A stretch of 64,000 bases of DNA from Denitrovibrio acetiphilus DSM 12809 (lineage in GTDB: Bacteria; Chrysiogenota; Deferribacteres; Deferribacterales; Geovibrionaceae), in the NCBI RefSeq assembly GCF_000025725.1, contig NC_013943.1, forward strand, positions 1,488,001 to 1,552,000, in the 5' to 3' direction. The notes below the pieces were generated by a model that was not told the origin of the DNA, did no database searches, and saw only the letters and a program-made list of their open reading frames with translations. A program made the position numbers and the translations under genes. Within the stretch, counting starts at the first letter, position 1; each line of letters starts with the position of its first letter. This document shows, one piece after another, positions 1 through 64,000 of this stretch.

Positions 1-371
1 CCGCCTTCAATTTTCACAGCATCAAACCCTGTTTCTTTAACAAGCCTTATTGCGTTTTCAAGTCCCTGTTCATCAGAAACATGATAAGAGCCAAACGGCA
101 TATCCGCAACAAGATAAGCTCTCTTGGAAGCGCGTTTGACAGCCTTTGCATGGTATATTATCTCGTCGAGAGTGACAGGAATACTATTATCATAACCATT
201 CATAACTGAGCCAAGGCTATCGCCTACAAGGATAATTTCCACTCCGGATTTATCAAGAATCTTTGCAGAAGTGTAATCATATGCCGTGATAGAGGTGATC
301 TTCTCACCATCGGCCTTCATCTTTTTGAATGTGTTTAAATTGATCTTTTTCAGTTCGGAATATTTACTCAT
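1..371 (-). CDS. panB: 3-methyl-2-oxobutanoate hydroxymethyltransferase, N-terminal part
   Basis: Runs off the left edge; the first ~123 residues are visible. PanB makes ketopantoate from 2-oxoisovalerate and methylene-tetrahydrofolate, the first committed step of pantothenate synthesis, in the cytoplasm. Family motifs seen in order are ITAYDY, the metal-binding VGDSLGSVMNGYDNS segment, ADMPFGSYHVS and VKIEGG at the cut end. The ATG at 369-371 follows a CGGAGG ribosome site about 10 nt upstream. A structured leader precedes it (see 385-475), which suggests RNA-level control. Identity is firm; downstream pan genes would lie outside the window. Confidence 0.95.
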   Translation of the reverse strand, partial: MSKYSELKKINLNTFKKMKADGEKITSITAYDYTSAKILDKSGVEIILVGDSLGSVMNGYDNSIPVTLDEIIYHAKAVKRASKRAYLVADMPFGSYHVSDEQGLENAIRLVKETGFDAVKIEG

Positions 372-384
372 TATTGCTAAACCT

Positions 385-475
385 CCGTGTAGAGGATGAC
401 GAAAGGCGCAACTCGAGCACGGTTGAAAGGTAAAATCAGACTTTTCTCGTGTCTCGGTCCTTTCGGATCCAAGCA
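385..475 (-). promoter_or_regulatory. structured 5' leader of panB, candidate pan-motif-like RNA
   Basis: Read on the minus strand, 473-453 folds into CUUGG-A-UCC, a GAAA tetraloop, then GGACCGAG: eight pairs with one bulged A. The next segment offers GAG-A-CACG pairing with CGUGCUC further down, again leaving one bulged A, though it competes for the GAG of the first stem. Bulged adenosines in a hairpin directly upstream of panB are the hallmark of the published pan RNA motif. Assignment to that motif is my inference; the hairpins are seen in the sequence. Confidence 0.5.
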
Positions 476-511
476 CAGATAAACTAGTATATTATAAACT
501 ATGCGTCAAGC

Positions 512-1048
512 TTAAAAACTGGGAGGTGTCCCAACCCAGAAAGCTACAGCAGGTTTGTCTGTTCTGTTTCTTATCTTGTGAGGCAGATTAGAGCTGAAAT
601 AAATACATTCGCCCTGAGTGAGATAATGTTCGTCATTGCCTATGACAACGCAGATGTCGCCTTCAACTACATATCCGAGTTCCTCACCTGTGTGATGATA
701 ATAGTCGGTACCGGTTTCGCCGTATGGATCCAGTTCGATAAGAATAGGCTCCATTTTACGGTTAACAAGTTTTGATGCAAGAAATGACATGGATATGCTC
801 TTGTTTTTAAACACCTTAAAGTCGGGGCTGCTGAAGATATTTACGATATTACGCTCATCTTCAAAGAGTTCACTTATGGTTGTACCAAGCGCATAGCAAA
901 TCTTCTTCAAAGAGGCTATGGACGGAGAGTTTTTGCCGTTTTCAATCTGACTGATAAAGCTTTTTGTAAAGCCCGTTTTCTGTGAGATATCCTCTAACGT
1001 CATACTAAGCTTTTTTCTGATTTCTCTCAGTTTTATACCATACGACAT
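512..1048 (-). CDS. XRE-family transcriptional regulator with cupin domain
   Basis: 178 residues from the ATG at 1048, chosen over an upstream ATG because CAGGAG sits 6 nt before it. The N-terminal ~65 residues are a helix-turn-helix of the XRE type (LREIRKKLSMTLEDISQKTG, then TKSFISQIENGKNSPS). The C-terminal ~100 residues are a cupin barrel with HHTGEELGYVVEGD and a later LPHKIRN, typical metal or ligand positions. Proteins of this design sense a small metabolite and control nearby genes. The target here is unknown; panB lies downstream on the same strand and a divergent gene lies upstream. Confidence 0.9.
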   Translation of the reverse strand: MSYGIKLREIRKKLSMTLEDISQKTGFTKSFISQIENGKNSPSIASLKKICYALGTTISELFEDERNIVNIFSSPDFKVFKNKSISMSFLASKLVNRKMEPILIELDPYGETGTDYYHHTGEELGYVVEGDICVVIGNDEHYLTQGECIYFSSNLPHKIRNRTDKPAVAFWVGTPPSF

Positions 1049-1074
1049 ATTACGCTCCTGAATGTATTTCATGT

Positions 1075-1129
1075 GAAGTATATATTAAATTTATTGTAAA
1101 AGTCAAGAAGTATGTTAAATTTTATTACA
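1075..1129 (-). promoter_or_regulatory. promoter and direct repeats upstream of the XRE/cupin gene
   Basis: On the minus strand TTGACT (1106-1101) and TATACT (1082-1077) are separated by 18 bp, a plausible sigma-70 promoter for the regulator. Two near-identical direct repeats starting GAAGTAT and continuing TTAAATTT (1075-1098 and 1107-1129) overlap it with a 32-bp period. They are candidate operator sites for autoregulation; binding is inference. Confidence 0.5.
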
Positions 1130-1261
1130 GTGTTATATAAGACGACTGATGTTTTTCCACAAACAAAGGTTAACAACGGATCAGAGAGATATTTTAGATT
1201 GACCTTTCACGATGGTAGTTTATCATTTGTGCATCTAAAATAAGTATGGCAAGGTTAATTT

Positions 1262-1792
1262 ATGGAAAATGTAAAAAGAAGACTGCAAACAGAACCCATT
1301 GTAGGTAAAAGAGTATTTATTGCTGATAGTGCAGATATTATAGGTGAGGTCGAGCTGGCTGACGACAGCAGTGTCTGGTTTAATGTAGTACTGCGGGGGG
1401 ACGTGGAAAAGATAACAATAGGAAGATGTTCTAATGTACAGGACGGTACAGTTGTCCATACTACTCTAAATAAGTACCCTACCATTATCGGAAATTATGT
1501 CACAGTTGGACACAATGCAATGCTCCACGGCTGTACAATTAAAGACAATGTTTTAATCGGCATAGGCGCCATAGTTCTGGACAATGCTGTTGTCGGAGAA
1601 AATAGCATTGTGGCGGCTGGGGCACTTATCCCCCCTGGTAAGGAGTTCCCTCCGAATTCGTTACTTATGGGAAGCCCAGCAAAAGTCGCTAAGACACTCA
1701 CGGAGGACGATATAAAAGGCATAAAAGACTATGCAGACAGATATATCAAATATAAGGAACTTTACCTTTCTGAAGGATATAAAAGGAGTTAA
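1262..1792 (+). CDS. gamma-carbonic anhydrase family hexapeptide-repeat protein
   Basis: 176 residues built from left-handed beta-helix hexapeptide repeats (for example IGRCSNVQDGTVVHT and ILV-turns through residue ~130) with a C-terminal helix. The metal-binding histidines of the gamma-carbonic anhydrase/YrdA/PaaY group are recognisable: VVHT, then VTVGHNAMLHGC with the paired His. Members are trimeric Zn or Fe enzymes or acyl carriers; hydratase activity is not proven by sequence. The length matches YrdA-type proteins. It is transcribed alone and ends 21 bp before a terminator. Confidence 0.85.
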   Translation: MENVKRRLQTEPIVGKRVFIADSADIIGEVELADDSSVWFNVVLRGDVEKITIGRCSNVQDGTVVHTTLNKYPTIIGNYVTVGHNAMLHGCTIKDNVLIGIGAIVLDNAVVGENSIVAAGALIPPGKEFPPNSLLMGSPAKVAKTLTEDDIKGIKDYADRYIKYKELYLSEGYKRS

Positions 1793-1813
1793 TACAGCTA
1801 AGGGGATGATACA

Positions 1814-1843
1814 AAAAAAGGCGGTCGTAATGACCGCCTTTTT
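1814..1843. terminator. bidirectional intrinsic terminator
   Basis: An 11-bp stem (AAAAGGCGGTC / GACCGCCTTTT) closes a short GTAAT loop, with an A-run on one side and T-run on the other. It lies between the convergent hexapeptide gene and LysM lipoprotein gene and can serve both. Confidence 0.9.
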
Positions 1844-1864
1844 ATTTGATATAAAGAGGATTTC

Positions 1865-2713
1865 TTATTTGCCGTCAAACAATGACCAAGGGCCTCTTGT
1901 TTTAGCGAAGTTATCTGCTTTCGCTTTCTCGTCGTCTTCAAAATGCTTGCGAATTTTGAAGATCTGACCAGGGAAAATGAGGTCCGGATCTTTTATCTGC
2001 TCTTTGTTAGACCAGTAAATGAGTGGCCACATAAATGGGTTCATATACTTATCTTTAGAGATATTCCAGAGGTTATCACCTTTGATAACTTTGTAATTCT
2101 CTGTCTGAGCTTTCATCATCTGAGCTCTCAGTTTTGCCTGACGCTCTGCTTCTGCCTTTTTCGCAGCAGCTTTACCTTCGATAATTTCACGTTGGATAGC
2201 AGCATTGTCAACTTTAACCTGCTCAAGGATAGCGAGGGCTTTTCCGCCTTCACAGTTGTCAATGAGAGCCTGAGCTTTGGCAAGTTTAGCTTCAGCAGCC
2301 TGATATGTTTCAGAATACTTAGCACCATCAGCGTTAGCATCAACTTCAAGCTGTTTCTTAAGAGTGTCAAGCTCAGCCTGAGCCTGATCGTTTATTTTAG
2401 AGCGCTCGGAAGCGATCTCTTTTGCTTTTTCAAAGTCAGCTATAGCTTTAAGGAGTTCATCTTTAGCTTCTTTATAAAGAGCACCTTTATCTCCGCTCTG
2501 CTCAGCTTCAGCCATTTTCGCTTCAGCAGCAGCAACGGCAGCTTTAGCCCTTTCATACTCTTCAGTAGCGCATTTTTCAGCACCGCTTTCCTGCGCAGCT
2601 TTCATAGCTGCTTTAGCGTTGTCCATTTCCTGTACGGGCGGCTTTGAGCAACCTGTGACAACGAGTGCGGCTATAAGAGCAGCAAACATAATCATCTTGG
2701 AAAATCTGGTCAT
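1865..2713 (-). CDS. LysM-domain lipoprotein with long helical segment
   Basis: 282 residues starting at the ATG at 2713, which follows GGGAGGA by 5 nt. A short charged N-terminus and hydrophobic stretch end in the lipobox VVTGC, so it is a lipoprotein. Residues ~25-215 are Ala/Glu/Lys-rich and predicted helical coiled coil (repeated AAEAK, KAQAL). The last ~60 residues are one LysM domain (KVIKGDNLWNISKDKY ... PGQIFKI), which binds peptidoglycan. It probably links envelope and cell wall. It is last in a leftward gene series after aspS. Confidence 0.85.
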   Translation of the reverse strand: MTRFSKMIMFAALIAALVVTGCSKPPVQEMDNAKAAMKAAQESGAEKCATEEYERAKAAVAAAEAKMAEAEQSGDKGALYKEAKDELLKAIADFEKAKEIASERSKINDQAQAELDTLKKQLEVDANADGAKYSETYQAAEAKLAKAQALIDNCEGGKALAILEQVKVDNAAIQREIIEGKAAAKKAEAERQAKLRAQMMKAQTENYKVIKGDNLWNISKDKYMNPFMWPLIYWSNKEQIKDPDLIFPGQIFKIRKHFEDDEKAKADNFAKTRGPWSLFDGK

Positions 2714-2801
2714 TAGAGTCCTCCCTTCCATATTCATAGGTTTTATTTTCTAAATGCTAACATATGATTCATTATATGTCAAATTCAGAAGTTATCAAAC
2801 A

Positions 2802-4592
2802 TCAGTCATTTTCGACAACTTCGAACTTCATATACAGCTCTTTTAACTGCTTTTCATCTATCTTGCTCGGCGCTTCGCTCATCATGTCTGTCGCTTTCTG
2901 AGTTTTAGGGAAAGCGATTACATCTCTGATAGAATCTGAGCCTGTCAGGATGGTCGCAATTCTATCCACCCCAAAGGCTATACCGCCGTGAGGAGGTGTT
3001 CCGTATTTAAGGGCATCTATAAAGAAGCCGAATTTGTACTCTCTCTCTTCTGGTGTAAAGCCGAGCGCATTAAACATTTTCTCCTGCACGTCACTACGGT
3101 GAATCCTGATAGACCCTCCGCCTATCTCTGAACCGTTGAGAACAAGGTCATAGGCCTTGGCTCTCATTTGCCCCGGATCAGTGTCAAACAGCGGGATATC
3201 TTCGTCAAGAGGAGCTGTGAACGGGTGGTGCATAGCAACATAGCGTTTTTCCTCTGCATCATAGTCCAGAAGCGGGAAGTCAAGCACCCATACAAATGAG
3301 TAATCTCCTTCTTTTATAAGTCCAAGCTCTTTCCCAAGCTTCAGCCTGACTTTAGACATGTAAAGGTTTACGATATCTTTTTTGCCGGCTCCGAAAAATA
3401 TAATGTCTCCCGGCTTGCCGTCCATAGCCTTAACTATTGTATCGGCAGAATCTCCCAGAAATTTAACAATCGGGGACTGAAGACTGTCTTCATTAACTTT
3501 GATATAAGCCAGCCCGCCTGCACCAAGAGAAACAGCCAGTTCTGTAAGCTCGTCAATATTCTTTCTGGAATACTTTTCACCTGCGCCTTTGGCATTGATG
3601 GCTTTAACCACACCTCCATCGGCGACAACCTCTCTAAATACTTTGAACCCGCAATCGGCAACAAGTTCATTAATAGTTTTCAAAAACATATCAAATCTTG
3701 TGTCCGGAGCATCGTGTCCGTATTTTTCCATAGCGTTGTCATAGGACATTCTGGGGAAGCCTCTTTCAAGTTTTATCCCTTTTATATTCTGGAATATCTC
3801 AATAAACATCCCTTCCAGAAGTTCCATAAGGTCTTCTCTGTCGATGAAGGACATCTCCATATCGAGCTGAGTAAACTCAGGCTGACGGTCAGCACGCAGG
3901 TCTTCGTCACGGAAGCATTTTACTATCTGGAAATACTTATCGTATCCCCCAACCATCAGAAGCTGTTTAAACATCTGTGGTGACTGCGGAAGTGCATAGC
4001 ATTTACCAGGGTTAACACGGCTTGGTACAAGATAATCTCTCGCCCCCTCCGGTGTGCTCTTAGTAAGGAAAGGCGTTTCGATATCGAGAAAGTCTCTTGC
4101 ATAGAGATATTCTCTCATCGTACGCACTATATTGTGTCTTGTTATAAGGTTATTCTGAATCTTTCTTCTGCGCAGGTCGAGGTATCTGTATTTAAGCCTG
4201 ATATCTTCGTTTGCGTTTGTAAAATCATCTATCATGAAAGGAGGAGTCTGTGAGGCGTTGAGGATTTTTAATTCGTCAACCATAACTTCTATCTCACCGG
4301 TCGGGAGTTTAGTGTTTATGGTTCCTTCAGGTCTCATCCCGACTTTACCTTTAACAGCTATAACAAATTCGTTTCTGATAGAATCAGCAACAGCGTGAAC
4401 GTCTTTATTATATTCAGGACTCATGACAACCTGTGTCAGCCCCTCTCTGTCTCTGAGGTCTACAAATATAACCCCGCCGTGGTCTCTGCGTCGTTGAACC
4501 CAGCCCATAAGGCAGACTTCTTCTCCAATGTTTTTTGCTGTGAGTTGAACACAGTTATGTGATCTTCGCCAATCGCCCATGTGTGAAAGCAA
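2802..4592 (-). CDS. aspS: aspartyl-tRNA synthetase, bacterial type
   Basis: 596 residues, the normal length for bacterial AspRS with the GAD insertion. An N-terminal OB-fold anticodon domain (VCLMGWVQRRRDHGG) precedes the class II core: motif 2 FRDEDLRADRQPEFTQLD and motif 3 GIAFGVDRI. It charges tRNA-Asp; sequence alone does not show whether it also charges tRNA-Asn. The start is TTG at 4592: AGGAGG lies 7 nt before it, embedded in the last codons of hisS, whose stop is one base away, so the two are translationally coupled. Confidence 0.97.
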   Translation of the reverse strand: MLSHMGDWRRSHNCVQLTAKNIGEEVCLMGWVQRRRDHGGVIFVDLRDREGLTQVVMSPEYNKDVHAVADSIRNEFVIAVKGKVGMRPEGTINTKLPTGEIEVMVDELKILNASQTPPFMIDDFTNANEDIRLKYRYLDLRRRKIQNNLITRHNIVRTMREYLYARDFLDIETPFLTKSTPEGARDYLVPSRVNPGKCYALPQSPQMFKQLLMVGGYDKYFQIVKCFRDEDLRADRQPEFTQLDMEMSFIDREDLMELLEGMFIEIFQNIKGIKLERGFPRMSYDNAMEKYGHDAPDTRFDMFLKTINELVADCGFKVFREVVADGGVVKAINAKGAGEKYSRKNIDELTELAVSLGAGGLAYIKVNEDSLQSPIVKFLGDSADTIVKAMDGKPGDIIFFGAGKKDIVNLYMSKVRLKLGKELGLIKEGDYSFVWVLDFPLLDYDAEEKRYVAMHHPFTAPLDEDIPLFDTDPGQMRAKAYDLVLNGSEIGGGSIRIHRSDVQEKMFNALGFTPEEREYKFGFFIDALKYGTPPHGGIAFGVDRIATILTGSDSIRDVIAFPKTQKATDMMSEAPSKIDEKQLKELYMKFEVVEND

Positions 4593-4593
4593 T

Positions 4594-5856
4594 TTAGTTC
4601 CTCCTGAGTTTATCGGATATGTATTCTATAGTCTTTTCAAGCATAACATCTTCCTGACCGCCTGTTTCCATATCCTTAACAGCGGCAGTGCCTTTATTCA
4701 TCTCGTCCTCACCAAGGATAACAGTAAAACGTGCACCGTTCTTATCCGCAAGCGAAAACTGTTTTTTCATTTTTCTGAAATCATAATCCATGTCAGCACT
4801 GATTCCGGCAGAGCGCATGTCATTAACCATCTTCAATGCTTTTTTGTCTGATATATCTTTAAAAGATACCACAAATGCATCAATTTCGTTCTCTTTCTCT
4901 GTCTCTTTCAGCATGGCGAGAGCTACCATTCTGTCGATCCCGGTTGCAAAACCTATCCCCGGAGTGTCCGGTCCGCCAAGCAGCTGTATAAGACCGTCAT
5001 AACGTCCCCCTGCTCCCACGGCAGATTGCGACCCGAGCTTATTAGTTACAAGCTCAAAAGCTGTACGGACATAATAATCCAGTCCGCGCACCATCATAGG
5101 ATTCACATTATAAGGCACCCCAAGGGTGTCCAGATAATTTCTGACACCGTTAAAATGCTCTTCACACTCACCGCAGAGGTGGTCAAGGGCAACAGGTGCG
5201 TTTTTAGTTATCGCTTTGCAGCCGTCATTTTTACAGTCAAGAATACGCATGGGGTTTTTGTTAAGTCTGCGAAGACAATCCTCGCAAAGCCCCTCTTTAT
5301 TATCATTAAGATATGCAATCAGTTTTTCGTTATAAGCAGGACGGCACTCAGGGCACCCGATAGAGTTTATCTCCATCGAGACAAATTCCTCAATACCAAG
5401 GTTGCATGCCAGTGTGTAAAGGACATTGACAACATCTGCATCCACAGCAGGACCTGCGGAGCCGAATACCTCTATCCCTGCCTGTGTGAATTGTCTGAAA
5501 CGTCCTTTCTGCGGGCGTTCTCTTCTAAACATCGGACCTATGTAGTAATATTTTGATGTTGCAGGAGGATTATATAATTTGTTTTCGACATAGGCACGCA
5601 CAATAGAAGCTGTCCCTTCAGGACGAAGCGCAACATTTGTGCCGTCTCTGTCCTCAAATGCAAACATTTCTTTCTCTACTATATCTGTCGATCCGCCTAT
5701 ACCCCTGTCAAAAACTTCGATTTTTTCCAGAACAGGAAGATAAAACTCCTGATAGTTGAAAGACTTAAACGTCTCTTTGAATATTTTCTCGACTTTCTGC
5801 CAGTAACGGGATTCCAGTCCATATATATCTCTGAATCCCTTGACCTTTTTATACAC
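4594..5856 (-). CDS. hisS: histidyl-tRNA synthetase
   Basis: 420 residues from a GTG at 5856, preferred because AGAGGAG lies 8 nt upstream; an in-frame TTG at 5880 would put the ribosome site inside the gene. Class II motif 2 (GPMFRRERPQKGRFRQF), the histidine-binding GLDYYVRTAFE and motif 3 GIGFATGIDR are present, followed by a C-terminal anticodon domain. Four CxxC-like cysteines between residues ~170 and 235 form the usual insertion cluster. Upstream partner of aspS. Confidence 0.97.
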   Translation of the reverse strand: MYKKVKGFRDIYGLESRYWQKVEKIFKETFKSFNYQEFYLPVLEKIEVFDRGIGGSTDIVEKEMFAFEDRDGTNVALRPEGTASIVRAYVENKLYNPPATSKYYYIGPMFRRERPQKGRFRQFTQAGIEVFGSAGPAVDADVVNVLYTLACNLGIEEFVSMEINSIGCPECRPAYNEKLIAYLNDNKEGLCEDCLRRLNKNPMRILDCKNDGCKAITKNAPVALDHLCGECEEHFNGVRNYLDTLGVPYNVNPMMVRGLDYYVRTAFELVTNKLGSQSAVGAGGRYDGLIQLLGGPDTPGIGFATGIDRMVALAMLKETEKENEIDAFVVSFKDISDKKALKMVNDMRSAGISADMDYDFRKMKKQFSLADKNGARFTVILGEDEMNKGTAAVKDMETGGQEDVMLEKTIEYISDKLRRN

Positions 5857-5919
5857 TTGGGGTACTCCTCTAAAACTCAAGTAATATGCTAATTTACAAT
5901 GCTAGTCAATATGGAATAG

Positions 5920-6618
5920 CTATAAATTAAATTTTATCTCAGCTATCTTACCAATCGCAAGGCTGGCTTCTTCGAGATCAAGTTTAGACAGATTAAGGAC
6001 ACCGTGATACATCCAGTGGTCATCTATACTTCTGCCAAAATAGTGCTTGAAGTATTTACGTTTTCTGTTGTCAGTGTCTTTGATCTTTTCATATGCTTCT
6101 TTCTCGGAAAGTTCCTCACGCATACTCACCCATCTCACTCTGTCGTCCATAGTGGCTACAAGTCTGAAGTGAATAGCCTTAGGGTGATCTTCCAGAATAC
6201 ACACACCGCCTCTGCCAAGAACAACAGCATTCATCTCGTCTGCTGCTTTATTTATGATCCGACGCACCATTTCATGAAATGATTCTGCATCTGTTATATT
6301 CTCATCTCTGCTGTAGACATCAAAAAAAGCCTCATGCTCCTGAGACATCATCTGTCTCACAGTTTTCTGAGAATAGTCAGTATTTTTAAATAAGTCTGCA
6401 AACATATTTATGTCGAAATATTTAGACATAAATGAACGGACAGAGGAGTGCTGCTCCTCATCAAACAGCTTAACCTTCTCCTCGTCAGACCCGGTCAGTA
6501 TAGCCGCAAATTTAACAAGCTCTTTGTTAAACAACCTGAACTTAAGATTTTCAGCCAGCCTTTCTGCGACATATTCTCCACCGCATCCGTATTGTCTGGA
6601 TATAGTAATTATCGCCAT
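5920..6618 (-). CDS. cytidylate kinase-like family protein
   Basis: 232 residues. The N-terminus ITISRQYGCGGEYVAERLAE is the modified P-loop of the cytidylate-kinase-like family, which lacks the GKS of true kinases. Further motifs are VVLGRGGVCIL and the Arg-rich DNRKRKYFKHYFG lid-like segment. Substrate unknown; many relatives occur in anaerobes as uncharacterised nucleotide-binding proteins. Its start overlaps the end of folK by 10 bp, so it is co-transcribed. Confidence 0.75.
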   Translation of the reverse strand: MAIITISRQYGCGGEYVAERLAENLKFRLFNKELVKFAAILTGSDEEKVKLFDEEQHSSVRSFMSKYFDINMFADLFKNTDYSQKTVRQMMSQEHEAFFDVYSRDENITDAESFHEMVRRIINKAADEMNAVVLGRGGVCILEDHPKAIHFRLVATMDDRVRWVSMREELSEKEAYEKIKDTDNRKRKYFKHYFGRSIDDHWMYHGVLNLSKLDLEEASLAIGKIAEIKFNL

Positions 6619-7112
6619 ACAACAGCTCCCAGTCTTTTAATGCCTAAATCATCTTTAATTATATTTACCATAGAATTAATGCTCAGGCAACTTTCGGGAT
6701 TTACATATTCAGGACATATATCCATCAGCGGATACAGTACAAAACTACGCTTATGCATCTGCTGATGCGGGATATGTAGTTTTGGATATTTATACACTGT
6801 CCGGTTAAAGTCTATAATGTCTATATCAAGCACGCGAGTGTACCATCTGCCGTTATTGGTTCTGCCAAGCTTTCGTTCAATCTCTTTCAAAGTATGTAAA
6901 AGTTGTTCAGGTTCCATGTTTGTACGTATCGCTACACACAGGTTAAAATATGAATCCTGATCATCTTTAAGAAGTGATTGTGTCTTGTAAACAGGTGAAA
7001 CGGAAACAATGTCACAAAAATCGCTGATAAGCTTTATTCCGTGGCAGAGATTCTCCGACTTTCTACCAAGATTACTTCCCAGCCCCAGAATTGCGCAGTT
7101 CTTTCTGCTCAC
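6609..7112 (-). CDS. folK: 2-amino-4-hydroxy-6-hydroxymethyldihydropteridine pyrophosphokinase
   Basis: 167 residues. HPPK transfers pyrophosphate from ATP to 6-hydroxymethyl-dihydropterin in folate synthesis. The ALGLGSNLG start, the SPVYKTQ segment and the signature RWYTRVLDIDII (Arg plus Asp-x-Asp Mg sites) are visible. The start is a GTG at 7112 preceded by AAGGA; it overlaps the end of plsC by 41 bp. The family usually has 130-170 residues, so this is full length. Confidence 0.93.
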   Translation of the reverse strand: MSRKNCAILGLGSNLGRKSENLCHGIKLISDFCDIVSVSPVYKTQSLLKDDQDSYFNLCVAIRTNMEPEQLLHTLKEIERKLGRTNNGRWYTRVLDIDIIDFNRTVYKYPKLHIPHQQMHKRSFVLYPLMDICPEYVNPESCLSINSMVNIIKDDLGIKRLGAVVWR

Positions 7113-7791
7113 TTTCCATCCTTTTTCTGATAAGTTCCAGAAGTTCCCTGTCTTTCATCCCTTCCGGACTGACAGGCTCAAGAAACCTGATTGTAACCTT
7201 TTGAAAAGGGTTAATCTTAAAGCTGCTTTTAGGGAGAGTTTCACCTGAACCTTCGATCACAAAAGGTGCTATCTCGTGACCTGTTCGCACCGCAAGGGTA
7301 AAAGCTCCCCTCTTAAATGGGAGCATATTTCCATCGTCCGACCTTGTCCCCTCCGGAAAAAGCACTATGGAATAACCTTCCTGAATTTTCTTTGCTGCCG
7401 CAAAGAGACTTTTCAGTGCATCCCTGCTCTCACCTCTGTTAATGGGAACAAGCCCGATAGCCCTTATTCCGAAGCCGAAAACAGGAATTTTAAAGAGCTC
7501 TTCCTTCGCCATAAAAGTAAATCGTTTATCTATAACTGATAAAAGAACAAATATATCAACGTAACTCTGATGATTTCCCATGAAAACATAATTTCGATCA
7601 GGAGAGAGGTTCTCCACACCTTCGACTTTGGCTCTGACACCGAAAAGAAATATATTTATCTTTGCCCATAACCTGGCAAGACTGAGGTATATATTTATAC
7701 CTACAAGAAGAAACGGCATACCTATCAAAACGAGAATTACTGTATGAAAAGCAAGAGCTATCCATACAAATGCACTGTAAATTATTTTCAT
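7072..7791 (-). CDS. plsC: 1-acyl-sn-glycerol-3-phosphate acyltransferase
   Basis: 239 residues. It has an N-terminal membrane segment (residues ~5-40), the catalytic NHQSYVD (HX4D motif), GLVPINRGES, and the phosphate-binding FPEGTRS. It acylates lysophosphatidate at the inner face of the cytoplasmic membrane in phospholipid synthesis. Its ATG overlaps the stop of the preceding flavoprotein by 4 bp. The PlsC-type fold is certain; exact acyl-donor use is not shown. Confidence 0.92.
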   Translation of the reverse strand: MKIIYSAFVWIALAFHTVILVLIGMPFLLVGINIYLSLARLWAKINIFLFGVRAKVEGVENLSPDRNYVFMGNHQSYVDIFVLLSVIDKRFTFMAKEELFKIPVFGFGIRAIGLVPINRGESRDALKSLFAAAKKIQEGYSIVLFPEGTRSDDGNMLPFKRGAFTLAVRTGHEIAPFVIEGSGETLPKSSFKINPFQKVTIRFLEPVSPEGMKDRELLELIRKRMESEQKELRNSGAGK

Positions 7792-9164
7792 TTGATTTTT
7801 CCGGCGATGTCACCGAGAACGCTTGAGTATGTTGGGTGGTTAAACACAAAATCCTCAAGGCGTGTCAGAGGCATTTTAGACTGCACCATCATGGCAAAAG
7901 TGGACACAATATCCGTTGCCCCGTTACCTACTGCATGACATCCTAATATCTTTTTATTATCAGGACTGTAAAGGATCTTCACCAGTCCTTTGATTGTTCC
8001 GTGAATTACTGATTTTTCAAAATTTTTGAAGCTGTGTCTGATAACTTTAAACTCTATACCAGACTCTTTAGCTTCATCCTCAGACATGCCGACAGAAGCT
8101 ATCTCAGGATCCAGCTTAAGGATACGGGGGCATAAATCCGCTGATATATTTCTCTTGCGGTCCATAATGTCGTTTGCTGCGATATCCGCAGACATGTACG
8201 CCCAGTTAACAAACATATTAACGCCAGTGGAGTCACCAACCATGTATATATCAGAATTAGACGTTTTAAGTTTTTTAGTAAGCTTAGGGTATCCTTTTTC
8301 ATCAAATTTGATACCTGCGTTTTCAGGTTTCAGCTTTTCAATGTTCGGTGCACGCCCGATAGAGACAAAAACTTCTTCACCCTCAAGCTTGCTTTCATTA
8401 TTCAGAAAAATGATAGTCTTGTTTCCGACCTTCTCTATCCTATCAACAGAAACACCCTTAACGATCTCAACTCCGCTTTTTCTGAACTGGTCTTCGAATT
8501 CCTTAACAATCTGCGAATCTATTGAACCGAGAAGACTGTCACTTTTTTCGACAAGAGTGACCTTACACCCTATTCTTTTGAAAAATGTCGCATATTCTGT
8601 CCCAATAAATCCGCCCCCAACCACAACGACACTTTTCGGAGTGCTTTCAAGATCAAATATGTTTGTTGTATCAAGGAGTTTTTTAGTAGACGGAACATTA
8701 GCGCTCATATTATTTGAGCCTGTGGCAATAATGGCTTTTTCGAAAGAAATATATTCTTCACCATCTTCTTTCATTACTGTCAGGGTATTTTTATCTTTGA
8801 AAACCGCAAAACCTGTCAAAATTTCCACACCGGATGAACTCAGGTTATCCAGAAACCCTTTAACGACTTTACTGGCAACACCTTCGACATGTTTACGCGC
8901 CTTTTTAAAGTCAAAGTTATGCTGATGTCCGCATTCAGAATCAACAAAATTCGACGTTTTGTTTACAAAACGCTCATAAAGGTGACTGACGTGAAGGAGA
9001 GTGTTAGAGACAACACTTCCTCCGGTACAGTAGTTTCCGCCGATGTGTTTGTCGATAAGCAGAACTTTCTTTCCATTATCGGCAAGTTTTTTGGCAGCCT
9101 CGATGCCGGCAGGACCGGCACCGATGACAACCACTTCGTAGCTTATATTTTCAGACAAGGTCAA
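7788..9164 (-). CDS. dihydrolipoamide dehydrogenase-family flavoprotein lacking the redox disulfide
   Basis: 458 residues with two Rossmann folds: FAD site [14 protein letters not shown] near the N-terminus and NAD(P) site [14 protein letters not shown] near residue 180, plus a dimer domain ending in FNHPTYSS. Where family members have GGTCLNxGCIPSK, this protein reads [13 protein letters not shown]: the second cysteine is Ser and the first is displaced by one. The catalytic Glu after HPTxS is also Ser. It therefore cannot run the usual dithiol chemistry and resembles soluble transhydrogenases in this respect. Starts at TTG 9164 (4-bp overlap with ahcY) or TTG 9158. Confidence 0.8.
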
Positions 9165-10573
9165 TACCTGTAATGATCTGGTTTATAAGGTCCTTCAACG
9201 GGGACTCCTATATAATCAGCCTGATAATCTTTCAGAACGGTAAGCTTAACACCGATTTTTTCGAGGTGCAGTCTTGCTACTTCCTCATCAAGCTTTTTAC
9301 TGAGCACATAAACACCTGGCTTATATGTTTCTCTGTTTTCCCAAAGATCTATCTGTGCCAGAGTCTGATTTGTAAATGAGTTGCTCATTACAAAAGACGG
9401 GTGTCCAGTTGCACAGCCAAGGTTTACGAGGCGACCTTCGGCAAGCATGAATATTTCGTGACCATCAGGGAAAGTGTATTTATCAACCTGTGGTTTTATG
9501 TTGGTTTTGATTATTTTAGGGTAAGCGTTCAGTTTCTCAACTTCTATCTCGTTGTCAAAGTGACCGATATTACAAACGATTGCCTGATCTTTCATCTTTT
9601 CCATGTGTTCAACACGGATAATGTCTTTGTTTCCGGTAGTGGTTACATATATGTCAGCCATGCCGAGTGTGTCTTCAACAGTTTTAACCTGATAGCCTGC
9701 CATAGCAGCCTGAAGTGCGCATATCGGGTCTATCTCTGTTACAATAACGATTGCGCCAAGTCCTCGCAGGGATTCCGCACAACCTTTACCAACATCTCCA
9801 TAACCGCACACAACTGCAACTTTTCCTGCTATCATAACATCTGTGGCACGTTTGATACCGTCAACAAGAGACTCGCGGCAACCGTAGAGGTTGTCAAATT
9901 TAGATTTTGTAACAGAATCATTAACATTTATTGCAGGTATAAGCAGTTCACCCTTCTCCATCATATGATAAAGCCTGTGAACACCTGTAGTAGTCTCTTC
10001 AGAAACACCTTTCAACTCTTTTACAGTTTCCTGCCAGCGTGTCGGTGCTTCAGCAAATATTTTTTTAAGCTGAGCAAGAAAAACACTCTCTTCAGTGCTG
10101 TCTGCCTTTTTATCAAGTATGGAAGGATCTTTTTCAGCTGCCACACCTGTGTGTATCATCATTGTCGCATCGCCGCCATCGTCAACAATAAGCTGGGGAC
10201 CTTTACCATCAGGAAACCGGAGTGCCTGCTCAGTACACCACCAGTACTCTTCGAGACTTTCACCTTTCCATGCAAATACAGGTACGCCTGTAGCAGCTAT
10301 TGCGGCGGCAGCGTGATCCTGTGTAGAAAAGATGTTACAACTCGCCCAGCGGACATCAGCTCCGAGAGCTACCAGAGTTTCGATCAGAACTGCCGTCTGA
10401 ATCGTCATATGAAGAGAACCGGTAATACGTACACCCTTCAAAGGCTGTAATTTAGCATATTTTTCTCTTGTTGCCATAAGACCTGGCATTTCGTGCTCTG
10501 CGATCGCAATCTCTTTGCGTCCGAAATCGGCAAGATTAATATCGGCAACTTTATACTGAAGTGTTTGATTCAT
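9161..10573 (-). CDS. ahcY: adenosylhomocysteinase
   Basis: 470 residues from the ATG at 10573, which follows AAGGAG by 6 nt. It hydrolyses S-adenosylhomocysteine to adenosine and homocysteine, using bound NAD. Motifs: [20 protein letters not shown], the NAD-binding [18 protein letters not shown], and the conserved C-terminal PYKPDHYRY that completes the neighbouring subunit's site. It lies after metK, so methyl-donor synthesis and by-product clearance are adjacent, separated by a terminator. Confidence 0.97.
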
Positions 10574-10591
10574 AACATACTCCTTTTGGTG

Positions 10592-10622
10592 AAAAAACAC
10601 CCGCAGAAGAGCCCTGCGGGTG
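10592..10622 (-). terminator. intrinsic terminator after metK
   Basis: On the minus strand CACCCGCAG / CTGCGGGTG form a 9-bp stem with a 7-nt loop followed by six T. It lies between metK and ahcY, so ahcY expression needs read-through or its own promoter. Confidence 0.88.
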
Positions 10623-10637
10623 CGGATTATAAGATTA

Positions 10638-11774
10638 TCAGCCTATTGCAGTTTTAAGATCTGCAATTTTATCTGTGTTTTCCCAAGGAAACTCGCTGCG
10701 TCCGAAATGTCCATATGCAGCAGTAGATTTGTAAATAGGTCTCCTGAGATCCAGAGCATCCATGATGCCTTTTGGTGTGAGGTCAAAAACCTCACGCACA
10801 GCTTTCTCTATCTTTTCCTCAGGGACAACAGATGTTCCGAAGGTATTTACCATAATACTTACCGGATCAACAACACCAATAGCGTAAGCAACTTGCAGCT
10901 CACAACGTTTAGCAAGACCGGCAGCTACGATATTTTTAGCAACCCATCTTGCTGAATATGCAGCAGAACGGTCAACTTTAGATGGATCTTTACCACTGAA
11001 AGCTCCGCCGCCGTGACGCCCCATGCCACCGTAGGTATCAACAATTATTTTCCTGCCCGTAAGACCGCAATCTCCCATAGGACCACCTATAACGAAACGT
11101 CCAGTAGGGTTGATGTGATACTTTATATCACCTGCGTTAAGTTCTTGAGGTATTACACCTTTTATAACCTGAATAATATCTTTCTTAAGGTCGTCAAGAT
11201 GAATATCTTCGGAGTGCTGCGTGCTTATAACAACTGTATCAACACGAACAGGGTTAAAACCGTCATATTCTATTGTGACCTGAGATTTACTGTCAGGGCG
11301 GAGGTAATTGAGCTCGCCGCTTTTACGAAGCTCAGAAAGTTTTTTGGTAAGTTTATGAGAAAGAGTAATGGGAAGAGGCATTAGTTCAGGAGTTTCATCA
11401 CATGCGAAACCAAACATAAGCCCCTGGTCACCTGCTCCTCCGACGTCAACCCCCATCGCAATATCAGGGGACTGCTTGTCAAGAGTAACCATCACACCAC
11501 AGGTGTCACAGTCGAAGCCATGAGCTGAATTACGGTAACCTATATTGCGAACTGTCTCACGAACAATTTCAGGGATTTCCACGTAAGTGTTTGTAGTAAC
11601 CTCGCCGGAAACCACAACAAGACCTGTTGTAACCAGAGTTTCACAAGCTACTCTGCTGTAAGGGTCATCTTTGATCATTGCATCAAGAACTGCGTCTGAT
11701 ATCTGATCAGCCATTTTATCAGGATGTCCCTCACTAACGGACTCTGACGTAAACAGGTAGTTTTTATTATTCAT
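10638..11774 (-). CDS. metK: S-adenosylmethionine synthetase
   Basis: 378 residues. It makes SAM from methionine and ATP. Signatures: [16 protein letters not shown] at the N-terminus, [12 protein letters not shown] and [16 protein letters not shown]. Start taken at the second of two close ATGs (11774) because AGGTGA is 6 nt before it and abuts the first. Length matches the family. I see no SAM-riboswitch-like leader; the gene follows a DUF465 gene by 10 bp. Confidence 0.97.
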
Positions 11775-11784
11775 TAGCATTCAC

Positions 11785-12027
11785 CTATTTATTATTTTCA
11801 GATTTCTTTTGAGCAAGAAGCATTTCCATCTTATCTTTGCCTCTAAGTTTTGAAATCTTTATCTCTTTGATTTTCGCTTCCACTTCAGGCGGAAAATATT
11901 TAAGGCTGTAAAGAGCTTCCAGATCCTGTTCAAAACTTATATGCGCTTCGAACAGCTTCCTGAAATCCTGATCAGTCTGAACCATCTTCTCTACTAATTC
12001 ATTTTCAACCTTAAGCATTATAATCAC
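11785..12027 (-). CDS. YdcH-like DUF465 small helical protein
   Basis: 80 residues, almost wholly helical and charged. The pattern MVQTDQDFRKLFEAHISFEQDLEALY, about twenty residues, then PPEVEAKIKEIKISKLRGKD, matches the two-helix hairpin of the DUF465/YdcH family. Function of the family is unknown. It overlaps rimI by 4 bp and is followed by metK, so it is translated from the same message. Confidence 0.65.
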   Translation of the reverse strand: MIIMLKVENELVEKMVQTDQDFRKLFEAHISFEQDLEALYSLKYFPPEVEAKIKEIKISKLRGKDKMEMLLAQKKSENNK

Positions 12028-12479
12028 CCCTCATTTTTTGGGATACTCAAATACATCCTCAGAGCATCCATACCTTTTCCATAATAATCTTTTATCGTTC
12101 CCGAGTCCTCAAACCCGTATTCACTGTATAGACAAATAGCCCCCGCGTTAGTTTTATCAACCTCCAGATAGATGTTGCTAACTTCGGGGTGCATCAAAAT
12201 ACAAGCGTCTAAAAGTTTGCGTGCTATGCCTTTTCTGCGATATAAAGGTGAAACGGCGATATTGCCAACTTCTCCCTCATCTAAAATATACCAGAAAATA
12301 ATATAACCTGCCACTTCGCCGTTAATTTCGTAGACAAGGAAATCACAGTTAACTTTAGTAAGTTCAGCAACAAAAGAGGACTCAGACCATGGTCGTTTAA
12401 AAACCTCTTTTTCTATCAGACAGACAGAATCAATATCAGCATGCTCTGCTTCTCTTATCAAAGTTAATTTCCGCCTCAC
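12024..12479 (-). CDS. rimI: ribosomal-protein-alanine N-acetyltransferase
   Basis: Up to 151 residues of the GNAT fold. The acetyl-CoA loop NIAVSPLYRRKGIARKLLDAC and the C-terminal YSEYGFEDSGTIKDYYG are typical of RimI. It sits directly after tsaB, as in many bacteria, overlapping it by 44 bp from the GTG at 12479. A TTG at 12461 preceded by GAGGCGG is a plausible alternative start that would give 145 residues. Substrate assignment (ribosomal S18) rests on family and context. Confidence 0.85.
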   Translation of the reverse strand: MRRKLTLIREAEHADIDSVCLIEKEVFKRPWSESSFVAELTKVNCDFLVYEINGEVAGYIIFWYILDEGEVGNIAVSPLYRRKGIARKLLDACILMHPEVSNIYLEVDKTNAGAICLYSEYGFEDSGTIKDYYGKGMDALRMYLSIPKNEG

Positions 12480-13023
12480 TCGCCCGCATATACATGGGGG
12501 AATAGTCAGTTATAAATTCATGAAATCTATCTGAGAGTACAGCTTTTGAAAGATCATCCCACCGCCCGCCGGAGTTAATAACATAAAAATCATCTGTACA
12601 GTCCATCTTTTCAGTCTGGAAGCCAGAAAATATTCCGTCACTAAAGCTGTATTCTCTAAACCCGTAAAGTCTCCCACGTAGCTTCACAGCAGTCTTAACG
12701 CTTTCTTTTCCGGAGATGATCGCTGCTGCATCCAGAGAGCTTATCCCCTCTAACTTTTTACCGCATGACAAACAAAACCCGAGCAGACTGCCGACACCTA
12801 TCCTGATGCCGGTGAATGACCCGGGTCCGGTAACTATATAATATTTATCGATATCCTGTGGTGAAAGCTGAGATGTTTTAAAAATAAAATCCATAACAGA
12901 CATCATTTTTTCGCTTAGCTTATTTTCGAGCCTTACGCTCACGGATGCAATGATATTTGCTTCATCGTCACAAACAGTAGCAGAAAGACCTTTACCTGAA
13001 GTATCCACAAGGATTTTGTTCAT
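12436..13023 (-). CDS. tsaB: tRNA threonylcarbamoyladenosine biosynthesis protein TsaB
   Basis: 195 residues of the ASKHA fold, a degenerate paralogue of TsaD that dimerises with it for t6A37 synthesis on ANN-decoding tRNAs. The N-terminal ILVDTSGKGLSATV and the conserved GPGSFTGIRIG loop are diagnostic. Slightly shorter than E. coli TsaB (231). First gene of the tsaB-rimI-DUF465-metK run; a 69-bp gap separates it from the MBL gene upstream. Confidence 0.9.
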   Translation of the reverse strand: MNKILVDTSGKGLSATVCDDEANIIASVSVRLENKLSEKMMSVMDFIFKTSQLSPQDIDKYYIVTGPGSFTGIRIGVGSLLGFCLSCGKKLEGISSLDAAAIISGKESVKTAVKLRGRLYGFREYSFSDGIFSGFQTEKMDCTDDFYVINSGGRWDDLSKAVLSDRFHEFITDYSPMYMRASEAEINFDKRSRAC

Positions 13024-13092
13024 TTAAAATATATTATCAGAAACGATTCATAAGTCAATATATCAAATCCCCTCTTTAATGCTTTGCTGTGT

Positions 13093-13710
13093 TTAAAGAA
13101 ATGGATTAAACTTTTTTTCATGCCCTATGCTGCTGGAGGGTCCGTGCCCGGGAAATACCTTTGTTTCATCAGGGAGGCTGAACACCTTTTCTCTTATACT
13201 ATGCATAAGCTGCTCAGTTGATGCATAAGGGAAGTCTGACCTGCCTACCGATTCAAGAAACAGCGTGTCGCCTGTCATTACAGACTTCAATTCACGAACG
13301 TAAAGACATACTCCTCCCGGAGAATGTCCCGGAGTATGAATAACACCTATCTCTATTCCACCTAAACTCAATTGTTGTCCATCGGTCAGGTAGTCTGTAA
13401 TTGCAGGGTTTTCTATTTTATCAAAGCCAAACATTGCTGACGATTCTGCTCCGTGTGAACAGAGGAATTCATCATCTTTATGAAGCATAAAGGGTATGTC
13501 ATATGCTTCTTTTAGCTGCGAAACAGAACCTATGTGGTCAAAATGCCCATGGGTGTTTACAATGGCTACAGGTGTAAGTTTGCCCTGCTTGAGATACTTC
13601 ACAATGCTTTCCGTATTGCCGCCGGGGTCAACTATCACCGCCTTTCCATCTTTAGATATAATATAGCAATTGACCGCAAGGGGGCCAACAATAATGCTTT
13701 CAAGTTTCAT
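13093..13710 (-). CDS. metallo-beta-lactamase-fold hydrolase, glyoxalase II-like
   Basis: 205 residues. Metal ligands: THGHFDHIG (HxHxDH), HTPGHSPGGV, TGDTLF, and a final PGHG. This is the compact single-domain GloB-like or YcbL-like hydrolase found across anaerobes, without the helical C-terminal domain of glutathione-dependent glyoxalase II. Substrate uncertain, probably a thioester. It starts 3 bp after dtd with GGAG inside the end of dtd. Confidence 0.85.
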   Translation of the reverse strand: MKLESIIVGPLAVNCYIISKDGKAVIVDPGGNTESIVKYLKQGKLTPVAIVNTHGHFDHIGSVSQLKEAYDIPFMLHKDDEFLCSHGAESSAMFGFDKIENPAITDYLTDGQQLSLGGIEIGVIHTPGHSPGGVCLYVRELKSVMTGDTLFLESVGRSDFPYASTEQLMHSIREKVFSLPDETKVFPGHGPSSSIGHEKKFNPFL

Positions 13711-13712
13711 AA

Positions 13713-14162
13713 TCAGCTCCGTTTTTCTAATATTATTGTTACCGGACCGTTATTTTCAAGCCCGACATTCATTTCTGCTGCGAACTGTCCGGTTTGAATT
13801 CTGCTTTCGCCCAGTTCCTCTTTGCAGCAGTTAGTAAAATATTCATAAAAGCTATTTGCCGTTTCCGGCTCCATAGCGTTACCAAAATCCGGTCTTAACC
13901 CTTTTTTGCAATTCCCCGCAAGGGTAAACTGACTAACGATAATCATTTCCCCTGCTATATCCTTAACAGACCTGCCCATTTTTCCGTTGTCGTCTTCAAA
14001 AATACGTAAATTTGATATCTTATAAGCGAGTTCTTTACAGAAGGCTTTTTCATCCCCTTTTTCAACTCCGAAAAGCACAAGGAGCCCCTCTTTGATATCT
14101 GCAACCCTCACGCCTTCTATATCAACATAGGCACTGTTTACTCTCTGAACAACTGTTTTCAT
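13713..14162 (-). CDS. dtd: D-aminoacyl-tRNA deacylase
   Basis: 149 residues from the ATG at 14162, where the normal MKTVVQRVNSAYVDIEG start of the family lies; GGAG is 9 nt upstream. It removes mischarged D-amino acids from tRNA. Catalytic SQFTL, and NAMEPETANSFYEYF plus the C-terminal NNGPVTI are seen; the usual Gly-cisPro motif (GPVT) is intact. It overlaps the murJ stop by 4 bp. Confidence 0.95.
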   Translation of the reverse strand: MKTVVQRVNSAYVDIEGVRVADIKEGLLVLFGVEKGDEKAFCKELAYKISNLRIFEDDNGKMGRSVKDIAGEMIIVSQFTLAGNCKKGLRPDFGNAMEPETANSFYEYFTNCCKEELGESRIQTGQFAAEMNVGLENNGPVTIILEKRS

Positions 14163-15640
14163 CTCAATGCACTCCGGATATGTATCCCTGTCAGCCGCAG
14201 CGAAACAAAATATACTATACACCCTATAAGTATAACCGGAATAATGTTTAATCCAGCAAGAAAGAGTGAATATGTTGCTCCGCCCATAAAAAAACAGGCA
14301 ATAGCGATTTTTATAAGAAGTTTGATGTTTTTCATAAAGTCATATTTGTAATCACGCATTTTAACATAAAGATAGAGACAGTTCATACCTGCTGCAATAC
14401 CTGATGCCAGAGCTATGCCGGCGTGCCCCATCGGTTTAATAAGAATAAGGTTAAATACAATATTAGCAATAAGAGCAATAAAAGCACCTTTTACTGGTGT
14501 CTTCATATCTTTTTCTGAGTGGAAAACTCTGCTGAAAACATTAAGCATAGAATAAAACATGAGACCTACAGTGTACATCTGCAAAGCGGAAGCCGTTGCG
14601 CCAACATCAGACAGGCTGAAATTCATCCTTGCATACACTATTTCGATAATGGGATAAGCAAGGACAATGAGCCCTGTCGAAGCAGGAAGCATGATTATAA
14701 AAATAGCATTCACAGCCTTATTAATAAGGTTGTTACGCCTTGAAAGGTCACCCTCGGTATTTGCCCTACTGATCTCCGTGAGTGTGACTGTGCCCACAGC
14801 AACAGCAAACATCCCCAGCGGAAACTGAAAAAGTCTGTTTGCATAATAGAGATAAGAAATACTGCCAACGGTAAGGAATGAAGCAAGAATCCTCCCCACC
14901 ATAAAATTAAGCTGGTTTATCCCCACCCCTGCCAGCGAAGGTATAACAAGATAAAATGTTTTTCTCACATCACGGCTGTATCCGCCTTTAAGATTTGGTC
15001 TGAAACCTTTATAAAAAGCGTAGGACATGACGTAGACAAGCTGCAATACTCCACCCGCAAAAACACCATAACATAAATACATTATGTCGATACCGCGCTG
15101 AAAGCCTATCCATGCGCCAACAATCATTGCTATATTCAGAATGGCTGTGGACGAGCTTGGGATATAATAGCTGCCCTTCAGGTTCAGGTAACCTGAAAGA
15201 AGTGCGCAAATTGTAACAAAAAGCAGGTAAGGCATAAGCACAACGACCATTGATGCGGCTTTCGCTATGAGGTCGGCGTCATCAGCGTAGCCGGGCATGA
15301 ACATGGTTACAATTTGAGTTGGGAATAATGTGGTAAAAAAAAGAATGGCGCAAATCATTCCAGATACAGCTACAATAAGACTGGTAAGATAGTTATCTGC
15401 TGCCTGCCTGCTCTTCAGAGACATATTATCACTTAAAAAAGGGACAAATGCAGAAGACAAGGCACCTTCAGCAAAAAAAGCTCTGAAAAGATTCGGGATA
15501 GCAAAAGCGACAAAGAAAGCATCGGTCACTCCGCTTGCTCCAAAAAAACCGGCAACAGCGACATCTCTTATGAGTCCGAATATCCTGCTCGTGAAGATAC
15601 CGAGCCCTGATTTGAGAACTTTATATATAAATCCTGACAT
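14159..15640 (-). CDS. murJ: lipid II flippase MurJ
   Basis: 493 residues, polytopic with about 14 membrane segments, of the MOP superfamily. The start GIFTSRIFGLIRDVAVAGFFG and AFFAEGALSSAFVPF are the MurJ/MviN hallmark motifs, including Arg residues lining the cavity. It moves lipid II across the cytoplasmic membrane for peptidoglycan synthesis. A 12-bp tandem duplication (15647-15670) gives two copies of AAGGAAAA ahead of the ATG. Confidence 0.95.
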   Translation of the reverse strand: MSGFIYKVLKSGLGIFTSRIFGLIRDVAVAGFFGASGVTDAFFVAFAIPNLFRAFFAEGALSSAFVPFLSDNMSLKSRQAADNYLTSLIVAVSGMICAILFFTTLFPTQIVTMFMPGYADDADLIAKAASMVVVLMPYLLFVTICALLSGYLNLKGSYYIPSSSTAILNIAMIVGAWIGFQRGIDIMYLCYGVFAGGVLQLVYVMSYAFYKGFRPNLKGGYSRDVRKTFYLVIPSLAGVGINQLNFMVGRILASFLTVGSISYLYYANRLFQFPLGMFAVAVGTVTLTEISRANTEGDLSRRNNLINKAVNAIFIIMLPASTGLIVLAYPIIEIVYARMNFSLSDVGATASALQMYTVGLMFYSMLNVFSRVFHSEKDMKTPVKGAFIALIANIVFNLILIKPMGHAGIALASGIAAGMNCLYLYVKMRDYKYDFMKNIKLLIKIAIACFFMGGATYSLFLAGLNIIPVILIGCIVYFVSLRLTGIHIRSALR

Positions 15641-15689
15641 GACAAATGTTTTCCTTAATGTTTTCCTTAATTTTTTCCGGTAAATTCCC

Positions 15690-15718
15690 TTTACACCTTA
15701 TATGACATCAGATATAAT
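15690..15718 (+). promoter_or_regulatory. sigma-70 promoter for the IHF/HU gene
   Basis: TTTACA (15690-15695) and TATAAT (15713-15718) are separated by exactly 17 bp and lie 55 bp before the start codon. Nothing else is needed to explain expression of the rightward gene. Confidence 0.75.
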
Positions 15719-15772
15719 GTGTAAATAAAAAAAATGTTTTAACTAATTGACATTTGCACGGAGATAAAGGTT

Positions 15773-16057
15773 ATGACAAAATCAGAACTCATCGAAGTTA
15801 TCTCGACTCAGAATCAGGAACTCACTAAGAAGCAGGTGGAATTCATCGTAAATGGTGTTTTCTCCTCTATCAAAGACGCCCTTAAAACAGGCGACAAAGT
15901 AGAGATAAGAGGTTTCGGAAGCTTTAAAATCAGAGAAAAGAATTCTAAAGTCGGACGTAACCCTAAGACCGGAGATAAGGTTGAAGTACCTTCTAAAAAC
16001 GTACCTTACTTTAAGCCGGGCAAAGAGATCAAAGAACTTCTTATCCAGGCTGACTAG
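15773..16057 (+). CDS. ihfB: IHF/HU-family nucleoid protein, IhfB-like
   Basis: 94 residues. MTKSELIEVIS at the start and EIRGFGSFKIREK, GRNPKTGDKVEVPSKNVPYFKPGKEIKE cover the DNA-binding beta arm and its tip proline. The MTKSELIE opening and GDKVEV...VPxFKPGKE tail are closest to the IHF beta subunit, but alpha/beta assignment in this lineage is uncertain. It bends DNA and organises the nucleoid. GGAGATAAAGG precedes the ATG. Confidence 0.85.
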   Translation: MTKSELIEVISTQNQELTKKQVEFIVNGVFSSIKDALKTGDKVEIRGFGSFKIREKNSKVGRNPKTGDKVEVPSKNVPYFKPGKEIKELLIQAD

Positions 16058-16066
16058 AAATACTTA

Positions 16067-16110
16067 AAGGCATCCCTGTTTTAAAACTTTTTGTTGATCA
16101 GGGATGCTTT
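16067..16110. terminator. terminator between convergent genes
   Basis: GCATCCCTG (16070-16078) pairs with CAGGGATGC (16099-16107), followed by a T-rich tract. The loop contains the stop codon and last codons of the leftward gene, so the two 3' ends share one hairpin. Confidence 0.7.
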
Positions 16111-16419
16111 CTGACTTTTTGAACTATATTTTTTGCGGACATGTTCGCGGCATATCTTAGTGCGTATATTTTTAAAAAGTCCTTCTTTCTCTTTCACAAG
16201 CCTTTCGATAACCCTACCATGAAGTGTTTCAACTGATTCTATTTCTACACGCAAATCATCTTTATCGTTAATTTCTTTCAATATCTGCGTAAGCTGTTTC
16301 ATGCATGACTTATAAGAATCATAATTCTTTATAAGATTCTCATGCTCTTCAGCATTTATAACAGCTTCTGCTTTTTTGGTAAACATACTGTAAAGTTGTC
16401 TGAAATCATTTTTGCACAT
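16081..16419 (-). CDS. small helical protein downstream of fliS, FliT-like candidate
   Basis: 112 residues, strongly charged and predicted all-helical, with a very basic C-terminus (REHVRKKYSSKSQKASLINKKF). No motif I recognise with certainty. Its size, helical makeup and position as third gene after fliD-fliS are those of FliT-type flagellar export chaperones, but this is inference from context only. No strong ribosome site precedes the ATG. Confidence 0.5.
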   Translation of the reverse strand: MCKNDFRQLYSMFTKKAEAVINAEEHENLIKNYDSYKSCMKQLTQILKEINDKDDLRVEIESVETLHGRVIERLVKEKEGLFKNIRTKICREHVRKKYSSKSQKASLINKKF

Positions 16420-16488
16420 AGTTACACTGTATAGATTAATAATATAAATCTCAATATAGAAGAGTTCCGGCTGCTGTTATTTTACTTC

Positions 16489-16827
16489 CTATTCGAAAGG
16501 GTAAAACTGCATCACAGCATCGGGATCAGCTTTCTTATGAGCGTTGATTGCATTCTCAGAGTCGTCGGCAAACTGTTTTTTCAGATCTTCAAGCATATCA
16601 AATGCCTCTTCGTCTGACTGAATGTTTGTACCTGATGAAGCGGCCAGTCTGTTTTCATTCCGAATACCGATAATGTCAGTAATATACTGCTTTTCATTAT
16701 CCGTGGTTTTCTCAGACTGCTTACCATCTTTAGAAACCTGAGAACTATCAGATTGTGTTTTTTTTCTGTCGATAGTTGCGAGTTTATCCCGCAAATTTAT
16801 GACAGAGCTTTCGTTGTTTATTACCAT
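16489..16827 (-). CDS. hypothetical protein in flagellar cluster
   Basis: 112 residues from the ATG at 16827; an in-frame TTG at 16842 would overlap fliS. The protein is hydrophilic, low complexity in the middle (DRKKTQSDSSQVSKDGKQSEK) and ends in an acidic helical stretch and DPDAVMQFYPFE. No transmembrane segment or signal peptide. I do not recognise it; being between fliS and the FliT-like gene suggests a flagellar role. Confidence 0.5.
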   Translation of the reverse strand: MVINNESSVINLRDKLATIDRKKTQSDSSQVSKDGKQSEKTTDNEKQYITDIIGIRNENRLAASSGTNIQSDEEAFDMLEDLKKQFADDSENAINAHKKADPDAVMQFYPFE

Positions 16828-16831
16828 ATTT

Positions 16832-17251
16832 TTATCCGGCAAAGTTTATTGATTTAGTCTCTTCCGGCTCCTGCTTAACGGATCCCTCTTCTTTTTGAAC
16901 AACTTCTTTCCATGCCTCTCTAAGAGAGCTCATAAGCTTGATAACACTTTCAATTTTAGTATTATCTTTCTCTTTGTTTGCTTCAACGAGCTGCCATATC
17001 ATGAAATCATAAAGTCTCATAAGATTTTTAGCAACATCGCCAGCTTCCATGTTTAAAGTTGACATCAGCTCGTAAATGATATTCTGAGCTTTCATGATGT
17101 TATTGTGGGCATCCGGAATGTTATTCTCGTTAACCGCTTTAACTGCCACACGTAAAAATTTAATTGCGCCATCATACATGAGAAGTACTAACTTTCCTTT
17201 TGTGGCACCCTCAACTTCCTGTTTGATGTAGTTTTTGTACGGACTCTGCAT
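16832..17251 (-). CDS. fliS: flagellar export chaperone FliS
   Basis: 139 residues, four-helix chaperone that binds the flagellin C-terminus in the cytoplasm. NYIKQEVEGATKGKLVLLMYDGAIKFL near the start and LYDFMIWQLVEANKEKD are typical FliS segments. An extra Glu/Lys/Pro-rich tail of ~15 residues follows. AAGGAG lies upstream of the ATG. It follows fliD by 23 bp, the usual order. Confidence 0.93.
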   Translation of the reverse strand: MQSPYKNYIKQEVEGATKGKLVLLMYDGAIKFLRVAVKAVNENNIPDAHNNIMKAQNIIYELMSTLNMEAGDVAKNLMRLYDFMIWQLVEANKEKDNTKIESVIKLMSSLREAWKEVVQKEEGSVKQEPEETKSINFAG

Positions 17252-17274
17252 ATAAACGACTCCTTTCGTTAATA

Positions 17275-19953
17275 TTAACTGCTTGAAGAAGCACTGGTAA
17301 AACTGTTGGCACTTGCCTGAGCATCAGATATAGCCTGTTCCATTGCAGTAAACTGTGCCCAGTATCTCTCCAGCTGGCTCTCAACTCTTTCTTCCTGAGT
17401 TTCAATTCTGCTTTCCAGTCGTGACATTTCAGAATAGATCGTGCCGCTCGTTCCCAGCTTAGCACCTATCATCCCCGTATCACTAGTATAACGTTCATCT
17501 ATCATTTTGGAAAGATATCTTGACCACCCAATCTCATTGTTATAATTTGCGTCGGTTTCGTCTAAGTCTGACGACTGAGCAAAAAATGTATAAACCTCAT
17601 CAGGCTTGTCAGTCAGGGCAGTCAGAAAATCTGCATTCTCTTTCAATGCTTCAACTATCTCGTCATGATCAGTGGACATTGATACAAGATAGCCTTTTGT
17701 TTGTTCAGTAATATCATCACCAGCAACCTCTATCCCAATATCCGACATATCATTTATGGAACCGGAAACGCCTGTACGTACTGAAAAAAACATACTACGA
17801 AGCGTGTTGTCCATATTCTTAAGCTCTGAACTTCTCCTTATGATATCATACTTGTTATATTTTTCATAGTTTTCCATATATTCAGAAATATCATCATCAG
17901 TCATGCTCTCTTTGTCAGTATCGGTAAGGTATCCCATATAATCATCTTTATCATCAGAATCATATGACGGAATATCAAGCATTTGCATAACTTCATTGTA
18001 GTGAGCAATAAAGGTCGCAAACGCATCCACAGCCTTATCAGTATCGACACTGACGTCAATAGTAGTTGGAGTTGCACTTGCGCTATTCAATGTAAAGGTC
18101 ACGCCATTAAGGATATCACTTACAGTATTAGATTCTCTGACATATGTTTGCCCATCAACCGTAAGAATAGCTTTCTGACCAGTTGTTCCGATACTTTTCG
18201 AAACAATAGGATTATCTGTCAGGTTGAAAGCTTTAAGTAAATTGCTTGAATCATTCGGTCCGCCGACCTCAATAGGCTCTATCCCGTCAGAACGAAGAGT
18301 AACCTTATCGGAAGTGGTGTCATAAGCCATTGTAACACCGGCACCGGAGTTATTCACTTTTTCAATCACATCCTGAATGGTATCTGTGCCTGCATCTACA
18401 TATATAGATACGCCATTTATGGTAAAAGTCCCGGAAGTTGGTAGAACAGTTAGACCCGCATTCAGTAAATCAGAGCTGGTACTTATACTGCCTGAAGTTG
18501 TTCCCTGGGTAAATGTTCTGTCCGATGAACCCGACAGATTCATAACACTGAGAAGATTACTGGTATCGCCATATGCTCCGAGACTTACAGAGCTGCTGCC
18601 TGTTGTGTTTGAACGAATATTAAACGTATCTGTTACACTGTCATAACTTGCTGTAACACCTGCTCCCGAGCCGTTTATTTTACCAAGCAAATCATTTACC
18701 GACAGCTTAGAATAATCTTCAATTTCAATTTTAACATCGTTAATAGTAAAATAACCGTTAGCACTGTCACTGATAGTTTTTGTAAACCCTGCGTTTTCAA
18801 GCCCTGAAGTGCTGACATCGAGCCCCGCCCCTCCTGACACCTGTGAGCTGGTATAGGAAGTATATGTCGCCGAGCCTACTTTAAGGGTGCTGTCTTGAGC
18901 GATAGTAAAAGACCCTTCAGTCAGAGTTCCGGAAAGAGTAAAAGTTGCTCCTGCAACTACCCCTGAAACAGCGCTAAAAACTTCATCCTGTAAGTTCTCA
19001 AGTGTATCTGCAATATGATATTTTGTTAATGTGCCCGTTGTACTTGTAGTCGGTGTATATGATTCAGCGAAACCGAGTTCATCCCGGAGAGTTCCGGCAT
19101 CAGTCCCGAACACAGAAATATTATAATCATCAACGGTTGTTTCGTACATTGCCATGTTCCATGTATCAGCGTCAGAGTCGTATTGAGCTCTCACAGCAAG
19201 ATACTGAACTGCATTTGTCCCCATAGAATCGTTCATACCCTCGTTAAGGTAGAACTCAAGTCTTGCTGCAACATCGTTAATGCTTTCAGCTTGATCAATA
19301 TCGACATCAGTGCTGCCGAATGTTTCATTTATAGTCAGCGTCTGGGCGTTACCATCGCTATCTGTATAACCGATAGTAAAATCTCCGTCGAAATCTGTGA
19401 GCAGCCTGCCATAATTGTCTACACTGCCGCTGTCTATTGTTGCACCGGAAGATTTTGCCACCCTGCCCAAACCATCCAGAGTCATCTCTGTAGTTGCCAG
19501 ATAATCCGTTCCGTCGGCCTGTATTGTTGTTTTGCTTACACCCTGCAAATAATCAGCAGAGAGTCCCTTTACCCCGGTAACATTCGCTCCGGTCTTAGAA
19601 AGGGCAAACCGTGTATAGGCACTTGTGGCGGTTGAGTTATTCGCGAGCTGGTCAACCTGGAGAGTATGGGTTCCAACAGCAGCGTCAGTGGTTGCTGTCG
19701 CTGTTGCTACACCTTCATTGGTAGAGGTTGTTGTTTTGGTTTTAAAAGTTGACTCAAGGCGCAAAGTGAGTAAATCCGATGTGAGATTTCCAAGCATATT
19801 ATCCACATTTTCATAAACTTCCTCTTCCAGCCCTTTGTAGCTCAGTTCGCCGTAAAGCTTATCTACCGGCACCTGTGCCTGCTGCATAAGCTGCTCGACG
19901 AGAGCGTTAGTATCCATACCGGAGACTATCCCCCCAACCTGTATACCAGCCAT
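17275..19953 (-). CDS. fliD: flagellar filament capping protein FliD
   Basis: 892 residues from the ATG at 19953 (AGGAGGG before it), nearly twice the length of E. coli FliD. The N-terminal IQVGGIVSGMDTNALVEQLM and C-terminal coiled coil (SRIETQEERVESQLERYW) form the conserved polymerisation core. The large middle holds at least two flagellin-hook IN-type repeats (around residues 400-485 and 510-590, each with FTING/FTIND and NSGAGV/GSGAGV). The cap folds flagellin at the filament tip; the enlarged middle is surface exposed and lineage-specific. Confidence 0.93.
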   Translation of the reverse strand: MAGIQVGGIVSGMDTNALVEQLMQQAQVPVDKLYGELSYKGLEEEVYENVDNMLGNLTSDLLTLRLESTFKTKTTTSTNEGVATATATTDAAVGTHTLQVDQLANNSTATSAYTRFALSKTGANVTGVKGLSADYLQGVSKTTIQADGTDYLATTEMTLDGLGRVAKSSGATIDSGSVDNYGRLLTDFDGDFTIGYTDSDGNAQTLTINETFGSTDVDIDQAESINDVAARLEFYLNEGMNDSMGTNAVQYLAVRAQYDSDADTWNMAMYETTVDDYNISVFGTDAGTLRDELGFAESYTPTTSTTGTLTKYHIADTLENLQDEVFSAVSGVVAGATFTLSGTLTEGSFTIAQDSTLKVGSATYTSYTSSQVSGGAGLDVSTSGLENAGFTKTISDSANGYFTINDVKIEIEDYSKLSVNDLLGKINGSGAGVTASYDSVTDTFNIRSNTTGSSSVSLGAYGDTSNLLSVMNLSGSSDRTFTQGTTSGSISTSSDLLNAGLTVLPTSGTFTINGVSIYVDAGTDTIQDVIEKVNNSGAGVTMAYDTTSDKVTLRSDGIEPIEVGGPNDSSNLLKAFNLTDNPIVSKSIGTTGQKAILTVDGQTYVRESNTVSDILNGVTFTLNSASATPTTIDVSVDTDKAVDAFATFIAHYNEVMQMLDIPSYDSDDKDDYMGYLTDTDKESMTDDDISEYMENYEKYNKYDIIRRSSELKNMDNTLRSMFFSVRTGVSGSINDMSDIGIEVAGDDITEQTKGYLVSMSTDHDEIVEALKENADFLTALTDKPDEVYTFFAQSSDLDETDANYNNEIGWSRYLSKMIDERYTSDTGMIGAKLGTSGTIYSEMSRLESRIETQEERVESQLERYWAQFTAMEQAISDAQASANSFTSASSSS

Positions 19954-20050
19954 CTTCAACCCTCCTATAGTTCTCATCATATCGACTATTTATAAGCTTT
20001 CATGAGAAAAAAATTGCCACAATGTCGAAAATGTACTACAACCAAAAACT

Positions 20051-20665
20051 ATGAAAAAAATACTTGTTTACGACTGCGACGGTGTCCTTTTTAACAGCAC
20101 AAAAGCCATTATTGGCTATTATAACCATGTATTCGACAAGTTCGGTCTGGAGCGCATCGACTGGACAGTTGAATCCAGCATGCGCCTTGCTATGATGAGC
20201 ACAAGCAGGGAAATTATCCGAGCTTTTGCCAGCAGCGAACAGATTTCTGATGAGATGCTTACATTTGCGGCAAATACTAATTTCAGGGATTTTATCCCGC
20301 TTATGGAACCTTCGCCTCAAATATACGACACTCTTGAAAAACTTCAGACCGAGGGTCACACTGTCACAGTATGCACAAACAGAGGTATTTCCACGCAATA
20401 TCTTTTCGATCATTTCGATATGGGAAATTTTTTCGCATATACTGTTACTGCCAATGATGTAGCAAAACCAAAGCCAGATCCTGAAGGATTATATAAAATT
20501 ATAGAAAAATACCAGACAGCGAAAGAGAACCTGCTTTTCGTCGGTGATTCATTCACAGATTATTATGCTGCAAAGGCAGCGGATGTTGATTTTTTAGCAT
20601 ACGGAGGCGAGCTGGAAGAAAGCCGTATACTAAAAAATCATATGGAAATATTTGATTACCTGTAG
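20051..20665 (+). CDS. HAD-family phosphatase, phosphoglycolate phosphatase-like
   Basis: 204 residues. HAD motifs: I YDCDGVLFNS (nucleophile Asp), II CTNRG, III KPKPDPEG, IV VGDSFTDYYAA; a helical cap lies between I and II. Cytoplasmic small-molecule phosphatase; substrate cannot be told. No clear ribosome site precedes the ATG. Its 3' end meets the convergent PHP gene with a 2-bp gap. Confidence 0.85.
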   Translation: MKKILVYDCDGVLFNSTKAIIGYYNHVFDKFGLERIDWTVESSMRLAMMSTSREIIRAFASSEQISDEMLTFAANTNFRDFIPLMEPSPQIYDTLEKLQTEGHTVTVCTNRGISTQYLFDHFDMGNFFAYTVTANDVAKPKPDPEGLYKIIEKYQTAKENLLFVGDSFTDYYAAKAADVDFLAYGGELEESRILKNHMEIFDYL

Positions 20666-20667
20666 GC

Positions 20668-21498
20668 TTATCTAACAGCAGACTCAAGCTGTTTATAAAT
20701 ACTGTAGGGAATATTTAAATCACCCTTCCCTGTTCCAAGCCCGACACTAAGTTTATTGTCTCCGTGGAAGTCACTCCCTCCGGAAATAAGCATACCGTGC
20801 TCTTTTGCGATATCGTAAAACATTTCGTACTTGTCGGCAGGGGTGTCAGAGCACCAAACTTCGTGACCATCAAGCCCCATACCTTTGAGATATTTTAGAA
20901 AAGGGGAAAAATATTTCTCATCCACCCCTAAAGTCATAGGATGAGCAAGAATGGCTATACCTCCAGCTTCATGTATAACATCTATCGCCTCAGAAAACTC
21001 AAGCCTGTCCTTAGGCAGATACAAGCTGCCGTCTTTGCCCAGATATTTATCAAAAGCTTCATTCATGCTGCCCGCAAAACCTTGCGCAACAAGAAACTGA
21101 GCGATATGAGGTCTTCCCAGCTCTCCATCTTTTTCAGGACTGATATCATCCTCGGTAACCTTGCCCCCTATGAGCCCGCTTACCAGCTCCATAAGGCGGT
21201 CATTTCTTCTCCGTCGTGCATCCTTAAGCTTTTGCAGTGTTTTTAATAAAGCGATATTTTTATGGTCAACAAACAACCCGACAAGATGAAATGTTCCAGG
21301 ATCGTAAACCACACTGATCTCTACCCCTGTGACACGTTTAACAGAAGAATCAATAGAAAGGAAGCTCTCCAGACCGTCAACAGTATCATGATCGGTAAGA
21401 GCCAACACTTCAACTCCTCGCTTTTCAGCATAGCTGACCAGCTTTTCCGGATGCATTGTGCCGTCTGAAAAGGTTGAATGGGTATGTAAATCTATCAT
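20668..21498 (-). CDS. PHP-domain phosphoesterase
   Basis: 276 residues. Metal-binding PHP motifs: DLHTHSTFSDGTM, LALTDHDTVDGL, ILAHP and GSDFHG. The size and insertion match the RNase AM / 3',5'-nucleoside bisphosphate phosphatase group (YciV/TrpH-like), a cytoplasmic nuclease or phosphatase. Its ATG abuts the stop codon of a truncated STAS-like gene, so it was the second gene of an operon cut by the IS4 element. Confidence 0.85.
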   Translation of the reverse strand: MIDLHTHSTFSDGTMHPEKLVSYAEKRGVEVLALTDHDTVDGLESFLSIDSSVKRVTGVEISVVYDPGTFHLVGLFVDHKNIALLKTLQKLKDARRRRNDRLMELVSGLIGGKVTEDDISPEKDGELGRPHIAQFLVAQGFAGSMNEAFDKYLGKDGSLYLPKDRLEFSEAIDVIHEAGGIAILAHPMTLGVDEKYFSPFLKYLKGMGLDGHEVWCSDTPADKYEMFYDIAKEHGMLISGGSDFHGDNKLSVGLGTGKGDLNIPYSIYKQLESAVR

Positions 21499-21593
21499 TT
21501 AACCCTTCTGCACATTAAAAATATCAACAAGAGCAAGGTTATCCATCATGGCATAAAGCTTATGATTTTTTGCTATTATAGTTAACTTAATAT
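21499..21593 (-). pseudogene. C-terminal remnant of a STAS-like protein
   Basis: The minus strand is open from the IS4 edge to a TAA at 21499-21501: about 31 residues beginning IKLTIIAKNHKLYAMM and ending ALVDIFNVQKG. The spacing of hydrophobic residues and the LVDIF ending resemble the last helix of STAS/anti-anti-sigma domains. The N-terminal part is not on the other side of the IS nor beside the second IS4 copy. Confidence 0.45.
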
Positions 21594-23119
21594 CTCAAGT
21601 TTCGCATCTTGATATAGTGCGATAACTTGTTGTTATAGCTAGGATAACAATAGAAAAAGTCTCCCATAAATGGTATATTGATTTTCAAAGAACAATTACA
21701 TCAAGGAGACTTTTTCTATGCTTGAGAATAAATCATGGCAGTCTGAAATACAAGCGGCATTATGGAAAGAATTTGAGATACTCCGAGTGATGAAGGCTTT
21801 GCAGCTTCGTACAATTGCCTATAGGTGCGGTATTTCAAAGAATCAGGGCGTTGAGCCATTTTCGATTCTTGTGGCTTTAGTTTTTCTGACTTTTCTCGGC
21901 AAAAGCGTTCATCATTTTGTTTCCCATTGCCGGAACAGTCTATTTGATTTAGGCGGTAAAGATGTTTTTTATCGTTTAAGTACACGTACAAGTATCAATT
22001 GGCGGCGTTTTATGATGGATATATCGCTTAATGTGATCAGATATTTCAAATCATTCAGCAGCTGGCAGCAGCGTGTTCTTGTAATTGATGACACAGTAAT
22101 TCAGAAAGCCGGCAAAAAGATAGAAGAAGTATCATGGGTGTTTGACCATAGCAAAGGTAAAAGCGTGAAAGGCTTCAGTGCTGTTGTGCTTGGCTGGAGT
22201 GATCGTGCGTCATTTGTCCCTGTAGATTTTGCTTTGCAGCGAAGCAGCAGAAAAGTATTCAAACAATCGACAGAAATTGAAATGGATAAGCGGATGCTGG
22301 CGTGGCATCGTCGACAGGAAGCAGTAAAAGACAAACCAACACTGGTAAAGGAAATGCTTAAACGGGCGAAACAGAAGGGTCTGGATGCTGGGGCTGTTCT
22401 GTTTGACAGCTGGTACTGTATGCCGAGGCTGGTGTCGTCAATTTATAATGAGATAGGCTATGACGTGATTGCCATGCTTAAAACTACACCGACATTGACT
22501 GTTGCTGTAAATGGCAAGGTATACTCAACCAAACGCTTATGGGAATGTGTTGTTCCAGATTTGATTAAGGCAACAGTAACAATTGGCAAAGATCGGGTGT
22601 CTGTATCTTCCATCAATGCTTTTTTCGGTTCAACTCTGGTTAAGCTGGTCTTCTGTCAGCCATCTGAGAAAAGTAAATCAAAGAAGCCTATTATTCTACT
22701 GTCTACGGATACATCTTTGACATCGGCAAAAATAATTGAAACCTATGGTCAGCGTTGGGCAGTAGAAGTGTTGTTTAAAGATGCCAAGAGCAAGCTTTTC
22801 TTTGGGAAAAATCAATCCAGAACCTTTGAGGCTACTATTTGCTTCCTAACACTATCGCTCGTTAGGTTTATCATCCTGAGCTATATGGAACGGATAAATG
22901 GTGATTTCCGTCACAAAGGCAGTCTGTATGAGGGTCTGCGTTATGAGGTCGAAGAACTGAATATTCTGGCGTTTATGGAAAAATTCATAAACCGATTATT
23001 ATCAATAATTGATGGAGCAAAGGAAACATTTACAGTTTTTATGAATAAATTGGCTGGAATACAGGAAATGGTAAGGCTTTCAATACAGAATCTGATGTTT
23101 CAAAGGTGCGAAACTTGAG
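21594..23119 (+). mobile_element. IS4-family insertion sequence, copy 1
   Basis: 1,526 bp bounded by imperfect inverted repeats CTCAAGTTTCGCA... (21594) and ...TGCGAAACTTGAG (23119). One transposase gene fills it. The same element, same length, lies inverted at 61,410-62,935. I could not find a convincing target duplication, and the left and right flanks belong to different genes. Confidence 0.9.
21718..23118 (+). CDS. IS4-family transposase, copy 1
   Basis: 466 residues. DDE catalytic fold: VLVIDDTVIQKAGKK (first Asp), LFDSWYCM (second Asp), and the IS4 signature YGQRWAVEVLFKDAKSKL (Y-x2-R-x3-E-x6-K, with the catalytic Glu). AAGGAG lies 9 nt upstream. The stop codon is inside the right inverted repeat. 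Copy 2 differs by scattered substitutions, so the copies are not a very recent duplication. Confidence 0.93.
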   Translation: MLENKSWQSEIQAALWKEFEILRVMKALQLRTIAYRCGISKNQGVEPFSILVALVFLTFLGKSVHHFVSHCRNSLFDLGGKDVFYRLSTRTSINWRRFMMDISLNVIRYFKSFSSWQQRVLVIDDTVIQKAGKKIEEVSWVFDHSKGKSVKGFSAVVLGWSDRASFVPVDFALQRSSRKVFKQSTEIEMDKRMLAWHRRQEAVKDKPTLVKEMLKRAKQKGLDAGAVLFDSWYCMPRLVSSIYNEIGYDVIAMLKTTPTLTVAVNGKVYSTKRLWECVVPDLIKATVTIGKDRVSVSSINAFFGSTLVKLVFCQPSEKSKSKKPIILLSTDTSLTSAKIIETYGQRWAVEVLFKDAKSKLFFGKNQSRTFEATICFLTLSLVRFIILSYMERINGDFRHKGSLYEGLRYEVEELNILAFMEKFINRLLSIIDGAKETFTVFMNKLAGIQEMVRLSIQNLMFQRCET

Positions 23120-23346
23120 TTATAATTTATAACTCAGAAGTCTCTACAAAACTAAGGGTAATTCAAGGTCTTAAAAAAGCGGAAAGAATTATCAACTCAG
23201 ACTGTGAAATAAAAGAAGGGCTTCTCTCCCTTCTGAGCATATCGTGGGAGACTTACCAGATTCTGGAGTCCCTGGACAGCGGTGATACTTACCCCGCATT
23301 TAAAGGGAATATAAGAAGGTATATCTTTACGGTGAGGGATTTCTAA
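23120..23346 (+). pseudogene. truncated hypothetical gene, C-terminal part
   Basis: Open from the IS4 edge to a TAA at 23344-23346, about 74 residues, ending TYPAFKGNIRRYIFTVRDF. The helical, mixed-charge sequence (LKKAERIINSDCEIKEGL) looks like real protein rather than chance. No start codon with ribosome site lies in it, so the IS4 event removed its 5' end. I do not recognise the family. Confidence 0.45.
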
Positions 23347-23381
23347 GCCTTTACTGAGTGGTATAATCCGGAACCGGTTTT

Positions 23382-23600
23382 TCACTTGGTATCTGAACCC
23401 ATATCCTGAAAGAATTTCAGAATTAAAGGGAATAAAAGGCAGGTTCCCAGAATATAGGCAGACCCGCTTTTTACCCCTTTCTCGTTCAAAATTCTAACTG
23501 AGTCCATAATATAATGTGAGGGGTCCTGAAGCTTTACTTTAGCCTTGGCCACCCTCAGATTTACCCTTTTTTCAGTTTTAAGTCTTCGGCTGGTTAACAT
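23382..23600 (-). CDS. small hypothetical protein with one membrane segment
   Basis: 72 residues. A basic N-terminal half (RRLKTEKRVNLRVAKAKVK) and a hydrophobic segment (AYILGTCLLFPLILKFF) near the C-terminus. AGGA lies 6 nt before the ATG, supporting translation. It follows the remnant of a holin-like membrane protein on the same strand. Paired small membrane genes like this resemble the YqjE/YqjK type arrangement, which is inference. Confidence 0.55.
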   Translation of the reverse strand: MLTSRRLKTEKRVNLRVAKAKVKLQDPSHYIMDSVRILNEKGVKSGSAYILGTCLLFPLILKFFQDMGSDTK

Positions 23601-23608
23601 ATAAGGTC

Positions 23609-23795
23609 CTAATAACGTCCGCTGCCCGCTTTTTTAGCGGCCAGAACGGAGACAACAGCAGTAACAGCAAAAGCTATCAATGCTGTTATAAAGTATGACG
23701 CTATCTTTCCAGCGTAAAGCTCAAGAAGCATCTGCGCCCCGATCAGTGCAAATATGAAACCTACAATAGTCATCAAAGATGCCAGCAGAACAAGG
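23609..23795 (-). pseudogene. truncated membrane protein, phage-holin-family-like
   Basis: About 62 residues open from the IS3-A edge to TAG at 23609-23611. Two hydrophobic segments (LMTIVGFIFALIGAQMLL and ITALIAFAVTAVVSVLAA) end in KKAGSGRY. The layout is like YqjE/holin superfamily III proteins. Its N-terminus was removed where IS3-A copy 1 lies; the lost part is not visible elsewhere in the window. Confidence 0.5.
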
Positions 23796-23865
23796 TGTAA
23801 GCATCCCTAAAAATTTTACAGTTTAAAATTAGAGTTTTCCTGTAGATTAATAACAGGAGGACTTA

Positions 23866-24132
23866 ATGAAACGCAGTCGATTTTCAGAAACTCAGATCGT
23901 AAAAATACTCAAAGAAGCCGAGTCCGGCAGACAGGTTAAAGACATTTGTCGAGAGCACGGCATCAGTGACGCCACCTATTACAACTGGAAGTCCAAATAC
24001 GGAGGCATGGAAGCCTCAGACATCAAGAGATTAAAAGAGCTAGAAGAGGAGAATCGCAAACTGAAGCAGATGTTTGCTGATCTTAGCCTAGAGAATACAG
24101 CCCTGAAGGATATTCTCTCAAAAAAGCTTTAA
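23866..24132 (+). CDS. IS3-A OrfA, copy 1
   Basis: 88 residues. Helix-turn-helix N-terminus (KRSRFSETQIVKILKEAESG, GISDATYYNWKSKYGGM) and a leucine zipper (LKELEEENRKLKQMFADL), as in IS407-group OrfA. Near its 3' end the heptamer A AAA AAG (24120-24126) is a classic -1 slippery site; after slippage the frame runs open into OrfB, giving the OrfAB transposase. Confidence 0.93.
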   Translation: MKRSRFSETQIVKILKEAESGRQVKDICREHGISDATYYNWKSKYGGMEASDIKRLKELEEENRKLKQMFADLSLENTALKDILSKKL

Positions 24133-24182
24133 AGCCGTCGGAGAAGCGTAGTTTAGCAGACTACTGTAGAGCAATATACGGC

Positions 24183-24965
24183 ATGAGCGTCAGTCATGCT
24201 TGCCGTACAGTCAGCATAAGCCGTCCGGTTTATTACTATCAGCCGGATGTAGACAGAGATAATCATGTTATCGCTGTTTTGCTTGAACTATGTGAGAAAT
24301 ATCCGGGATATGGCTTCGGAAAGCTGTTTGCCATTATCCGTCGGCTTGGACATAAATGGAATCATAAGAGAGTTCATAGGGTTTATTGCCTTTTGAAGCT
24401 CAACATGCGCCGTAAGGCCAAGAGAAGGCTTCCAAGTAGAAATCCTCTGCCTATCAGTGTGCCTGAATCCATCAACCAGTGCTGGTCTATAGATTTCATG
24501 AGCGACAGCTTATACTGCGGGAGGAAATACAGGACATTTAATGTCGTTGATGACTTTAATCGGGAAGCTCTTGCCATTGAGGTTGACCTTAATCTTCCGG
24601 CAGCAAGAGTTATCAGGGTGCTTGACAGGATAGCTTCTTGGAGAGGTTATCCGGCTAAACTCAGAATGGACAACGGTCCTGAGTTCATATCAGTAAAACT
24701 GGCTGACTGGGCGGAGTATCATGATGTTGAGCTTGAGTTCATACAGCCAGGCAAGCCGTTTCAGAATTCATATGTGGAAAGGTTTAATCGTACATTCAGG
24801 AACGAGGTATTGGACAGGCATTTGTTTTTCTCTTTAAGCGAAGTTCGGGAAGAAGCTGATCGATGGATGGTTGAATACAATACAGAAAGACCGCATGATT
24901 CTCTGGGAAAAATGACTCCAGAGGAGTATGCTGAAAGAGCGGAAAACTCTAAATATCTGCTGTAA
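24183..24965 (+). CDS. IS3-A OrfB integrase-core transposase, copy 1
   Basis: 260 residues from the first ATG, but the frame is open back to the slippery site at 24120, so the functional product is probably the OrfAB fusion. DDE motif: CWSIDFMSDSL, LRMDNGPEF and the Glu of SYVERFNRTFRNEVLD. Identical in protein sequence to copy 2. Confidence 0.93.
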   Translation: MSVSHACRTVSISRPVYYYQPDVDRDNHVIAVLLELCEKYPGYGFGKLFAIIRRLGHKWNHKRVHRVYCLLKLNMRRKAKRRLPSRNPLPISVPESINQCWSIDFMSDSLYCGRKYRTFNVVDDFNREALAIEVDLNLPAARVIRVLDRIASWRGYPAKLRMDNGPEFISVKLADWAEYHDVELEFIQPGKPFQNSYVERFNRTFRNEVLDRHLFFSLSEVREEADRWMVEYNTERPHDSLGKMTPEEYAERAENSKYLL

Positions 24966-24984
24966 GAAAAGAGGGACGCTTACA

Positions 24985-26649
24985 AGTTTGACAGAATTAT
25001 AGCTTTTACCACGCTTGATATCTCAAAATATTATGCTGTTAAAATGTGGGTGATTAAAGACAAGATTAGTATTCTTGGTAAAAAGATGCCTATATTTATT
25101 ATAGTCAACTGGGAAGTTGCAATCCGCCCAGTTGAGATAGAACGATTTTCAAATATCTTTGGAGCCAGGCTTGCTTCATATGCTGGATCAGCAGAAGCAC
25201 GTGGTTTAATGAAATATTTAACCAAGACTGGCTTTAATCTAGTTGAACTTCTGTCTTTTGACGATGCTCATTACCAAAGAATACGCTCCAGAATACTTAC
25301 ACTGTCAAATGCTAAAGTAAGTCACTTGTTTGATATATTCGATCTTTGTCGTGAAATTATTATTAATAATCGAAATGGCTGCAATATTCTCAGGTACGTA
25401 CTTTATCATATGAACAACAAAATCATTGCTAATCAAATTGATGATGAAAACAGACGGTTATCTGGGTTGAAACTCGCTTATGGGTGCATACCTTTTGAAC
25501 AAATGCCTTTTTGCACGTCGCTATTGCATCATAACCCTCGATTAAATGATTTATTTGATTGTATCGACTCTACGAACAGAATGCATGAGGTACTTGCCCG
25601 TTATGTGCTTGTGAATGCAGAGACACATGGACAGTTATATACACCTGAAAAAGACCTTGAGCGATTTGGCGAAATAAACCAGCTTGTTAGTACTTTCAAT
25701 GGGAGACTTTACCATAACCCACGTCACCAAGCACGTAAACTAGAAGAGCGCAATAAGCACTATTTTATAGTAGGTTATGAACATGATACCGTTAAGATAA
25801 TCGAGCAACTCATTGAATTATCAAATAGGGGGCTAAAAAACTATACCAGTTCTGTTGACAGCTGGTTAGCATCAGCAATTCATCCAGTGGATTGTGACGA
25901 AAAGAAAGTTGCATTGAGACAAATGTTTCAAGACTCATCAGTAGCATTAATTTATGGCTCTGCAGGCACGGGAAAATCTACCTTAATAAACCATATCTCT
26001 AACTTTTTCATAAATCAAAGTAAGCTGTATTTGGCCAATACTAATCCTGCTGTAGACAATATGAAACGTAGAGTTAACCTACAAAACGATGACACTGATT
26101 TTATGACAATCGCAAAGTTTTTAAACAGGAGTGGCGTTCGCACAAAATACGATATCATGGTCATAGATGAATGTAGTACAGTAAATAACACGGATATGAA
26201 AAACCTTTTGAGTAAAGCAAAATTTGAGTTGCTTATTTTAGTAGGAGACACCTACCAAATAGAAGCAATAAGGTTTGGTAACTGGTTTAACGCAGCAAAG
26301 GGTTTTGTACCTCCAACCTCAGTTTGTGAACTCGTAAAACCATATAGAAGCCACAATCAAGAATTACAAACTTTATGGGATAGAGTGCGTAGTATGGATG
26401 ACTGCATAAAAGAATCAATTGTCAGAAATCAATACTCATCGACACTTAACGCTTCGGTGTTTGAACCAATTGAACAAGATGAAATAATTCTATGCCTTAA
26501 TTATGATGGTCTTTATGGAATTAATAACATTAATCGATTTTTACAAGAAGCGAACCCTCAACAAGCTTTTACTTGGGGACTTCACACATACAAAGTCGGA
26601 GACCCAATATTATTCAATGAATCCGACCGTTTTTCACCAGTGATTTATA
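24985..26649 (+). pseudogene. SF1 DNA helicase, middle and C-terminal fragment
   Basis: Open from the IS3-A edge to the edge of the RM transposon; the longest ATG-started part begins at 25044. Walker A GSAGTGKSTLINH, Walker B IMVIDECSTV, and a RecD/UvrD-like LVGDTYQIEAIRFGNWF place it in superfamily 1. The N-terminal 205 codons are at 51,750-52,366 on the other strand. Joining the two after removing one AGTT copy keeps frame (...ATEKASKF then DRIIAFTTLDIS). The 3' end is also lost: after GDPILFNESDRFSPVIY the frame enters the transposon repeat and stops at 26672. Confidence 0.88.
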
Positions 26650-26675
26650 GGCTATTTGCATTTGAGGGTTGAATT
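26650..26675 (+). repeat. left terminal inverted repeat of the RM transposon
   Basis: Begins GGCTATTTGCATTTGAGG and matches the right end (reverse complement) at 25 of 26 positions. It cuts the helicase reading frame exactly at its first bases. A looser internal copy (TGCATATTGGGGTTGATTT) lies at 26713-26731. Confidence 0.8.
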
Positions 26676-26725
26676 GAATTATTACAAGCAAATAATATAG
26701 ATAATTCTTCTGTGCATATTGGGGT

Positions 26726-26765
26726 TGATTTTGTTCCACATATTGTATAGTCTGTACTATGCAAT
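26726..26765 (+). promoter_or_regulatory. promoter/operator region of the hsd operon
   Basis: A hyphenated palindrome ATTGTATAGT-CTGT-ACTATGCAAT (26742-26765, 9 of 10 pairs) lies just before hsdM. TTGTTC (26731-26736) and TACTAT (26755-26760) with 18 bp between could be the promoter, so a regulator bound to the palindrome would block the -10. No controller gene is visible in the operon. Confidence 0.5.
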
Positions 26766-26782
26766 CTAGGGTGGAGTGAAAA

Positions 26783-28702
26783 ATGGATCAACAAACATTT
26801 GCGAATAAAATATGGTCAGTAGCTGACCTTCTGTTAGGCGATTTCAAACAAGCTGAATACGGACGAATTATTCTGCCGTTTATGGTGCTCAGAAGACTTG
26901 AATGTGTTCTTGAGCCCACTAGGGAATCTGTGCTGGAACAATATGAAGCAGTTAAAGATCAGGGACTTGACCTCGACTTGATTCTCCCAGGAATAGCTGG
27001 GTGTACATTCTATACTACCTCAAAATTTACTCTCTCTACTTTGGGAGCAACAAATACCAAGCAAAACCTCGAAGACTATATAAGTAAGTTCTCCTCAAAT
27101 GTCCGTCAGGTATTTGAACAGTTTTCATTCAGCAGCTGGATTGGTAAACTTGAAGAAGCAAATCTCTTGTATCTTGTATCAAACGAATTTAAAGATTTAG
27201 AGCTTCATCCGTCAGTTGTTTCCAACTATGAGATGGGCTTAGTTTTTGAACACCTGATTCGCAAGTTTGCTGAAGCGTCAAATGACACTGCCGGAGAGTT
27301 TTACACTCCAAGAGATGTTGTGCGTCTGGCTACAACACTTGTTTTCTCTACAGATCAGGAAGCATTAAGCGGTGAAGGCATTGTGCGTACAATTTATGAC
27401 TGTGCTGCCGGAACAGGAGGCTTTCTTTCGTCCGGTATTGAGCTCGTGGGAGAGTGGAACACTAACGCTACTATCATTCCCTATGCTCAGGAGCTTAACC
27501 CTGAGACTCATGCTATCTGTGTAGCCGACAAACTTATCCAAGGCTATGACACCCGCAATATAAAGTTTGGGAACACTCTTTCAAATGACCTTCTGTCGGG
27601 AGAAACTTTCAACTATTGTCTTGCGAATCCGCCTTTCGGTGTGGACTGGAAGAAGGTTCAGAAGCCTGTTAACGATGAGCACAGAGTAAAAGGCTATGCC
27701 GGAAGGTTCGGCCCAGGACTTCCGAGAGTAAGTGACGGCTCTATGCTGTTCCTGCTTCACCTGCTTTCCAAACGTAAGCCACCAGAGGAAGGCGGGACAC
27801 GAATAGGGATAGTCCTTTCTGGCTCCCCTTTGTTTAATGGCGGAGCAGGTTCTGGAGAGTCGGAGATCCGCAGGTGGATACTTGAGAATGACTGGCTTGA
27901 AGCTCTTGTTGCTCTGCCGACTGATATGTTCTACAACACAGGTATCAGCACATATATATGGGTACTTTCTACAAATAAAGAAGAGCATAGAAAGGGGCTG
28001 GTACAGTTAATTGACGCAAGTAAGATATCCACTCCTATGCGTAAAAATCTTGGCAGTAAGCGCAAATGGCTGAATGATGAACAGATCACTGAGACAGCGA
28101 GAATTCATGATGCTTTTGAAGAAAGTGATGTCAGCAAGATATTTGAGACTGAACAGTTTGGTTACAGACGCATTACAGTCGAAAGACCTCTCCAGCTTAA
28201 ATTCTCCGTAACACCTGAGAATATTGAGTCATGGGCAAACAGTAAGAACGCTGAATATGTTGATGAGTTATCCAAAGTTTCCGGTGAATATCTGGATATT
28301 GACAGCTTCCTTAAAGCTGCCGGAATAAAGAAGCCGAGTGCCGCATTAATCAAAAATATCTGCAAGTTTTTTGGGAAACATTACCCTGATGCAAAGGTGA
28401 TATGTGACGCAAAAGGCAACCCTTTACCTGATCCTGACCTGCGTGATTACGAAAACGTGCCACTGGGCGAAGATATTGATGAATATTTTGAAAGAGAAGT
28501 TATACCTCATGTGCCGGACGCATGGATAGATACCGCTAAAAAAGATCATAAAGATGGTTTAGTGGGCATTGTTGGGTACGAAATAAACTTTAACCGATAT
28601 TTCTATGAGTATGTACCGCCAAGATCGCTGGAAGATATAGATGCTGACCTTGAAGCTGTTGAAAACGCCATCGCAGAGCTCCTGAAAAAGGTGACAAGAT
28701 GA
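26783..28702 (+). CDS. hsdM: type I restriction-modification DNA methyltransferase subunit
   Basis: 639 residues. HsdM N-terminal helical domain (KIWSVADLLLGDFKQAEYGR), then the N6-adenine methyltransferase core: TPRDVVRL, SAM-binding DCAAGTGGFL (motif I) and catalytic ANPPFGVDW (motif IV). It methylates the target adenines and forms M2S with HsdS. GTGGAG precedes the ATG. The stop overlaps the rhuM start by 4 bp. First gene of the cargo operon. Confidence 0.96.
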   Translation: MDQQTFANKIWSVADLLLGDFKQAEYGRIILPFMVLRRLECVLEPTRESVLEQYEAVKDQGLDLDLILPGIAGCTFYTTSKFTLSTLGATNTKQNLEDYISKFSSNVRQVFEQFSFSSWIGKLEEANLLYLVSNEFKDLELHPSVVSNYEMGLVFEHLIRKFAEASNDTAGEFYTPRDVVRLATTLVFSTDQEALSGEGIVRTIYDCAAGTGGFLSSGIELVGEWNTNATIIPYAQELNPETHAICVADKLIQGYDTRNIKFGNTLSNDLLSGETFNYCLANPPFGVDWKKVQKPVNDEHRVKGYAGRFGPGLPRVSDGSMLFLLHLLSKRKPPEEGGTRIGIVLSGSPLFNGGAGSGESEIRRWILENDWLEALVALPTDMFYNTGISTYIWVLSTNKEEHRKGLVQLIDASKISTPMRKNLGSKRKWLNDEQITETARIHDAFEESDVSKIFETEQFGYRRITVERPLQLKFSVTPENIESWANSKNAEYVDELSKVSGEYLDIDSFLKAAGIKKPSAALIKNICKFFGKHYPDAKVICDAKGNPLPDPDLRDYENVPLGEDIDEYFEREVIPHVPDAWIDTAKKDHKDGLVGIVGYEINFNRYFYEYVPPRSLEDIDADLEAVENAIAELLKKVTR

Positions 28703-29715
28703 ACAGCAAAGGCGAAATAATCATTTACGAAACAGATGACGGGAAGCTTCAGCTTGATGTGCTGATGGAAGATGAGACACTTTGGCTTACTCAAAGTGAC
28801 ATGGCAAACCTCTTTCAGTGCTCAAAGGATAATATCTCTCTACACTTGAAAAACATCTATGAAGAAGGAGAGCTTGAACCACAAGCAACTACCGAGGATT
28901 TCTCGGTAGTTCGTCAGGAAGGTGACAGGCAAGTTAAAAGGACTGTAACTCATTACAACCTCGATGTGATTATATCTGTCGGATACCGTGTAAAGAGCAT
29001 GATAGCCACACGTTTCCGCATATGGGCAACCAAGCAGCTTAAAGAATATATCGTCAAAGGCTTTGTGATGAATGACGAGAGGCTTAAGAATCCCGGAGGA
29101 TGGGATTACTTTGATGAGCTCCTTGAGCGCATCCGTGAGATACGGGCCTCAGAAAAAAGGTTTTATCAGAAGGTTCGTGACCTCTTTGCACTCAGTATTG
29201 ATTATAAAGACAGCCAGCAAGCGAGCCAGACTTTCTTTGCAGAAGTGCAGAATAAGCTTCTTTATGCTGTTACAGGCTATACGGCAGCGGAGTTAATCGT
29301 TAAACGCTCTGACTCAAACATGCCGAATATGAACCTTACATCATGGGAAGGCAGCCGAGTCCGCAAGAGTGACGTGATAACAGCTAAAAACTACCTTACA
29401 TCCGATGAAATAGACTCTCTTAACAGGCTTGTGGTGATATTTCTGGAGCAGGCAGAACTGAGAGTAAAAGACAGAAAACAGCTTACCCTTGATTACTGGC
29501 GGAGCAACGTGGACAGGATGCTTGAATTTAATGAGAAGCCTATTTTACAGGGTGCGGGTTCTATCAGCAAAGAGCAGATGAAACGTATAGCTCATGAGCG
29601 TTTTGAGGATTTTGATAAGAAGCGGAAAATAGCTGAAGCTCAGGAAGAAGATGCAAAAGACCTTCAGGAGCTTGAAACCCTCCAGAAAGGCTTAGAGCAG
29701 GGAAAAAAGAAATGA
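28699..29715 (+). CDS. rhuM: RhuM-family protein inside the hsd operon
   Basis: 338 residues. The RhuM family signature is clear: WLTQSDMANLFQCSKDNISLHLKNIYEEGEL, followed by YNLDVIISVGYRVKS and RFRIWATKQLKEYIVKGFVMNDERLKNPGG. The N-terminal part looks like a KilA/Bro-type DNA-binding fold; the C-terminal half is helical and charged. Biochemical role unknown. It overlaps both neighbours by 4 bp, so it is made with the RM subunits and probably modulates them or acts as an extra defence factor. Confidence 0.9.
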   Translation: MNSKGEIIIYETDDGKLQLDVLMEDETLWLTQSDMANLFQCSKDNISLHLKNIYEEGELEPQATTEDFSVVRQEGDRQVKRTVTHYNLDVIISVGYRVKSMIATRFRIWATKQLKEYIVKGFVMNDERLKNPGGWDYFDELLERIREIRASEKRFYQKVRDLFALSIDYKDSQQASQTFFAEVQNKLLYAVTGYTAAELIVKRSDSNMPNMNLTSWEGSRVRKSDVITAKNYLTSDEIDSLNRLVVIFLEQAELRVKDRKQLTLDYWRSNVDRMLEFNEKPILQGAGSISKEQMKRIAHERFEDFDKKRKIAEAQEEDAKDLQELETLQKGLEQGKKK

Positions 29716-31037
29716 GCTATAAAGCATATCCGTCATATAAAGACAGTGGTATTGAGTGGCTTGGAGAAATTCCTGAGCATTGGGCAATAGAAAGGTTTAA
29801 GTTTCAGCTGAGAGCTGGTTTTGAGGGTTTAAAAATTGGTCCTTTTGGCAGTCAAATAAAAGCAGAATTGCTTAGTGATGAAGGAATAAAAGTATATGGA
29901 CAAGAAAATATAATTAAAAACAACTTTGACCTTGGTCATCGTTTCGTATCTGAAGAATTATTTTGTGAGTTAGAAGTATATGAAACTCTACCTGGTGATA
30001 TTTTAGTGACTATGATGGGGACTGCTGGCAGATGTCAGGTCACTCCAGAAAAGATCAATCAAGGGATTATAGATTCTCACCTTATTAGGCTTCGTGTTAA
30101 CAAGTGTTTGTTAAGCCGGTTTTGTAAGTATCTTATAAATGACTCTGCATATATTGAACATCAGATAAGGTTAATGGGCAAGGGCTCTATAATGCATGGG
30201 TTGAATTCGACGATCATTAAGAATCTTATTTTTATACTTCCCCCATTGAAAGAGCAAAGTATTATTTTGAAATATCTAGATAAAAAAACTGCTCAGATAG
30301 ATGAACTGATTGATAAAAAGAAGAAACTGATAGAAAAGCTAGATGAAAAGCGTACTGCTCTCATTACTCATGCTGTCACAAAAGGCATGAACCCAGATGT
30401 GAAGATGAAAGACTCAGGCGTTGAGTGGCTGGGAGAAGTACCTGAACATTGGGACATAGTGAAAGCAAAATATCTATTCACAATAGAAAAGCGTATTGCT
30501 GGGTTTTTAGGTCACGATGTCCTGTCTATCACGCAAACAGGTATAAAAGTTAAGGATATTGAATCCGGAGAAGGACAGCTTTCTATGGACTACACAAAGT
30601 ACCAAATAGTTAAAGTTGGCGACTTTGCTATGAACCATATGGACTTACTTACAGGATATGTTGATATATCGCAATTTGATGGAGTAACGAGTCCTGATTA
30701 CAGAGTATTCAGATTGTCAGCTCAAAACTGTAATCCACAATACTATCTTTACCATATGCAAAGAGGATATAAGGAAAAAATCTTCTTTAATTATGGGCAT
30801 GGAAGTGCACAGTTGGGACGCTGGCGTTTACCTACAGATGAGTTTAAGGAATTGTCCTTCCCTGTTCCTCCATATGAAGAGCAACAAGCCATTGCTGAAT
30901 ACATAAGCAGTGAGACAATCCTAATAGACTCTCTAATTTCCAAAACTGAAGAAAGCATAAGCCTGCTGAAAGAAAAACGATCCGCACTGATAACCGCTGC
31001 GGTTACCGGTAAAATAGATGTCAGGGAGGAAGCCTAA
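29712..31037 (+). CDS. hsdS: type I restriction-modification specificity subunit
   Basis: 441 residues with the two-fold design of HsdS: two target recognition domains, each introduced by a near-identical box (SGIEWLGEIPEHW near residue 12 and SGVEWLGEVPEHW near 235) and each followed by a helical spacer (KTAQIDELIDKKKKLIEKLD; EESISLLKEKRSALITAAVTG). It recognises a bipartite DNA target. The recognition domains differ from each other; the target cannot be read from sequence. One base overlaps hsdR. Confidence 0.95.
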   Translation: MSYKAYPSYKDSGIEWLGEIPEHWAIERFKFQLRAGFEGLKIGPFGSQIKAELLSDEGIKVYGQENIIKNNFDLGHRFVSEELFCELEVYETLPGDILVTMMGTAGRCQVTPEKINQGIIDSHLIRLRVNKCLLSRFCKYLINDSAYIEHQIRLMGKGSIMHGLNSTIIKNLIFILPPLKEQSIILKYLDKKTAQIDELIDKKKKLIEKLDEKRTALITHAVTKGMNPDVKMKDSGVEWLGEVPEHWDIVKAKYLFTIEKRIAGFLGHDVLSITQTGIKVKDIESGEGQLSMDYTKYQIVKVGDFAMNHMDLLTGYVDISQFDGVTSPDYRVFRLSAQNCNPQYYLYHMQRGYKEKIFFNYGHGSAQLGRWRLPTDEFKELSFPVPPYEEQQAIAEYISSETILIDSLISKTEESISLLKEKRSALITAAVTGKIDVREEA

Positions 31038-34000
31038 TGTCTACCGCTCACAGAGAAATACACTTTGAAGACTACATAGTAGACCAACTGACCTCATCTG
31101 GCTGGGAAGTTGGCAAGCATACAGAATATGATCGTGGCAGGGCTCTATATTACCCTGATGTCCTTGCATGGATACAGGATAGCCAGCCTGAAACATGGGA
31201 AAAGCTTATCCGGATTCACGGCAGTGATACTGAACCTGCTGTGCTTGACAGGCTCGTGAAGTCTCTGGAGTCTAAAACAGGTGGGACAATAAATGTCCTT
31301 AGAAGAGGTTTTGGAATGGCAGGAGGCGGCACTATCCAGATGAGCCAGACCATGCCGGAAGACGACAGAAACGAAACTTCAGTAAAACGATATAATCAGA
31401 ACCGCCTCCGCATTGTGAGACAGGTCAGATATTCCCTTGATAACGAAAACGCTATAGATCTTGTGGCTTTTATAAACGGTATCCCTGTGGCTACTTTTGA
31501 GCTTAAGACTGATTTTACCCAGTCTGTTGAGGCTGCAAAGGCACAGTACAAACAGGACAGGAAGCCAAAAAGCTCTTCATCAGGCAGACTGGAACCGCTT
31601 CTTGCCTTCAAAAGAGGAGCTATCGTTCACTTCGCAATGTCAGACTCTGAGGTATATATGGCGACCAAGCTTGACGGTGAGGCGACATATTTCCTGCCGT
31701 TTAATCAGGGGAATGACGGAGCTGCAGGTAATCCGCCATCTGCCGAGAATAGCTACCCTGTCAGCTACATGTGGGAAAGGATATTACAGAAAGACAACTG
31801 GCTTAGAATATTTCATAGATTTGTATTGATAGAGAAAAAGGAGTATGAGACCGCTTCCGGAGAGATACGCTTCAAAGAGACAATGATATTTCCACGCTAT
31901 CATCAGTGGGAATCTGTAACTAAAGTTATAGACGCAGTAAAGGTGGAAGAAGCCGGTCATCAGTATCTTATTCAGCATAGTGCCGGTTCGGGCAAGACAA
32001 ATACTATCTCGTGGATATCCCACGAGCTTATAAGACTCAGGTATGCAAGCGGAGCATCATACTTCAACTCTGTTATCGTTGTTACTGACAGAACGGTTCT
32101 CGATGCCCAACTACAGGAAGCCATCAGCCAGATTGAACACCAATACGGTGTTGTTCATGCTGTGGACAGAGAGGCATCAAGCCTTTCCAAAAGCCAACAG
32201 CTAGCAAATGCACTTATGACTGGCACACCTATCATTGTGGTAACAATACAAACTTTCCCATATGCTATGGAAGCAATTTTGACAGAGCAGAGCCTTCAGG
32301 ATAAAAGATTCGCTGTCATTATGGATGAAGCCCATAACTCCCAGACAGGAAGCACAGCTCAGAAGCTGAGACAGGTACTGGCTCTGAATTCAAAGGCTGA
32401 TATGGCTTCTATGACATCTGATGAGATACTTGAGATGATTCAGAAAGTGCGTGGTATGCCTAAGAATGTAAGCCACTTCGCTTTCACCGCAACTCCGAAA
32501 CATTCCACGCTCTCATTATTCGGCAGACCTATGGATCCATCCAAGCCGCTTTCAAAAGATAATCCTCCGGTCCCATTCCATACATATACTATGCAGCAGG
32601 CCATTGAGGAAGGATTTATACTCGATGTTCTGCAGAACTATACCCATTACGACACAGCATTCCGGATTGGCGAGAAATTCGTAAAGGATGAGACAAGAGT
32701 TGATGCTAAATATGCCAAGAGAGCTTTGGCAAGATGGGTGTCCCTGCACCCGACAAATGTATCTCAGAAGGTGGAGTTTATTGTTGAGCACTTTTATAGC
32801 AGTGTAGCTATGCTCCTGAACGGTCAGGCGAAGGCGATGGTTGTGACCAGCTCAAGGGCGGCAGCAGTGAAATATAAGCTAGCTTTTGATAAGTATGTTG
32901 AAAAAAAGGGGTATGTCGGCATACGCTCTCTAGTGGCCTTTTCCGGCCAGATACTTGGGAAAGATATCAATGATGACTTTAACCACTTTCCTGACGACCA
33001 ATCATTTACTGAAGATAATATGAATCCTGATACCAGGGGGCGTGATCTTCGTAAGGTTTTTGATACTCGTGAATATCAGGTAATGCTTGTTGCAAATAAG
33101 TTTCAAACTGGTTTCGACCAGCCGAAGCTTGTTGCAATGTATCTGGATAAAAAGATATCCGGTGTGGAGGCAGTACAGACTCTTTCACGCCTGAACAGAA
33201 CCTATGCGGGTAAAGACAAGACATATGTTATAGATTTTGCCAACAAGCCGGATGAGATAGTTGAGGCCTTTAAGACATATTACAAAAGTGCAGATGTGGC
33301 AAATGTGCAGGATCCTAATATCGTATATGATATGAAGGAGCGTCTTGACGGTATGCAGATGTTTGAAGCTGAAGAGGTTCGCCAGTTCGGTATTGCTATA
33401 ACCTCAGCTAAAGTAACACATGAGAAGCTTTATTCACTTACACAACCGGCAACAGACCGTTTTAACGGGCGCATGAAGATGCTGAACAACGCAATTGAAG
33501 TTTCTGAAAAAGAATTTCTGCTGGCTAAGAGCAAGCAAGATGAGGCAGGAACAAAGAAAGCGGATGCCAGAAGGTCTGAGTATACAAAAGCCCGTGACGA
33601 GCTCTTAATCTTCAGTGAGGGCTTAACCAAGTTTGTAAATATCTATGAGTATGTAGCTCAGTTGGTGGAGTTCGGAGATGCTTCTATAGAGTCTTTTGCT
33701 TCATACGCAAAATTGTTGAGCAAGAGACTCAAAGGTATAGCTCCAGAGCAGGTTGACCTGAACGGTCTACAGCTTACCCATTTCAAAATGACAGACACGG
33801 GCTCAGTTGATACACGACTTGATGCCGCAGACAAACCTCTGCTTGAACCCGCAAAAGGTACTGGTGGGCGTGATCCGAGAGACAGGGAAAGAGCATACCT
33901 TCAGGAGCTGATCAAAATGCTCAATGATGTATTCGGTAAGGATATCACCGATAAAGACAAGGTGGCCTTTGCGGTTCATGTCAGCGAGAAACTCAGAGAC

Positions 34001-34237
34001 AATAAGAAAGTCATGGCTCAGGTTAAAAACAACAGCAGAGAACAGGCTATGAAAGCTGATCTGCCAGCCGAAGCCACAAAAGCTATTGTGGGAGCTCTTG
34101 GCTCTCATCAGGCGATGGCAAAACGTCTTCTGAGTGATGAATTTACACGCAACACCTTCTTATCTGTTGTCTACGAACTTTTAAAGAGTGATGCTGTTGC
34201 CGGACTGATAACAGAAGCAAGGGATGAAGACCAATGA
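31037..34237 (+). CDS. hsdR: type I restriction enzyme translocase/nuclease subunit
   Basis: 1,066 residues. The N-terminal nuclease domain has DLVAFINGIPVATFELKT (the D...ExK site); the motor has Walker A HSAGSGKTN, the DEAH box MDEAHNSQ, FAFTATPKH (motif III) and the late helicase motif QTLSRLNRTY. The C-terminal helical region binds the MTase. Intact length, so the nuclease looks functional. Its TGA overlaps the ATG of the transposase (ATGA). Confidence 0.95.
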   Translation: MSTAHREIHFEDYIVDQLTSSGWEVGKHTEYDRGRALYYPDVLAWIQDSQPETWEKLIRIHGSDTEPAVLDRLVKSLESKTGGTINVLRRGFGMAGGGTIQMSQTMPEDDRNETSVKRYNQNRLRIVRQVRYSLDNENAIDLVAFINGIPVATFELKTDFTQSVEAAKAQYKQDRKPKSSSSGRLEPLLAFKRGAIVHFAMSDSEVYMATKLDGEATYFLPFNQGNDGAAGNPPSAENSYPVSYMWERILQKDNWLRIFHRFVLIEKKEYETASGEIRFKETMIFPRYHQWESVTKVIDAVKVEEAGHQYLIQHSAGSGKTNTISWISHELIRLRYASGASYFNSVIVVTDRTVLDAQLQEAISQIEHQYGVVHAVDREASSLSKSQQLANALMTGTPIIVVTIQTFPYAMEAILTEQSLQDKRFAVIMDEAHNSQTGSTAQKLRQVLALNSKADMASMTSDEILEMIQKVRGMPKNVSHFAFTATPKHSTLSLFGRPMDPSKPLSKDNPPVPFHTYTMQQAIEEGFILDVLQNYTHYDTAFRIGEKFVKDETRVDAKYAKRALARWVSLHPTNVSQKVEFIVEHFYSSVAMLLNGQAKAMVVTSSRAAAVKYKLAFDKYVEKKGYVGIRSLVAFSGQILGKDINDDFNHFPDDQSFTEDNMNPDTRGRDLRKVFDTREYQVMLVANKFQTGFDQPKLVAMYLDKKISGVEAVQTLSRLNRTYAGKDKTYVIDFANKPDEIVEAFKTYYKSADVANVQDPNIVYDMKERLDGMQMFEAEEVRQFGIAITSAKVTHEKLYSLTQPATDRFNGRMKMLNNAIEVSEKEFLLAKSKQDEAGTKKADARRSEYTKARDELLIFSEGLTKFVNIYEYVAQLVEFGDASIESFASYAKLLSKRLKGIAPEQVDLNGLQLTHFKMTDTGSVDTRLDAADKPLLEPAKGTGGRDPRDRERAYLQELIKMLNDVFGKDITDKDKVAFAVHVSEKLRDNKKVMAQVKNNSREQAMKADLPAEATKAIVGALGSHQAMAKRLLSDEFTRNTFLSVVYELLKSDAVAGLITEARDEDQ

Positions 34238-35544
34238 TTGATTTACTACAGTTAAAAGGTGTTAACCCCATAGGGCAGCGGATAGAAGATGATATTCTCC
34301 TTATACTTGCGGAGTCTAATGTTTCGGAGCCGGAGTCCTGTTCCGGATGCGGTTCAAAACCTGTATATAAACACGGTAAACGTACACATGTTTATGCTGA
34401 CACCCCTATGCATGGGATGCCTGTAAAAGTAGAGATAGAACGGCAGAGATACCGCTGTCAATCATGCGGAACCGTTATTGTACCCAATATACCATCTCTT
34501 GATGAAAAGCGAGTTGTAACAAAGCGGTTAATAGAATTCGTTCAGGCAAGGTGCTTTAACAACACCTTTACATTACTAGCAAACGAAACCGGACTTGCAG
34601 TGAATACCATTAAAGCAATCGCCTTAGATTATACAGAAGATCTGGAAACTTCTGTATACAGGGAAACCCCAAGGCTGCTTGGTCTTGATGAAGTAATGAT
34701 TTCGGGCGGTTACAGAGCTGTAATGGTTAACCTTGAGATGAATACTCTTTTCGATATCCATGACAACAGGAAGCTGGCAAGTATGCGTCAGTATTTTGAG
34801 AAGCTGAAGGATAAAGACAATATTGAATGGGTTTGTGCGGATATGTGGGAACCATACAAGGTTCTCATTTCAGAGCAGATTCCACAAGCAAAGCTTGTAA
34901 TTGACAGATTTCATGTTGTAAGAATGGCTTCAAACGCTATGGAGCAAATCAGAAAAAAGCTTCAGAGCGAACTATCTCATTCAGAGCGGCTTAAGGTCAA
35001 AAAGAACATTCGCTGGTCACTGCTTAAAGGCAGTAAAAGCAAATCGGAATATGACCATGAGGTTGTTGAATATATCAGAGAAAATTATCCGGAACTGGCT
35101 TTAGCTTATGATCTGAAGGAAACTTTTTTCAATATATATGAGTTCCCAGACAGAGCTTCCGGAGAGGCGGCATATAAAGAATGGAAAGATGCTATACCGC
35201 TGAAATTCAGCCCAGAGTTTAATACTGTCATCAAAATAGTGGATAGCCACTATGAGGACATTTTTAACTATTTTGACTGCCCTATTACGAATGGCTACAC
35301 AGAAGCCATGAACGGAGTTATGAAGGCGGCAAACCGCATGGGCAGAGGTTACAGTTATGAGGTTATTCGGGCGAAGCTGTTATTCTCTAAAATAGCCAGA
35401 CAGTCAGGTAGTGTGATTGTTCAGCCATACAGCGACAGACCATCACATCTTAAAGAAGCATCTCCAAAAGAAAAATCTTTCAGGGACTATGGTGCGTCTA
35501 TCCTAACTCTGGATACGATGTCAGAACGTGGGGAATTGGATTGA
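34234..35544 (+). CDS. ISL3-family transposase, translationally coupled to hsdR
   Basis: 436 residues. N-terminal zinc finger (CSGCGSKPVYKHGKR, then RYRCQSCG), then the ISL3 DDE domain: LLGLDEVMISGGYR, VCADMWEPYK, and NGYTEAMNGVMKAANRMGRGYSYEVIRAK with the catalytic Glu. Its start codon overlaps the hsdR stop, and there is no inverted repeat close on either side, so it is not a separate IS that landed here; the 26-bp repeats at 26,650 and 36,946 are the only ends found for it. Confidence 0.92.
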   Translation: MIDLLQLKGVNPIGQRIEDDILLILAESNVSEPESCSGCGSKPVYKHGKRTHVYADTPMHGMPVKVEIERQRYRCQSCGTVIVPNIPSLDEKRVVTKRLIEFVQARCFNNTFTLLANETGLAVNTIKAIALDYTEDLETSVYRETPRLLGLDEVMISGGYRAVMVNLEMNTLFDIHDNRKLASMRQYFEKLKDKDNIEWVCADMWEPYKVLISEQIPQAKLVIDRFHVVRMASNAMEQIRKKLQSELSHSERLKVKKNIRWSLLKGSKSKSEYDHEVVEYIRENYPELALAYDLKETFFNIYEFPDRASGEAAYKEWKDAIPLKFSPEFNTVIKIVDSHYEDIFNYFDCPITNGYTEAMNGVMKAANRMGRGYSYEVIRAKLLFSKIARQSGSVIVQPYSDRPSHLKEASPKEKSFRDYGASILTLDTMSERGELD

Positions 35545-35571
35545 GTATAAAATACCTTATTGGAGTAAATT

Positions 35572-36807
35572 ATGATGAACAGGTATAGTATTCAAATATT
35601 TGCGGAAGTAGAGTTGCGAGATTATCTTGAACAAAAAAAAGCATCGATAGTTGATTCCATCGAAAAAGAAAGTGATGACTATCTGCTAAATGTCAATGAA
35701 GTCGATTATATTAAGTATAAAACGGAAGAAGCGAAGATCGAACCTTTAAAAATTCATGTTGATCAAATTTACGCTTCATCATCTGAACAAATGATTCCAG
35801 CAGAATATTTCCCTAATACTTTTTTCGTTCGACAGGGCGAAAAATATAAAAAAGATGTTATCAGATTCCATATGCCTTTCAGTGGTAATAGCTATTTGCT
35901 AAAATGCAAACCAAGTACGAGAATACTGTGGTCAACAGGTATTGAGATCAGTGGACAAGAGTTTACTTTTGAAATAATCAACTTTAGTAATGATGTTGCT
36001 AAAATTACAATTGATAAAGACTCAAAGATCCGTGATATTATGAAGCAACTTGTAAATGTTACAAAAGACATTGATCAATATAACTCAGGTATCGAAACTC
36101 AAGTCAAAAATGCATTTGACTCCCGTAAAAAGAAAATCCTCAGTAAAAATAATATTCTAGCATCGCTTGGTGTGCCAATAAAAAAAGCTACAAATGTACC
36201 ACAAACCTTTGCAGTACCCACACAGGGAATACGAAAGAAAATCCCTATCAGCAGACCTCAAGTTCACGAGGCCGGCTATACTCCTGAACCAAGCCTTGAT
36301 TTAACCACTTACAATTCGATTCTCAAACTGATTCATGATGTCGGTAAGGAATTTGAAAGATTGCCCAGTCTATATTGCGACAAGGAAGAAGAGCATTTAA
36401 GAGATCATTTTTTAATGATGCTTGAGCCTAATTTTGAAGGGTCGGCTACAGGTGAGACTTTTAACAAGAAAGGCAAAACGGATATCTTATTAAGACATGA
36501 TGGAAAAAATGTTTTTATTGCTGAATGTAAATTCTGGAAAGGCTCAAAAGCGTTTCTGGACACAATATCACAACTCTTAGGGTATCTAAGCTGGAGAGAT
36601 TCAAAAGCAGCAGTGATTATGTTTGTACAGAACAAAGACTTTACATCTGTTTTAAACTCGGTAAAAGTTGCCGTTACCGAACATCCTAATTTTATTGAAT
36701 TAAAAGTGATGAAAGACGAAACATGGCTTAACTGCACCGTTCATTTAAATGGCGATAGAAACCGATTAGTTTATTTAGCAGTGATGTTATATCATCTCCC
36801 TAAATAA
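35572..36807 (+). CDS. putative PD-(D/E)xK nuclease, cargo of the RM transposon
   Basis: 411 residues. The C-terminal ~130 residues contain TDILLRHDGKNVFIAECKFW, a D...ExK nuclease core as in restriction-endonuclease-fold proteins, followed by a helix-strand pair with QLLGYLSWRDSKAAVIMFV. The N-terminal ~270 residues are mixed alpha/beta and unrecognised. GGAG lies before the ATG. A second, accessory defence nuclease is the simplest reading, though no partner is apparent. Last gene before the right end. Confidence 0.65.
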   Translation: MMNRYSIQIFAEVELRDYLEQKKASIVDSIEKESDDYLLNVNEVDYIKYKTEEAKIEPLKIHVDQIYASSSEQMIPAEYFPNTFFVRQGEKYKKDVIRFHMPFSGNSYLLKCKPSTRILWSTGIEISGQEFTFEIINFSNDVAKITIDKDSKIRDIMKQLVNVTKDIDQYNSGIETQVKNAFDSRKKKILSKNNILASLGVPIKKATNVPQTFAVPTQGIRKKIPISRPQVHEAGYTPEPSLDLTTYNSILKLIHDVGKEFERLPSLYCDKEEEHLRDHFLMMLEPNFEGSATGETFNKKGKTDILLRHDGKNVFIAECKFWKGSKAFLDTISQLLGYLSWRDSKAAVIMFVQNKDFTSVLNSVKVAVTEHPNFIELKVMKDETWLNCTVHLNGDRNRLVYLAVMLYHLPK

Positions 36808-36819
36808 ATGACGGCTATA

Positions 36820-36880
36820 GATTTCAACCTCATCTACTGTTTTGGGAAAAGACTGATAATGATTGAATTCAACCTAAAGA
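36820..36880 (-). repeat. subterminal repeats at the right end of the RM transposon
   Basis: Two partial copies of the terminal repeat core on the minus strand: TCTTTAGGTTGAATTC (36880-36865) and AGATGAGGTTGAAATC (36835-36820). With the terminal copy they form three like-oriented sites, suggesting transposase binding sites. The stretch 36,808-36,920 holds no gene. Confidence 0.55.
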
Positions 36881-36920
36881 ATAAATGTAACTGTTTGCAT
36901 TAAGGTTAGTGTTTTATATA

Positions 36921-36946
36921 AATTCAACCCTCAAATGCAAATAACC
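36921..36946 (-). repeat. right terminal inverted repeat of the RM transposon
   Basis: Reverse complement begins GGTTATTTGCATTTGAGG; it matches the left end at 25 of 26 bases. The stop codon of the flanking membrane pseudogene (TGA) falls inside it. Confidence 0.8.
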
Positions 36947-37514
36947 ACAATAAAAAGCCCATAACCGATAAAGGCAGTATGGAACGACCAGTACCCGTTA
37001 ATGGCAAATATCCCGTCTTTGAAATATGGCAAAAAGGTCAACGGAAAGAAACTCGCTCCAACAAATACAGCAAAAGCTGCAGCCCACTTAGGCATCAGAG
37101 CAGGCTTTTCTTTATCAAGGAAAACCAGCGCACCTATCGCAAACCCCTGCACAGTAGTAATCATATAAGTCATATCGTAAACATACCATCCTATGAAATG
37201 CACAGTTTTAACCAGCTCCGGGTCAGCCTGACCTGCAAACTCTGCACACCACACCCATAAAACCGGACAGAAAATTAGAACCCATCCAGTGAGGGTTCCT
37301 CCCATGAGATTTATCATAGCCAGAATGGGAGCTTTCTCCCTTTTCCACATCTGAATCGTAAGCTGCACCGACCATACTGCATAAAGCAGACCAAAACATG
37401 CTGATAGTGCCTGCCCAAGCAAAATTCTATCCCTGTACTGAATATAAAAATTATTCACAAGCTCCACTGAGGAAAATTTAGGATCAGGCGGCGGTAGCTC
37501 AGTTGTTCATTCAT
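36947..37514 (-). pseudogene. polytopic membrane protein, frameshifted and truncated
   Basis: Five or six hydrophobic segments over ~179 residues (starting VELVNNFYIQYRDRILLGQ, ending FHTAFIGYGLFIV). The best start, an ATG at 37514 with AAGGAG upstream, is out of frame; restoring one base in the GAACAAC tract links it to TTELPPPDPKFSSVELV. The 3' end is cut by the right repeat of the RM transposon within a membrane segment. Family not recognised. Confidence 0.65.
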
Positions 37515-37675
37515 ATCTGACGCTCCTTATTTTTAGTTCGGTCGTTTGATCTAAAATACATATCTACCTGACTTGCGTGTCAATAGAATTTTATGACCCA
37601 TAGTTTTTTCGCAGTACACAGGATTGAGACCATGCTTACGGACATACTGCTTTCACTGCATGCTAGCTCAGTATA

Positions 37676-37752
37676 CTGTTACATTCTGTTACAATTCTTC
37701 AACAACTTTAAACACTCTTACTCCTGTTTGAAAGTATATTTAACTGTAACAG
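37676..37752 (+). promoter_or_regulatory. candidate response-regulator sites before the sensor kinase gene
   Basis: Two head-to-tail copies CTGTTACATT / CTGTTACAAT (37676-37695, 10-bp period) and one inverted copy AACTGTAACAG (37742-37752), just before the kinase start. OmpR-type regulators bind such 10-11 bp direct repeats, so autoregulation by the regulator at 42,084 is likely. Binding is inferred. Confidence 0.55.
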
Positions 37753-37762
37753 AGGAGTGTTT

Positions 37763-38622
37763 ATGTCTAGAATATACTACAACTCAATTTTTACTAAGAT
37801 GCTTGTTCTCATTATATGCTTAGTCTTTCTAATCAATATTTTAGTTTTCAGTGTATTTCACTATTATTCACTTAAACTTGATTCTAGCTCAAGGGCTAAT
37901 CTCGAGGCGTATGCCGTTTACATTAAAGACGATTTGGGCTTACCTCCTAATAAAGTCAAAGCGGCAGCGCTATCCAAGAAATTAAACGCTTCCGTTTCTT
38001 ATCATTCCGAAAGTGAAAAATGGGTAACCGGACAGCACACAGAAGATTTCCCTGATGATAAACTGTATCCTTTGGTTGATAGTGAAGGGATTAACGTTGC
38101 TTCCTCTCACGGCTTTATTCGTTTTACTTTCACAGAAGCAAACCACGTCCTGACAGTAAGAATACTACCGAATACCAGTGATCTACACGAACTTAGGATT
38201 CTTCTTCTGTTATTACTTGGGTTTGTTGTAATCATTTTATTTTCAGCTTTCTTAGTTATCAGAAAATTACTTTCCCCGATAAAGATGATGTATTCTGCTA
38301 TGGAAATAGTCAGAGCGGGAGATTTTCAGCACAGGATACAGCACAAAGGCAAAGACGAGCTGGGGCAGTTGTGTACAACTTTTAACGACTTATCTGAAAC
38401 CATAGAACAGGCTATTTACTCCAGAGAGCATTTAATAGCAGACATAAGCCACGAACTAAGAACACCGCTTACAAGCATGAGAATCGCAGCAGACATGGTG
38501 GATGATAAAGAACTAAAAGCGTCTTTAATCGACGATATCTCTCACATGGATAAGTTAATAAATACTGTCCTTGAGTACTCCAGATTCGGTTTCTCAAATT
38601 TAACAATAAAAAAGAATCAATT
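37763..38622 (+). pseudogene. sensor histidine kinase, N-terminal part, split by IS21
   Basis: Residues 1-286 of a 430-residue kinase. Start ATG 37763 after GAGGAG. Membrane segments at ~12-35 and ~145-165 flank a periplasmic sensor of ~100 residues; then HAMP (RKLLSPIKMMYSAMEIVRAGDF) and the HisKA box HLIADISHELRTPLTSM with the phosphorylated His. The IS21-family element interrupts it after KKNQF; the rest is at 41,175-41,607. 860 + 433 nt = 431 codons, so the reading frame is exact once the element and one AATT copy are removed. Confidence 0.93.
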
Positions 38623-38709
38623 TGTCATTTTGCAGTTCAATTGACCCCTCTGATTTGCAGGTTAATTGACCCCCTCTCTCCTTAATTTTTGTTTACGTCA
38701 TCTTCCTTT

Positions 38710-39456
38710 TTAAATCAACTTTTTTCTGGATTTAATTTTTCTATAGCTCTCACCCTCAATGACAACTCTGTATGCATTATGCACCAACCTGTCGAGTGCC
38801 GAGTTTGCGAGAATCGGGTCATGGAATAGTTCCAGCCATTCATCCGTATCCCTGTTGCTTGTGATCACAGTAGATGCTCTCCCGTACCTTTCCACAACAA
38901 TCTCATAGAAGTCAGTAGACTGTTGTTCATTCAATGCCTTCAGTCCGAAGTCATCTATAATAAGCATATCGGGAGTAATAAATCCAAGCAGAGCCTTCTC
39001 ATAGGAGTAGTCAGCTCTGGACTGCTGCAGTCTTTTAAAAAGTTTCTCTGCTCTGACCATCAGGACTTTTTTACCTCTTCGCACAGCAGCGTGGGCCAAT
39101 GCATTTGCCAGATATGTTTTACCAACACCGACAGGTCCGCACAGCATCACGTTATCTTTTTCCTCAATAAAATTCAGACCGAACAGTCCTTTGATCATTT
39201 CTCTGTCTACCTGCACCGGAGCGTCGAAGTCATATCTCTCCAGTGTCTCAAAGGGGTTAATACCAGCTTTTTTCATTTGATTATCCACCTGGTTATGAAG
39301 ACGCCTGTCCACTTCATCCTGCATTACCAACTCAAGAAACTCTGCATATGTCAGGTGCTGCTGTTTGGCATAAGCCATCCGTTCCGGTAAAGTAGCCAGT
39401 ATTCCCGACAGCCTTAGTTTTTTTACTGTCTGTTTCAGTTCATTTGATAGTGTCAT
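38710..39456 (-). CDS. istB: IS21-family helper ATPase IstB
   Basis: 248 residues, DnaC-like AAA+ protein. Walker A GPVGVGKTYLANALAHAA, Walker B MLIIDDFGL, sensor TSNRDTDEW. It assists IstA in target selection. AAGGAGG lies upstream of the ATG, which overlaps the istA stop by 17 bp. Confidence 0.95.
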   Translation of the reverse strand: MTLSNELKQTVKKLRLSGILATLPERMAYAKQQHLTYAEFLELVMQDEVDRRLHNQVDNQMKKAGINPFETLERYDFDAPVQVDREMIKGLFGLNFIEEKDNVMLCGPVGVGKTYLANALAHAAVRRGKKVLMVRAEKLFKRLQQSRADYSYEKALLGFITPDMLIIDDFGLKALNEQQSTDFYEIVVERYGRASTVITSNRDTDEWLELFHDPILANSALDRLVHNAYRVVIEGESYRKIKSRKKLI

Positions 39457-40981
39457 CGTGACCTCCTTCGTAGAAATAGTTTTTATTGCGTGTAAATTTA
39501 GCGGGTTTCAGCACTTTACAGGAAGATTTTTCTACCTCATTATTCTGCATAGAGAGCTCAATTATATTTACTACTCTGTACACATTGATGAGGTCGAAGC
39601 TTACTGCCCGCTGACATGCCTGCTCCATACGACCATGACCATATTTATCAGCATCCCGGATGAGTTTCTGAGCCTGCCTTAGATTCTGCCATGGGAAGTC
39701 ACCGGATAGCAGACGCTCCATAAATTCTCCGCAGTAGAAACCTACTTCTTTAGCCTTATAAATATGATATTCACAGCTCTTCATGGTGTATCCACGTTTC
39801 TCTTCAGGATAGTCACTGGTGTCTGTTGAGCGTTTACCTTTTTTCATACGACTATGCACCTTTATCTGCTGCTCTTTGTGGTAAATGCGAACCAGCTTGC
39901 TGTCCAGCCTTACAGAAACCTCTTTGCCTATGTATACAGTGGGGACAGAATAAAGAGCGCTTTGAATACGGATATGATGGTCTGGATGCACTTTGCAGGT
40001 TCCCCAGAAAGGTACATCGTAACGCTCCTGTTCCAGAGGGAGCAGATTCGCCTGCTCTTCCATATCAAATACAATGCGGGGATGCTTTTTAGTTGTGCCA
40101 TGTATACGCATGCCGGAGACAGTTCTGCACCAGGCATCTGCTGCTTCCTGTGCATGGGAAAGGCTCCTGAATGTCTCTCCTTTAAAGAAGTTATCTCTGA
40201 CATATGATACATTTCTTTCAACTTTAGGCTTGTCTTTCGGAGCAACTGCCCTTGCAGGGTCTATGATAAATCCACGGTAACAAGCATACTCATAAAAGTA
40301 GCGGTTGAACTGCGCATCATAACGGTCTGCCTTATCTATGGCTGTCTTCATGTTGTCGACAATCACTTTCGCAGGAACACCGCCGAAGAATTCCCAGGCT
40401 GATTCCAGACCGGTGATTACTTCCTGGAATTTCATGCTATGGCAAAGGTGAACATACTGATAGCGGCTGTAAGGCAAAGTCACTATCAATGCATGGACCA
40501 CACGCCTTCTGTCTGTCTCAGGGTCATATAAAAGCCCCAGACGACCGAAATCAACCTCTGCGTATTCGCCTGGAGCAGTTTCAGGCATGCGGACTGTGTT
40601 GTGCTTAAAGAAACCAAGATCTTCATGAAGGTAGCGGCGCAGTGTGTCATAGCTTACAGAAACACCATGACGCTTAAGAAGAGAATGAATCTTGGTCATA
40701 GTGAGGCGCTCTTCACTCAGCCAGTGTTCCAGTTTCTCTTTGTATGGAATAAGAACTTTACGGCACTCACTGACTGGGCGAGAACCGTCTCCGTATACTT
40801 TGCGGTAGACACCGTATGCGATCTCCTCCAGTGGTGGCTCACTGTCACTTTCGAAACCCAAAGTGACAGCCAGTTCTATGTATTTCCTGATGGTGTTTCT
40901 AGACATCTTGCGAGCCTTGGCGATCGTCTTAAAGCCGTCGCCATGCTTTCTGCGTCGTAGAATATCCAGGATGTCGTGCAT
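39440..40981 (-). CDS. istA: IS21-family transposase IstA
   Basis: 513 residues from the ATG at 40981 (AGGAG 6 nt upstream; the ATG further out has none). N-terminal helix-turn-helix (ILRRRKHGDGFKTIAKARKMSRNTIRKYIEL) and DDE core with AEVDFGRLG, VIVDNMKTAIDKA and the Glu of KDKPKVERNVSYVRDNF. Complete. Confidence 0.95.
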   Translation of the reverse strand: MHDILDILRRRKHGDGFKTIAKARKMSRNTIRKYIELAVTLGFESDSEPPLEEIAYGVYRKVYGDGSRPVSECRKVLIPYKEKLEHWLSEERLTMTKIHSLLKRHGVSVSYDTLRRYLHEDLGFFKHNTVRMPETAPGEYAEVDFGRLGLLYDPETDRRRVVHALIVTLPYSRYQYVHLCHSMKFQEVITGLESAWEFFGGVPAKVIVDNMKTAIDKADRYDAQFNRYFYEYACYRGFIIDPARAVAPKDKPKVERNVSYVRDNFFKGETFRSLSHAQEAADAWCRTVSGMRIHGTTKKHPRIVFDMEEQANLLPLEQERYDVPFWGTCKVHPDHHIRIQSALYSVPTVYIGKEVSVRLDSKLVRIYHKEQQIKVHSRMKKGKRSTDTSDYPEEKRGYTMKSCEYHIYKAKEVGFYCGEFMERLLSGDFPWQNLRQAQKLIRDADKYGHGRMEQACQRAVSFDLINVYRVVNIIELSMQNNEVEKSSCKVLKPAKFTRNKNYFYEGGHDDTIK

Positions 40982-41174
40982 GTGGTACTCCTTTCGCATT
41001 CAATTTCTCCATAGTTATTTTCTATGGAGGCATTATACAAAGGAGAGATTTTTACAAAACTTTTTACAAAAGCTGACACCACAGAGGGGTCAATTGAATT
41101 GCAAATATGGGGGGTCAATTCAGCTGCAAATATTTGCCGCCAGGGGGGTCAATTGAACTGCAAAATCACAAATT

Positions 41175-41607
41175 TAATTTCACTAAAATTGCTAAGAAAT
41201 GCGTATCCCCTTTTAATAAAGACGTGGAGTTAATCGAGCTAGTAATCGATGACGAAATCATTTTTTACGGTAGCAGCCTTTTGATAGAGAGTCTGATTAC
41301 TAACCTTTTAAGCAATGCGGTAAAATACTCATCCAATTCTGAAAAACATGTACTTATGATGGCTGAAGCAAAAGATGGAATTTTAAATATTACCATAAGA
41401 GACCATGGTGCAGGAATATCTGGCGAGGATATACCATACATATTTGAGCCTTTTTACAGGTCTGATTCAGCTAGAACAAGAAACACAGGTTTTGGACTTG
41501 GCTTAAGCATCTGCAAAAAAATTGTTGATATTCATAATGGAGAAATATCAGTCTCCAGCACAGAAGGTGCTGGAACTGAGATAAAAATATATTTCAAACT
41601 CAATTAA
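41175..41607 (+). pseudogene. sensor histidine kinase, C-terminal ATPase part
   Basis: Residues 287-430 of the split kinase. HATPase_c N box LITNLLSNAVKYSSNS, G1 RDHGAGISGEDIPYIFEPFYR, G2 GFGLGLSICKKIV. Without the IS the protein would read KKNQ-FNFTKIAKKC. As it stands there is no complete kinase; a downstream ATG could allow only the ATPase fragment. Confidence 0.93.
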
Positions 41608-41620
41608 AGGAGAGAATCAA

Positions 41621-41983
41621 ATGGAAATTTCAAAAAATAAGTCAAGAGAAGAAGTTATTGAAGCATTTAGTTTAATGTGGGGTAATTATCCTGCGCCAGT
41701 CATGCTGATTACATACAAACATGATATCATTGCAGTTAACGAGATTTATCAGCAGTATGGCGTATCTACAGGACAGAAATGCTCCTCTCTCCCTGGCAAC
41801 CATAAAGGCTGCAGAGCAGGAGAAGCAAAAATGTCTGGTAAACCAGTAAGATGCGTAGCTCAGGCTGAAAACAGTGTGGTTTATGATGGATACTGGATAC
41901 CTGTTGAAGGAGAATACCTTATTCACTTCGGCAATGATATTACTCAGTATGCGGATATAGAAAAAGTAAACGCTAGTGATTAA
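41621..41983 (+). CDS. PAS-like sensor protein with conserved cysteines
   Basis: 120 residues, cytoplasmic. NYPAPVMLITYKHDIIAVNEIYQQY is the start of a PAS-type fold; a CSSLPGNHKGC segment and another Cys (VRC) follow, then EYLIHFGNDITQY. GGAG precedes the ATG. It lies between the kinase and the response regulator, 13 bp from the former. The cysteines could bind a cofactor or sense redox state; that is inference. Confidence 0.6.
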   Translation: MEISKNKSREEVIEAFSLMWGNYPAPVMLITYKHDIIAVNEIYQQYGVSTGQKCSSLPGNHKGCRAGEAKMSGKPVRCVAQAENSVVYDGYWIPVEGEYLIHFGNDITQYADIEKVNASD

Positions 41984-41987
41984 TAAT

Positions 41988-42077
41988 ATGAAAAAGTTAA
42001 ACAACATTGCTTTTTTCTTAATGGTATTTATATTTATAGCTGCAGTCATAACAGCATTCTTGTTTATGCCGAAGTAG
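41988..42077 (+). CDS. 29-residue single-span membrane protein
   Basis: MKKLNNIAFFLM at the start, a continuous hydrophobic helix (VFIFIAAVITAFLF), ending MPK. It starts 4 bp after the PAS gene stop and ends 6 bp before the regulator start, so it fits the operon with no gap. No good ribosome site; translation by coupling is likely. Small proteins like this can modulate sensor kinases. Confidence 0.5.
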   Translation: MKKLNNIAFFLMVFIFIAAVITAFLFMPK

Positions 42078-42083
42078 GTGAAA

Positions 42084-42788
42084 ATGTCCCACAATATTTT
42101 GATTGTTGATGACGATATTAAGCTATGCAAAATGCTAAGCAGGTATTTACGTGACTATTCATACTCAGTGGACGTAATTAACAACCCGCTGATGCTTGAA
42201 AAATATCTCAAGTCATCAAAACCGTCAGTAATTATACTTGATATAATGATGCCACATATAAACGGCTTTGATCTTTGTAAAAAGCTGAGAAAAAACTCTG
42301 ACATACCGGTTATAATGCTTTCAGCGAGAGGCGAAGTAGAAGATAGAATTGCAGGCTTGGAAGCTGGTGCCGATGATTATCTCGCCAAGCCTTTTGAGCC
42401 GAGAGAGCTTATCGCCAGAATTTATGCTGTGATTAAACGCTTTGAGCATTCAGAGGACACTGCAAACAATGCCGCTGTTTATCAGTACGGAGAACTTTCT
42501 ATTGATACTGATAAGTATAAAGCGACTATGGATGGCAGTAACCTTGAGCTTACAAAAACAGAATTTATAATATTATCATTAATGGTGCGCAATCCGTACA
42601 TTCTCCTGAGCAGAGATAGACTGTATAATGAGCTTACTGGATTTGACTGTGATGCATATAACAGAACAGTCGACATTTCTGTGAGCAGATTGCGAACCAA
42701 ACTTAACGATGACCCAAAATCACCAAAATATATCAAAACGGTTTGGGGAGAAGGGTATATGTTTATTGCTGATAAATTGGATACTTAA
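42084..42788 (+). CDS. OmpR-family response regulator
   Basis: 234 residues from ATG 42084; a GTG two codons earlier is possible. Receiver domain with acidic DDD (ILIVDDDIK), phospho-acceptor IILDIMMPH, LSARGE and conserved Lys in YLAKPFEP; C-terminal winged helix (LELTKTEFIILSLM, VDISVSRLRTKL, IKTVWGEGYMF). Partner of the split kinase. It is likely to bind the CTGTTACA repeats and perhaps the nearby efflux operon. Confidence 0.95.
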   Translation: MSHNILIVDDDIKLCKMLSRYLRDYSYSVDVINNPLMLEKYLKSSKPSVIILDIMMPHINGFDLCKKLRKNSDIPVIMLSARGEVEDRIAGLEAGADDYLAKPFEPRELIARIYAVIKRFEHSEDTANNAAVYQYGELSIDTDKYKATMDGSNLELTKTEFIILSLMVRNPYILLSRDRLYNELTGFDCDAYNRTVDISVSRLRTKLNDDPKSPKYIKTVWGEGYMFIADKLDT

Positions 42789-42994
42789 GCTGTATGAGGT
42801 AATAGTTCTGTCTTCATCGTTGATATACAAAAATGAATATATTACTCATAATATCATGAAAAGACTAAATATAATAATCTTAAGGAAATTTTGTGAGTTA
42901 TCCTTATAGTTCATTTATTCAAGCCTTACAGGAGCAACGGTTGTTAAACACTGCCAGCGTGTATTTGTGAATACATTATACTGATTGCTCTCGC

Positions 42995-44293
42995 CTAAAG
43001 AGTGCCTAGTGTATAAAGAAGAGTTAGAGATGCTAATACATAATCATAAAACGCATTTGCAGCACTGGTCTGACTGTTTATCCGCAGAGTTTCAGCATCC
43101 AGTACTTCAGTATGAGAGCAAAAACCGTTTTTATAGCGGTCTCGTGTGACTTTCAGGTTCTCTTCTGACATTTCAATAGCTTCTTCTGTCACTTTAACTC
43201 TTTTCATTGTTTCATTAACGTTTAGCCATGCCTGGCGTACCTGAAGTGCTATCAGTGATACCGTATCAAGGCGCTGTTCTTTTATGGCAAAGGCCTTTTG
43301 TTTGAGCGCTATCGACTTATGTCTGATACCTCCGCCATCGAATAGGTTTATATTTGCCTGAACTCCTATAAACCACTTGCCTTCTTCAGTTTGATAATCA
43401 TTTTCCTGATAAGCATAACCGCCTGCCAGACCTATTTGCGGCAGCTTGCCCCCACCAACTGCTTTTGATTGAGCCATAGCTGTCTTAATACTTTCATCGA
43501 TAGCTTTGAGTTCTTTGCGGGTATTAAGCGCAGATTCGGTAAGTTCCTCAAGCGGTTTACCGGCAATCTCACAGTCGCAGTCAATCTCATCTAAAACTAC
43601 TTCATTGTCGAGACTCTGCATAAGAAGCTTGTTATAAGCTGCTTTTGTAATATCAACAGCATTTTCTGCCAGTAATTCACGCTGACGTGCATCGGCTAAG
43701 GCAACCTGAGCTGACAGTTTATCGCTCACAATGACCATTCCCTGCTCGAAAAGCCCCTCTACATCATAAGCGTGCGCTTCAAGATTATTAACGTGGCTTT
43801 TTGCCTGATTCAACATCCTTTGTGCTCTCAGAACCGAAACATAGGCTTTGGCGACTTCCATCTTTAAATTTTGCTCATATATGGTTATCTGTGTTTTGGA
43901 TGCATCCAGCATTGCATTTGCAGCATTAATACTCTCTTTTATCTGCCCGCCGGTAAACAGAGGGACACTAGCTGTAAAACCATACGAGAAGCTGTCATTA
44001 GGCATCATGGGCACCTCCGCTTTCTGACCAAAAAGGTTTGCCGCAAGTGCCTGTTCTTTATCAAGCATTGTGTACCCTGCATTTGCATCAAATCTGGGAA
44101 TTCTTGACGATTTTACTACATTAAGTATGCTTTCTGCAGCTTCTGATTGTATTTTAACAGACTTTAAACCTCGGTTAGCTTTTAAGGCTCTTTGCCATGC
44201 ATCATCTAGTGTTTCAGATTTTGCTTCCCAAGCTACCGAAAATGTAAAAATAATTATTAATAAAATTATTTGAATATTGATTATATTCTTCAT
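42995..44293 (-). CDS. TolC-family outer membrane efflux protein
   Basis: 432 residues with an N-terminal signal peptide (IILLIIIFTFSVAWEAKSE). Two tandem OEP halves with long coiled-coil helices (TQITIYEQNLKMEVAKAYVSVLRAQR; LDTVSLIALQVRQAWLNVNE). It is the outer-membrane exit duct of the RND pump whose gene overlaps by 4 bp upstream. It is the last gene of the TetR-MFP-RND-TolC operon. The 206 bp to the regulator gene hold no recognisable feature. Confidence 0.93.
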   Translation of the reverse strand: MKNIINIQIILLIIIFTFSVAWEAKSETLDDAWQRALKANRGLKSVKIQSEAAESILNVVKSSRIPRFDANAGYTMLDKEQALAANLFGQKAEVPMMPNDSFSYGFTASVPLFTGGQIKESINAANAMLDASKTQITIYEQNLKMEVAKAYVSVLRAQRMLNQAKSHVNNLEAHAYDVEGLFEQGMVIVSDKLSAQVALADARQRELLAENAVDITKAAYNKLLMQSLDNEVVLDEIDCDCEIAGKPLEELTESALNTRKELKAIDESIKTAMAQSKAVGGGKLPQIGLAGGYAYQENDYQTEEGKWFIGVQANINLFDGGGIRHKSIALKQKAFAIKEQRLDTVSLIALQVRQAWLNVNETMKRVKVTEEAIEMSEENLKVTRDRYKNGFCSHTEVLDAETLRINSQTSAANAFYDYVLASLTLLYTLGTL

Positions 44294-47200
44294 TTGTTTG
44301 CTCCCAATGTTTGTTCTTTATAAGTAAGCTTTATGTACAGCATCAAAGGAATAACTATAAGTGTCATAAATGTAGAAACTATCGTTCCGAATATCAGAGA
44401 TATAGCAAGCCCCCCGAAAACAGGATCAGTAAGCATAACCGCAACGCCAAACACTACTGCCAAAGCGGTAAGTATAATAGGTCTTGTCCTCATCTCAACA
44501 GATTCGACAACTGAGTCTCTGATACTCATACCACTTTTAATATTCTGAAGAGCAAAATCGATTATTAGAAGAGAGTTCCTGATAACGACGCTGGCAAGAG
44601 CAAGTAGACCTATGATAGATGCCGCCGTAAATTGCTGTTGCATAATAAGATGCCCAGGAAATACACCTGCAACACCAAGAGGGATTGAAAACATTGCAAT
44701 CAGAGGCAGACTAAAAGATTTGTAATATGCCACCAGTATAAAATATATTATAAGAAGGGACAGAGATAAGGCAGAGAACAGTTCCCTGTATATATCCAGA
44801 GTCATTCTCATTTCTCCACCCCATAGCAGACGGTACCCATTAATGTTATTAGGGGTATCCTCTATCAACCCAAGATTTCCTGTAGTTAATTTGCTTGCAT
44901 CAGGTAGAGTTATGTTTTTCAGTTTTTTATCCAAAGCAAGAACAGCATAAACAGGAGCCTTAGAACTCATCTCTCCGCCAACAAAGGTAACCCTTTCATT
45001 ATCTTTATGATATATCGGGCGATCAACTGAAGCAGCCTCTATCTTTACCAGCTCTGAAAGAGGGATCTGTTTTCCTGCCTTGTTTGTCAGCAGAACCCTT
45101 GACAAAAGCTCAGGGTTTATCTGGTATCTACGCGGTATTTTAAGCTGAATAGGGATAGGTTTTTTCTCTCCGGCTATATGCGCCATTCCAATGTTTTCAC
45201 CGTCTATCAGTCTTCTTATCGCCAGAGCTATCTCTGCGGTTGTTAGCCCGGAAAGCATGGCTTTTTCTCTGTCAGGTATCAGACGATACTGGTAGATGTC
45301 TTCCTGTTCGGTGTCAGTGACTTCTGCTATATCATATGTATTTTCGAACTCATGGCGTACTTTTTCAGAAAGGATTCTGAGCTGTTTGGTATCAGGACCG
45401 TAGATTTCTGCCCGCACAGTAGATCTTAGAGGGGGCCCCGGAGGGTCTTCTACAAGCTGAACAGTTGTTCCGGGATAATTGTCCGCAATCCGGAGGATTT
45501 CGGGTCTGAGCTCTCTGACAAGCTTTATAGAGCTTCTGCTGCGTTTACTTTTGTCAGTCAGATTGACTCTTATCTCGGCAATATGCGGACCAGCTTTTAA
45601 AGCAGAGCCTCTGAGCAGACCATTGAAGTCTTTTACACCTGCACTGCCTATCCATGTCTGATAATTTATCACTTCAGGAACTCCTCTGAGTAATGTTCCT
45701 ATTTCTCTGGCAAGCTTATCAGTAATTTCAACCGGAGTTGTTTCAGCCATATCTATTGTGATATTAAATGTATTTTTATTGTCTTTAGGCAACATAGCCA
45801 TTTCAACACCAAACCAAGCCTGCGGTCCTTCTATACCTGCCGGACGGATAAACTGCCATAATGGCTGAAACACAGACAGGCTTATAGATGCAACTACAAC
45901 CAGAATCACCCATTTATATGATTTCGGTCTGTCCAGCAGAAAAACAAGACTCTTTTTAAAGGCAATCTGAATGTTGAATTTACTCTTCTTTTTGTCTTTA
46001 TGCCCATTTTGTTCCGGATGAGGCTTTATCCACTTATAAACTCCCCAGGGAACAACTATATAGGCAACAATGAGAGATGTTGCCATTGCCAGAGGCACAT
46101 TAAACATAATAGGGAAGAAGTATTGCTCAGGCATACCAGTAAGGAGAGCCATAGAGATAAAAACTATCATCACTGCAACCGTGGCAAGGTTGGTAGGGTT
46201 GCCTATCTCATTTGTCGCTAAAATAGCTACTGTTTTAGGGTCATTACCTTCCAGTTTCTGATAGCGTCTGTGTATATTTTCGATAACGACTATAGCTGCA
46301 TCGACAAGCATTCCCAAAGCTATTATCAGTGCATAAAGTGTGATTCTGTTTATAGTGGGACCAAAGAGAAAGTCGCCTCCGATTGTGAGCCCCAGAATAA
46401 GCGGTATCGTCATACCAACTATCAGAGCTTCCTTAAGCCCTAAAAATATTATTGTAATTAGAAAAACCGCGAAAACGGCTATACTCAAATGCTCTATTAA
46501 AAGGTTAACAGCCGCATCTGCCTTTTTACCATCATTGCGCGTAATTATTATATCCACATCATTCGGCACAAATTTGTCTCTCATCGTGTTAATTCTGTCT
46601 ATGACGTCGTCAGCAACGAATACAGCATTAGTTCCTGCTTTTTTTGCAACAGCAAGAGTTACCGCAGGCACTTCCGGCTGAGTAAATTTATCAAAACGTT
46701 CGTCTCCTGAGCCGAAAGCAAAGCGGGTCAATTTAACCCTGTCTGTCGGAGGGCCGTCTACCACAGTGCCGATATCTCCTAAATAAATTGGTCTGCCTCC
46801 GTAGTTGCCAACTATAAGGTGCTCAAAATCCTCGGCGGCAACTATAAAGCCGTCCATGAATACGTCCTGATTCTCACCGTGCTGAACAACTGTGCCGAGC
46901 GGGGCGGATACATTGCCGGCCATTATAATGGCCTTGACCTGGTCCAGAGTCGTTCCGTATGACTGCAGTTTTTCAGGTTCGATTTCAATACGTATGGTTC
47001 TGTCTGCACCGCCTTTCACATATATATCGGACACATCCGGCAGACTTCTTATGCCGTCCATCATGCGGTCAGCAAGCCGCTTCAATGCGTAATCGCTATA
47101 TTTTTCTGATGCTAGGGTAAAGGTAAGTATGGGTACATCGTCAACATCAATACTGCGTATGATAGGTAGGCTCGCCTGCGGTGGAAGTTTATCCCTTTGA

Positions 47201-47565
47201 CCAAGAATTCTGTCGTATAGCTTAACCAGTGAACGTTCCTTATCCTGCCCTACCTCGAATTCTATACTGAGAATGCCGACTGAGTTGTTTGATATTGAGT
47301 AAGTATGGTCTACACCGGATATCTGCTGAACTATGCTTTCCAGTGGTCTTACAACAAGTTCCTCTATCTCTTCTGAAGAAGCTCCAGGAAGTGTTACCTG
47401 TACCATAGCACCCGGAACTATTATCTGCGGGTTTTCCTCTCTGGGGGTAAACATTATTGCGACCAGCCCCAGTGCTGCACAAGCTATTATGAATGCGACT
47501 GTCAGCTTTGACGTTATGAAATAATCAGCCAGTTTACCAGCTGCATTGAGACGTTTAATCCTCAT
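44290..47565 (-). CDS. RND efflux transporter, inner membrane subunit
   Basis: 1,091 residues, AcrB/HAE1-like with 12 membrane helices and two large periplasmic loops. The proton-relay helix reads LGMLVDAAIVVIENIHRR: the first Asp of the AcrB DD pair is kept, the second is Ala, a known variant. Cargo unknown, probably drugs, bile-like or solvent molecules. Overlaps by 4 bp at both ends with partner genes. Confidence 0.95.
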   Translation of the reverse strand: MRIKRLNAAGKLADYFITSKLTVAFIIACAALGLVAIMFTPREENPQIIVPGAMVQVTLPGASSEEIEELVVRPLESIVQQISGVDHTYSISNNSVGILSIEFEVGQDKERSLVKLYDRILGQRDKLPPQASLPIIRSIDVDDVPILTFTLASEKYSDYALKRLADRMMDGIRSLPDVSDIYVKGGADRTIRIEIEPEKLQSYGTTLDQVKAIIMAGNVSAPLGTVVQHGENQDVFMDGFIVAAEDFEHLIVGNYGGRPIYLGDIGTVVDGPPTDRVKLTRFAFGSGDERFDKFTQPEVPAVTLAVAKKAGTNAVFVADDVIDRINTMRDKFVPNDVDIIITRNDGKKADAAVNLLIEHLSIAVFAVFLITIIFLGLKEALIVGMTIPLILGLTIGGDFLFGPTINRITLYALIIALGMLVDAAIVVIENIHRRYQKLEGNDPKTVAILATNEIGNPTNLATVAVMIVFISMALLTGMPEQYFFPIMFNVPLAMATSLIVAYIVVPWGVYKWIKPHPEQNGHKDKKKSKFNIQIAFKKSLVFLLDRPKSYKWVILVVVASISLSVFQPLWQFIRPAGIEGPQAWFGVEMAMLPKDNKNTFNITIDMAETTPVEITDKLAREIGTLLRGVPEVINYQTWIGSAGVKDFNGLLRGSALKAGPHIAEIRVNLTDKSKRSRSSIKLVRELRPEILRIADNYPGTTVQLVEDPPGPPLRSTVRAEIYGPDTKQLRILSEKVRHEFENTYDIAEVTDTEQEDIYQYRLIPDREKAMLSGLTTAEIALAIRRLIDGENIGMAHIAGEKKPIPIQLKIPRRYQINPELLSRVLLTNKAGKQIPLSELVKIEAASVDRPIYHKDNERVTFVGGEMSSKAPVYAVLALDKKLKNITLPDASKLTTGNLGLIEDTPNNINGYRLLWGGEMRMTLDIYRELFSALSLSLLIIYFILVAYYKSFSLPLIAMFSIPLGVAGVFPGHLIMQQQFTAASIIGLLALASVVIRNSLLIIDFALQNIKSGMSIRDSVVESVEMRTRPIILTALAVVFGVAVMLTDPVFGGLAISLIFGTIVSTFMTLIVIPLMLYIKLTYKEQTLGANK

Positions 47566-48641
47566 CTCACAGCCTCTTTGATAATAAGATCACCATCACG
47601 CATGCGTGAGTTTGCATTTAGTACAAATAATTCGTCTGGATATAGTCCGGAATCTATCTCAACCTTATCCGCCCACCTGCGTCCGGTACGGAGCCAGCGA
47701 AATCTGATGACTCCTTCTTTATCAAGGATAAATATTCCCTGAAGCCCGCCACGTTCTACAACAGACTCTGTAGGAATGATAAGTGTGTCTGATGTGCCAA
47801 TGTTAAAATAAACTCGTCCGAACATTCCTAGTCTGAGTCCGTTTACATCTGGCAGCGATACTTTGACCTGACAACTTCTTGTTACAGGGTCCGCAACATT
47901 TACCACACTTTTAACTCTACCATTTAGTTTCTTCTGGATACCGTCTATCTCAACCAGTACGGTATCGTCCGGATGTATATTTATAATCCTGCTTTCTGCG
48001 ACAAATGTTTCTATGATAAAACCTTCTTTGACTTCCAGCGTGAGTATCGGAACTCCAGGAACCGCAAGGTCGCCGGCCTGTTTACTTTTGCTGATTATTA
48101 CCCCGTTAACAGGGCTTTTGAGTTCTGTATAGTTCTTCATAGATAAAGCAGCTGTTAGCCCTGCTTTCGCTTGTTTTAAGGATTCAGTTGCCGTCTCGAA
48201 CCTAAGCTGCATTTTTCTTATCTCGTTATCAGATATGCTCCCCCTTTTAAAGAGCTTTTCATACCTATCAATATCAATTTCTGCATCTTGGTATGCAGCA
48301 GCAGCAGTTGCCACTGCAGCGTTCGCCTGACGTATTTTACTGTCCACTTCGTCAGAATCAAGCAGGACAAGCACCTGCCCTTCCTGAACACTGTCGCCCT
48401 CCTGTACAAAGACTCGTTTTATATATCCACTAAGCTTAGAAGTAACCTCTATCCTTTGGTCGGATATAACTGAACCTGTTGTTATATAGTTGATAGGGGC
48501 GCCAACGGACGCCTGAGTGAGGCTTGTCTCCCATTTTTGAGGGATTGCTTTTTCATAAGCCTGTTCATCTCCACAGCCATAAGTTCCGAAGACGACAATA
48601 ACAAAAAGAATAGTAAACTTTGATATTAAATTAGAATTCAT
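47562..48641 (-). CDS. RND periplasmic adaptor lipoprotein
   Basis: 359 residues from ATG 48641 (AGGTGA 5 nt upstream). The signal ends in GTYGC, a lipobox, so it is anchored in the inner membrane. Lipoyl-like halves (VQEGDSVQEGQVLVLLDSDE; ELKSPVNGVIISKSKQAGDL) flank a helical hairpin. It bridges the RND pump and TolC. The start region overlaps the TetR stop. Confidence 0.93.
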   Translation of the reverse strand: MNSNLISKFTILFVIVVFGTYGCGDEQAYEKAIPQKWETSLTQASVGAPINYITTGSVISDQRIEVTSKLSGYIKRVFVQEGDSVQEGQVLVLLDSDEVDSKIRQANAAVATAAAAYQDAEIDIDRYEKLFKRGSISDNEIRKMQLRFETATESLKQAKAGLTAALSMKNYTELKSPVNGVIISKSKQAGDLAVPGVPILTLEVKEGFIIETFVAESRIINIHPDDTVLVEIDGIQKKLNGRVKSVVNVADPVTRSCQVKVSLPDVNGLRLGMFGRVYFNIGTSDTLIIPTESVVERGGLQGIFILDKEGVIRFRWLRTGRRWADKVEIDSGLYPDELFVLNANSRMRDGDLIIKEAVR

Positions 48642-49233
48642 TAATTTCACCTGATGTATTTTTCTTTAAACCATTTACAAATAACGACATAAGCACTTGT
48701 ATCTTATTTTCAAGTAAATCGAAATTTGGTGTTGCAATATTACTCTGAAGCATTCCCCAGATAGATTCGGAGATAATTTCTGATGTTATCTCGACTTCAT
48801 CAGTACTAAATACTCCTCTATCTATCGCTTCATATAAGATATTCTCAATTTTGACACACAGGTAAGAATTAAAATTATTAACAAGATCTTGAGAAAGAAT
48901 AACTAACTCTGATTTTACCTTTGCATCAATATCTAAAATAAACTTTGCATTAGCTACAGACTGATATAAAGACAAAGCTATACAGGTCAGCTGAGACTCA
49001 TAACTATCTTTATCGTTTATACCTGCCTCTAAATTTTCCTTAGTTGTCTCAAGTACTTTAGAAATAGCACCTTTAATAACCTGATTTTTGTTTTTGAAAT
49101 AATAATATAATGTCGGCGTGGCAATCCCCGCAACTTCGGCTATGTCATCTAGTGTAGTCTTATTAATTCCATTTCTGTCCATTAGTTCAATAGCAATTTC
49201 AATGAATTGCACATGTTTTTCACTCATTTCCAT
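48631..49233 (-). CDS. TetR-family repressor of the efflux operon
   Basis: 200 residues. HTH: MDRNGINKTTLDDIAEVAGIA then TPTLYYYFKNKNQVI. The C-terminal ligand domain is all-helical. First gene of the operon, so it probably controls itself and the pump. GGTGA precedes the ATG. Confidence 0.93.
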   Translation of the reverse strand: MEMSEKHVQFIEIAIELMDRNGINKTTLDDIAEVAGIATPTLYYYFKNKNQVIKGAISKVLETTKENLEAGINDKDSYESQLTCIALSLYQSVANAKFILDIDAKVKSELVILSQDLVNNFNSYLCVKIENILYEAIDRGVFSTDEVEITSEIISESIWGMLQSNIATPNFDLLENKIQVLMSLFVNGLKKNTSGEINEF

Positions 49234-49251
49234 TTTTCACCAATCTAATTT

Positions 49252-49268
49252 TCTATGAAAATAATAGA
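49252..49268 (-). promoter_or_regulatory. candidate TetR operator
   Basis: TCTAT-7-ATAGA inverted repeat 19 bp before the TetR start codon. Position fits an autorepressor site. The downstream side (in + coordinates) is cut by IS3-B copy 1 about 30 bp on, which may have removed part of the original promoter. Confidence 0.35.
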
Positions 49269-49357
49269 TAAATAGCATGACTTTGTCAATAACAGAGGTG
49301 GTCCCAGAAATCTGTACAGTATGCTAAGGTGGAAAAAGCATATTGGAGGACCACACA

Positions 49358-49648
49358 ATGTCAAAAGCAAAACGTACCCGTTACTCAGCCGAGTTTAAAT
49401 CAAAAGTAGCCCTTGAAGCTCTGCGAGAAGAGCAGACCTTGTCGGAATTATCAGCCAAGTATAATGTTCATCCGAACCAGATTTCTAAATGGAAGAAAGA
49501 AGCCATCGAAGGGATGGCAACAATCTTTTCCAATAAACACAGCAAGTCAGAAGAAATGTCAGAAGCAGAAATAAAGGATCTTCATGCAAAAATAGGACAA
49601 CTGACGGTGGAACGAGATTTTTTGCAACGAGCCTTCGGGAAACGGTAA
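49358..49648 (+). CDS. IS3-B OrfA, copy 1
   Basis: 96 residues. HTH of the IS3 OrfA type (KRTRYSAEFKSKVALEALRE, KYNVHPNQISKWKKEAIEG) and a C-terminal zipper ending ERDFLQRAFGKR. GGAGG precedes the ATG at 49358. A T TTT TTG slippery heptamer near the 3' end puts ribosomes into the OrfB frame. Confidence 0.92.
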   Translation: MSKAKRTRYSAEFKSKVALEALREEQTLSELSAKYNVHPNQISKWKKEAIEGMATIFSNKHSKSEEMSEAEIKDLHAKIGQLTVERDFLQRAFGKR

Positions 49649-49668
49649 GCATATCCCGGAGGAAGTTT

Positions 49669-50538
49669 ATGATAGAAAATTCTGGAAGCAAACTCTCAAT
49701 CAGCAAACAGTGCCGTCTTCTTAGTATCAGCCGCTCAAGCTTTTATTATGAAGAGTCTGGCGAATCGGCTTTGAATCTTGAACTCATGCGTATCATAGAT
49801 GAGCAGTTTATGATGACACCTGACTTCGGCTCTAGGCAGATGACAAAGCTCATCAATAGGTATGGGTATAATATTGGCCGTAAGCGTGTTCGCAGGCTTA
49901 TGAAGAAGATGGGCATCGCAGCTGTTTATCAGAAGCCTAAGACCAGTAATCCCCATCCAGAGCATAAGACATACCCGTACTTGCTCAGAGGTCTGGATAT
50001 AAACCGTCCAAATCAGGTTTGGTGCTCAGATATTACCTACATACCCATGAGACGTGGATTTCTCTATCTAGTGGCAATTATGGACTGGTACAGCAGGAAA
50101 GTTCTAAGCTGGAGACTTTCAAACAATCTTGATTCTGATTTCTGTGTTGCTGCTCTGGAGGAAGCTCTTGAAAAATACGGAACACCTGAAATCTTTAATA
50201 CTGACCAGGGTAGCCAATTTACCAGCTATGAGTTTACACAGACTCTCAAGGATGCTGGCGTTAGAATCTCCATGGATGGCAAAGGTCGCTGGATGGATAA
50301 CGTCATGATTGAGCGCATTTGGAGAACATTGAAATACAGCTTCGTATATCTCCATGCTTTCGATAACGGACATGAACTGAAGCTAGGACTGGCGAACTGG
50401 ATAAACTTATACAACACCAGAAGACCTCATTCTTCACTTGGCGACAGAACACCATATGAAGCTTACAACGGATTAGGGATTCAGATTTGGGAAAAAGATG
50501 ATAAAATGACTGAGAGTTTACACCTTATTTCAGTCTAA
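49669..50538 (+). CDS. IS3-B OrfB transposase, copy 1
   Basis: 289 residues. rve integrase core: WCSDITYIPMRRGFLYLVA (Asp), IFNTDQGSQFTS (Asp), and MIERIWRTLKYSFVYLH (Glu). It has its own GGAGGAAG ribosome site, and its frame is also open from the OrfA slippery site. One amino acid differs from the truncated copy 2. Confidence 0.92.
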   Translation: MIENSGSKLSISKQCRLLSISRSSFYYEESGESALNLELMRIIDEQFMMTPDFGSRQMTKLINRYGYNIGRKRVRRLMKKMGIAAVYQKPKTSNPHPEHKTYPYLLRGLDINRPNQVWCSDITYIPMRRGFLYLVAIMDWYSRKVLSWRLSNNLDSDFCVAALEEALEKYGTPEIFNTDQGSQFTSYEFTQTLKDAGVRISMDGKGRWMDNVMIERIWRTLKYSFVYLHAFDNGHELKLGLANWINLYNTRRPHSSLGDRTPYEAYNGLGIQIWEKDDKMTESLHLISV

Positions 50539-50579
50539 AAACTGTACAGGATATGGGGACTGTAAGCGTCCCTCTTTTC

Positions 50580-51362
50580 TTACAGCAGATATTTAGAGTT
50601 TTCCGCTCTTTCAGCATACTCCTCTGGAGTCATTTTTCCCAGAGAATCATGCGGTCTTTCTGTATTGTATTCAACCATCCATCGATCAGCTTCTTCCCGA
50701 ACTTCGCTTAAAGAGAAAAACAAATGCCTGTCCAATACCTCGTTCCTGAATGTACGATTAAACCTTTCCACATATGAATTCTGAAACGGCTTGCCTGGCT
50801 GTATGAACTCAAGCTCAACATCATGATACTCCGCCCAGTCAGCCAGTTTTACTGATATGAACTCAGGACCGTTGTCCATTCTGAGTTTAGCCGGATAACC
50901 TCTCCAAGAAGCTATCCTGTCAAGCACCCTGATAACTCTTGCTGCCGGAAGATTAAGGTCAACCTCAATGGCAAGAGCTTCCCGATTAAAGTCATCAACG
51001 ACATTAAATGTCCTGTATTTCCTCCCGCAGTATAAGCTGTCGCTCATGAAATCTATAGACCAGCACTGGTTGATGGATTCAGGCACACTGATAGGCAGAG
51101 GATTTCTACTTGGAAGCCTTCTCTTGGCCTTACGGCGCATGTTGAGCTTCAAAAGGCAATAAACCCTATGAACTCTCTTATGATTCCATTTATGTCCAAG
51201 CCGACGGATAATGGCAAACAGCTTTCCGAAGCCATATCCCGGATATTTCTCACATAGTTCAAGCAAAACAGCGATAACATGATTATCTCTGTCTACATCC
51301 GGCTGATAGTAATAAACCGGACGGCTTATGCTGACTGTACGGCAAGCATGACTGACGCTCAT
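50580..51362 (-). CDS. IS3-A OrfB transposase, copy 2
   Basis: 260 residues from the ATG, identical to copy 1; DDE residues as there. Frame open to the A AAA AAG slippery site. Confidence 0.93.
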   Translation of the reverse strand: MSVSHACRTVSISRPVYYYQPDVDRDNHVIAVLLELCEKYPGYGFGKLFAIIRRLGHKWNHKRVHRVYCLLKLNMRRKAKRRLPSRNPLPISVPESINQCWSIDFMSDSLYCGRKYRTFNVVDDFNREALAIEVDLNLPAARVIRVLDRIASWRGYPAKLRMDNGPEFISVKLADWAEYHDVELEFIQPGKPFQNSYVERFNRTFRNEVLDRHLFFSLSEVREEADRWMVEYNTERPHDSLGKMTPEEYAERAENSKYLL

Positions 51363-51412
51363 GCCGTATATTGCTCTACAGTAGTCTGCTAAACTACGCT
51401 TCTCCGACGGCT

Positions 51413-51679
51413 TTAAAGCTTTTTTGAGAGAATATCCTTCAGGGCTGTATTCTCTAGGCTAAGATCAGCAAACATCTGCTTCAGTTTGCGATTCTCCTCT
51501 TCTAGCTCTTTTAATCTCTTGATGTCTGAGGCTTCCATGCCTCCGTATTTGGACTTCCAGTTGTAATAGGTGGCGTCACTGATGCCGTGCTCTCGACAAA
51601 TGTCTTTAACCTGTCTGCCGGACTCGGCTTCTTTGAGTATTTTTACGATCTGAGTTTCTGAAAATCGACTGCGTTTCAT
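51413..51679 (-). CDS. IS3-A OrfA, copy 2
   Basis: 88 residues, identical to copy 1: helix-turn-helix plus leucine zipper. Confidence 0.93.
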   Translation of the reverse strand: MKRSRFSETQIVKILKEAESGRQVKDICREHGISDATYYNWKSKYGGMEASDIKRLKELEEENRKLKQMFADLSLENTALKDILSKKL

Positions 51680-51749
51680 TAAGTCCTCCTGTTATTAATC
51701 TACAGGAAAACTCTAATTTTAAACTGTAAAATTTTTAGGGATGCTTACA

Positions 51750-52366
51750 AACTTACTTGCCTTTTCTGTGGCGGGTATAAATGTAACTTCATAATAAATT
51801 TGTTGAGTTACAAAAAACGGTTTTATCTTATATATATAGTATCGCTCACCAGTAGATATATTTATGTCTGAATTGAGGTCTCTGCCATTTAATCTTTCTG
51901 CAATTTTTTCATAATATTCCTGCAAGTTCCTATCTGTATTAAGCGGAAACATCTCTAGGTTGGAAAGGACATCGAGTCCATACTCTAATTTTAGATATTC
52001 TTTGATTTTCAGCATGAACTCATAATATTTCAGCATTATACGCTCTGAATCTTCTGGTTCAAGAGTATAATGAGATGCAACTATCTGTAAATACGAATGA
52101 AATTTCCACAGGAATTTAAGACTTCCTTTAGTTTTAACAAATTTTATAGCATCAGTGATGTTGTCATAGTTGTATTCTGCAGCATTGTTTTTGGCATATA
52201 TTCTGAACATGGTATGTTCTACAAATGTTCTTAAATTTAACAAAATATCTTGTGATACTGCACCTCTGCCGAAAGCATCTAGATTCTCAATATGTCGACA
52301 GATAGTTTCATTGCTTCTGATGATTTGTTCATTAATTTTTAGTATAACTTCAGGTCTTGCTGGCAT
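51750..52366 (-). pseudogene. SF1 helicase, N-terminal fragment
   Basis: 205 codons plus 2 nt before IS3-A cuts it; reading on into the IS adds nine foreign residues and a stop. The start is ATG 52366. Helical N-terminus (LKINEQIIRSNETICRHIENLD) without catalytic motifs. The frame continues exactly into the fragment at 24,985 on the plus strand, giving at least 759 residues for the original protein. Confidence 0.9.
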
Positions 52367-52531
52367 TAATCTACTCTCTATTTTTTTACATAGAGTTATG
52401 ATAACACATATTGAAATCTAAGGTGTGTTTATGTTTAGGGAGCTTATTTGTCATGTTTAGCTACTATTTTGTATTTTCTTTAAGTTGAATATACGCTCTC
52501 AGTCAGAGGGCACTAAGAATCTGTAAAGAGG

Positions 52532-53602
52532 TGGTCCCAGAAATCTGTACAGTATGCTAAGGTGGAAAAAGCATATTGGAGGACCACACAATGTCAAAAG
52601 CAAAACGTACCCGTTACTCAGCCGAGTTTAAATCAAAAGTAGCCCTTGAAGCTCTGCGAGAAGAGCAGACCTTGTCGGAATTATCAGCCAAGTATAATGT
52701 TCATCCGAACCAGATTTCTAAATGGAAGAAAGAAGCCATCGAAGGGATGGCAACAATCTTTTCCAATAAACACAGCAAGTCAGAAGAAATGTCAGAAGCA
52801 GAAATAAAGGATCTTCATGCAAAAATAGGACAACTGACGGTGGAACGAGATTTTTTGCAACGAGCCTTCGGGAAACGGTAAGCATATCCCGGAGGAAGTT
52901 TATGATAGAAAATTCTGGAAGCAAACTCTCAATCAGCAAACAGTGCCGTCTTCTTAGTATCAGCCGCTCAAGCTTTTATTATGAAGAGTCTGGCGAATCG
53001 GCTTTGAATCTTGAACTCATGCGTATCATAGATGAGCAGTTTATGATGACACCTGACTTCGGCTCTAGGCAGATGACAAAGCTCATCAATAGGTATGGGT
53101 ATAATATTGGCCGTAAGCGTGTTCGCAGGCTTATGAAGAAGATGGGCATCGCAGCTGTTTATCAGAAGCCTAAGACCAGTAATCCCCATCCAGAGCATAA
53201 GACATACCCGTACTTGCTCAGAGGTCTGGATATAAACCGTCCAAATCAGGTTTGGTGCTCAGATATTACCTACATACCCATGAGACGTGGATTTCTCTAT
53301 CTAGTGGCAATTATGGACTGGTACAGCAGGAAAGTTCTAAGCTGGAGACTTTCAAACAGTCTTGATTCTGATTTCTGTGTTGCTGCTCTGGAGGAAGCTC
53401 TTGAAAAATACGGAACACCTGAAATCTTTAATACTGACCAGGGTAGCCAATTTACCAGCTATGAGTTTACACAGACTCTCAAGGATGCTGGCGTTAGAAT
53501 CTCCATGGATGGCAAAGGTCGCTGGATGGATAACGTCATGATTGAGCGCATTTGGAGAACATTGAAATACAGCTTCGTATATCTCCATGCTTTCGATAAC
53601 GG
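52532..53602 (+). mobile_element. IS3-B copy 2, truncated by IS256
   Basis: Same left end as copy 1 and near-identical to it for 1,071 bp; the last ~190 bp are missing where the IS256 element starts. The lost end is not on the far side of IS256, so DNA between the two was deleted. Confidence 0.92.
52591..52881 (+). CDS. IS3-B OrfA, copy 2
   Basis: 96 residues, identical to copy 1, with the same T TTT TTG slippery site. Confidence 0.9.
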   Translation: MSKAKRTRYSAEFKSKVALEALREEQTLSELSAKYNVHPNQISKWKKEAIEGMATIFSNKHSKSEEMSEAEIKDLHAKIGQLTVERDFLQRAFGKR

Positions 53603-53612
53603 GAGCCTGTAA
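52902..53612 (+). pseudogene. IS3-B OrfB, truncated
   Basis: Keeps all three DDE residues but loses the C-terminal ~55 residues; after HAFDNG the frame enters the IS256 end and stops. Probably inactive. Confidence 0.9.
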
Positions 53613-54889
53613 ATAAAAGTGTGTAAACGTCGTATGTGTTAAACTAACATGCGAGGTTTATGATGAAATTCGACAAAGACAAACTGAAAGATCTGCTTGC
53701 AGAAAGCGATGTAAAAACCACAGAAGACCTTCAGGTATTTATGCGTGACATGATGAAAGAAGTCATCGAAACGCTCTACGAAGGCGAACTTGAAGCCCAT
53801 TTAGGCTACAAGAAACATGAACCGAACGTAAGTGACGGCAACAGCCGTAACGGTCGTTCTTCCAAGAAAGTACAATCACAGATGGGCGAAATGGAACTCG
53901 AAGTACCTCGTGACCGCCTATCAACCTTTTCTCCAGAAATAGTCAAGAAACGCCAGATAGATATATCCGGCATTGAAGCCAAAGTTATATCCATGTATGC
54001 CAAAGGGATGAGTAACCGTGACATCAAAGAGCACATTTTTGATATTTACGGTCATGAGCTGTCGCCGGAGACAGTAAGTGTCATTACTGACAAGATACTC
54101 CCACAGGCTAAGGAGTGGCAGAACAGAGCCTTGGAAGAGATATACGCCATTGTCTTTATGGATGGCATGGTTTTAAAGATGCGTGTGGACGGAGCCGTCC
54201 GCAACGTCACTATCTACTTTGTGATCGGCATCAGCATGGAAGGTCACAAATCCTGTCTGGGGCTTTATCTTGCTGAAACAGAATCCGCCAAATACTGGCT
54301 GACCGTTATGAACGAGCTGAAGAACCGTGGAGTGCAGGATATTCTTATCTTTGCTGTGGATAACCTTAAGGGCATCTCAGAAGCTATAACAGCCGCTTTC
54401 CCGCAGTCTGAGATACAGAAATGTGTAGTGCATCAGATACGCAATTCTCTCCGCTTTGTGCCTTGGAAAGAGCGTAAGACAGTAGCATCTGACCTCAAGA
54501 GAATCTATGCTGCAGCTACAGAGGAACAGGCTAGCGCAGAGCTGGATGCCTTTGCTGAAAAGTGGGACAGCAAATACCCCAACATCTCGAAATCATGGCG
54601 TAACAACTGGACTGAGCTTTCTACTTATTTCAAATATTCCAAGGAGCTCAGGAGGCTGATCTATACCACAAATCCTGTGGAGAGCTTCCATTCTGCCATC
54701 AGAAAATCTACCAAAGGAAAAGGAGCCTTCCCGACAGAAGACTCCCTTATAAAGCTCTTATATTTAGCTATTTTAGGTATCGAAAAGAAATGGACTATGC
54801 CAATCAGGGATTGGGGTGTAATATACTCACAGCTGTATATCAACTATGAAGACAGAATTACGACTTTACACACTTTAATTTTCAGACTC
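53603..54889 (+). mobile_element. IS256-family insertion sequence
   Basis: 1,287 bp between imperfect inverted repeats GAGCCTGTAAATAAA (left) and ...TTTAATTTTCAGACTC (right). The right repeat has base changes and a missing base relative to the left. No 8-9 bp target duplication; the flanks are IS3-B on one side and the activase gene on the other. Confidence 0.9.
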
Positions 54890-54931
54890 TTATTCAATTT
54901 TATACTTAATCTCTTTAATTTTTTCCCATAA
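53663..54931 (+). CDS. IS256-family mutator-type transposase
   Basis: About 422 residues (ATG 53660 or 53663; GAGG favours the second). DDE: AIVFMDGMVLKMRVDG, FAVDNLKGISEA, and Glu in NPVESFHSAIRKSTKGKG. The last ~14 residues (FRLLFNFILNLFNFFP) are coded outside the element, antisense to the end of the activase gene, since no stop lies inside. Confidence 0.92.
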   Translation: MKFDKDKLKDLLAESDVKTTEDLQVFMRDMMKEVIETLYEGELEAHLGYKKHEPNVSDGNSRNGRSSKKVQSQMGEMELEVPRDRLSTFSPEIVKKRQIDISGIEAKVISMYAKGMSNRDIKEHIFDIYGHELSPETVSVITDKILPQAKEWQNRALEEIYAIVFMDGMVLKMRVDGAVRNVTIYFVIGISMEGHKSCLGLYLAETESAKYWLTVMNELKNRGVQDILIFAVDNLKGISEAITAAFPQSEIQKCVVHQIRNSLRFVPWKERKTVASDLKRIYAAATEEQASAELDAFAEKWDSKYPNISKSWRNNWTELSTYFKYSKELRRLIYTTNPVESFHSAIRKSTKGKGAFPTEDSLIKLLYLAILGIEKKWTMPIRDWGVIYSQLYINYEDRITTLHTLIFRLLFNFILNLFNFFP

Positions 54932-57900
54932 TGGCAGTTTAGACACCCATGCTCTCCATTTTTCAACCTTAAGTGAAGTATCACTACTGAACGCATAAAA
55001 ATTATGCAGAGACATATATGATGACAGCCATTGGTTCCTGTCATGTTTCTGTATATCTGCCATCGCAGTTTTGCAGGATGTCTGCTCTTTTGCGGCATTA
55101 ACTATGAGATGCAGCCTGTTCAGTATATTTATTTCGCTTGAGCCGGCATCCATATCAATAGCCAGAAAGTTAATTGAAGGGAACATCTCTTTAAGCTGCA
55201 TCTCAACACCTTTGCCGGTAATGTGATTTGATATACAGCCGAAAGGCTGAAGGCATATTATATTGTTTGTCCCTTCGCTTAGCATTGATATCATTTCAGC
55301 TGTCAGAAGCCACCCTTCTCCGGACTGGTTCGCCAGACTTGTGACTTTTCCCGTAATTTCTGAAAGCTGTCTCAATTTCTTTGGTTTTCTATAGAACCTG
55401 TACCCCCTCATCACTTTGTCAATCTGCATTAAATAAAAACCTGAAAACATTTCAAGCACGCTGTATTTTATTCGATCCTTAAACGAACGCTTAAGATATG
55501 AGTTCTGGTCGTAAGTTTCATTTATAAAACGCTGTGAAAAAAAGCTCAGCAAAGGGGGTATATCACACTCTATCCCCTGCGATGTCAGCCAGTCCAAAAT
55601 ATGCCCGTTTGAAAAAATATTATGTTTAACAAATATTTCCCCGACTATGCCAACCCTTGGCACTTTGGATTTGTCTACTTCCACCGAGTTAAACTCATCT
55701 ACTGCTTCTTTTAGGATATTTAACAGATTATGATAATCGGCCTTTTCAACTCCTTCTTCCATCCTTAAAAGATATTTCTCATGCAGCAACTTTGCTGTGC
55801 CGGCTATCTTTTCTCTGACAACAGTTGTGAGATACATTTTCACAAGCTGATCGGCAAACACGATCCCTAAAGCTAAACGTTTGAACAGTTCTGACGAATC
55901 AATTTCAAAACCAGGCTGATAGTTTATATCTTGATTTGATACAGTTATGACCGGAATATCATTTAATCCAGCACTCGCCAGTCCTTTTTTGATCAGTGAA
56001 ACGTAAGCTGATGCCCTGCACTGCCCTCCTGTCTGAGTAAGAAGCACGGCTGTTTTCTGGGGGTCGTATCCGCCTGTCTGGAACGCCTTGATGATGTCAC
56101 CGGCAATCAGTATTGCCGGATAGCACATATCATTATTTATGCTTTTGAGTCCTAGTTCTACTGATGCAACATCCTGCGGCGGGAGGACTTCAACTTTGTA
56201 CCCCAGCGGTCTGAAAGCGGCAGGGATAAGAGGTGAATAGAACCTGGAAAAATATGGTGCAATAATTGTTCTGACACGGTCATTTTTCAAAAAAACACGT
56301 CCATGCTCAACTTTTTTAAAGACTTCCGGCTCTGCCTTAGCTACCCCCTCTTTAACCGCTTCCAGCATTGATCTCAATCTGATTTTCACAGCTCCTAAAT
56401 TGGCGATTTCATCCATTTTGAGAAGAGTATGGACTTTGCCGCCGTAATAAAGAATTTTTTTAACCTCGTCCGAGGAAACGGCATCCGGCCCACACCCGAA
56501 AGATGTGACCTGCACCATCTGGGCATTCTTGTTTTTAGTAACCCACTCAGCGGCGGCATAAAGTCTATTTGAATAGCTCCACTGTGTCAGAACATTTATG
56601 TCCCCTAATAGCACAGATTCATTATTAAACGATGCGGCAGCTTCACTGATTACGTCTACACCCATTTCAGCCAGCAGTTCAGGACAGCCGTGATTGATAA
56701 GAGGATCAACATGGTAAGGCCTTCCGGCTAGAACCACAACAGTTCTGCCATTAATATCAGCATTTTCTATCAGGTTCTTTGTTTTTAATCTGAGTTCTTC
56801 CTTGTATTTATCCTGTGATACCAAGCCTTTCTCAACTCCTTTTGACACCTCGGAATAAGATACTCCAAACTTTCTAAAAAAAAGGAAGAGCTGATCTTTC
56901 AGCAGTCTGGTATTATTAAAACTGACTACAGGCTTATCAAGCGGGATATTGAATTTCTTTTTAGGATTGATAGCATTTTTCAGAAGATCCGGATAGCCTG
57001 TAACTACTGGACAGTTATATGAATTCAATGCGTCCTCATATTCTTTATGCTCATAGATAACAGTTGGATAAAAAATTCTGTCAACTTTTTTATCGGCAAG
57101 GTCAATAATATGTCCATGGGCAAGTTTAGCAGGGAAACAGATGTTTTCAGACATTACCGAATTCAGACCCTTTTCATATAGCCTGAAATTAGACACTGAG
57201 GATAAAACCACCTTAAACCCGCAGGATGTTAAAAAAGTGCACCAGAAGGGATAATTTTCATACATATTCAGGCACCGGGGGATTCCATAGGTCAAAACAG
57301 GCTTCCCCTCAGGCTCCGTGTTCCTGTCGAACAAAAGCTTAACCTGCTCCTCGACCAGATTTGTACCTTTAACATCGGCATTTGCATCGTTGCTGAAATA
57401 TCTTTCACATCTGTTGCCAGTGAAAAAATGGTTTCCGTTATCAAATATCAGCTTGAACACCTTGCATTTATTCTCACATCCACTGCAGTGAAATTCTTTT
57501 TTTGTAAAGCTGCTCCCAGCTTCAAGACTGCTGAGTGCAAAATATTCCTCAGCCGCATTTTTGCTCTGGTTTTGTAATGCATTTCTTACAGCAGCGGAAT
57601 CTTTAAGTCTATGATATTCCATATGTGCAGACAGAGCGGAGCCATATGCGCCCATAAGCTCAGATATATCAGGCCTTATTACCTCTTTTTCAAGCAGTGC
57701 TTCCAGTGCCTTTAGCACCGCAGGATTTTTGAACGTACCGCCTTGTGCTAGAATTTTGTCTCCGGTCTCATTATTATTTTTCAGCTTCAATACTTTATAG
57801 AGACTATTTTTTATGACCGAGTAAGCCAGACCGGCTGAGATATCTGCAACATCCGCTCTTTCTCTGAGAGCCTGTTTGACTTTTGAATTCATGAACACTG

Positions 57901-59386
57901 TACACCGGGTTCCTAGATCAAAAGGTGCGTGACTCTCACAGCCTTTTGCGGCAAACTCCTGAACATTGTACCCCAGAGATTGTGCAAATGTTTCTATAAA
58001 CGAACCACAGCCTGAGGAACATGCCTCATTAACATGAATCTCGGACACAGCATGGTTTTGAATAAAGATGGCTTTCATGTCCTGGCCGCCTATATCCAGG
58101 ATAAATGAAACGTCAGGCTCAAAAAATCTGGCTGCTCTGAAGTGAGCGATAGTCTCCACCACTCCGTCATCTATATCGAAGGCAACTTTTATAAGGCTTT
58201 CGCCGTAACCTGTCACTGCAGAGCGGACAATGTGCGGACAAACACCTGCATTGTCAAATTCATTTTTTATAAATTTGAGTCCTTGATTCACAGCATCGAT
58301 AGGGTCGCCGTGATTAGGCCCGTAATGACTCAGAACCAGTTTGCCCTCATCGTCAATAATGACAACTTTTGTAGTTGTTGAACCAGAGTCAATACCCATG
58401 TAGAGGTCTTTACCAATAGATTCAGAAGGGGCGGTTTTTTTCACTTTGTACTGTTTGTGCCTTTCAGACCAGTTATTAAATTCTGTTTCACTTTTAAACA
58501 GCGGGGCAAGCCTCTTTGTACCTTCTTTAAGTTCAATATCCATGCTTTTGACTATCAGAGACAATAACTCACTGAGGTTCTTTAGACATGGCCTGTCAAC
58601 GTATGCAATCGCTGTACCAACAGCGGGAATTAGCTCCGGATCAGATGGAATTATAATATCAGAATCTCCGCCGATATTAAGCATGCCAGCAAACACTCCA
58701 CGGAGTGCCGGGTAAAATGACAGAGGGCCTCCCCCGAAAAGTATCTTAGGCTTTATTTCGCGGCCGTGTGATAGTGCTGTAATAAACTGGGCTGCTACAG
58801 CATGGAATACTGATGCGGCTATATCTTCTGCTGAAACATGTTGGCTGAGAAGTGCCTGAATATCCGTTTTCGCAAAAACTCCGCAGCGCGACGCAATGGG
58901 ATAGGTTTCAGATGATTTCTCCGCCAGAGAATTCATTTCAGATACATCAACATTAAGAAGCACCGCCATCTGGTCTATAAAAGCGCCTGTCCCTCCTGCG
59001 CAGGTTCCGTTCATTCGGATATCAGGCATAAAGTTTTCATCAAAAAAAACAATCTTTGAGTCTTCTCCGCCTATTTCTATAAATGTTTTACATTCAGGAT
59101 AATTTTTTTTTATATATTGCGCAGATGCAACAACTTCCTGTATAAACGGCAATCCAAGGCTCTCTGCGATTCCCATTCCTGCTGAGCCTGTAACTTTCAG
59201 GTCAAGCAGAACATCTCCCAACTCCTCAAAAGCCTCAGTGAATATTCCTCTAAGCGTCTCAATTGTTTTTGTCTGGTGGCGAACATAGCGTTTAAATACA
59301 GTTTTACCGTTTTCATCAATTATTACTGCTTTGGCCGTAGTTGATCCGATATCAATTCCGGCGAGGTGGAATTTATTCATGCTCAT
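54890..59386 (-). CDS. acyl-CoA dehydratase activase-related giant protein, BadF/HgdC type
   Basis: 1,498 residues from ATG 59386 (GAGGAA upstream). Two ASKHA activase domains: IDIGSTTAKAVIID with NGTCAGGTGAF and SRCGVFAKTD (~5-265), then IDSGSTTTKVVIIDD with NEACSSGCGSF and GTRCTVFMNSK (~330-600), each with its 4Fe-4S cysteine pair. A CSGCENKC motif and a dehydratase-like C-terminal half (DUF2229-type) follow. Such fusions use ATP to push electrons onto a low-potential centre; substrate unknown. The TAA is the first triplet beside IS256, so the native 3' end may be altered. Confidence 0.9.
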   Translation of the reverse strand: MSMNKFHLAGIDIGSTTAKAVIIDENGKTVFKRYVRHQTKTIETLRGIFTEAFEELGDVLLDLKVTGSAGMGIAESLGLPFIQEVVASAQYIKKNYPECKTFIEIGGEDSKIVFFDENFMPDIRMNGTCAGGTGAFIDQMAVLLNVDVSEMNSLAEKSSETYPIASRCGVFAKTDIQALLSQHVSAEDIAASVFHAVAAQFITALSHGREIKPKILFGGGPLSFYPALRGVFAGMLNIGGDSDIIIPSDPELIPAVGTAIAYVDRPCLKNLSELLSLIVKSMDIELKEGTKRLAPLFKSETEFNNWSERHKQYKVKKTAPSESIGKDLYMGIDSGSTTTKVVIIDDEGKLVLSHYGPNHGDPIDAVNQGLKFIKNEFDNAGVCPHIVRSAVTGYGESLIKVAFDIDDGVVETIAHFRAARFFEPDVSFILDIGGQDMKAIFIQNHAVSEIHVNEACSSGCGSFIETFAQSLGYNVQEFAAKGCESHAPFDLGTRCTVFMNSKVKQALRERADVADISAGLAYSVIKNSLYKVLKLKNNNETGDKILAQGGTFKNPAVLKALEALLEKEVIRPDISELMGAYGSALSAHMEYHRLKDSAAVRNALQNQSKNAAEEYFALSSLEAGSSFTKKEFHCSGCENKCKVFKLIFDNGNHFFTGNRCERYFSNDANADVKGTNLVEEQVKLLFDRNTEPEGKPVLTYGIPRCLNMYENYPFWCTFLTSCGFKVVLSSVSNFRLYEKGLNSVMSENICFPAKLAHGHIIDLADKKVDRIFYPTVIYEHKEYEDALNSYNCPVVTGYPDLLKNAINPKKKFNIPLDKPVVSFNNTRLLKDQLFLFFRKFGVSYSEVSKGVEKGLVSQDKYKEELRLKTKNLIENADINGRTVVVLAGRPYHVDPLINHGCPELLAEMGVDVISEAAASFNNESVLLGDINVLTQWSYSNRLYAAAEWVTKNKNAQMVQVTSFGCGPDAVSSDEVKKILYYGGKVHTLLKMDEIANLGAVKIRLRSMLEAVKEGVAKAEPEVFKKVEHGRVFLKNDRVRTIIAPYFSRFYSPLIPAAFRPLGYKVEVLPPQDVASVELGLKSINNDMCYPAILIAGDIIKAFQTGGYDPQKTAVLLTQTGGQCRASAYVSLIKKGLASAGLNDIPVITVSNQDINYQPGFEIDSSELFKRLALGIVFADQLVKMYLTTVVREKIAGTAKLLHEKYLLRMEEGVEKADYHNLLNILKEAVDEFNSVEVDKSKVPRVGIVGEIFVKHNIFSNGHILDWLTSQGIECDIPPLLSFFSQRFINETYDQNSYLKRSFKDRIKYSVLEMFSGFYLMQIDKVMRGYRFYRKPKKLRQLSEITGKVTSLANQSGEGWLLTAEMISMLSEGTNNIICLQPFGCISNHITGKGVEMQLKEMFPSINFLAIDMDAGSSEINILNRLHLIVNAAKEQTSCKTAMADIQKHDRNQWLSSYMSLHNFYAFSSDTSLKVEKWRAWVSKLPLWEKIKEIKYKIE

Positions 59387-60371
59387 TATTCCTCGAAATA
59401 TTTTTGTAGCTGTTTCTAAACGGGACATAATCCTTTACCGAACAATACGTATCCACAACACAAACAAGTAAAGACTCCACATAGTAAGGGGGTATTATCG
59501 TCAGAGGCCACATATGCTTACTTATAATGTCCCTCTCTTTTTTTGAAAGTTCTGTGATTTTTTCAGCATTACTGAGAGCAATCGTGTGATGTCTTAATCC
59601 GTGCAGTCTGGGACCTTCGGTTCTCCAGTCATAATAAAAAAGATCGTGCAAAAGCGCTCCTTTGACGATTGCTGACAGATCAAGATTTAGCTTTCTCCCC
59701 AGGAAAAAACTTAAATAAGCAACCTCCATAACATGATCCAATCTTGTCTTATCTCTATGATGGGGATAATTTGCCAGAGATAAAACCTCCGGCATAGCGA
59801 GCACCCCTGCTGATATAGACCTGAATTCTTGATAGGTGTCCGTTTTTTTATACTCTGCAATTGTTAAAGTTCTGTAAATAACGATCATTATGTCTGCAAG
59901 CATGAAAAGAAATATCGTTAAAACAGATAGCACAATAAAAGAATCAGGCAGCATCGATGCAAACTTCTGATATCCCGGAAGTATAAGATATTCAAAAGCA
60001 AATGCCAGAAATACCCAATAAATGGAAAATTTAGGACATATATATCCTTTATAATTCAACCATTCATCTGAATAATCCCAAAGACGAACACTTGAAAATA
60101 GATTGCTGGCAAATCCTGATCCAAGCTCAAATAGAGTCGTGACTAACAGATACACCAAAGCCTTAGCAGGCAGAGAAAAGTCACTCATAATGTTTACAGC
60201 AGACATGAGAACTAAGGCAGCTGTACCATAAATTATCAGATAGGGTCCCTTCAGAAGACCCGGATTTATAAACCGTCCAGCCACGCACGAACGGTAAGCT
60301 ATCTCAAGCGCCCAGCCTGCAACAGAAAAAAGAATAAAAGGGAAAAGATACTGACCGACTATTGTTTCCAT
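59373..60371 (-). CDS. membrane protein with C-terminal HD domain
   Basis: 332 residues from ATG 60371. The N-terminal ~190 residues resemble the putative ABC-transporter type IV (CmpB-like) membrane family: FSVAGWALEIAYRS, RFINPGLLKGPYLIIYG, RLWDYSDEWLNYKGYICPKF. The C-terminal half has an HD phosphohydrolase motif (KGALLHDLFYYDW, later His). Overlaps the activase gene by 14 bp. Role unknown. Confidence 0.8.
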   Translation of the reverse strand: METIVGQYLFPFILFSVAGWALEIAYRSCVAGRFINPGLLKGPYLIIYGTAALVLMSAVNIMSDFSLPAKALVYLLVTTLFELGSGFASNLFSSVRLWDYSDEWLNYKGYICPKFSIYWVFLAFAFEYLILPGYQKFASMLPDSFIVLSVLTIFLFMLADIMIVIYRTLTIAEYKKTDTYQEFRSISAGVLAMPEVLSLANYPHHRDKTRLDHVMEVAYLSFFLGRKLNLDLSAIVKGALLHDLFYYDWRTEGPRLHGLRHHTIALSNAEKITELSKKERDIISKHMWPLTIIPPYYVESLLVCVVDTYCSVKDYVPFRNSYKNISRNNEHE

Positions 60372-60386
60372 ATAACGTCCGGACAA

Positions 60387-61007
60387 CTATTTTTTTAATA
60401 CACCGTGCAAAAACATTTCTGTTATAACCGAGATGTCAGTTTCACTGTAATCCTGTTCAAGGTTTTCAAGCAGGTTATAAAGAAATGTATTAGTAATACC
60501 TTCAAGCGCCAGAGCCATAAAGTACGGATTAGTATTGTTAATAACATTGCGGCTAATGCCAGATTCCATAACCGCAGCTATATGGTTAAGGAGCTTATTG
60601 TAAAGCGACTGAATCTCATGGTCAAAACCTGTCTGGATATTATAATATGTACCGCTTGACCCCACGATATAGAGTTTTAATGCTGAAGCATTAGCATCAA
60701 ACAGTCTGAATTTAGCAGAGACATAATCCGATATAATACTGACAACATCTTTTTTCTCAGATAAAACTTCATAAAGGGTATCATGGTATTCATGTGCCTT
60801 TGTCATTATTAGGCACTTATACAGTTCTTCTTTACTTTTAAAAAATTTATAAAGGGTGCCAATGGCAAATTCGGCTTTAGCTGCTACCTCTTGCATAGAA
60901 ACACTATGGTACCCCTTTTCAGAAAAAAGTTCTAAAGCAGCCGTCAGTATGTAGTTTCTGTGTCTGATTTTATCTTGTTCCTTTCGGGAAATTCTGTTTG
61001 TCTGCAT
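60387..61007 (-). CDS. TetR-family regulator of the activase operon
   Basis: 206 residues. HTH: ALELFSEKGYHSVSMQEVAA then AIGTLYKFFKSKEEL. Helical C-terminal sensor. First gene of a three-gene leftward operon (TetR, membrane-HD, activase), so probably its local regulator. 153 bp upstream hold no clear feature. Confidence 0.92.
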   Translation of the reverse strand: MQTNRISRKEQDKIRHRNYILTAALELFSEKGYHSVSMQEVAAKAEFAIGTLYKFFKSKEELYKCLIMTKAHEYHDTLYEVLSEKKDVVSIISDYVSAKFRLFDANASALKLYIVGSSGTYYNIQTGFDHEIQSLYNKLLNHIAAVMESGISRNVINNTNPYFMALALEGITNTFLYNLLENLEQDYSETDISVITEMFLHGVLKK

Positions 61008-61160
61008 ATATCACCTTCTGAAGCAACAATACATTTTATGAATATAAATTCAAATAATGACTACTCATTCACATTAATATACTAAGACCCTGGTAATAAT
61101 CAAGCTCAAAATGTTGTATTTTATATCTCTTCCAAATCTAATGCATGTTGTTGTTTAACT

Positions 61161-61400
61161 CTAGGTTACTCTGCGTAATTCTTTCTCTAAACGGTTTATT
61201 TCGGATTGTTGATCTGACTGGATTTTATAATCTGAACTGTCAGCACCAAATTTCTTGATCCAGTTATAAATACTATTAGTACTTATCCCCAACTTGAAGG
61301 ATACTTCACTGGCGTTATGACCTTGTTCTGTGACTTGCTTGACGACTTCAATCTTGAATTCATCTGTGTAGCGTTTACCGTTCGTTGAACACTTCTAAGA
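61161..61400 (-). pseudogene. remnant of a third IS3-family OrfA
   Basis: Minus strand reads KRYTDEFKIEVVKQVTEQGH, then SFKLGISTNSIYNWIKKFG, and a zipper ending LEKELRRVT followed at once by TAG. This is the HTH and zipper of an IS3 OrfA unlike IS3-A or IS3-B. The start codon is not visible, the rest is absent, and IS4 copy 2 lies 10 bp away. Confidence 0.8.
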
Positions 61401-61409
61401 TAGTTATAA

Positions 61410-62935
61410 CTCAAGTTTCGCACCTTTGAAATAGCAGATTTTCAATTGAAATCCTAATCACCCCTTGAATGTCGTTCAATTTATCTGTAAAAAGTGCAAA
61501 TGTTTCTTTTACTCCATCAATAATAGATAATAACCGTTTTAAGAATTTATCCATAAACGCCAGAATGTTCAGCTCCTCGACTTCATACCTCAATTCCTCG
61601 TACAGACTGCCCTTGTGACGGAAATCACCATTTATCCGTTCCATATAGCTCAGGATGATAAACCTAACGAGTGACAGTGTCAGGAAGCAAATAGTAGCCT
61701 CAAATGATCTGGATTGATTTTTCCCAAAGAAAAGCTTGCTCTTGGCGTCTTTAAACAACACTTCCACCGCCCATCTCTTCCCATAGGTCTCAATAATTTG
61801 TGCTGAAGTCAGAGTTATATCAGTAGAAAGCAGAATGATAGGCTTCTTTGACTTGCTTTTTCTCAGTGGTTTACAAAAGACAAGCTTAACTGAAGTACCA
61901 CCAAATAAAGCGTTTACACATGACACAGACACCAGCTCATTGCTTATTGTCAGTGTCTCTTTGCGCAGGCTGGGGACCACGCATTCCCAGAGTCTCTTTG
62001 TCGAAAATATCTTACCATTTACCGCCACAGTCAACGTTGGTGTGGTTTTAAGCATAGCAATAACATCATAACCGATCTCATGAAAGATTGATGAAACCAG
62101 CTTCGGCATACAGTACCAGCTGTCAAATAAAACTGCTCCTGCATCCAGCCCTTTCTGTTTAGCCCGTTTAAGCATTTCCTTTACAAGTGTCGGCTTATCT
62201 TTAACAGCTTCTTGGCGACGATGCCATGCCAGAGCACGTTTATCCATCTCTGGTGTTGTCGATTGTTTGAATACTTTCTGACTGCTTCGTTGTAAGGCAA
62301 AATCTACAGGAATAAAAGAAGAACGATCACTCCAGCCAAGAACCACTGCACTGAATCCCTTCACGCTCTTGCCCTTGCTATGGTCAAACACCCAGGAAAC
62401 TTCTTCTATCTTCTTGCCGGCTTTCTGAATCACTGTGTCGTCAATGACAAGAACACGCTGCTGCCAGCTACTGAATGACTTGAAATGCCTGACCACCTTA
62501 AGTGATATATCCATCATAAAACGCCGCCAATTGATACTTGTACGTGTGCTTAAACGATAAAAAACATCTTTACCGCCTAAATCGAATAAGCTGTTTCGGC
62601 AGTGGGAAACAAAATGGTGAACGCTCTTACCGAGAAACGTCAGAAAAACTAAAGCCACAAGAATAGAAAATGGTTCAACGCCTTGATTCTTTGTAATACC
62701 GCATCTATAGGCAATTGTACGTAGTTGCAAAGCCTTCATTACTCGGAATATCTCAAATTCTTTCCACAATGCCGCTTGTATTTCAGACTGCCATGATTTA
62801 TTCTCAAGCATAGAAAAAGTCTCCTTTGGCAATTTTTTGTTAGAAAATCAATATACCATTTATGGGAGACTTTTTCTATTATTATCCTAGCTATAACAAT
62901 AAGTTATCGTACTATATCAAGGTGCGAAACTTGAG
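61410..62935 (-). mobile_element. IS4-family insertion sequence, copy 2
   Basis: 1,526 bp, same ends and length as copy 1 but in opposite orientation. The two form a 38-kb-spaced inverted pair that could flip the intervening DNA. No clear target duplication. Confidence 0.9.
61411..62811 (-). CDS. IS4-family transposase, copy 2
   Basis: 466 residues from ATG 62811 (AAGGAG upstream). Same DDE signature as copy 1 (YGKRWAVEVLFKDAKSKL). Amino acid differences are scattered, for example in the region around residue 290-320. Confidence 0.93.
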   Translation of the reverse strand: MLENKSWQSEIQAALWKEFEIFRVMKALQLRTIAYRCGITKNQGVEPFSILVALVFLTFLGKSVHHFVSHCRNSLFDLGGKDVFYRLSTRTSINWRRFMMDISLKVVRHFKSFSSWQQRVLVIDDTVIQKAGKKIEEVSWVFDHSKGKSVKGFSAVVLGWSDRSSFIPVDFALQRSSQKVFKQSTTPEMDKRALAWHRRQEAVKDKPTLVKEMLKRAKQKGLDAGAVLFDSWYCMPKLVSSIFHEIGYDVIAMLKTTPTLTVAVNGKIFSTKRLWECVVPSLRKETLTISNELVSVSCVNALFGGTSVKLVFCKPLRKSKSKKPIILLSTDITLTSAQIIETYGKRWAVEVLFKDAKSKLFFGKNQSRSFEATICFLTLSLVRFIILSYMERINGDFRHKGSLYEELRYEVEELNILAFMDKFLKRLLSIIDGVKETFALFTDKLNDIQGVIRISIENLLFQRCET

Positions 62936-62967
62936 CTATAAATTTATTTAACCACCTTTAGTACAAT

Positions 62968-63014
62968 TGTTAAATTGTTTTTGACGTTTGCATATGCATA
63001 TAATATATCATAAC
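62968..63014 (+). promoter_or_regulatory. promoter region of the chemoreceptor gene
   Basis: TTGTTT, 18 bp, TATAAT, or TTGACG, 17 bp, TATATC, both overlapping; the palindrome TTTGCATATGCATA lies between. About 30 bp before the start codon. Which pair is used cannot be told. Confidence 0.4.
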
Positions 63015-63034
63015 TAATTTCTTGTGAGGCTTTC

Positions 63035-64000
63035 ATGAAACTCAATGTAAAAATAACTTTATTTGTTGCCGTAATTGTGATTATAGGGATGGGTATTTTA
63101 TTTACAGTTAACTATTTCCAAATGAAAAAGCAGTATTTTAATGCAGAGATTGCAAAAGCAAGAAGCTTTGTACTTGCTGCCGAGGGAGTGAGAGAATACA
63201 TGGCTCTTTCAATGGAAGCGGATATCTATGATATGGGTAAAGCAAAGAAAGATTTGAATAAATTACTTCTGACAGTGCCAATTGTTGGCGCAATGAAAGT
63301 CATGGAACTTAAGTCCGAAGAAGCAGGATTGAAATTTAAAGTTCCTAAGATTTCACCACGTAATCAGAAGAATAAACCCGATAGTATTGATTTAAAATCA
63401 TTAGAAGTTTTGAACACCCTGGATAAAGGCGGGAAAACAACTCCGGAATATGTTTTTCATGATACAGAAAATCACCAAATTAGATATTACAAAAGTGTTC
63501 GGCTGAGTGAAATGTGTGAATCCTGTCATGGAGACCCAGCAACCTCTAAAGAGCTTTGGGGAAATGACCAAGGTTTAGACCCTACTGGAGTTAAAATGGA
63601 AAACTGGCGGGCTGGTGAGCTTCATGGTGCATTTGAAATATTTTTACCTACAGCTCCAGTTTATGCTGCGATATACAAGAACCTTGGTGTTTCAGCAGCT
63701 GTTTTTGTGCCAGTAGGTATAGTTATTCTAATCATACTAATATACATAAATAATAAATTCATATTTAAAAGACTTATGTATATGAGAGAAATGCTTAACT
63801 TAGTAGCTTCAGGTGATTTTACTGTTCATGTTAAAGACGATTCTCCGGATGAGGTTGGAGACCTTTCACGGGCACTCAATAAAATGGTTGCTGATGTTAA
63901 TGATGCCATGAGTGTGATAGTTGACTCTATATCATCTTTAGCCTCAACATCGGCAGAACTTTCAAGCAATGCAGAAACAATAGCGCAAGGAGCTCAGGAA
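63035..64000 (+). CDS. methyl-accepting chemotaxis protein with Tll0287-like heme-type sensor, partial
   Basis: 322 residues to the window edge. Membrane segment at ~8-27, a periplasmic domain of the Tll0287/DUF3365 type with the heme-c motif MCESCHGDP near residue 166, a second membrane segment (AAVFVPVGIVILIILIYI), HAMP (RLMYMREMLNLVASGDF) and the start of the signalling coiled coil. CXXCH suggests covalent heme, so redox or gas sensing for taxis. GAGG lies 5 nt before the ATG. Runs off the right edge. Confidence 0.92.
   Translation, partial: MKLNVKITLFVAVIVIIGMGILFTVNYFQMKKQYFNAEIAKARSFVLAAEGVREYMALSMEADIYDMGKAKKDLNKLLLTVPIVGAMKVMELKSEEAGLKFKVPKISPRNQKNKPDSIDLKSLEVLNTLDKGGKTTPEYVFHDTENHQIRYYKSVRLSEMCESCHGDPATSKELWGNDQGLDPTGVKMENWRAGELHGAFEIFLPTAPVYAAIYKNLGVSAAVFVPVGIVILIILIYINNKFIFKRLMYMREMLNLVASGDFTVHVKDDSPDEVGDLSRALNKMVADVNDAMSVIVDSISSLASTSAELSSNAETIAQGAQE

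Follow-up and report, generated by a model that had tools for sequence, protein, structure and literature searches.

A PDC-S54-family candidate nuclease gene between the transposase and the right end of an ISL3-family transposon that carries type I restriction-modification genes in Denitrovibrio acetiphilus

Introduction

What is a gene for a putative nuclease doing behind the transposase of a transposon that already carries a type I restriction-modification system, and what might its product do there? The question is raised by an intact gene encoding 411 amino acids, which runs from an ATG to a TAA codon at positions 35572–36807 (forward strand) of a 64,000-nucleotide stretch of the Denitrovibrio acetiphilus DSM 12809 genome, a single contig of 3,222,077 bp. 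This stretch is referred to below as the window, and loci elsewhere are designated by L numbers. Reading the letters alone, an earlier note had described the product as an unrecognised protein with nuclease residues, and had taken the gene for transposon cargo and perhaps a second anti-phage nuclease.

The transposon and its two copies

The gene lies in a 10,297-bp transposon bounded by 26-bp inverted repeats. The left terminal inverted repeat is at 26650–26675 on the forward strand and the right one at 36921–36946 on the reverse strand; the two differ at one position. Five genes follow from the left end, all on the forward strand. The first is hsdM, encoding the type I DNA methyltransferase (26783–28702; Pfam N6_Mtase and HsdM_N, PADLOC MTase_I), and the second a rhuM-like gene inside the type I operon (28699–29715; Pfam Virulence_RhuM, E value 2e-111; PADLOC PDC-S05, E value 2e-147). 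They are followed by hsdS for the specificity subunit (29712–31037; Pfam Methylase_S, PADLOC Specificity_I), hsdR for the restriction subunit (31037–34237; HSDR_N, SWI2_SNF2, and ResIII), and the gene for an ISL3-family DDE transposase (34234–35544; DDE_Tnp_ISL3, E value 1e-55; NF033550, E value 9e-83). Successive members of this series overlap by 1–4 bp, the overlap between hsdR and the transposase gene being 4 bp. The sixth gene, which fills the space between transposase and right end and matches the PADLOC family PDC-S54, is the only one set apart from its neighbour by a gap, starting 27 bp past the transposase stop codon (35542–35544). It is also the most AT-rich of the six, with 34.6% G+C compared to 37.6–44.8% in the other five, which fits a separate origin.

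A second copy of the element in the genome is identical across all 10,297 bp and is bounded by a perfect 8-bp target-site duplication, CAATAATA. The element has thus moved recently as one unit, with the PDC-S54 gene inside. When the whole genome was searched for the terminal repeat with up to three mismatches, the matches were the four ends of these two copies, i.e., two pairs, and nothing else. The window copy is flanked by GATTTATA and ACAATAAA, which show no matching 8-bp duplication. As an ISL3 transposon, the element therefore has the DDE transposase, the paired inverted repeats and, in the second copy and not in the window copy, the 8-bp duplication, while one more gene stands between the transposase and the right end. 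The missing duplication would be most simply explained by a subsequent deletion next to the right end. Exchange between the copies was considered as a cause and judged less likely, there being only two pairs of ends in the genome and both copies having the same direction. At its left end the window copy interrupts a gene matching PADLOC PDC-S53; the last part of that gene (profile positions 746–900) was not found near the left end, and only weak matches in another frame, about 980 kb away, were seen. A 178-residue open reading frame at 36931–37467, lacking any Pfam match, reaches into the right end.

Related ISL3 restriction transposons

Among the plasmid matches listed (40 rows of 4,966 records), the closest transposases are 44–46% identical to that of the window, and most of these 40 rows are annotated ISSm4-like, ISKpn25-like or ISL3; these names, like the retron names used below for plasmid genes, are those of the record annotations. 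According to the available text of one report, ISKpn25 is an ISL3 element of 8,154 bp with four open reading frames (PMC8796155). Four plasmid records with related elements were examined (L019–L022). In each of them hsdM and hsdR precede the transposase, with an annotated hsdS in three (all except L022) and additional genes between hsdM and hsdR in three (all except L020). The hsdR and transposase genes overlap by 8 bp in L019, L021, and L022 and are 4 bp apart in L020. Each of the four is bounded by inverted repeats like those of the window element, beginning GGCT, and by perfect 8-bp duplications. The window element accordingly shares with the ISKpn25/ISSm4 group the order hsdM ... hsdR-transposase, the GGCT-type repeats, and the 8-bp duplications. 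It differs at the right end: the distance from the transposase stop codon to the right end is 36–149 bp in the four relatives and 1,402 bp in the window element, where the extra gene lies. Because the relatives end so soon after the transposase, and the PDC-S54 gene is absent from all four, this gene is extra to a type of transposon that is already known. Its position behind the transposase is an arrangement not found in the four related elements examined.

The proposals of the earlier note that the open reading frame follows the transposase inside the element's ends, and that it is transposon cargo, are both borne out. The first is supported by the reading frame itself, the ISL3 transposase and the 26-bp inverted repeats; the second by the two identical copies with the same inverted repeats, the target-site duplication of copy 2, and the four related elements, none of which has the gene. 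As a separate observation, the rhuM gene (28699–29715), between hsdM and hsdS, occupies a second cargo slot; the other genes that three of the four related elements hold between hsdM and hsdR are annotated as PDDEXK nuclease, nucleotidyltransferase, and DUF262 HNH nuclease.

A comparable arrangement occurs on a gammaproteobacterial contig (L018), where hsdS, hsdR, an ISL3 transposase gene, and a PDC-S54 gene follow one another as in the window; the gene preceding hsdS is presumably of the DUF1016 type. The identity to the window counterparts is 53% for hsdR, 45% for the transposase, and 64% and 76% for the two pieces of the PDC-S54 gene, which is frameshifted. A right repeat is found 146 bp past this gene, with 22 of 26 positions matching the repeat of L020 (0 of 500 shuffles) and a weaker resemblance to the window's own repeats (18 of 26, 2 of 500 shuffles; 17 of 26, 43 of 500). 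The left end of the L018 element was not found in its genome, in which the one match was the right end. Similar ISL3 transposases number three among 369 gammaproteobacterial genomes, one of them being the centre of the search, and for the best new one the contig stops 41 bp past the transposase.

Family identity of the protein

Based on sequence analysis, residues 2–410 of the protein align with positions 1–407 of the 410 in the PADLOC model PDC-S54 (PDLC05036; E value 3e-157, 522 bits), a full-length match to a single-gene model. When ten diverse relatives were scanned, nine also matched PDC-S54 over their full length (362–527 bits), and the tenth (L062) by its nuclease domain only. The label "unrecognised" in the earlier note thus has to be given up to the extent that PADLOC-DB 2.0.0 lists the family as a candidate, and stands insofar as no credible family was found in Pfam, NCBIfam or PHROGs. 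The Pfam rows for DUF4665 and DUF5751 were sub-threshold and were dismissed as chance. A SNARE-like match in a PDB sequence profile (profile positions 127–188, best E value 0.009) is coiled-coil-like and was taken as compositional.

The PADLOC candidates were reportedly collected by Payne et al. (preprint) as genes that lie within known immune systems or are linked to them. The abbreviation PDC stands for PADLOC defence candidate in the available text of the source (PMC12813430). No description of the function of PDC-S54 was found in the literature searched. PDC-S54 is a candidate label, and the window copy differs in its setting, the slot behind the transposase of an ISL3 restriction transposon.

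The predicted C-terminal nuclease domain

The model, the fold search, and the alignment all point to a PD-(D/E)XK nuclease domain, predicted at residues 240–411 (36289–36804, forward strand). The full-length AlphaFold2 model, built from 12 sequences, is of moderate confidence (pLDDT 75, pTM 0.43) and has a disordered linker at about residues 194–239. The alpha-beta-beta-beta-alpha-beta core is present in the model at residues 273–352, with helices at 273–287 and 325–338 and strands at 305–309, 313–321, and 345–352, together with short strands near 297–302 that are of low confidence. The best solved-structure match to residues 240–411 is the restriction enzyme OkrAI (Z 9.5, 3.8 Å, 141 residues), followed by BamHI (Z 8.8, 3.8 Å, 140 residues); these Z values are slightly above the usual best for unmatched models. 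Residues 262–411 also match McrBC chain 7vsr_M, which we take to be McrC (Z 6.8, 3.7 Å, 114 residues). Foldseek alone returned nothing below an E value of 0.001 in the PDB or the viral library. The protein, as modelled, has the PD-(D/E)XK fold in common with BamHI, OkrAI, and McrBC, and differs from them in having no family match by sequence and in carrying an extra N-terminal domain of 200 residues.

Conservation was assessed in an alignment of 30 rows, i.e., the window protein and 29 relatives with identities as low as about 27%. Left out were L011 (in-frame stop), L014 (truncated), L018 (frameshift), L062 and L063 (different N-terminus), L052 and L053 (incomplete), and other plasmid hits. 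All 30 rows keep E273, E274, G301, K302, D304, E318, C319, W322, G324, Q334, Y338, W341, D343, and K345. The conserved Asp and the (D/E)-X-K motif that characterize this fold are thus present as D304 and E318 in every row and as K320 in 29 of 30, the exception being a haloarchaeal plasmid relative (L043) with Ala at this position. The predicted catalytic codons, on the forward strand, are 36481–36483 (D304), 36523–36525 (E318), 36529–36531 (K320), and 36571–36573 (Q334). The AECK motif (residues 317–320, codons 36520–36531) is more than a chance resemblance because D304, E318, C319, Q334, and Y338 are invariant and K320 nearly so. In L043 (8001–9200), ECA replaces ECK at the active site, and the protein is possibly inactive or uses another residue.

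The nuclease residues that had been noticed in the C-terminal core consequently find their place in a predicted fold with nuclease geometry, obtained by the structure prediction and fold search that the earlier note had proposed, and with restriction enzymes as the top solved matches. On the strength of the model and the conserved residues, the C-terminal domain very probably cuts DNA.

The N-terminal domain

Residues 1–200 (35572–36171, forward strand) form in the AlphaFold2 model an alpha/beta part followed by a long helix (142–199), and are proposed here as a recognition module. Folded alone from 17 sequences, this part reaches a pLDDT of 88.9 and a pTM of 0.76. A search of solved structures with the N-terminal model gave at best a GAF domain (Z 5.6, 73 residues), which is under the usual level for unmatched models, and no fold was assigned. 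The earlier statement that the N-terminal 270 residues match nothing holds for residues 1–200 as regards a clear fold, and fails in that the PDC-S54 model covers residues 2–410. The hydrophobicity of the long helix has a period of 3.6 residues that is stronger than one of 3.5, as in an amphipathic helix, and a heptad coiled coil or dimer, which was also considered, is not supported by this period.

The two halves of the protein differ in their rate of change. In the 14 rows most distant from the window protein, identity to it is 16–25% over residues 1–140 and 33–46% over residues 241–411, and in the plasmid proteins L062 and L063 the nuclease domain is joined to an unrelated N-terminus. Since the nuclease is conserved and the N-terminus changes fast and is sometimes exchanged, the N-terminal domain may well, on balance, be the part that decides when or what to cut, with no need of a partner methyltransferase or antitoxin. 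The L062 gene (5473–6507, on an Escherichia coli IncHI2A plasmid) precedes a helicase gene, and a gene annotated as retron St85 lies at a distance of about 6 kb; the arrangement suggests a two-gene variant.

Distribution of the family and cassette-like relatives

A scan of genome contigs found 14 close relatives with 49–76% identity. At nine of these a GTTAGC-type word of 8–11 bases stands before the gene and its reverse complement just past the stop codon, a pairing reached in at most 3 of 2,000 shuffles in each case. These nine look like single-gene integron cassettes, a reading that attC folding supports for some and not for others; the window copy and L018 do not have the features of a cassette. 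GTTAGC is found 27–30 nt before the start codon in 11 of the 14, and likewise in L049, from another genome. In the boundary-word test of 20 rows, from which L047 and L052 were not counted as loci on the opposite strand, no pair was found for L048 and L054, and L049 has a pair of six bases only (57 of 2,000 shuffles). The bottom-strand folding of attC is strong (z < -2.5) at L006, L007, L008, L012, and L015, weak at L005, L009, L011, L013, and L049, and near zero at L017, L018, and the window copy; at L010, L014, and L016 no downstream GTTA was found and the attC fold was not computed. L006 folds well, yet has no GTTAGC before its gene. Of the 16 genomes searched for an integron integrase at an E value of 1e-60, 7 have one that exceeds the curated cut-off, including that of L015, where it lies 6.5 kb from the PDC-S54-family gene on the other strand; none was found in the genomes of the cassette-like loci L005, L007, L008, and L016. 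Three of the 14 close relatives are broken, two within the coding sequence (an in-frame stop in L011 and the frameshift in L018) and one by truncation (L014), which fits a dispensable or costly gene, or else assembly error.

The PDC-S54 family is rare, patchy, and very wide, extending from Spiroplasma and Streptomyces to haloarchaea. Profile searches found it in one of 50 genomes of the window's phylum, which is the window's own, and in 3 of 369, 3 of 345, 3 of 57, and 2 of 299 genomes of four other groups, the centre genome being included in each count. It is present in 23 of 72,556 plasmid records, with 80% or more of the query covered in 13 cases, and in 2 of 50,697 phage records; in viral contigs, the profile search found five loci and the close-relative search none. 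In the tree, the window copy groups with L018 and the close relatives, mostly cassette-like ones, in a clade of 14 rows that is well supported (100/99). The inner order of this clade, and with it the order of the vehicles, is weakly supported.

Genetic neighbourhood of the relatives

The PADLOC scan of neighbours covered 20 larger open reading frames at six loci (L016, L017, and L058–L061). Five of these (L017 and L058–L061) have another defence or candidate gene nearby; at L016, where one reading frame was scanned, there was none. The L017 gene adjoins an AbiJ-like gene and Tn7-like genes of the TniQ and TnsA/TnsB types. L058 has an ApeA-like gene (ApeA/PDC-S58) about 1 kb away and an AimR regulator near it, the L060 gene adjoins an AbiU-like gene with PDC-S67 also near, and matches to PDC-S15 and PD-T7-5 lie within about 3 kb of the L059 and L061 genes, respectively. 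Elsewhere, a Schlafen AlbA_2 gene adjoins the relative at L057. On plasmids, the gene at L042 adjoins one for a reverse transcriptase that is annotated as retron Ec67, and a NACHT protein is encoded about 3 kb from the L039 gene. At L041, hsdS lies about 5 kb upstream and the gene for an Mrr-type nuclease about 5 kb downstream. No clear defence neighbour was seen in the plasmid relatives L040, L043, and L044, and nothing clear in L045 either.

The earlier note had held that homologues confined to non-defence contexts would speak against its reading; what was found is otherwise, with relatives near defence genes at L017, L018, L042, and L058–L061. As evidence, these neighbours are in part circular, PADLOC candidates having reportedly been picked by association with defence genes, and a second neighbour scan, meant as a control, was itself rich in defence genes.

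Proposed function and alternatives

Taken together, we consider it fairly probable that the product is a mobile anti-phage nuclease of the PDC-S54 family that works on its own, its gene having been captured as extra cargo in an ISL3 type I restriction-modification transposon. A role in defence against phages or other invading DNA, as such, has a good likelihood. A single gene that spreads as a cassette cannot rely on a methyltransferase or antitoxin travelling with it; if such a protein cuts DNA, it would have to tell foreign DNA from that of its host by itself, or stay silent until infection. The activity could accordingly take two forms: the cutting of modified or foreign DNA in a type IV-like manner, or a suicidal DNase activity that infection sets off.

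Darracq et al. and Kieffer et al. are said to have described anti-phage integron cassettes; close relatives of the PDC-S54 protein look like cassettes, and the window copy itself is no cassette. The available text of a review describes the spread of defence genes as single integron cassettes, with at least 16 of 179 cassettes of the Vibrio cholerae integron conferring phage resistance when expressed, and the modification-dependent, GmrSD-like system TgvAB of V. cholerae inside a type I cluster (PMC12409362). As far as that text goes, TgvAB resembles the window element in placing a second restriction activity within a type I restriction-modification cluster; it differs in consisting of two genes for DUF262/GmrSD proteins, and no kinship to the PDC-S54 protein is claimed. 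By this analogy we slightly prefer the type IV-like form, since with it the transposon would have a complement to its own type I system, as TgvAB provides in V. cholerae. On the ISL3 element, PDC-S54 would reinforce type I restriction with another line of defence. A bolder version, which we hold to be rather doubtful, is that of a one-protein restriction system with a new N-terminal recognition fold, telling foreign DNA by itself, passed among ISL3 transposons, cassettes, Tn7-like elements, prophages, and plasmids in both bacteria and archaea, and serving as a back-up against invaders that evade type I restriction.

The suicidal form amounts to a toxic abortive-infection DNase that its own N-terminal domain would keep inactive and that would destroy all DNA on sensing a phage product. 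Both the separate, fast-diverging N-terminal domain with its long amphipathic helix and the presence of the abortive-infection genes AbiJ and AbiU among the neighbours are consistent with it, while autoinhibition is not evident from the model alone. We regard this form as unlikely; it varies the favoured explanation and does not truly compete with it.

Improbable, in our view, is a selfish nuclease serving competition between mobile elements, such as plasmids or other transposons, instead of defence against phages. Plasmid, phage-contig, cassette, and transposon settings do dominate among those inspected, and the other defence genes nearby argue against it, though these may serve the same purpose.

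An orthodox, BamHI-like type II restriction endonuclease whose sites are shielded by a methyltransferase would agree with OkrAI and BamHI as the best fold matches and with the type I methyltransferase on the transposon. In its favour, too, one of six plasmid records examined (L040) has an annotated DNA methyltransferase near the gene (about 1.3 kb downstream, with a PD-(D/E)XK gene also downstream), and L006 has upstream a methyltransferase-domain gene of a general type. Against it, the other five plasmid records have no DNA methyltransferase annotated near the gene, and none would travel along with the nine of 14 close relatives that resemble one-gene cassettes. In BamHI, moreover, the position of K320 is occupied by Glu. 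A type II enzyme is for these reasons quite improbable.

Highly improbable is an accessory nuclease that helps the ISL3 transposase to cut donor DNA or choose targets: TnsA of Tn7 is likewise a PD-(D/E)XK-type nuclease, and the gene directly follows the transposase in two divergent ISL3 elements (by 27 bp in the window), but the four related ISL3 elements without the gene still have perfect 8-bp duplications, a relative of the window transposase was found at only one (L018) of the 29 loci where the protein or its nuclease domain is encoded, and the L017 gene adjoins Tn7-like genes with a TnsA-like domain of their own.

The window element shows that ISL3 restriction transposons can take cargo behind the transposase, which turns them into compact, mobile islands of defence genes, and the relatives show that mobile elements of several unrelated kinds have acquired members of one candidate nuclease family. 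Being a single gene, with a predicted active site that hardly varies and with relatives that seem to move as single cassettes, it also offers a direct way to function.

Other rearrangements in the window

The PDC-S53-like helicase gene (25044–26672 and 51746–52339) is split. Profile positions 191–745 are found at 24969–26651, adjoining an IS copy at 23796–24984, and positions 3–198 at 51746–52339 on the other strand, adjoining an inverted, identical IS copy at 50561–51749. The split would be explained if the segment between the two IS copies had been inverted, and the entire transposon with it. Further to the right, in the region 37757–41607, a gene that by eye encodes a sensor histidine kinase (37757–38644 and 41107–41607) appears to be split by an IS21-like gene pair at 38710–40999, which has 34-bp inverted ends at 38619–38652 and 41141–41174.
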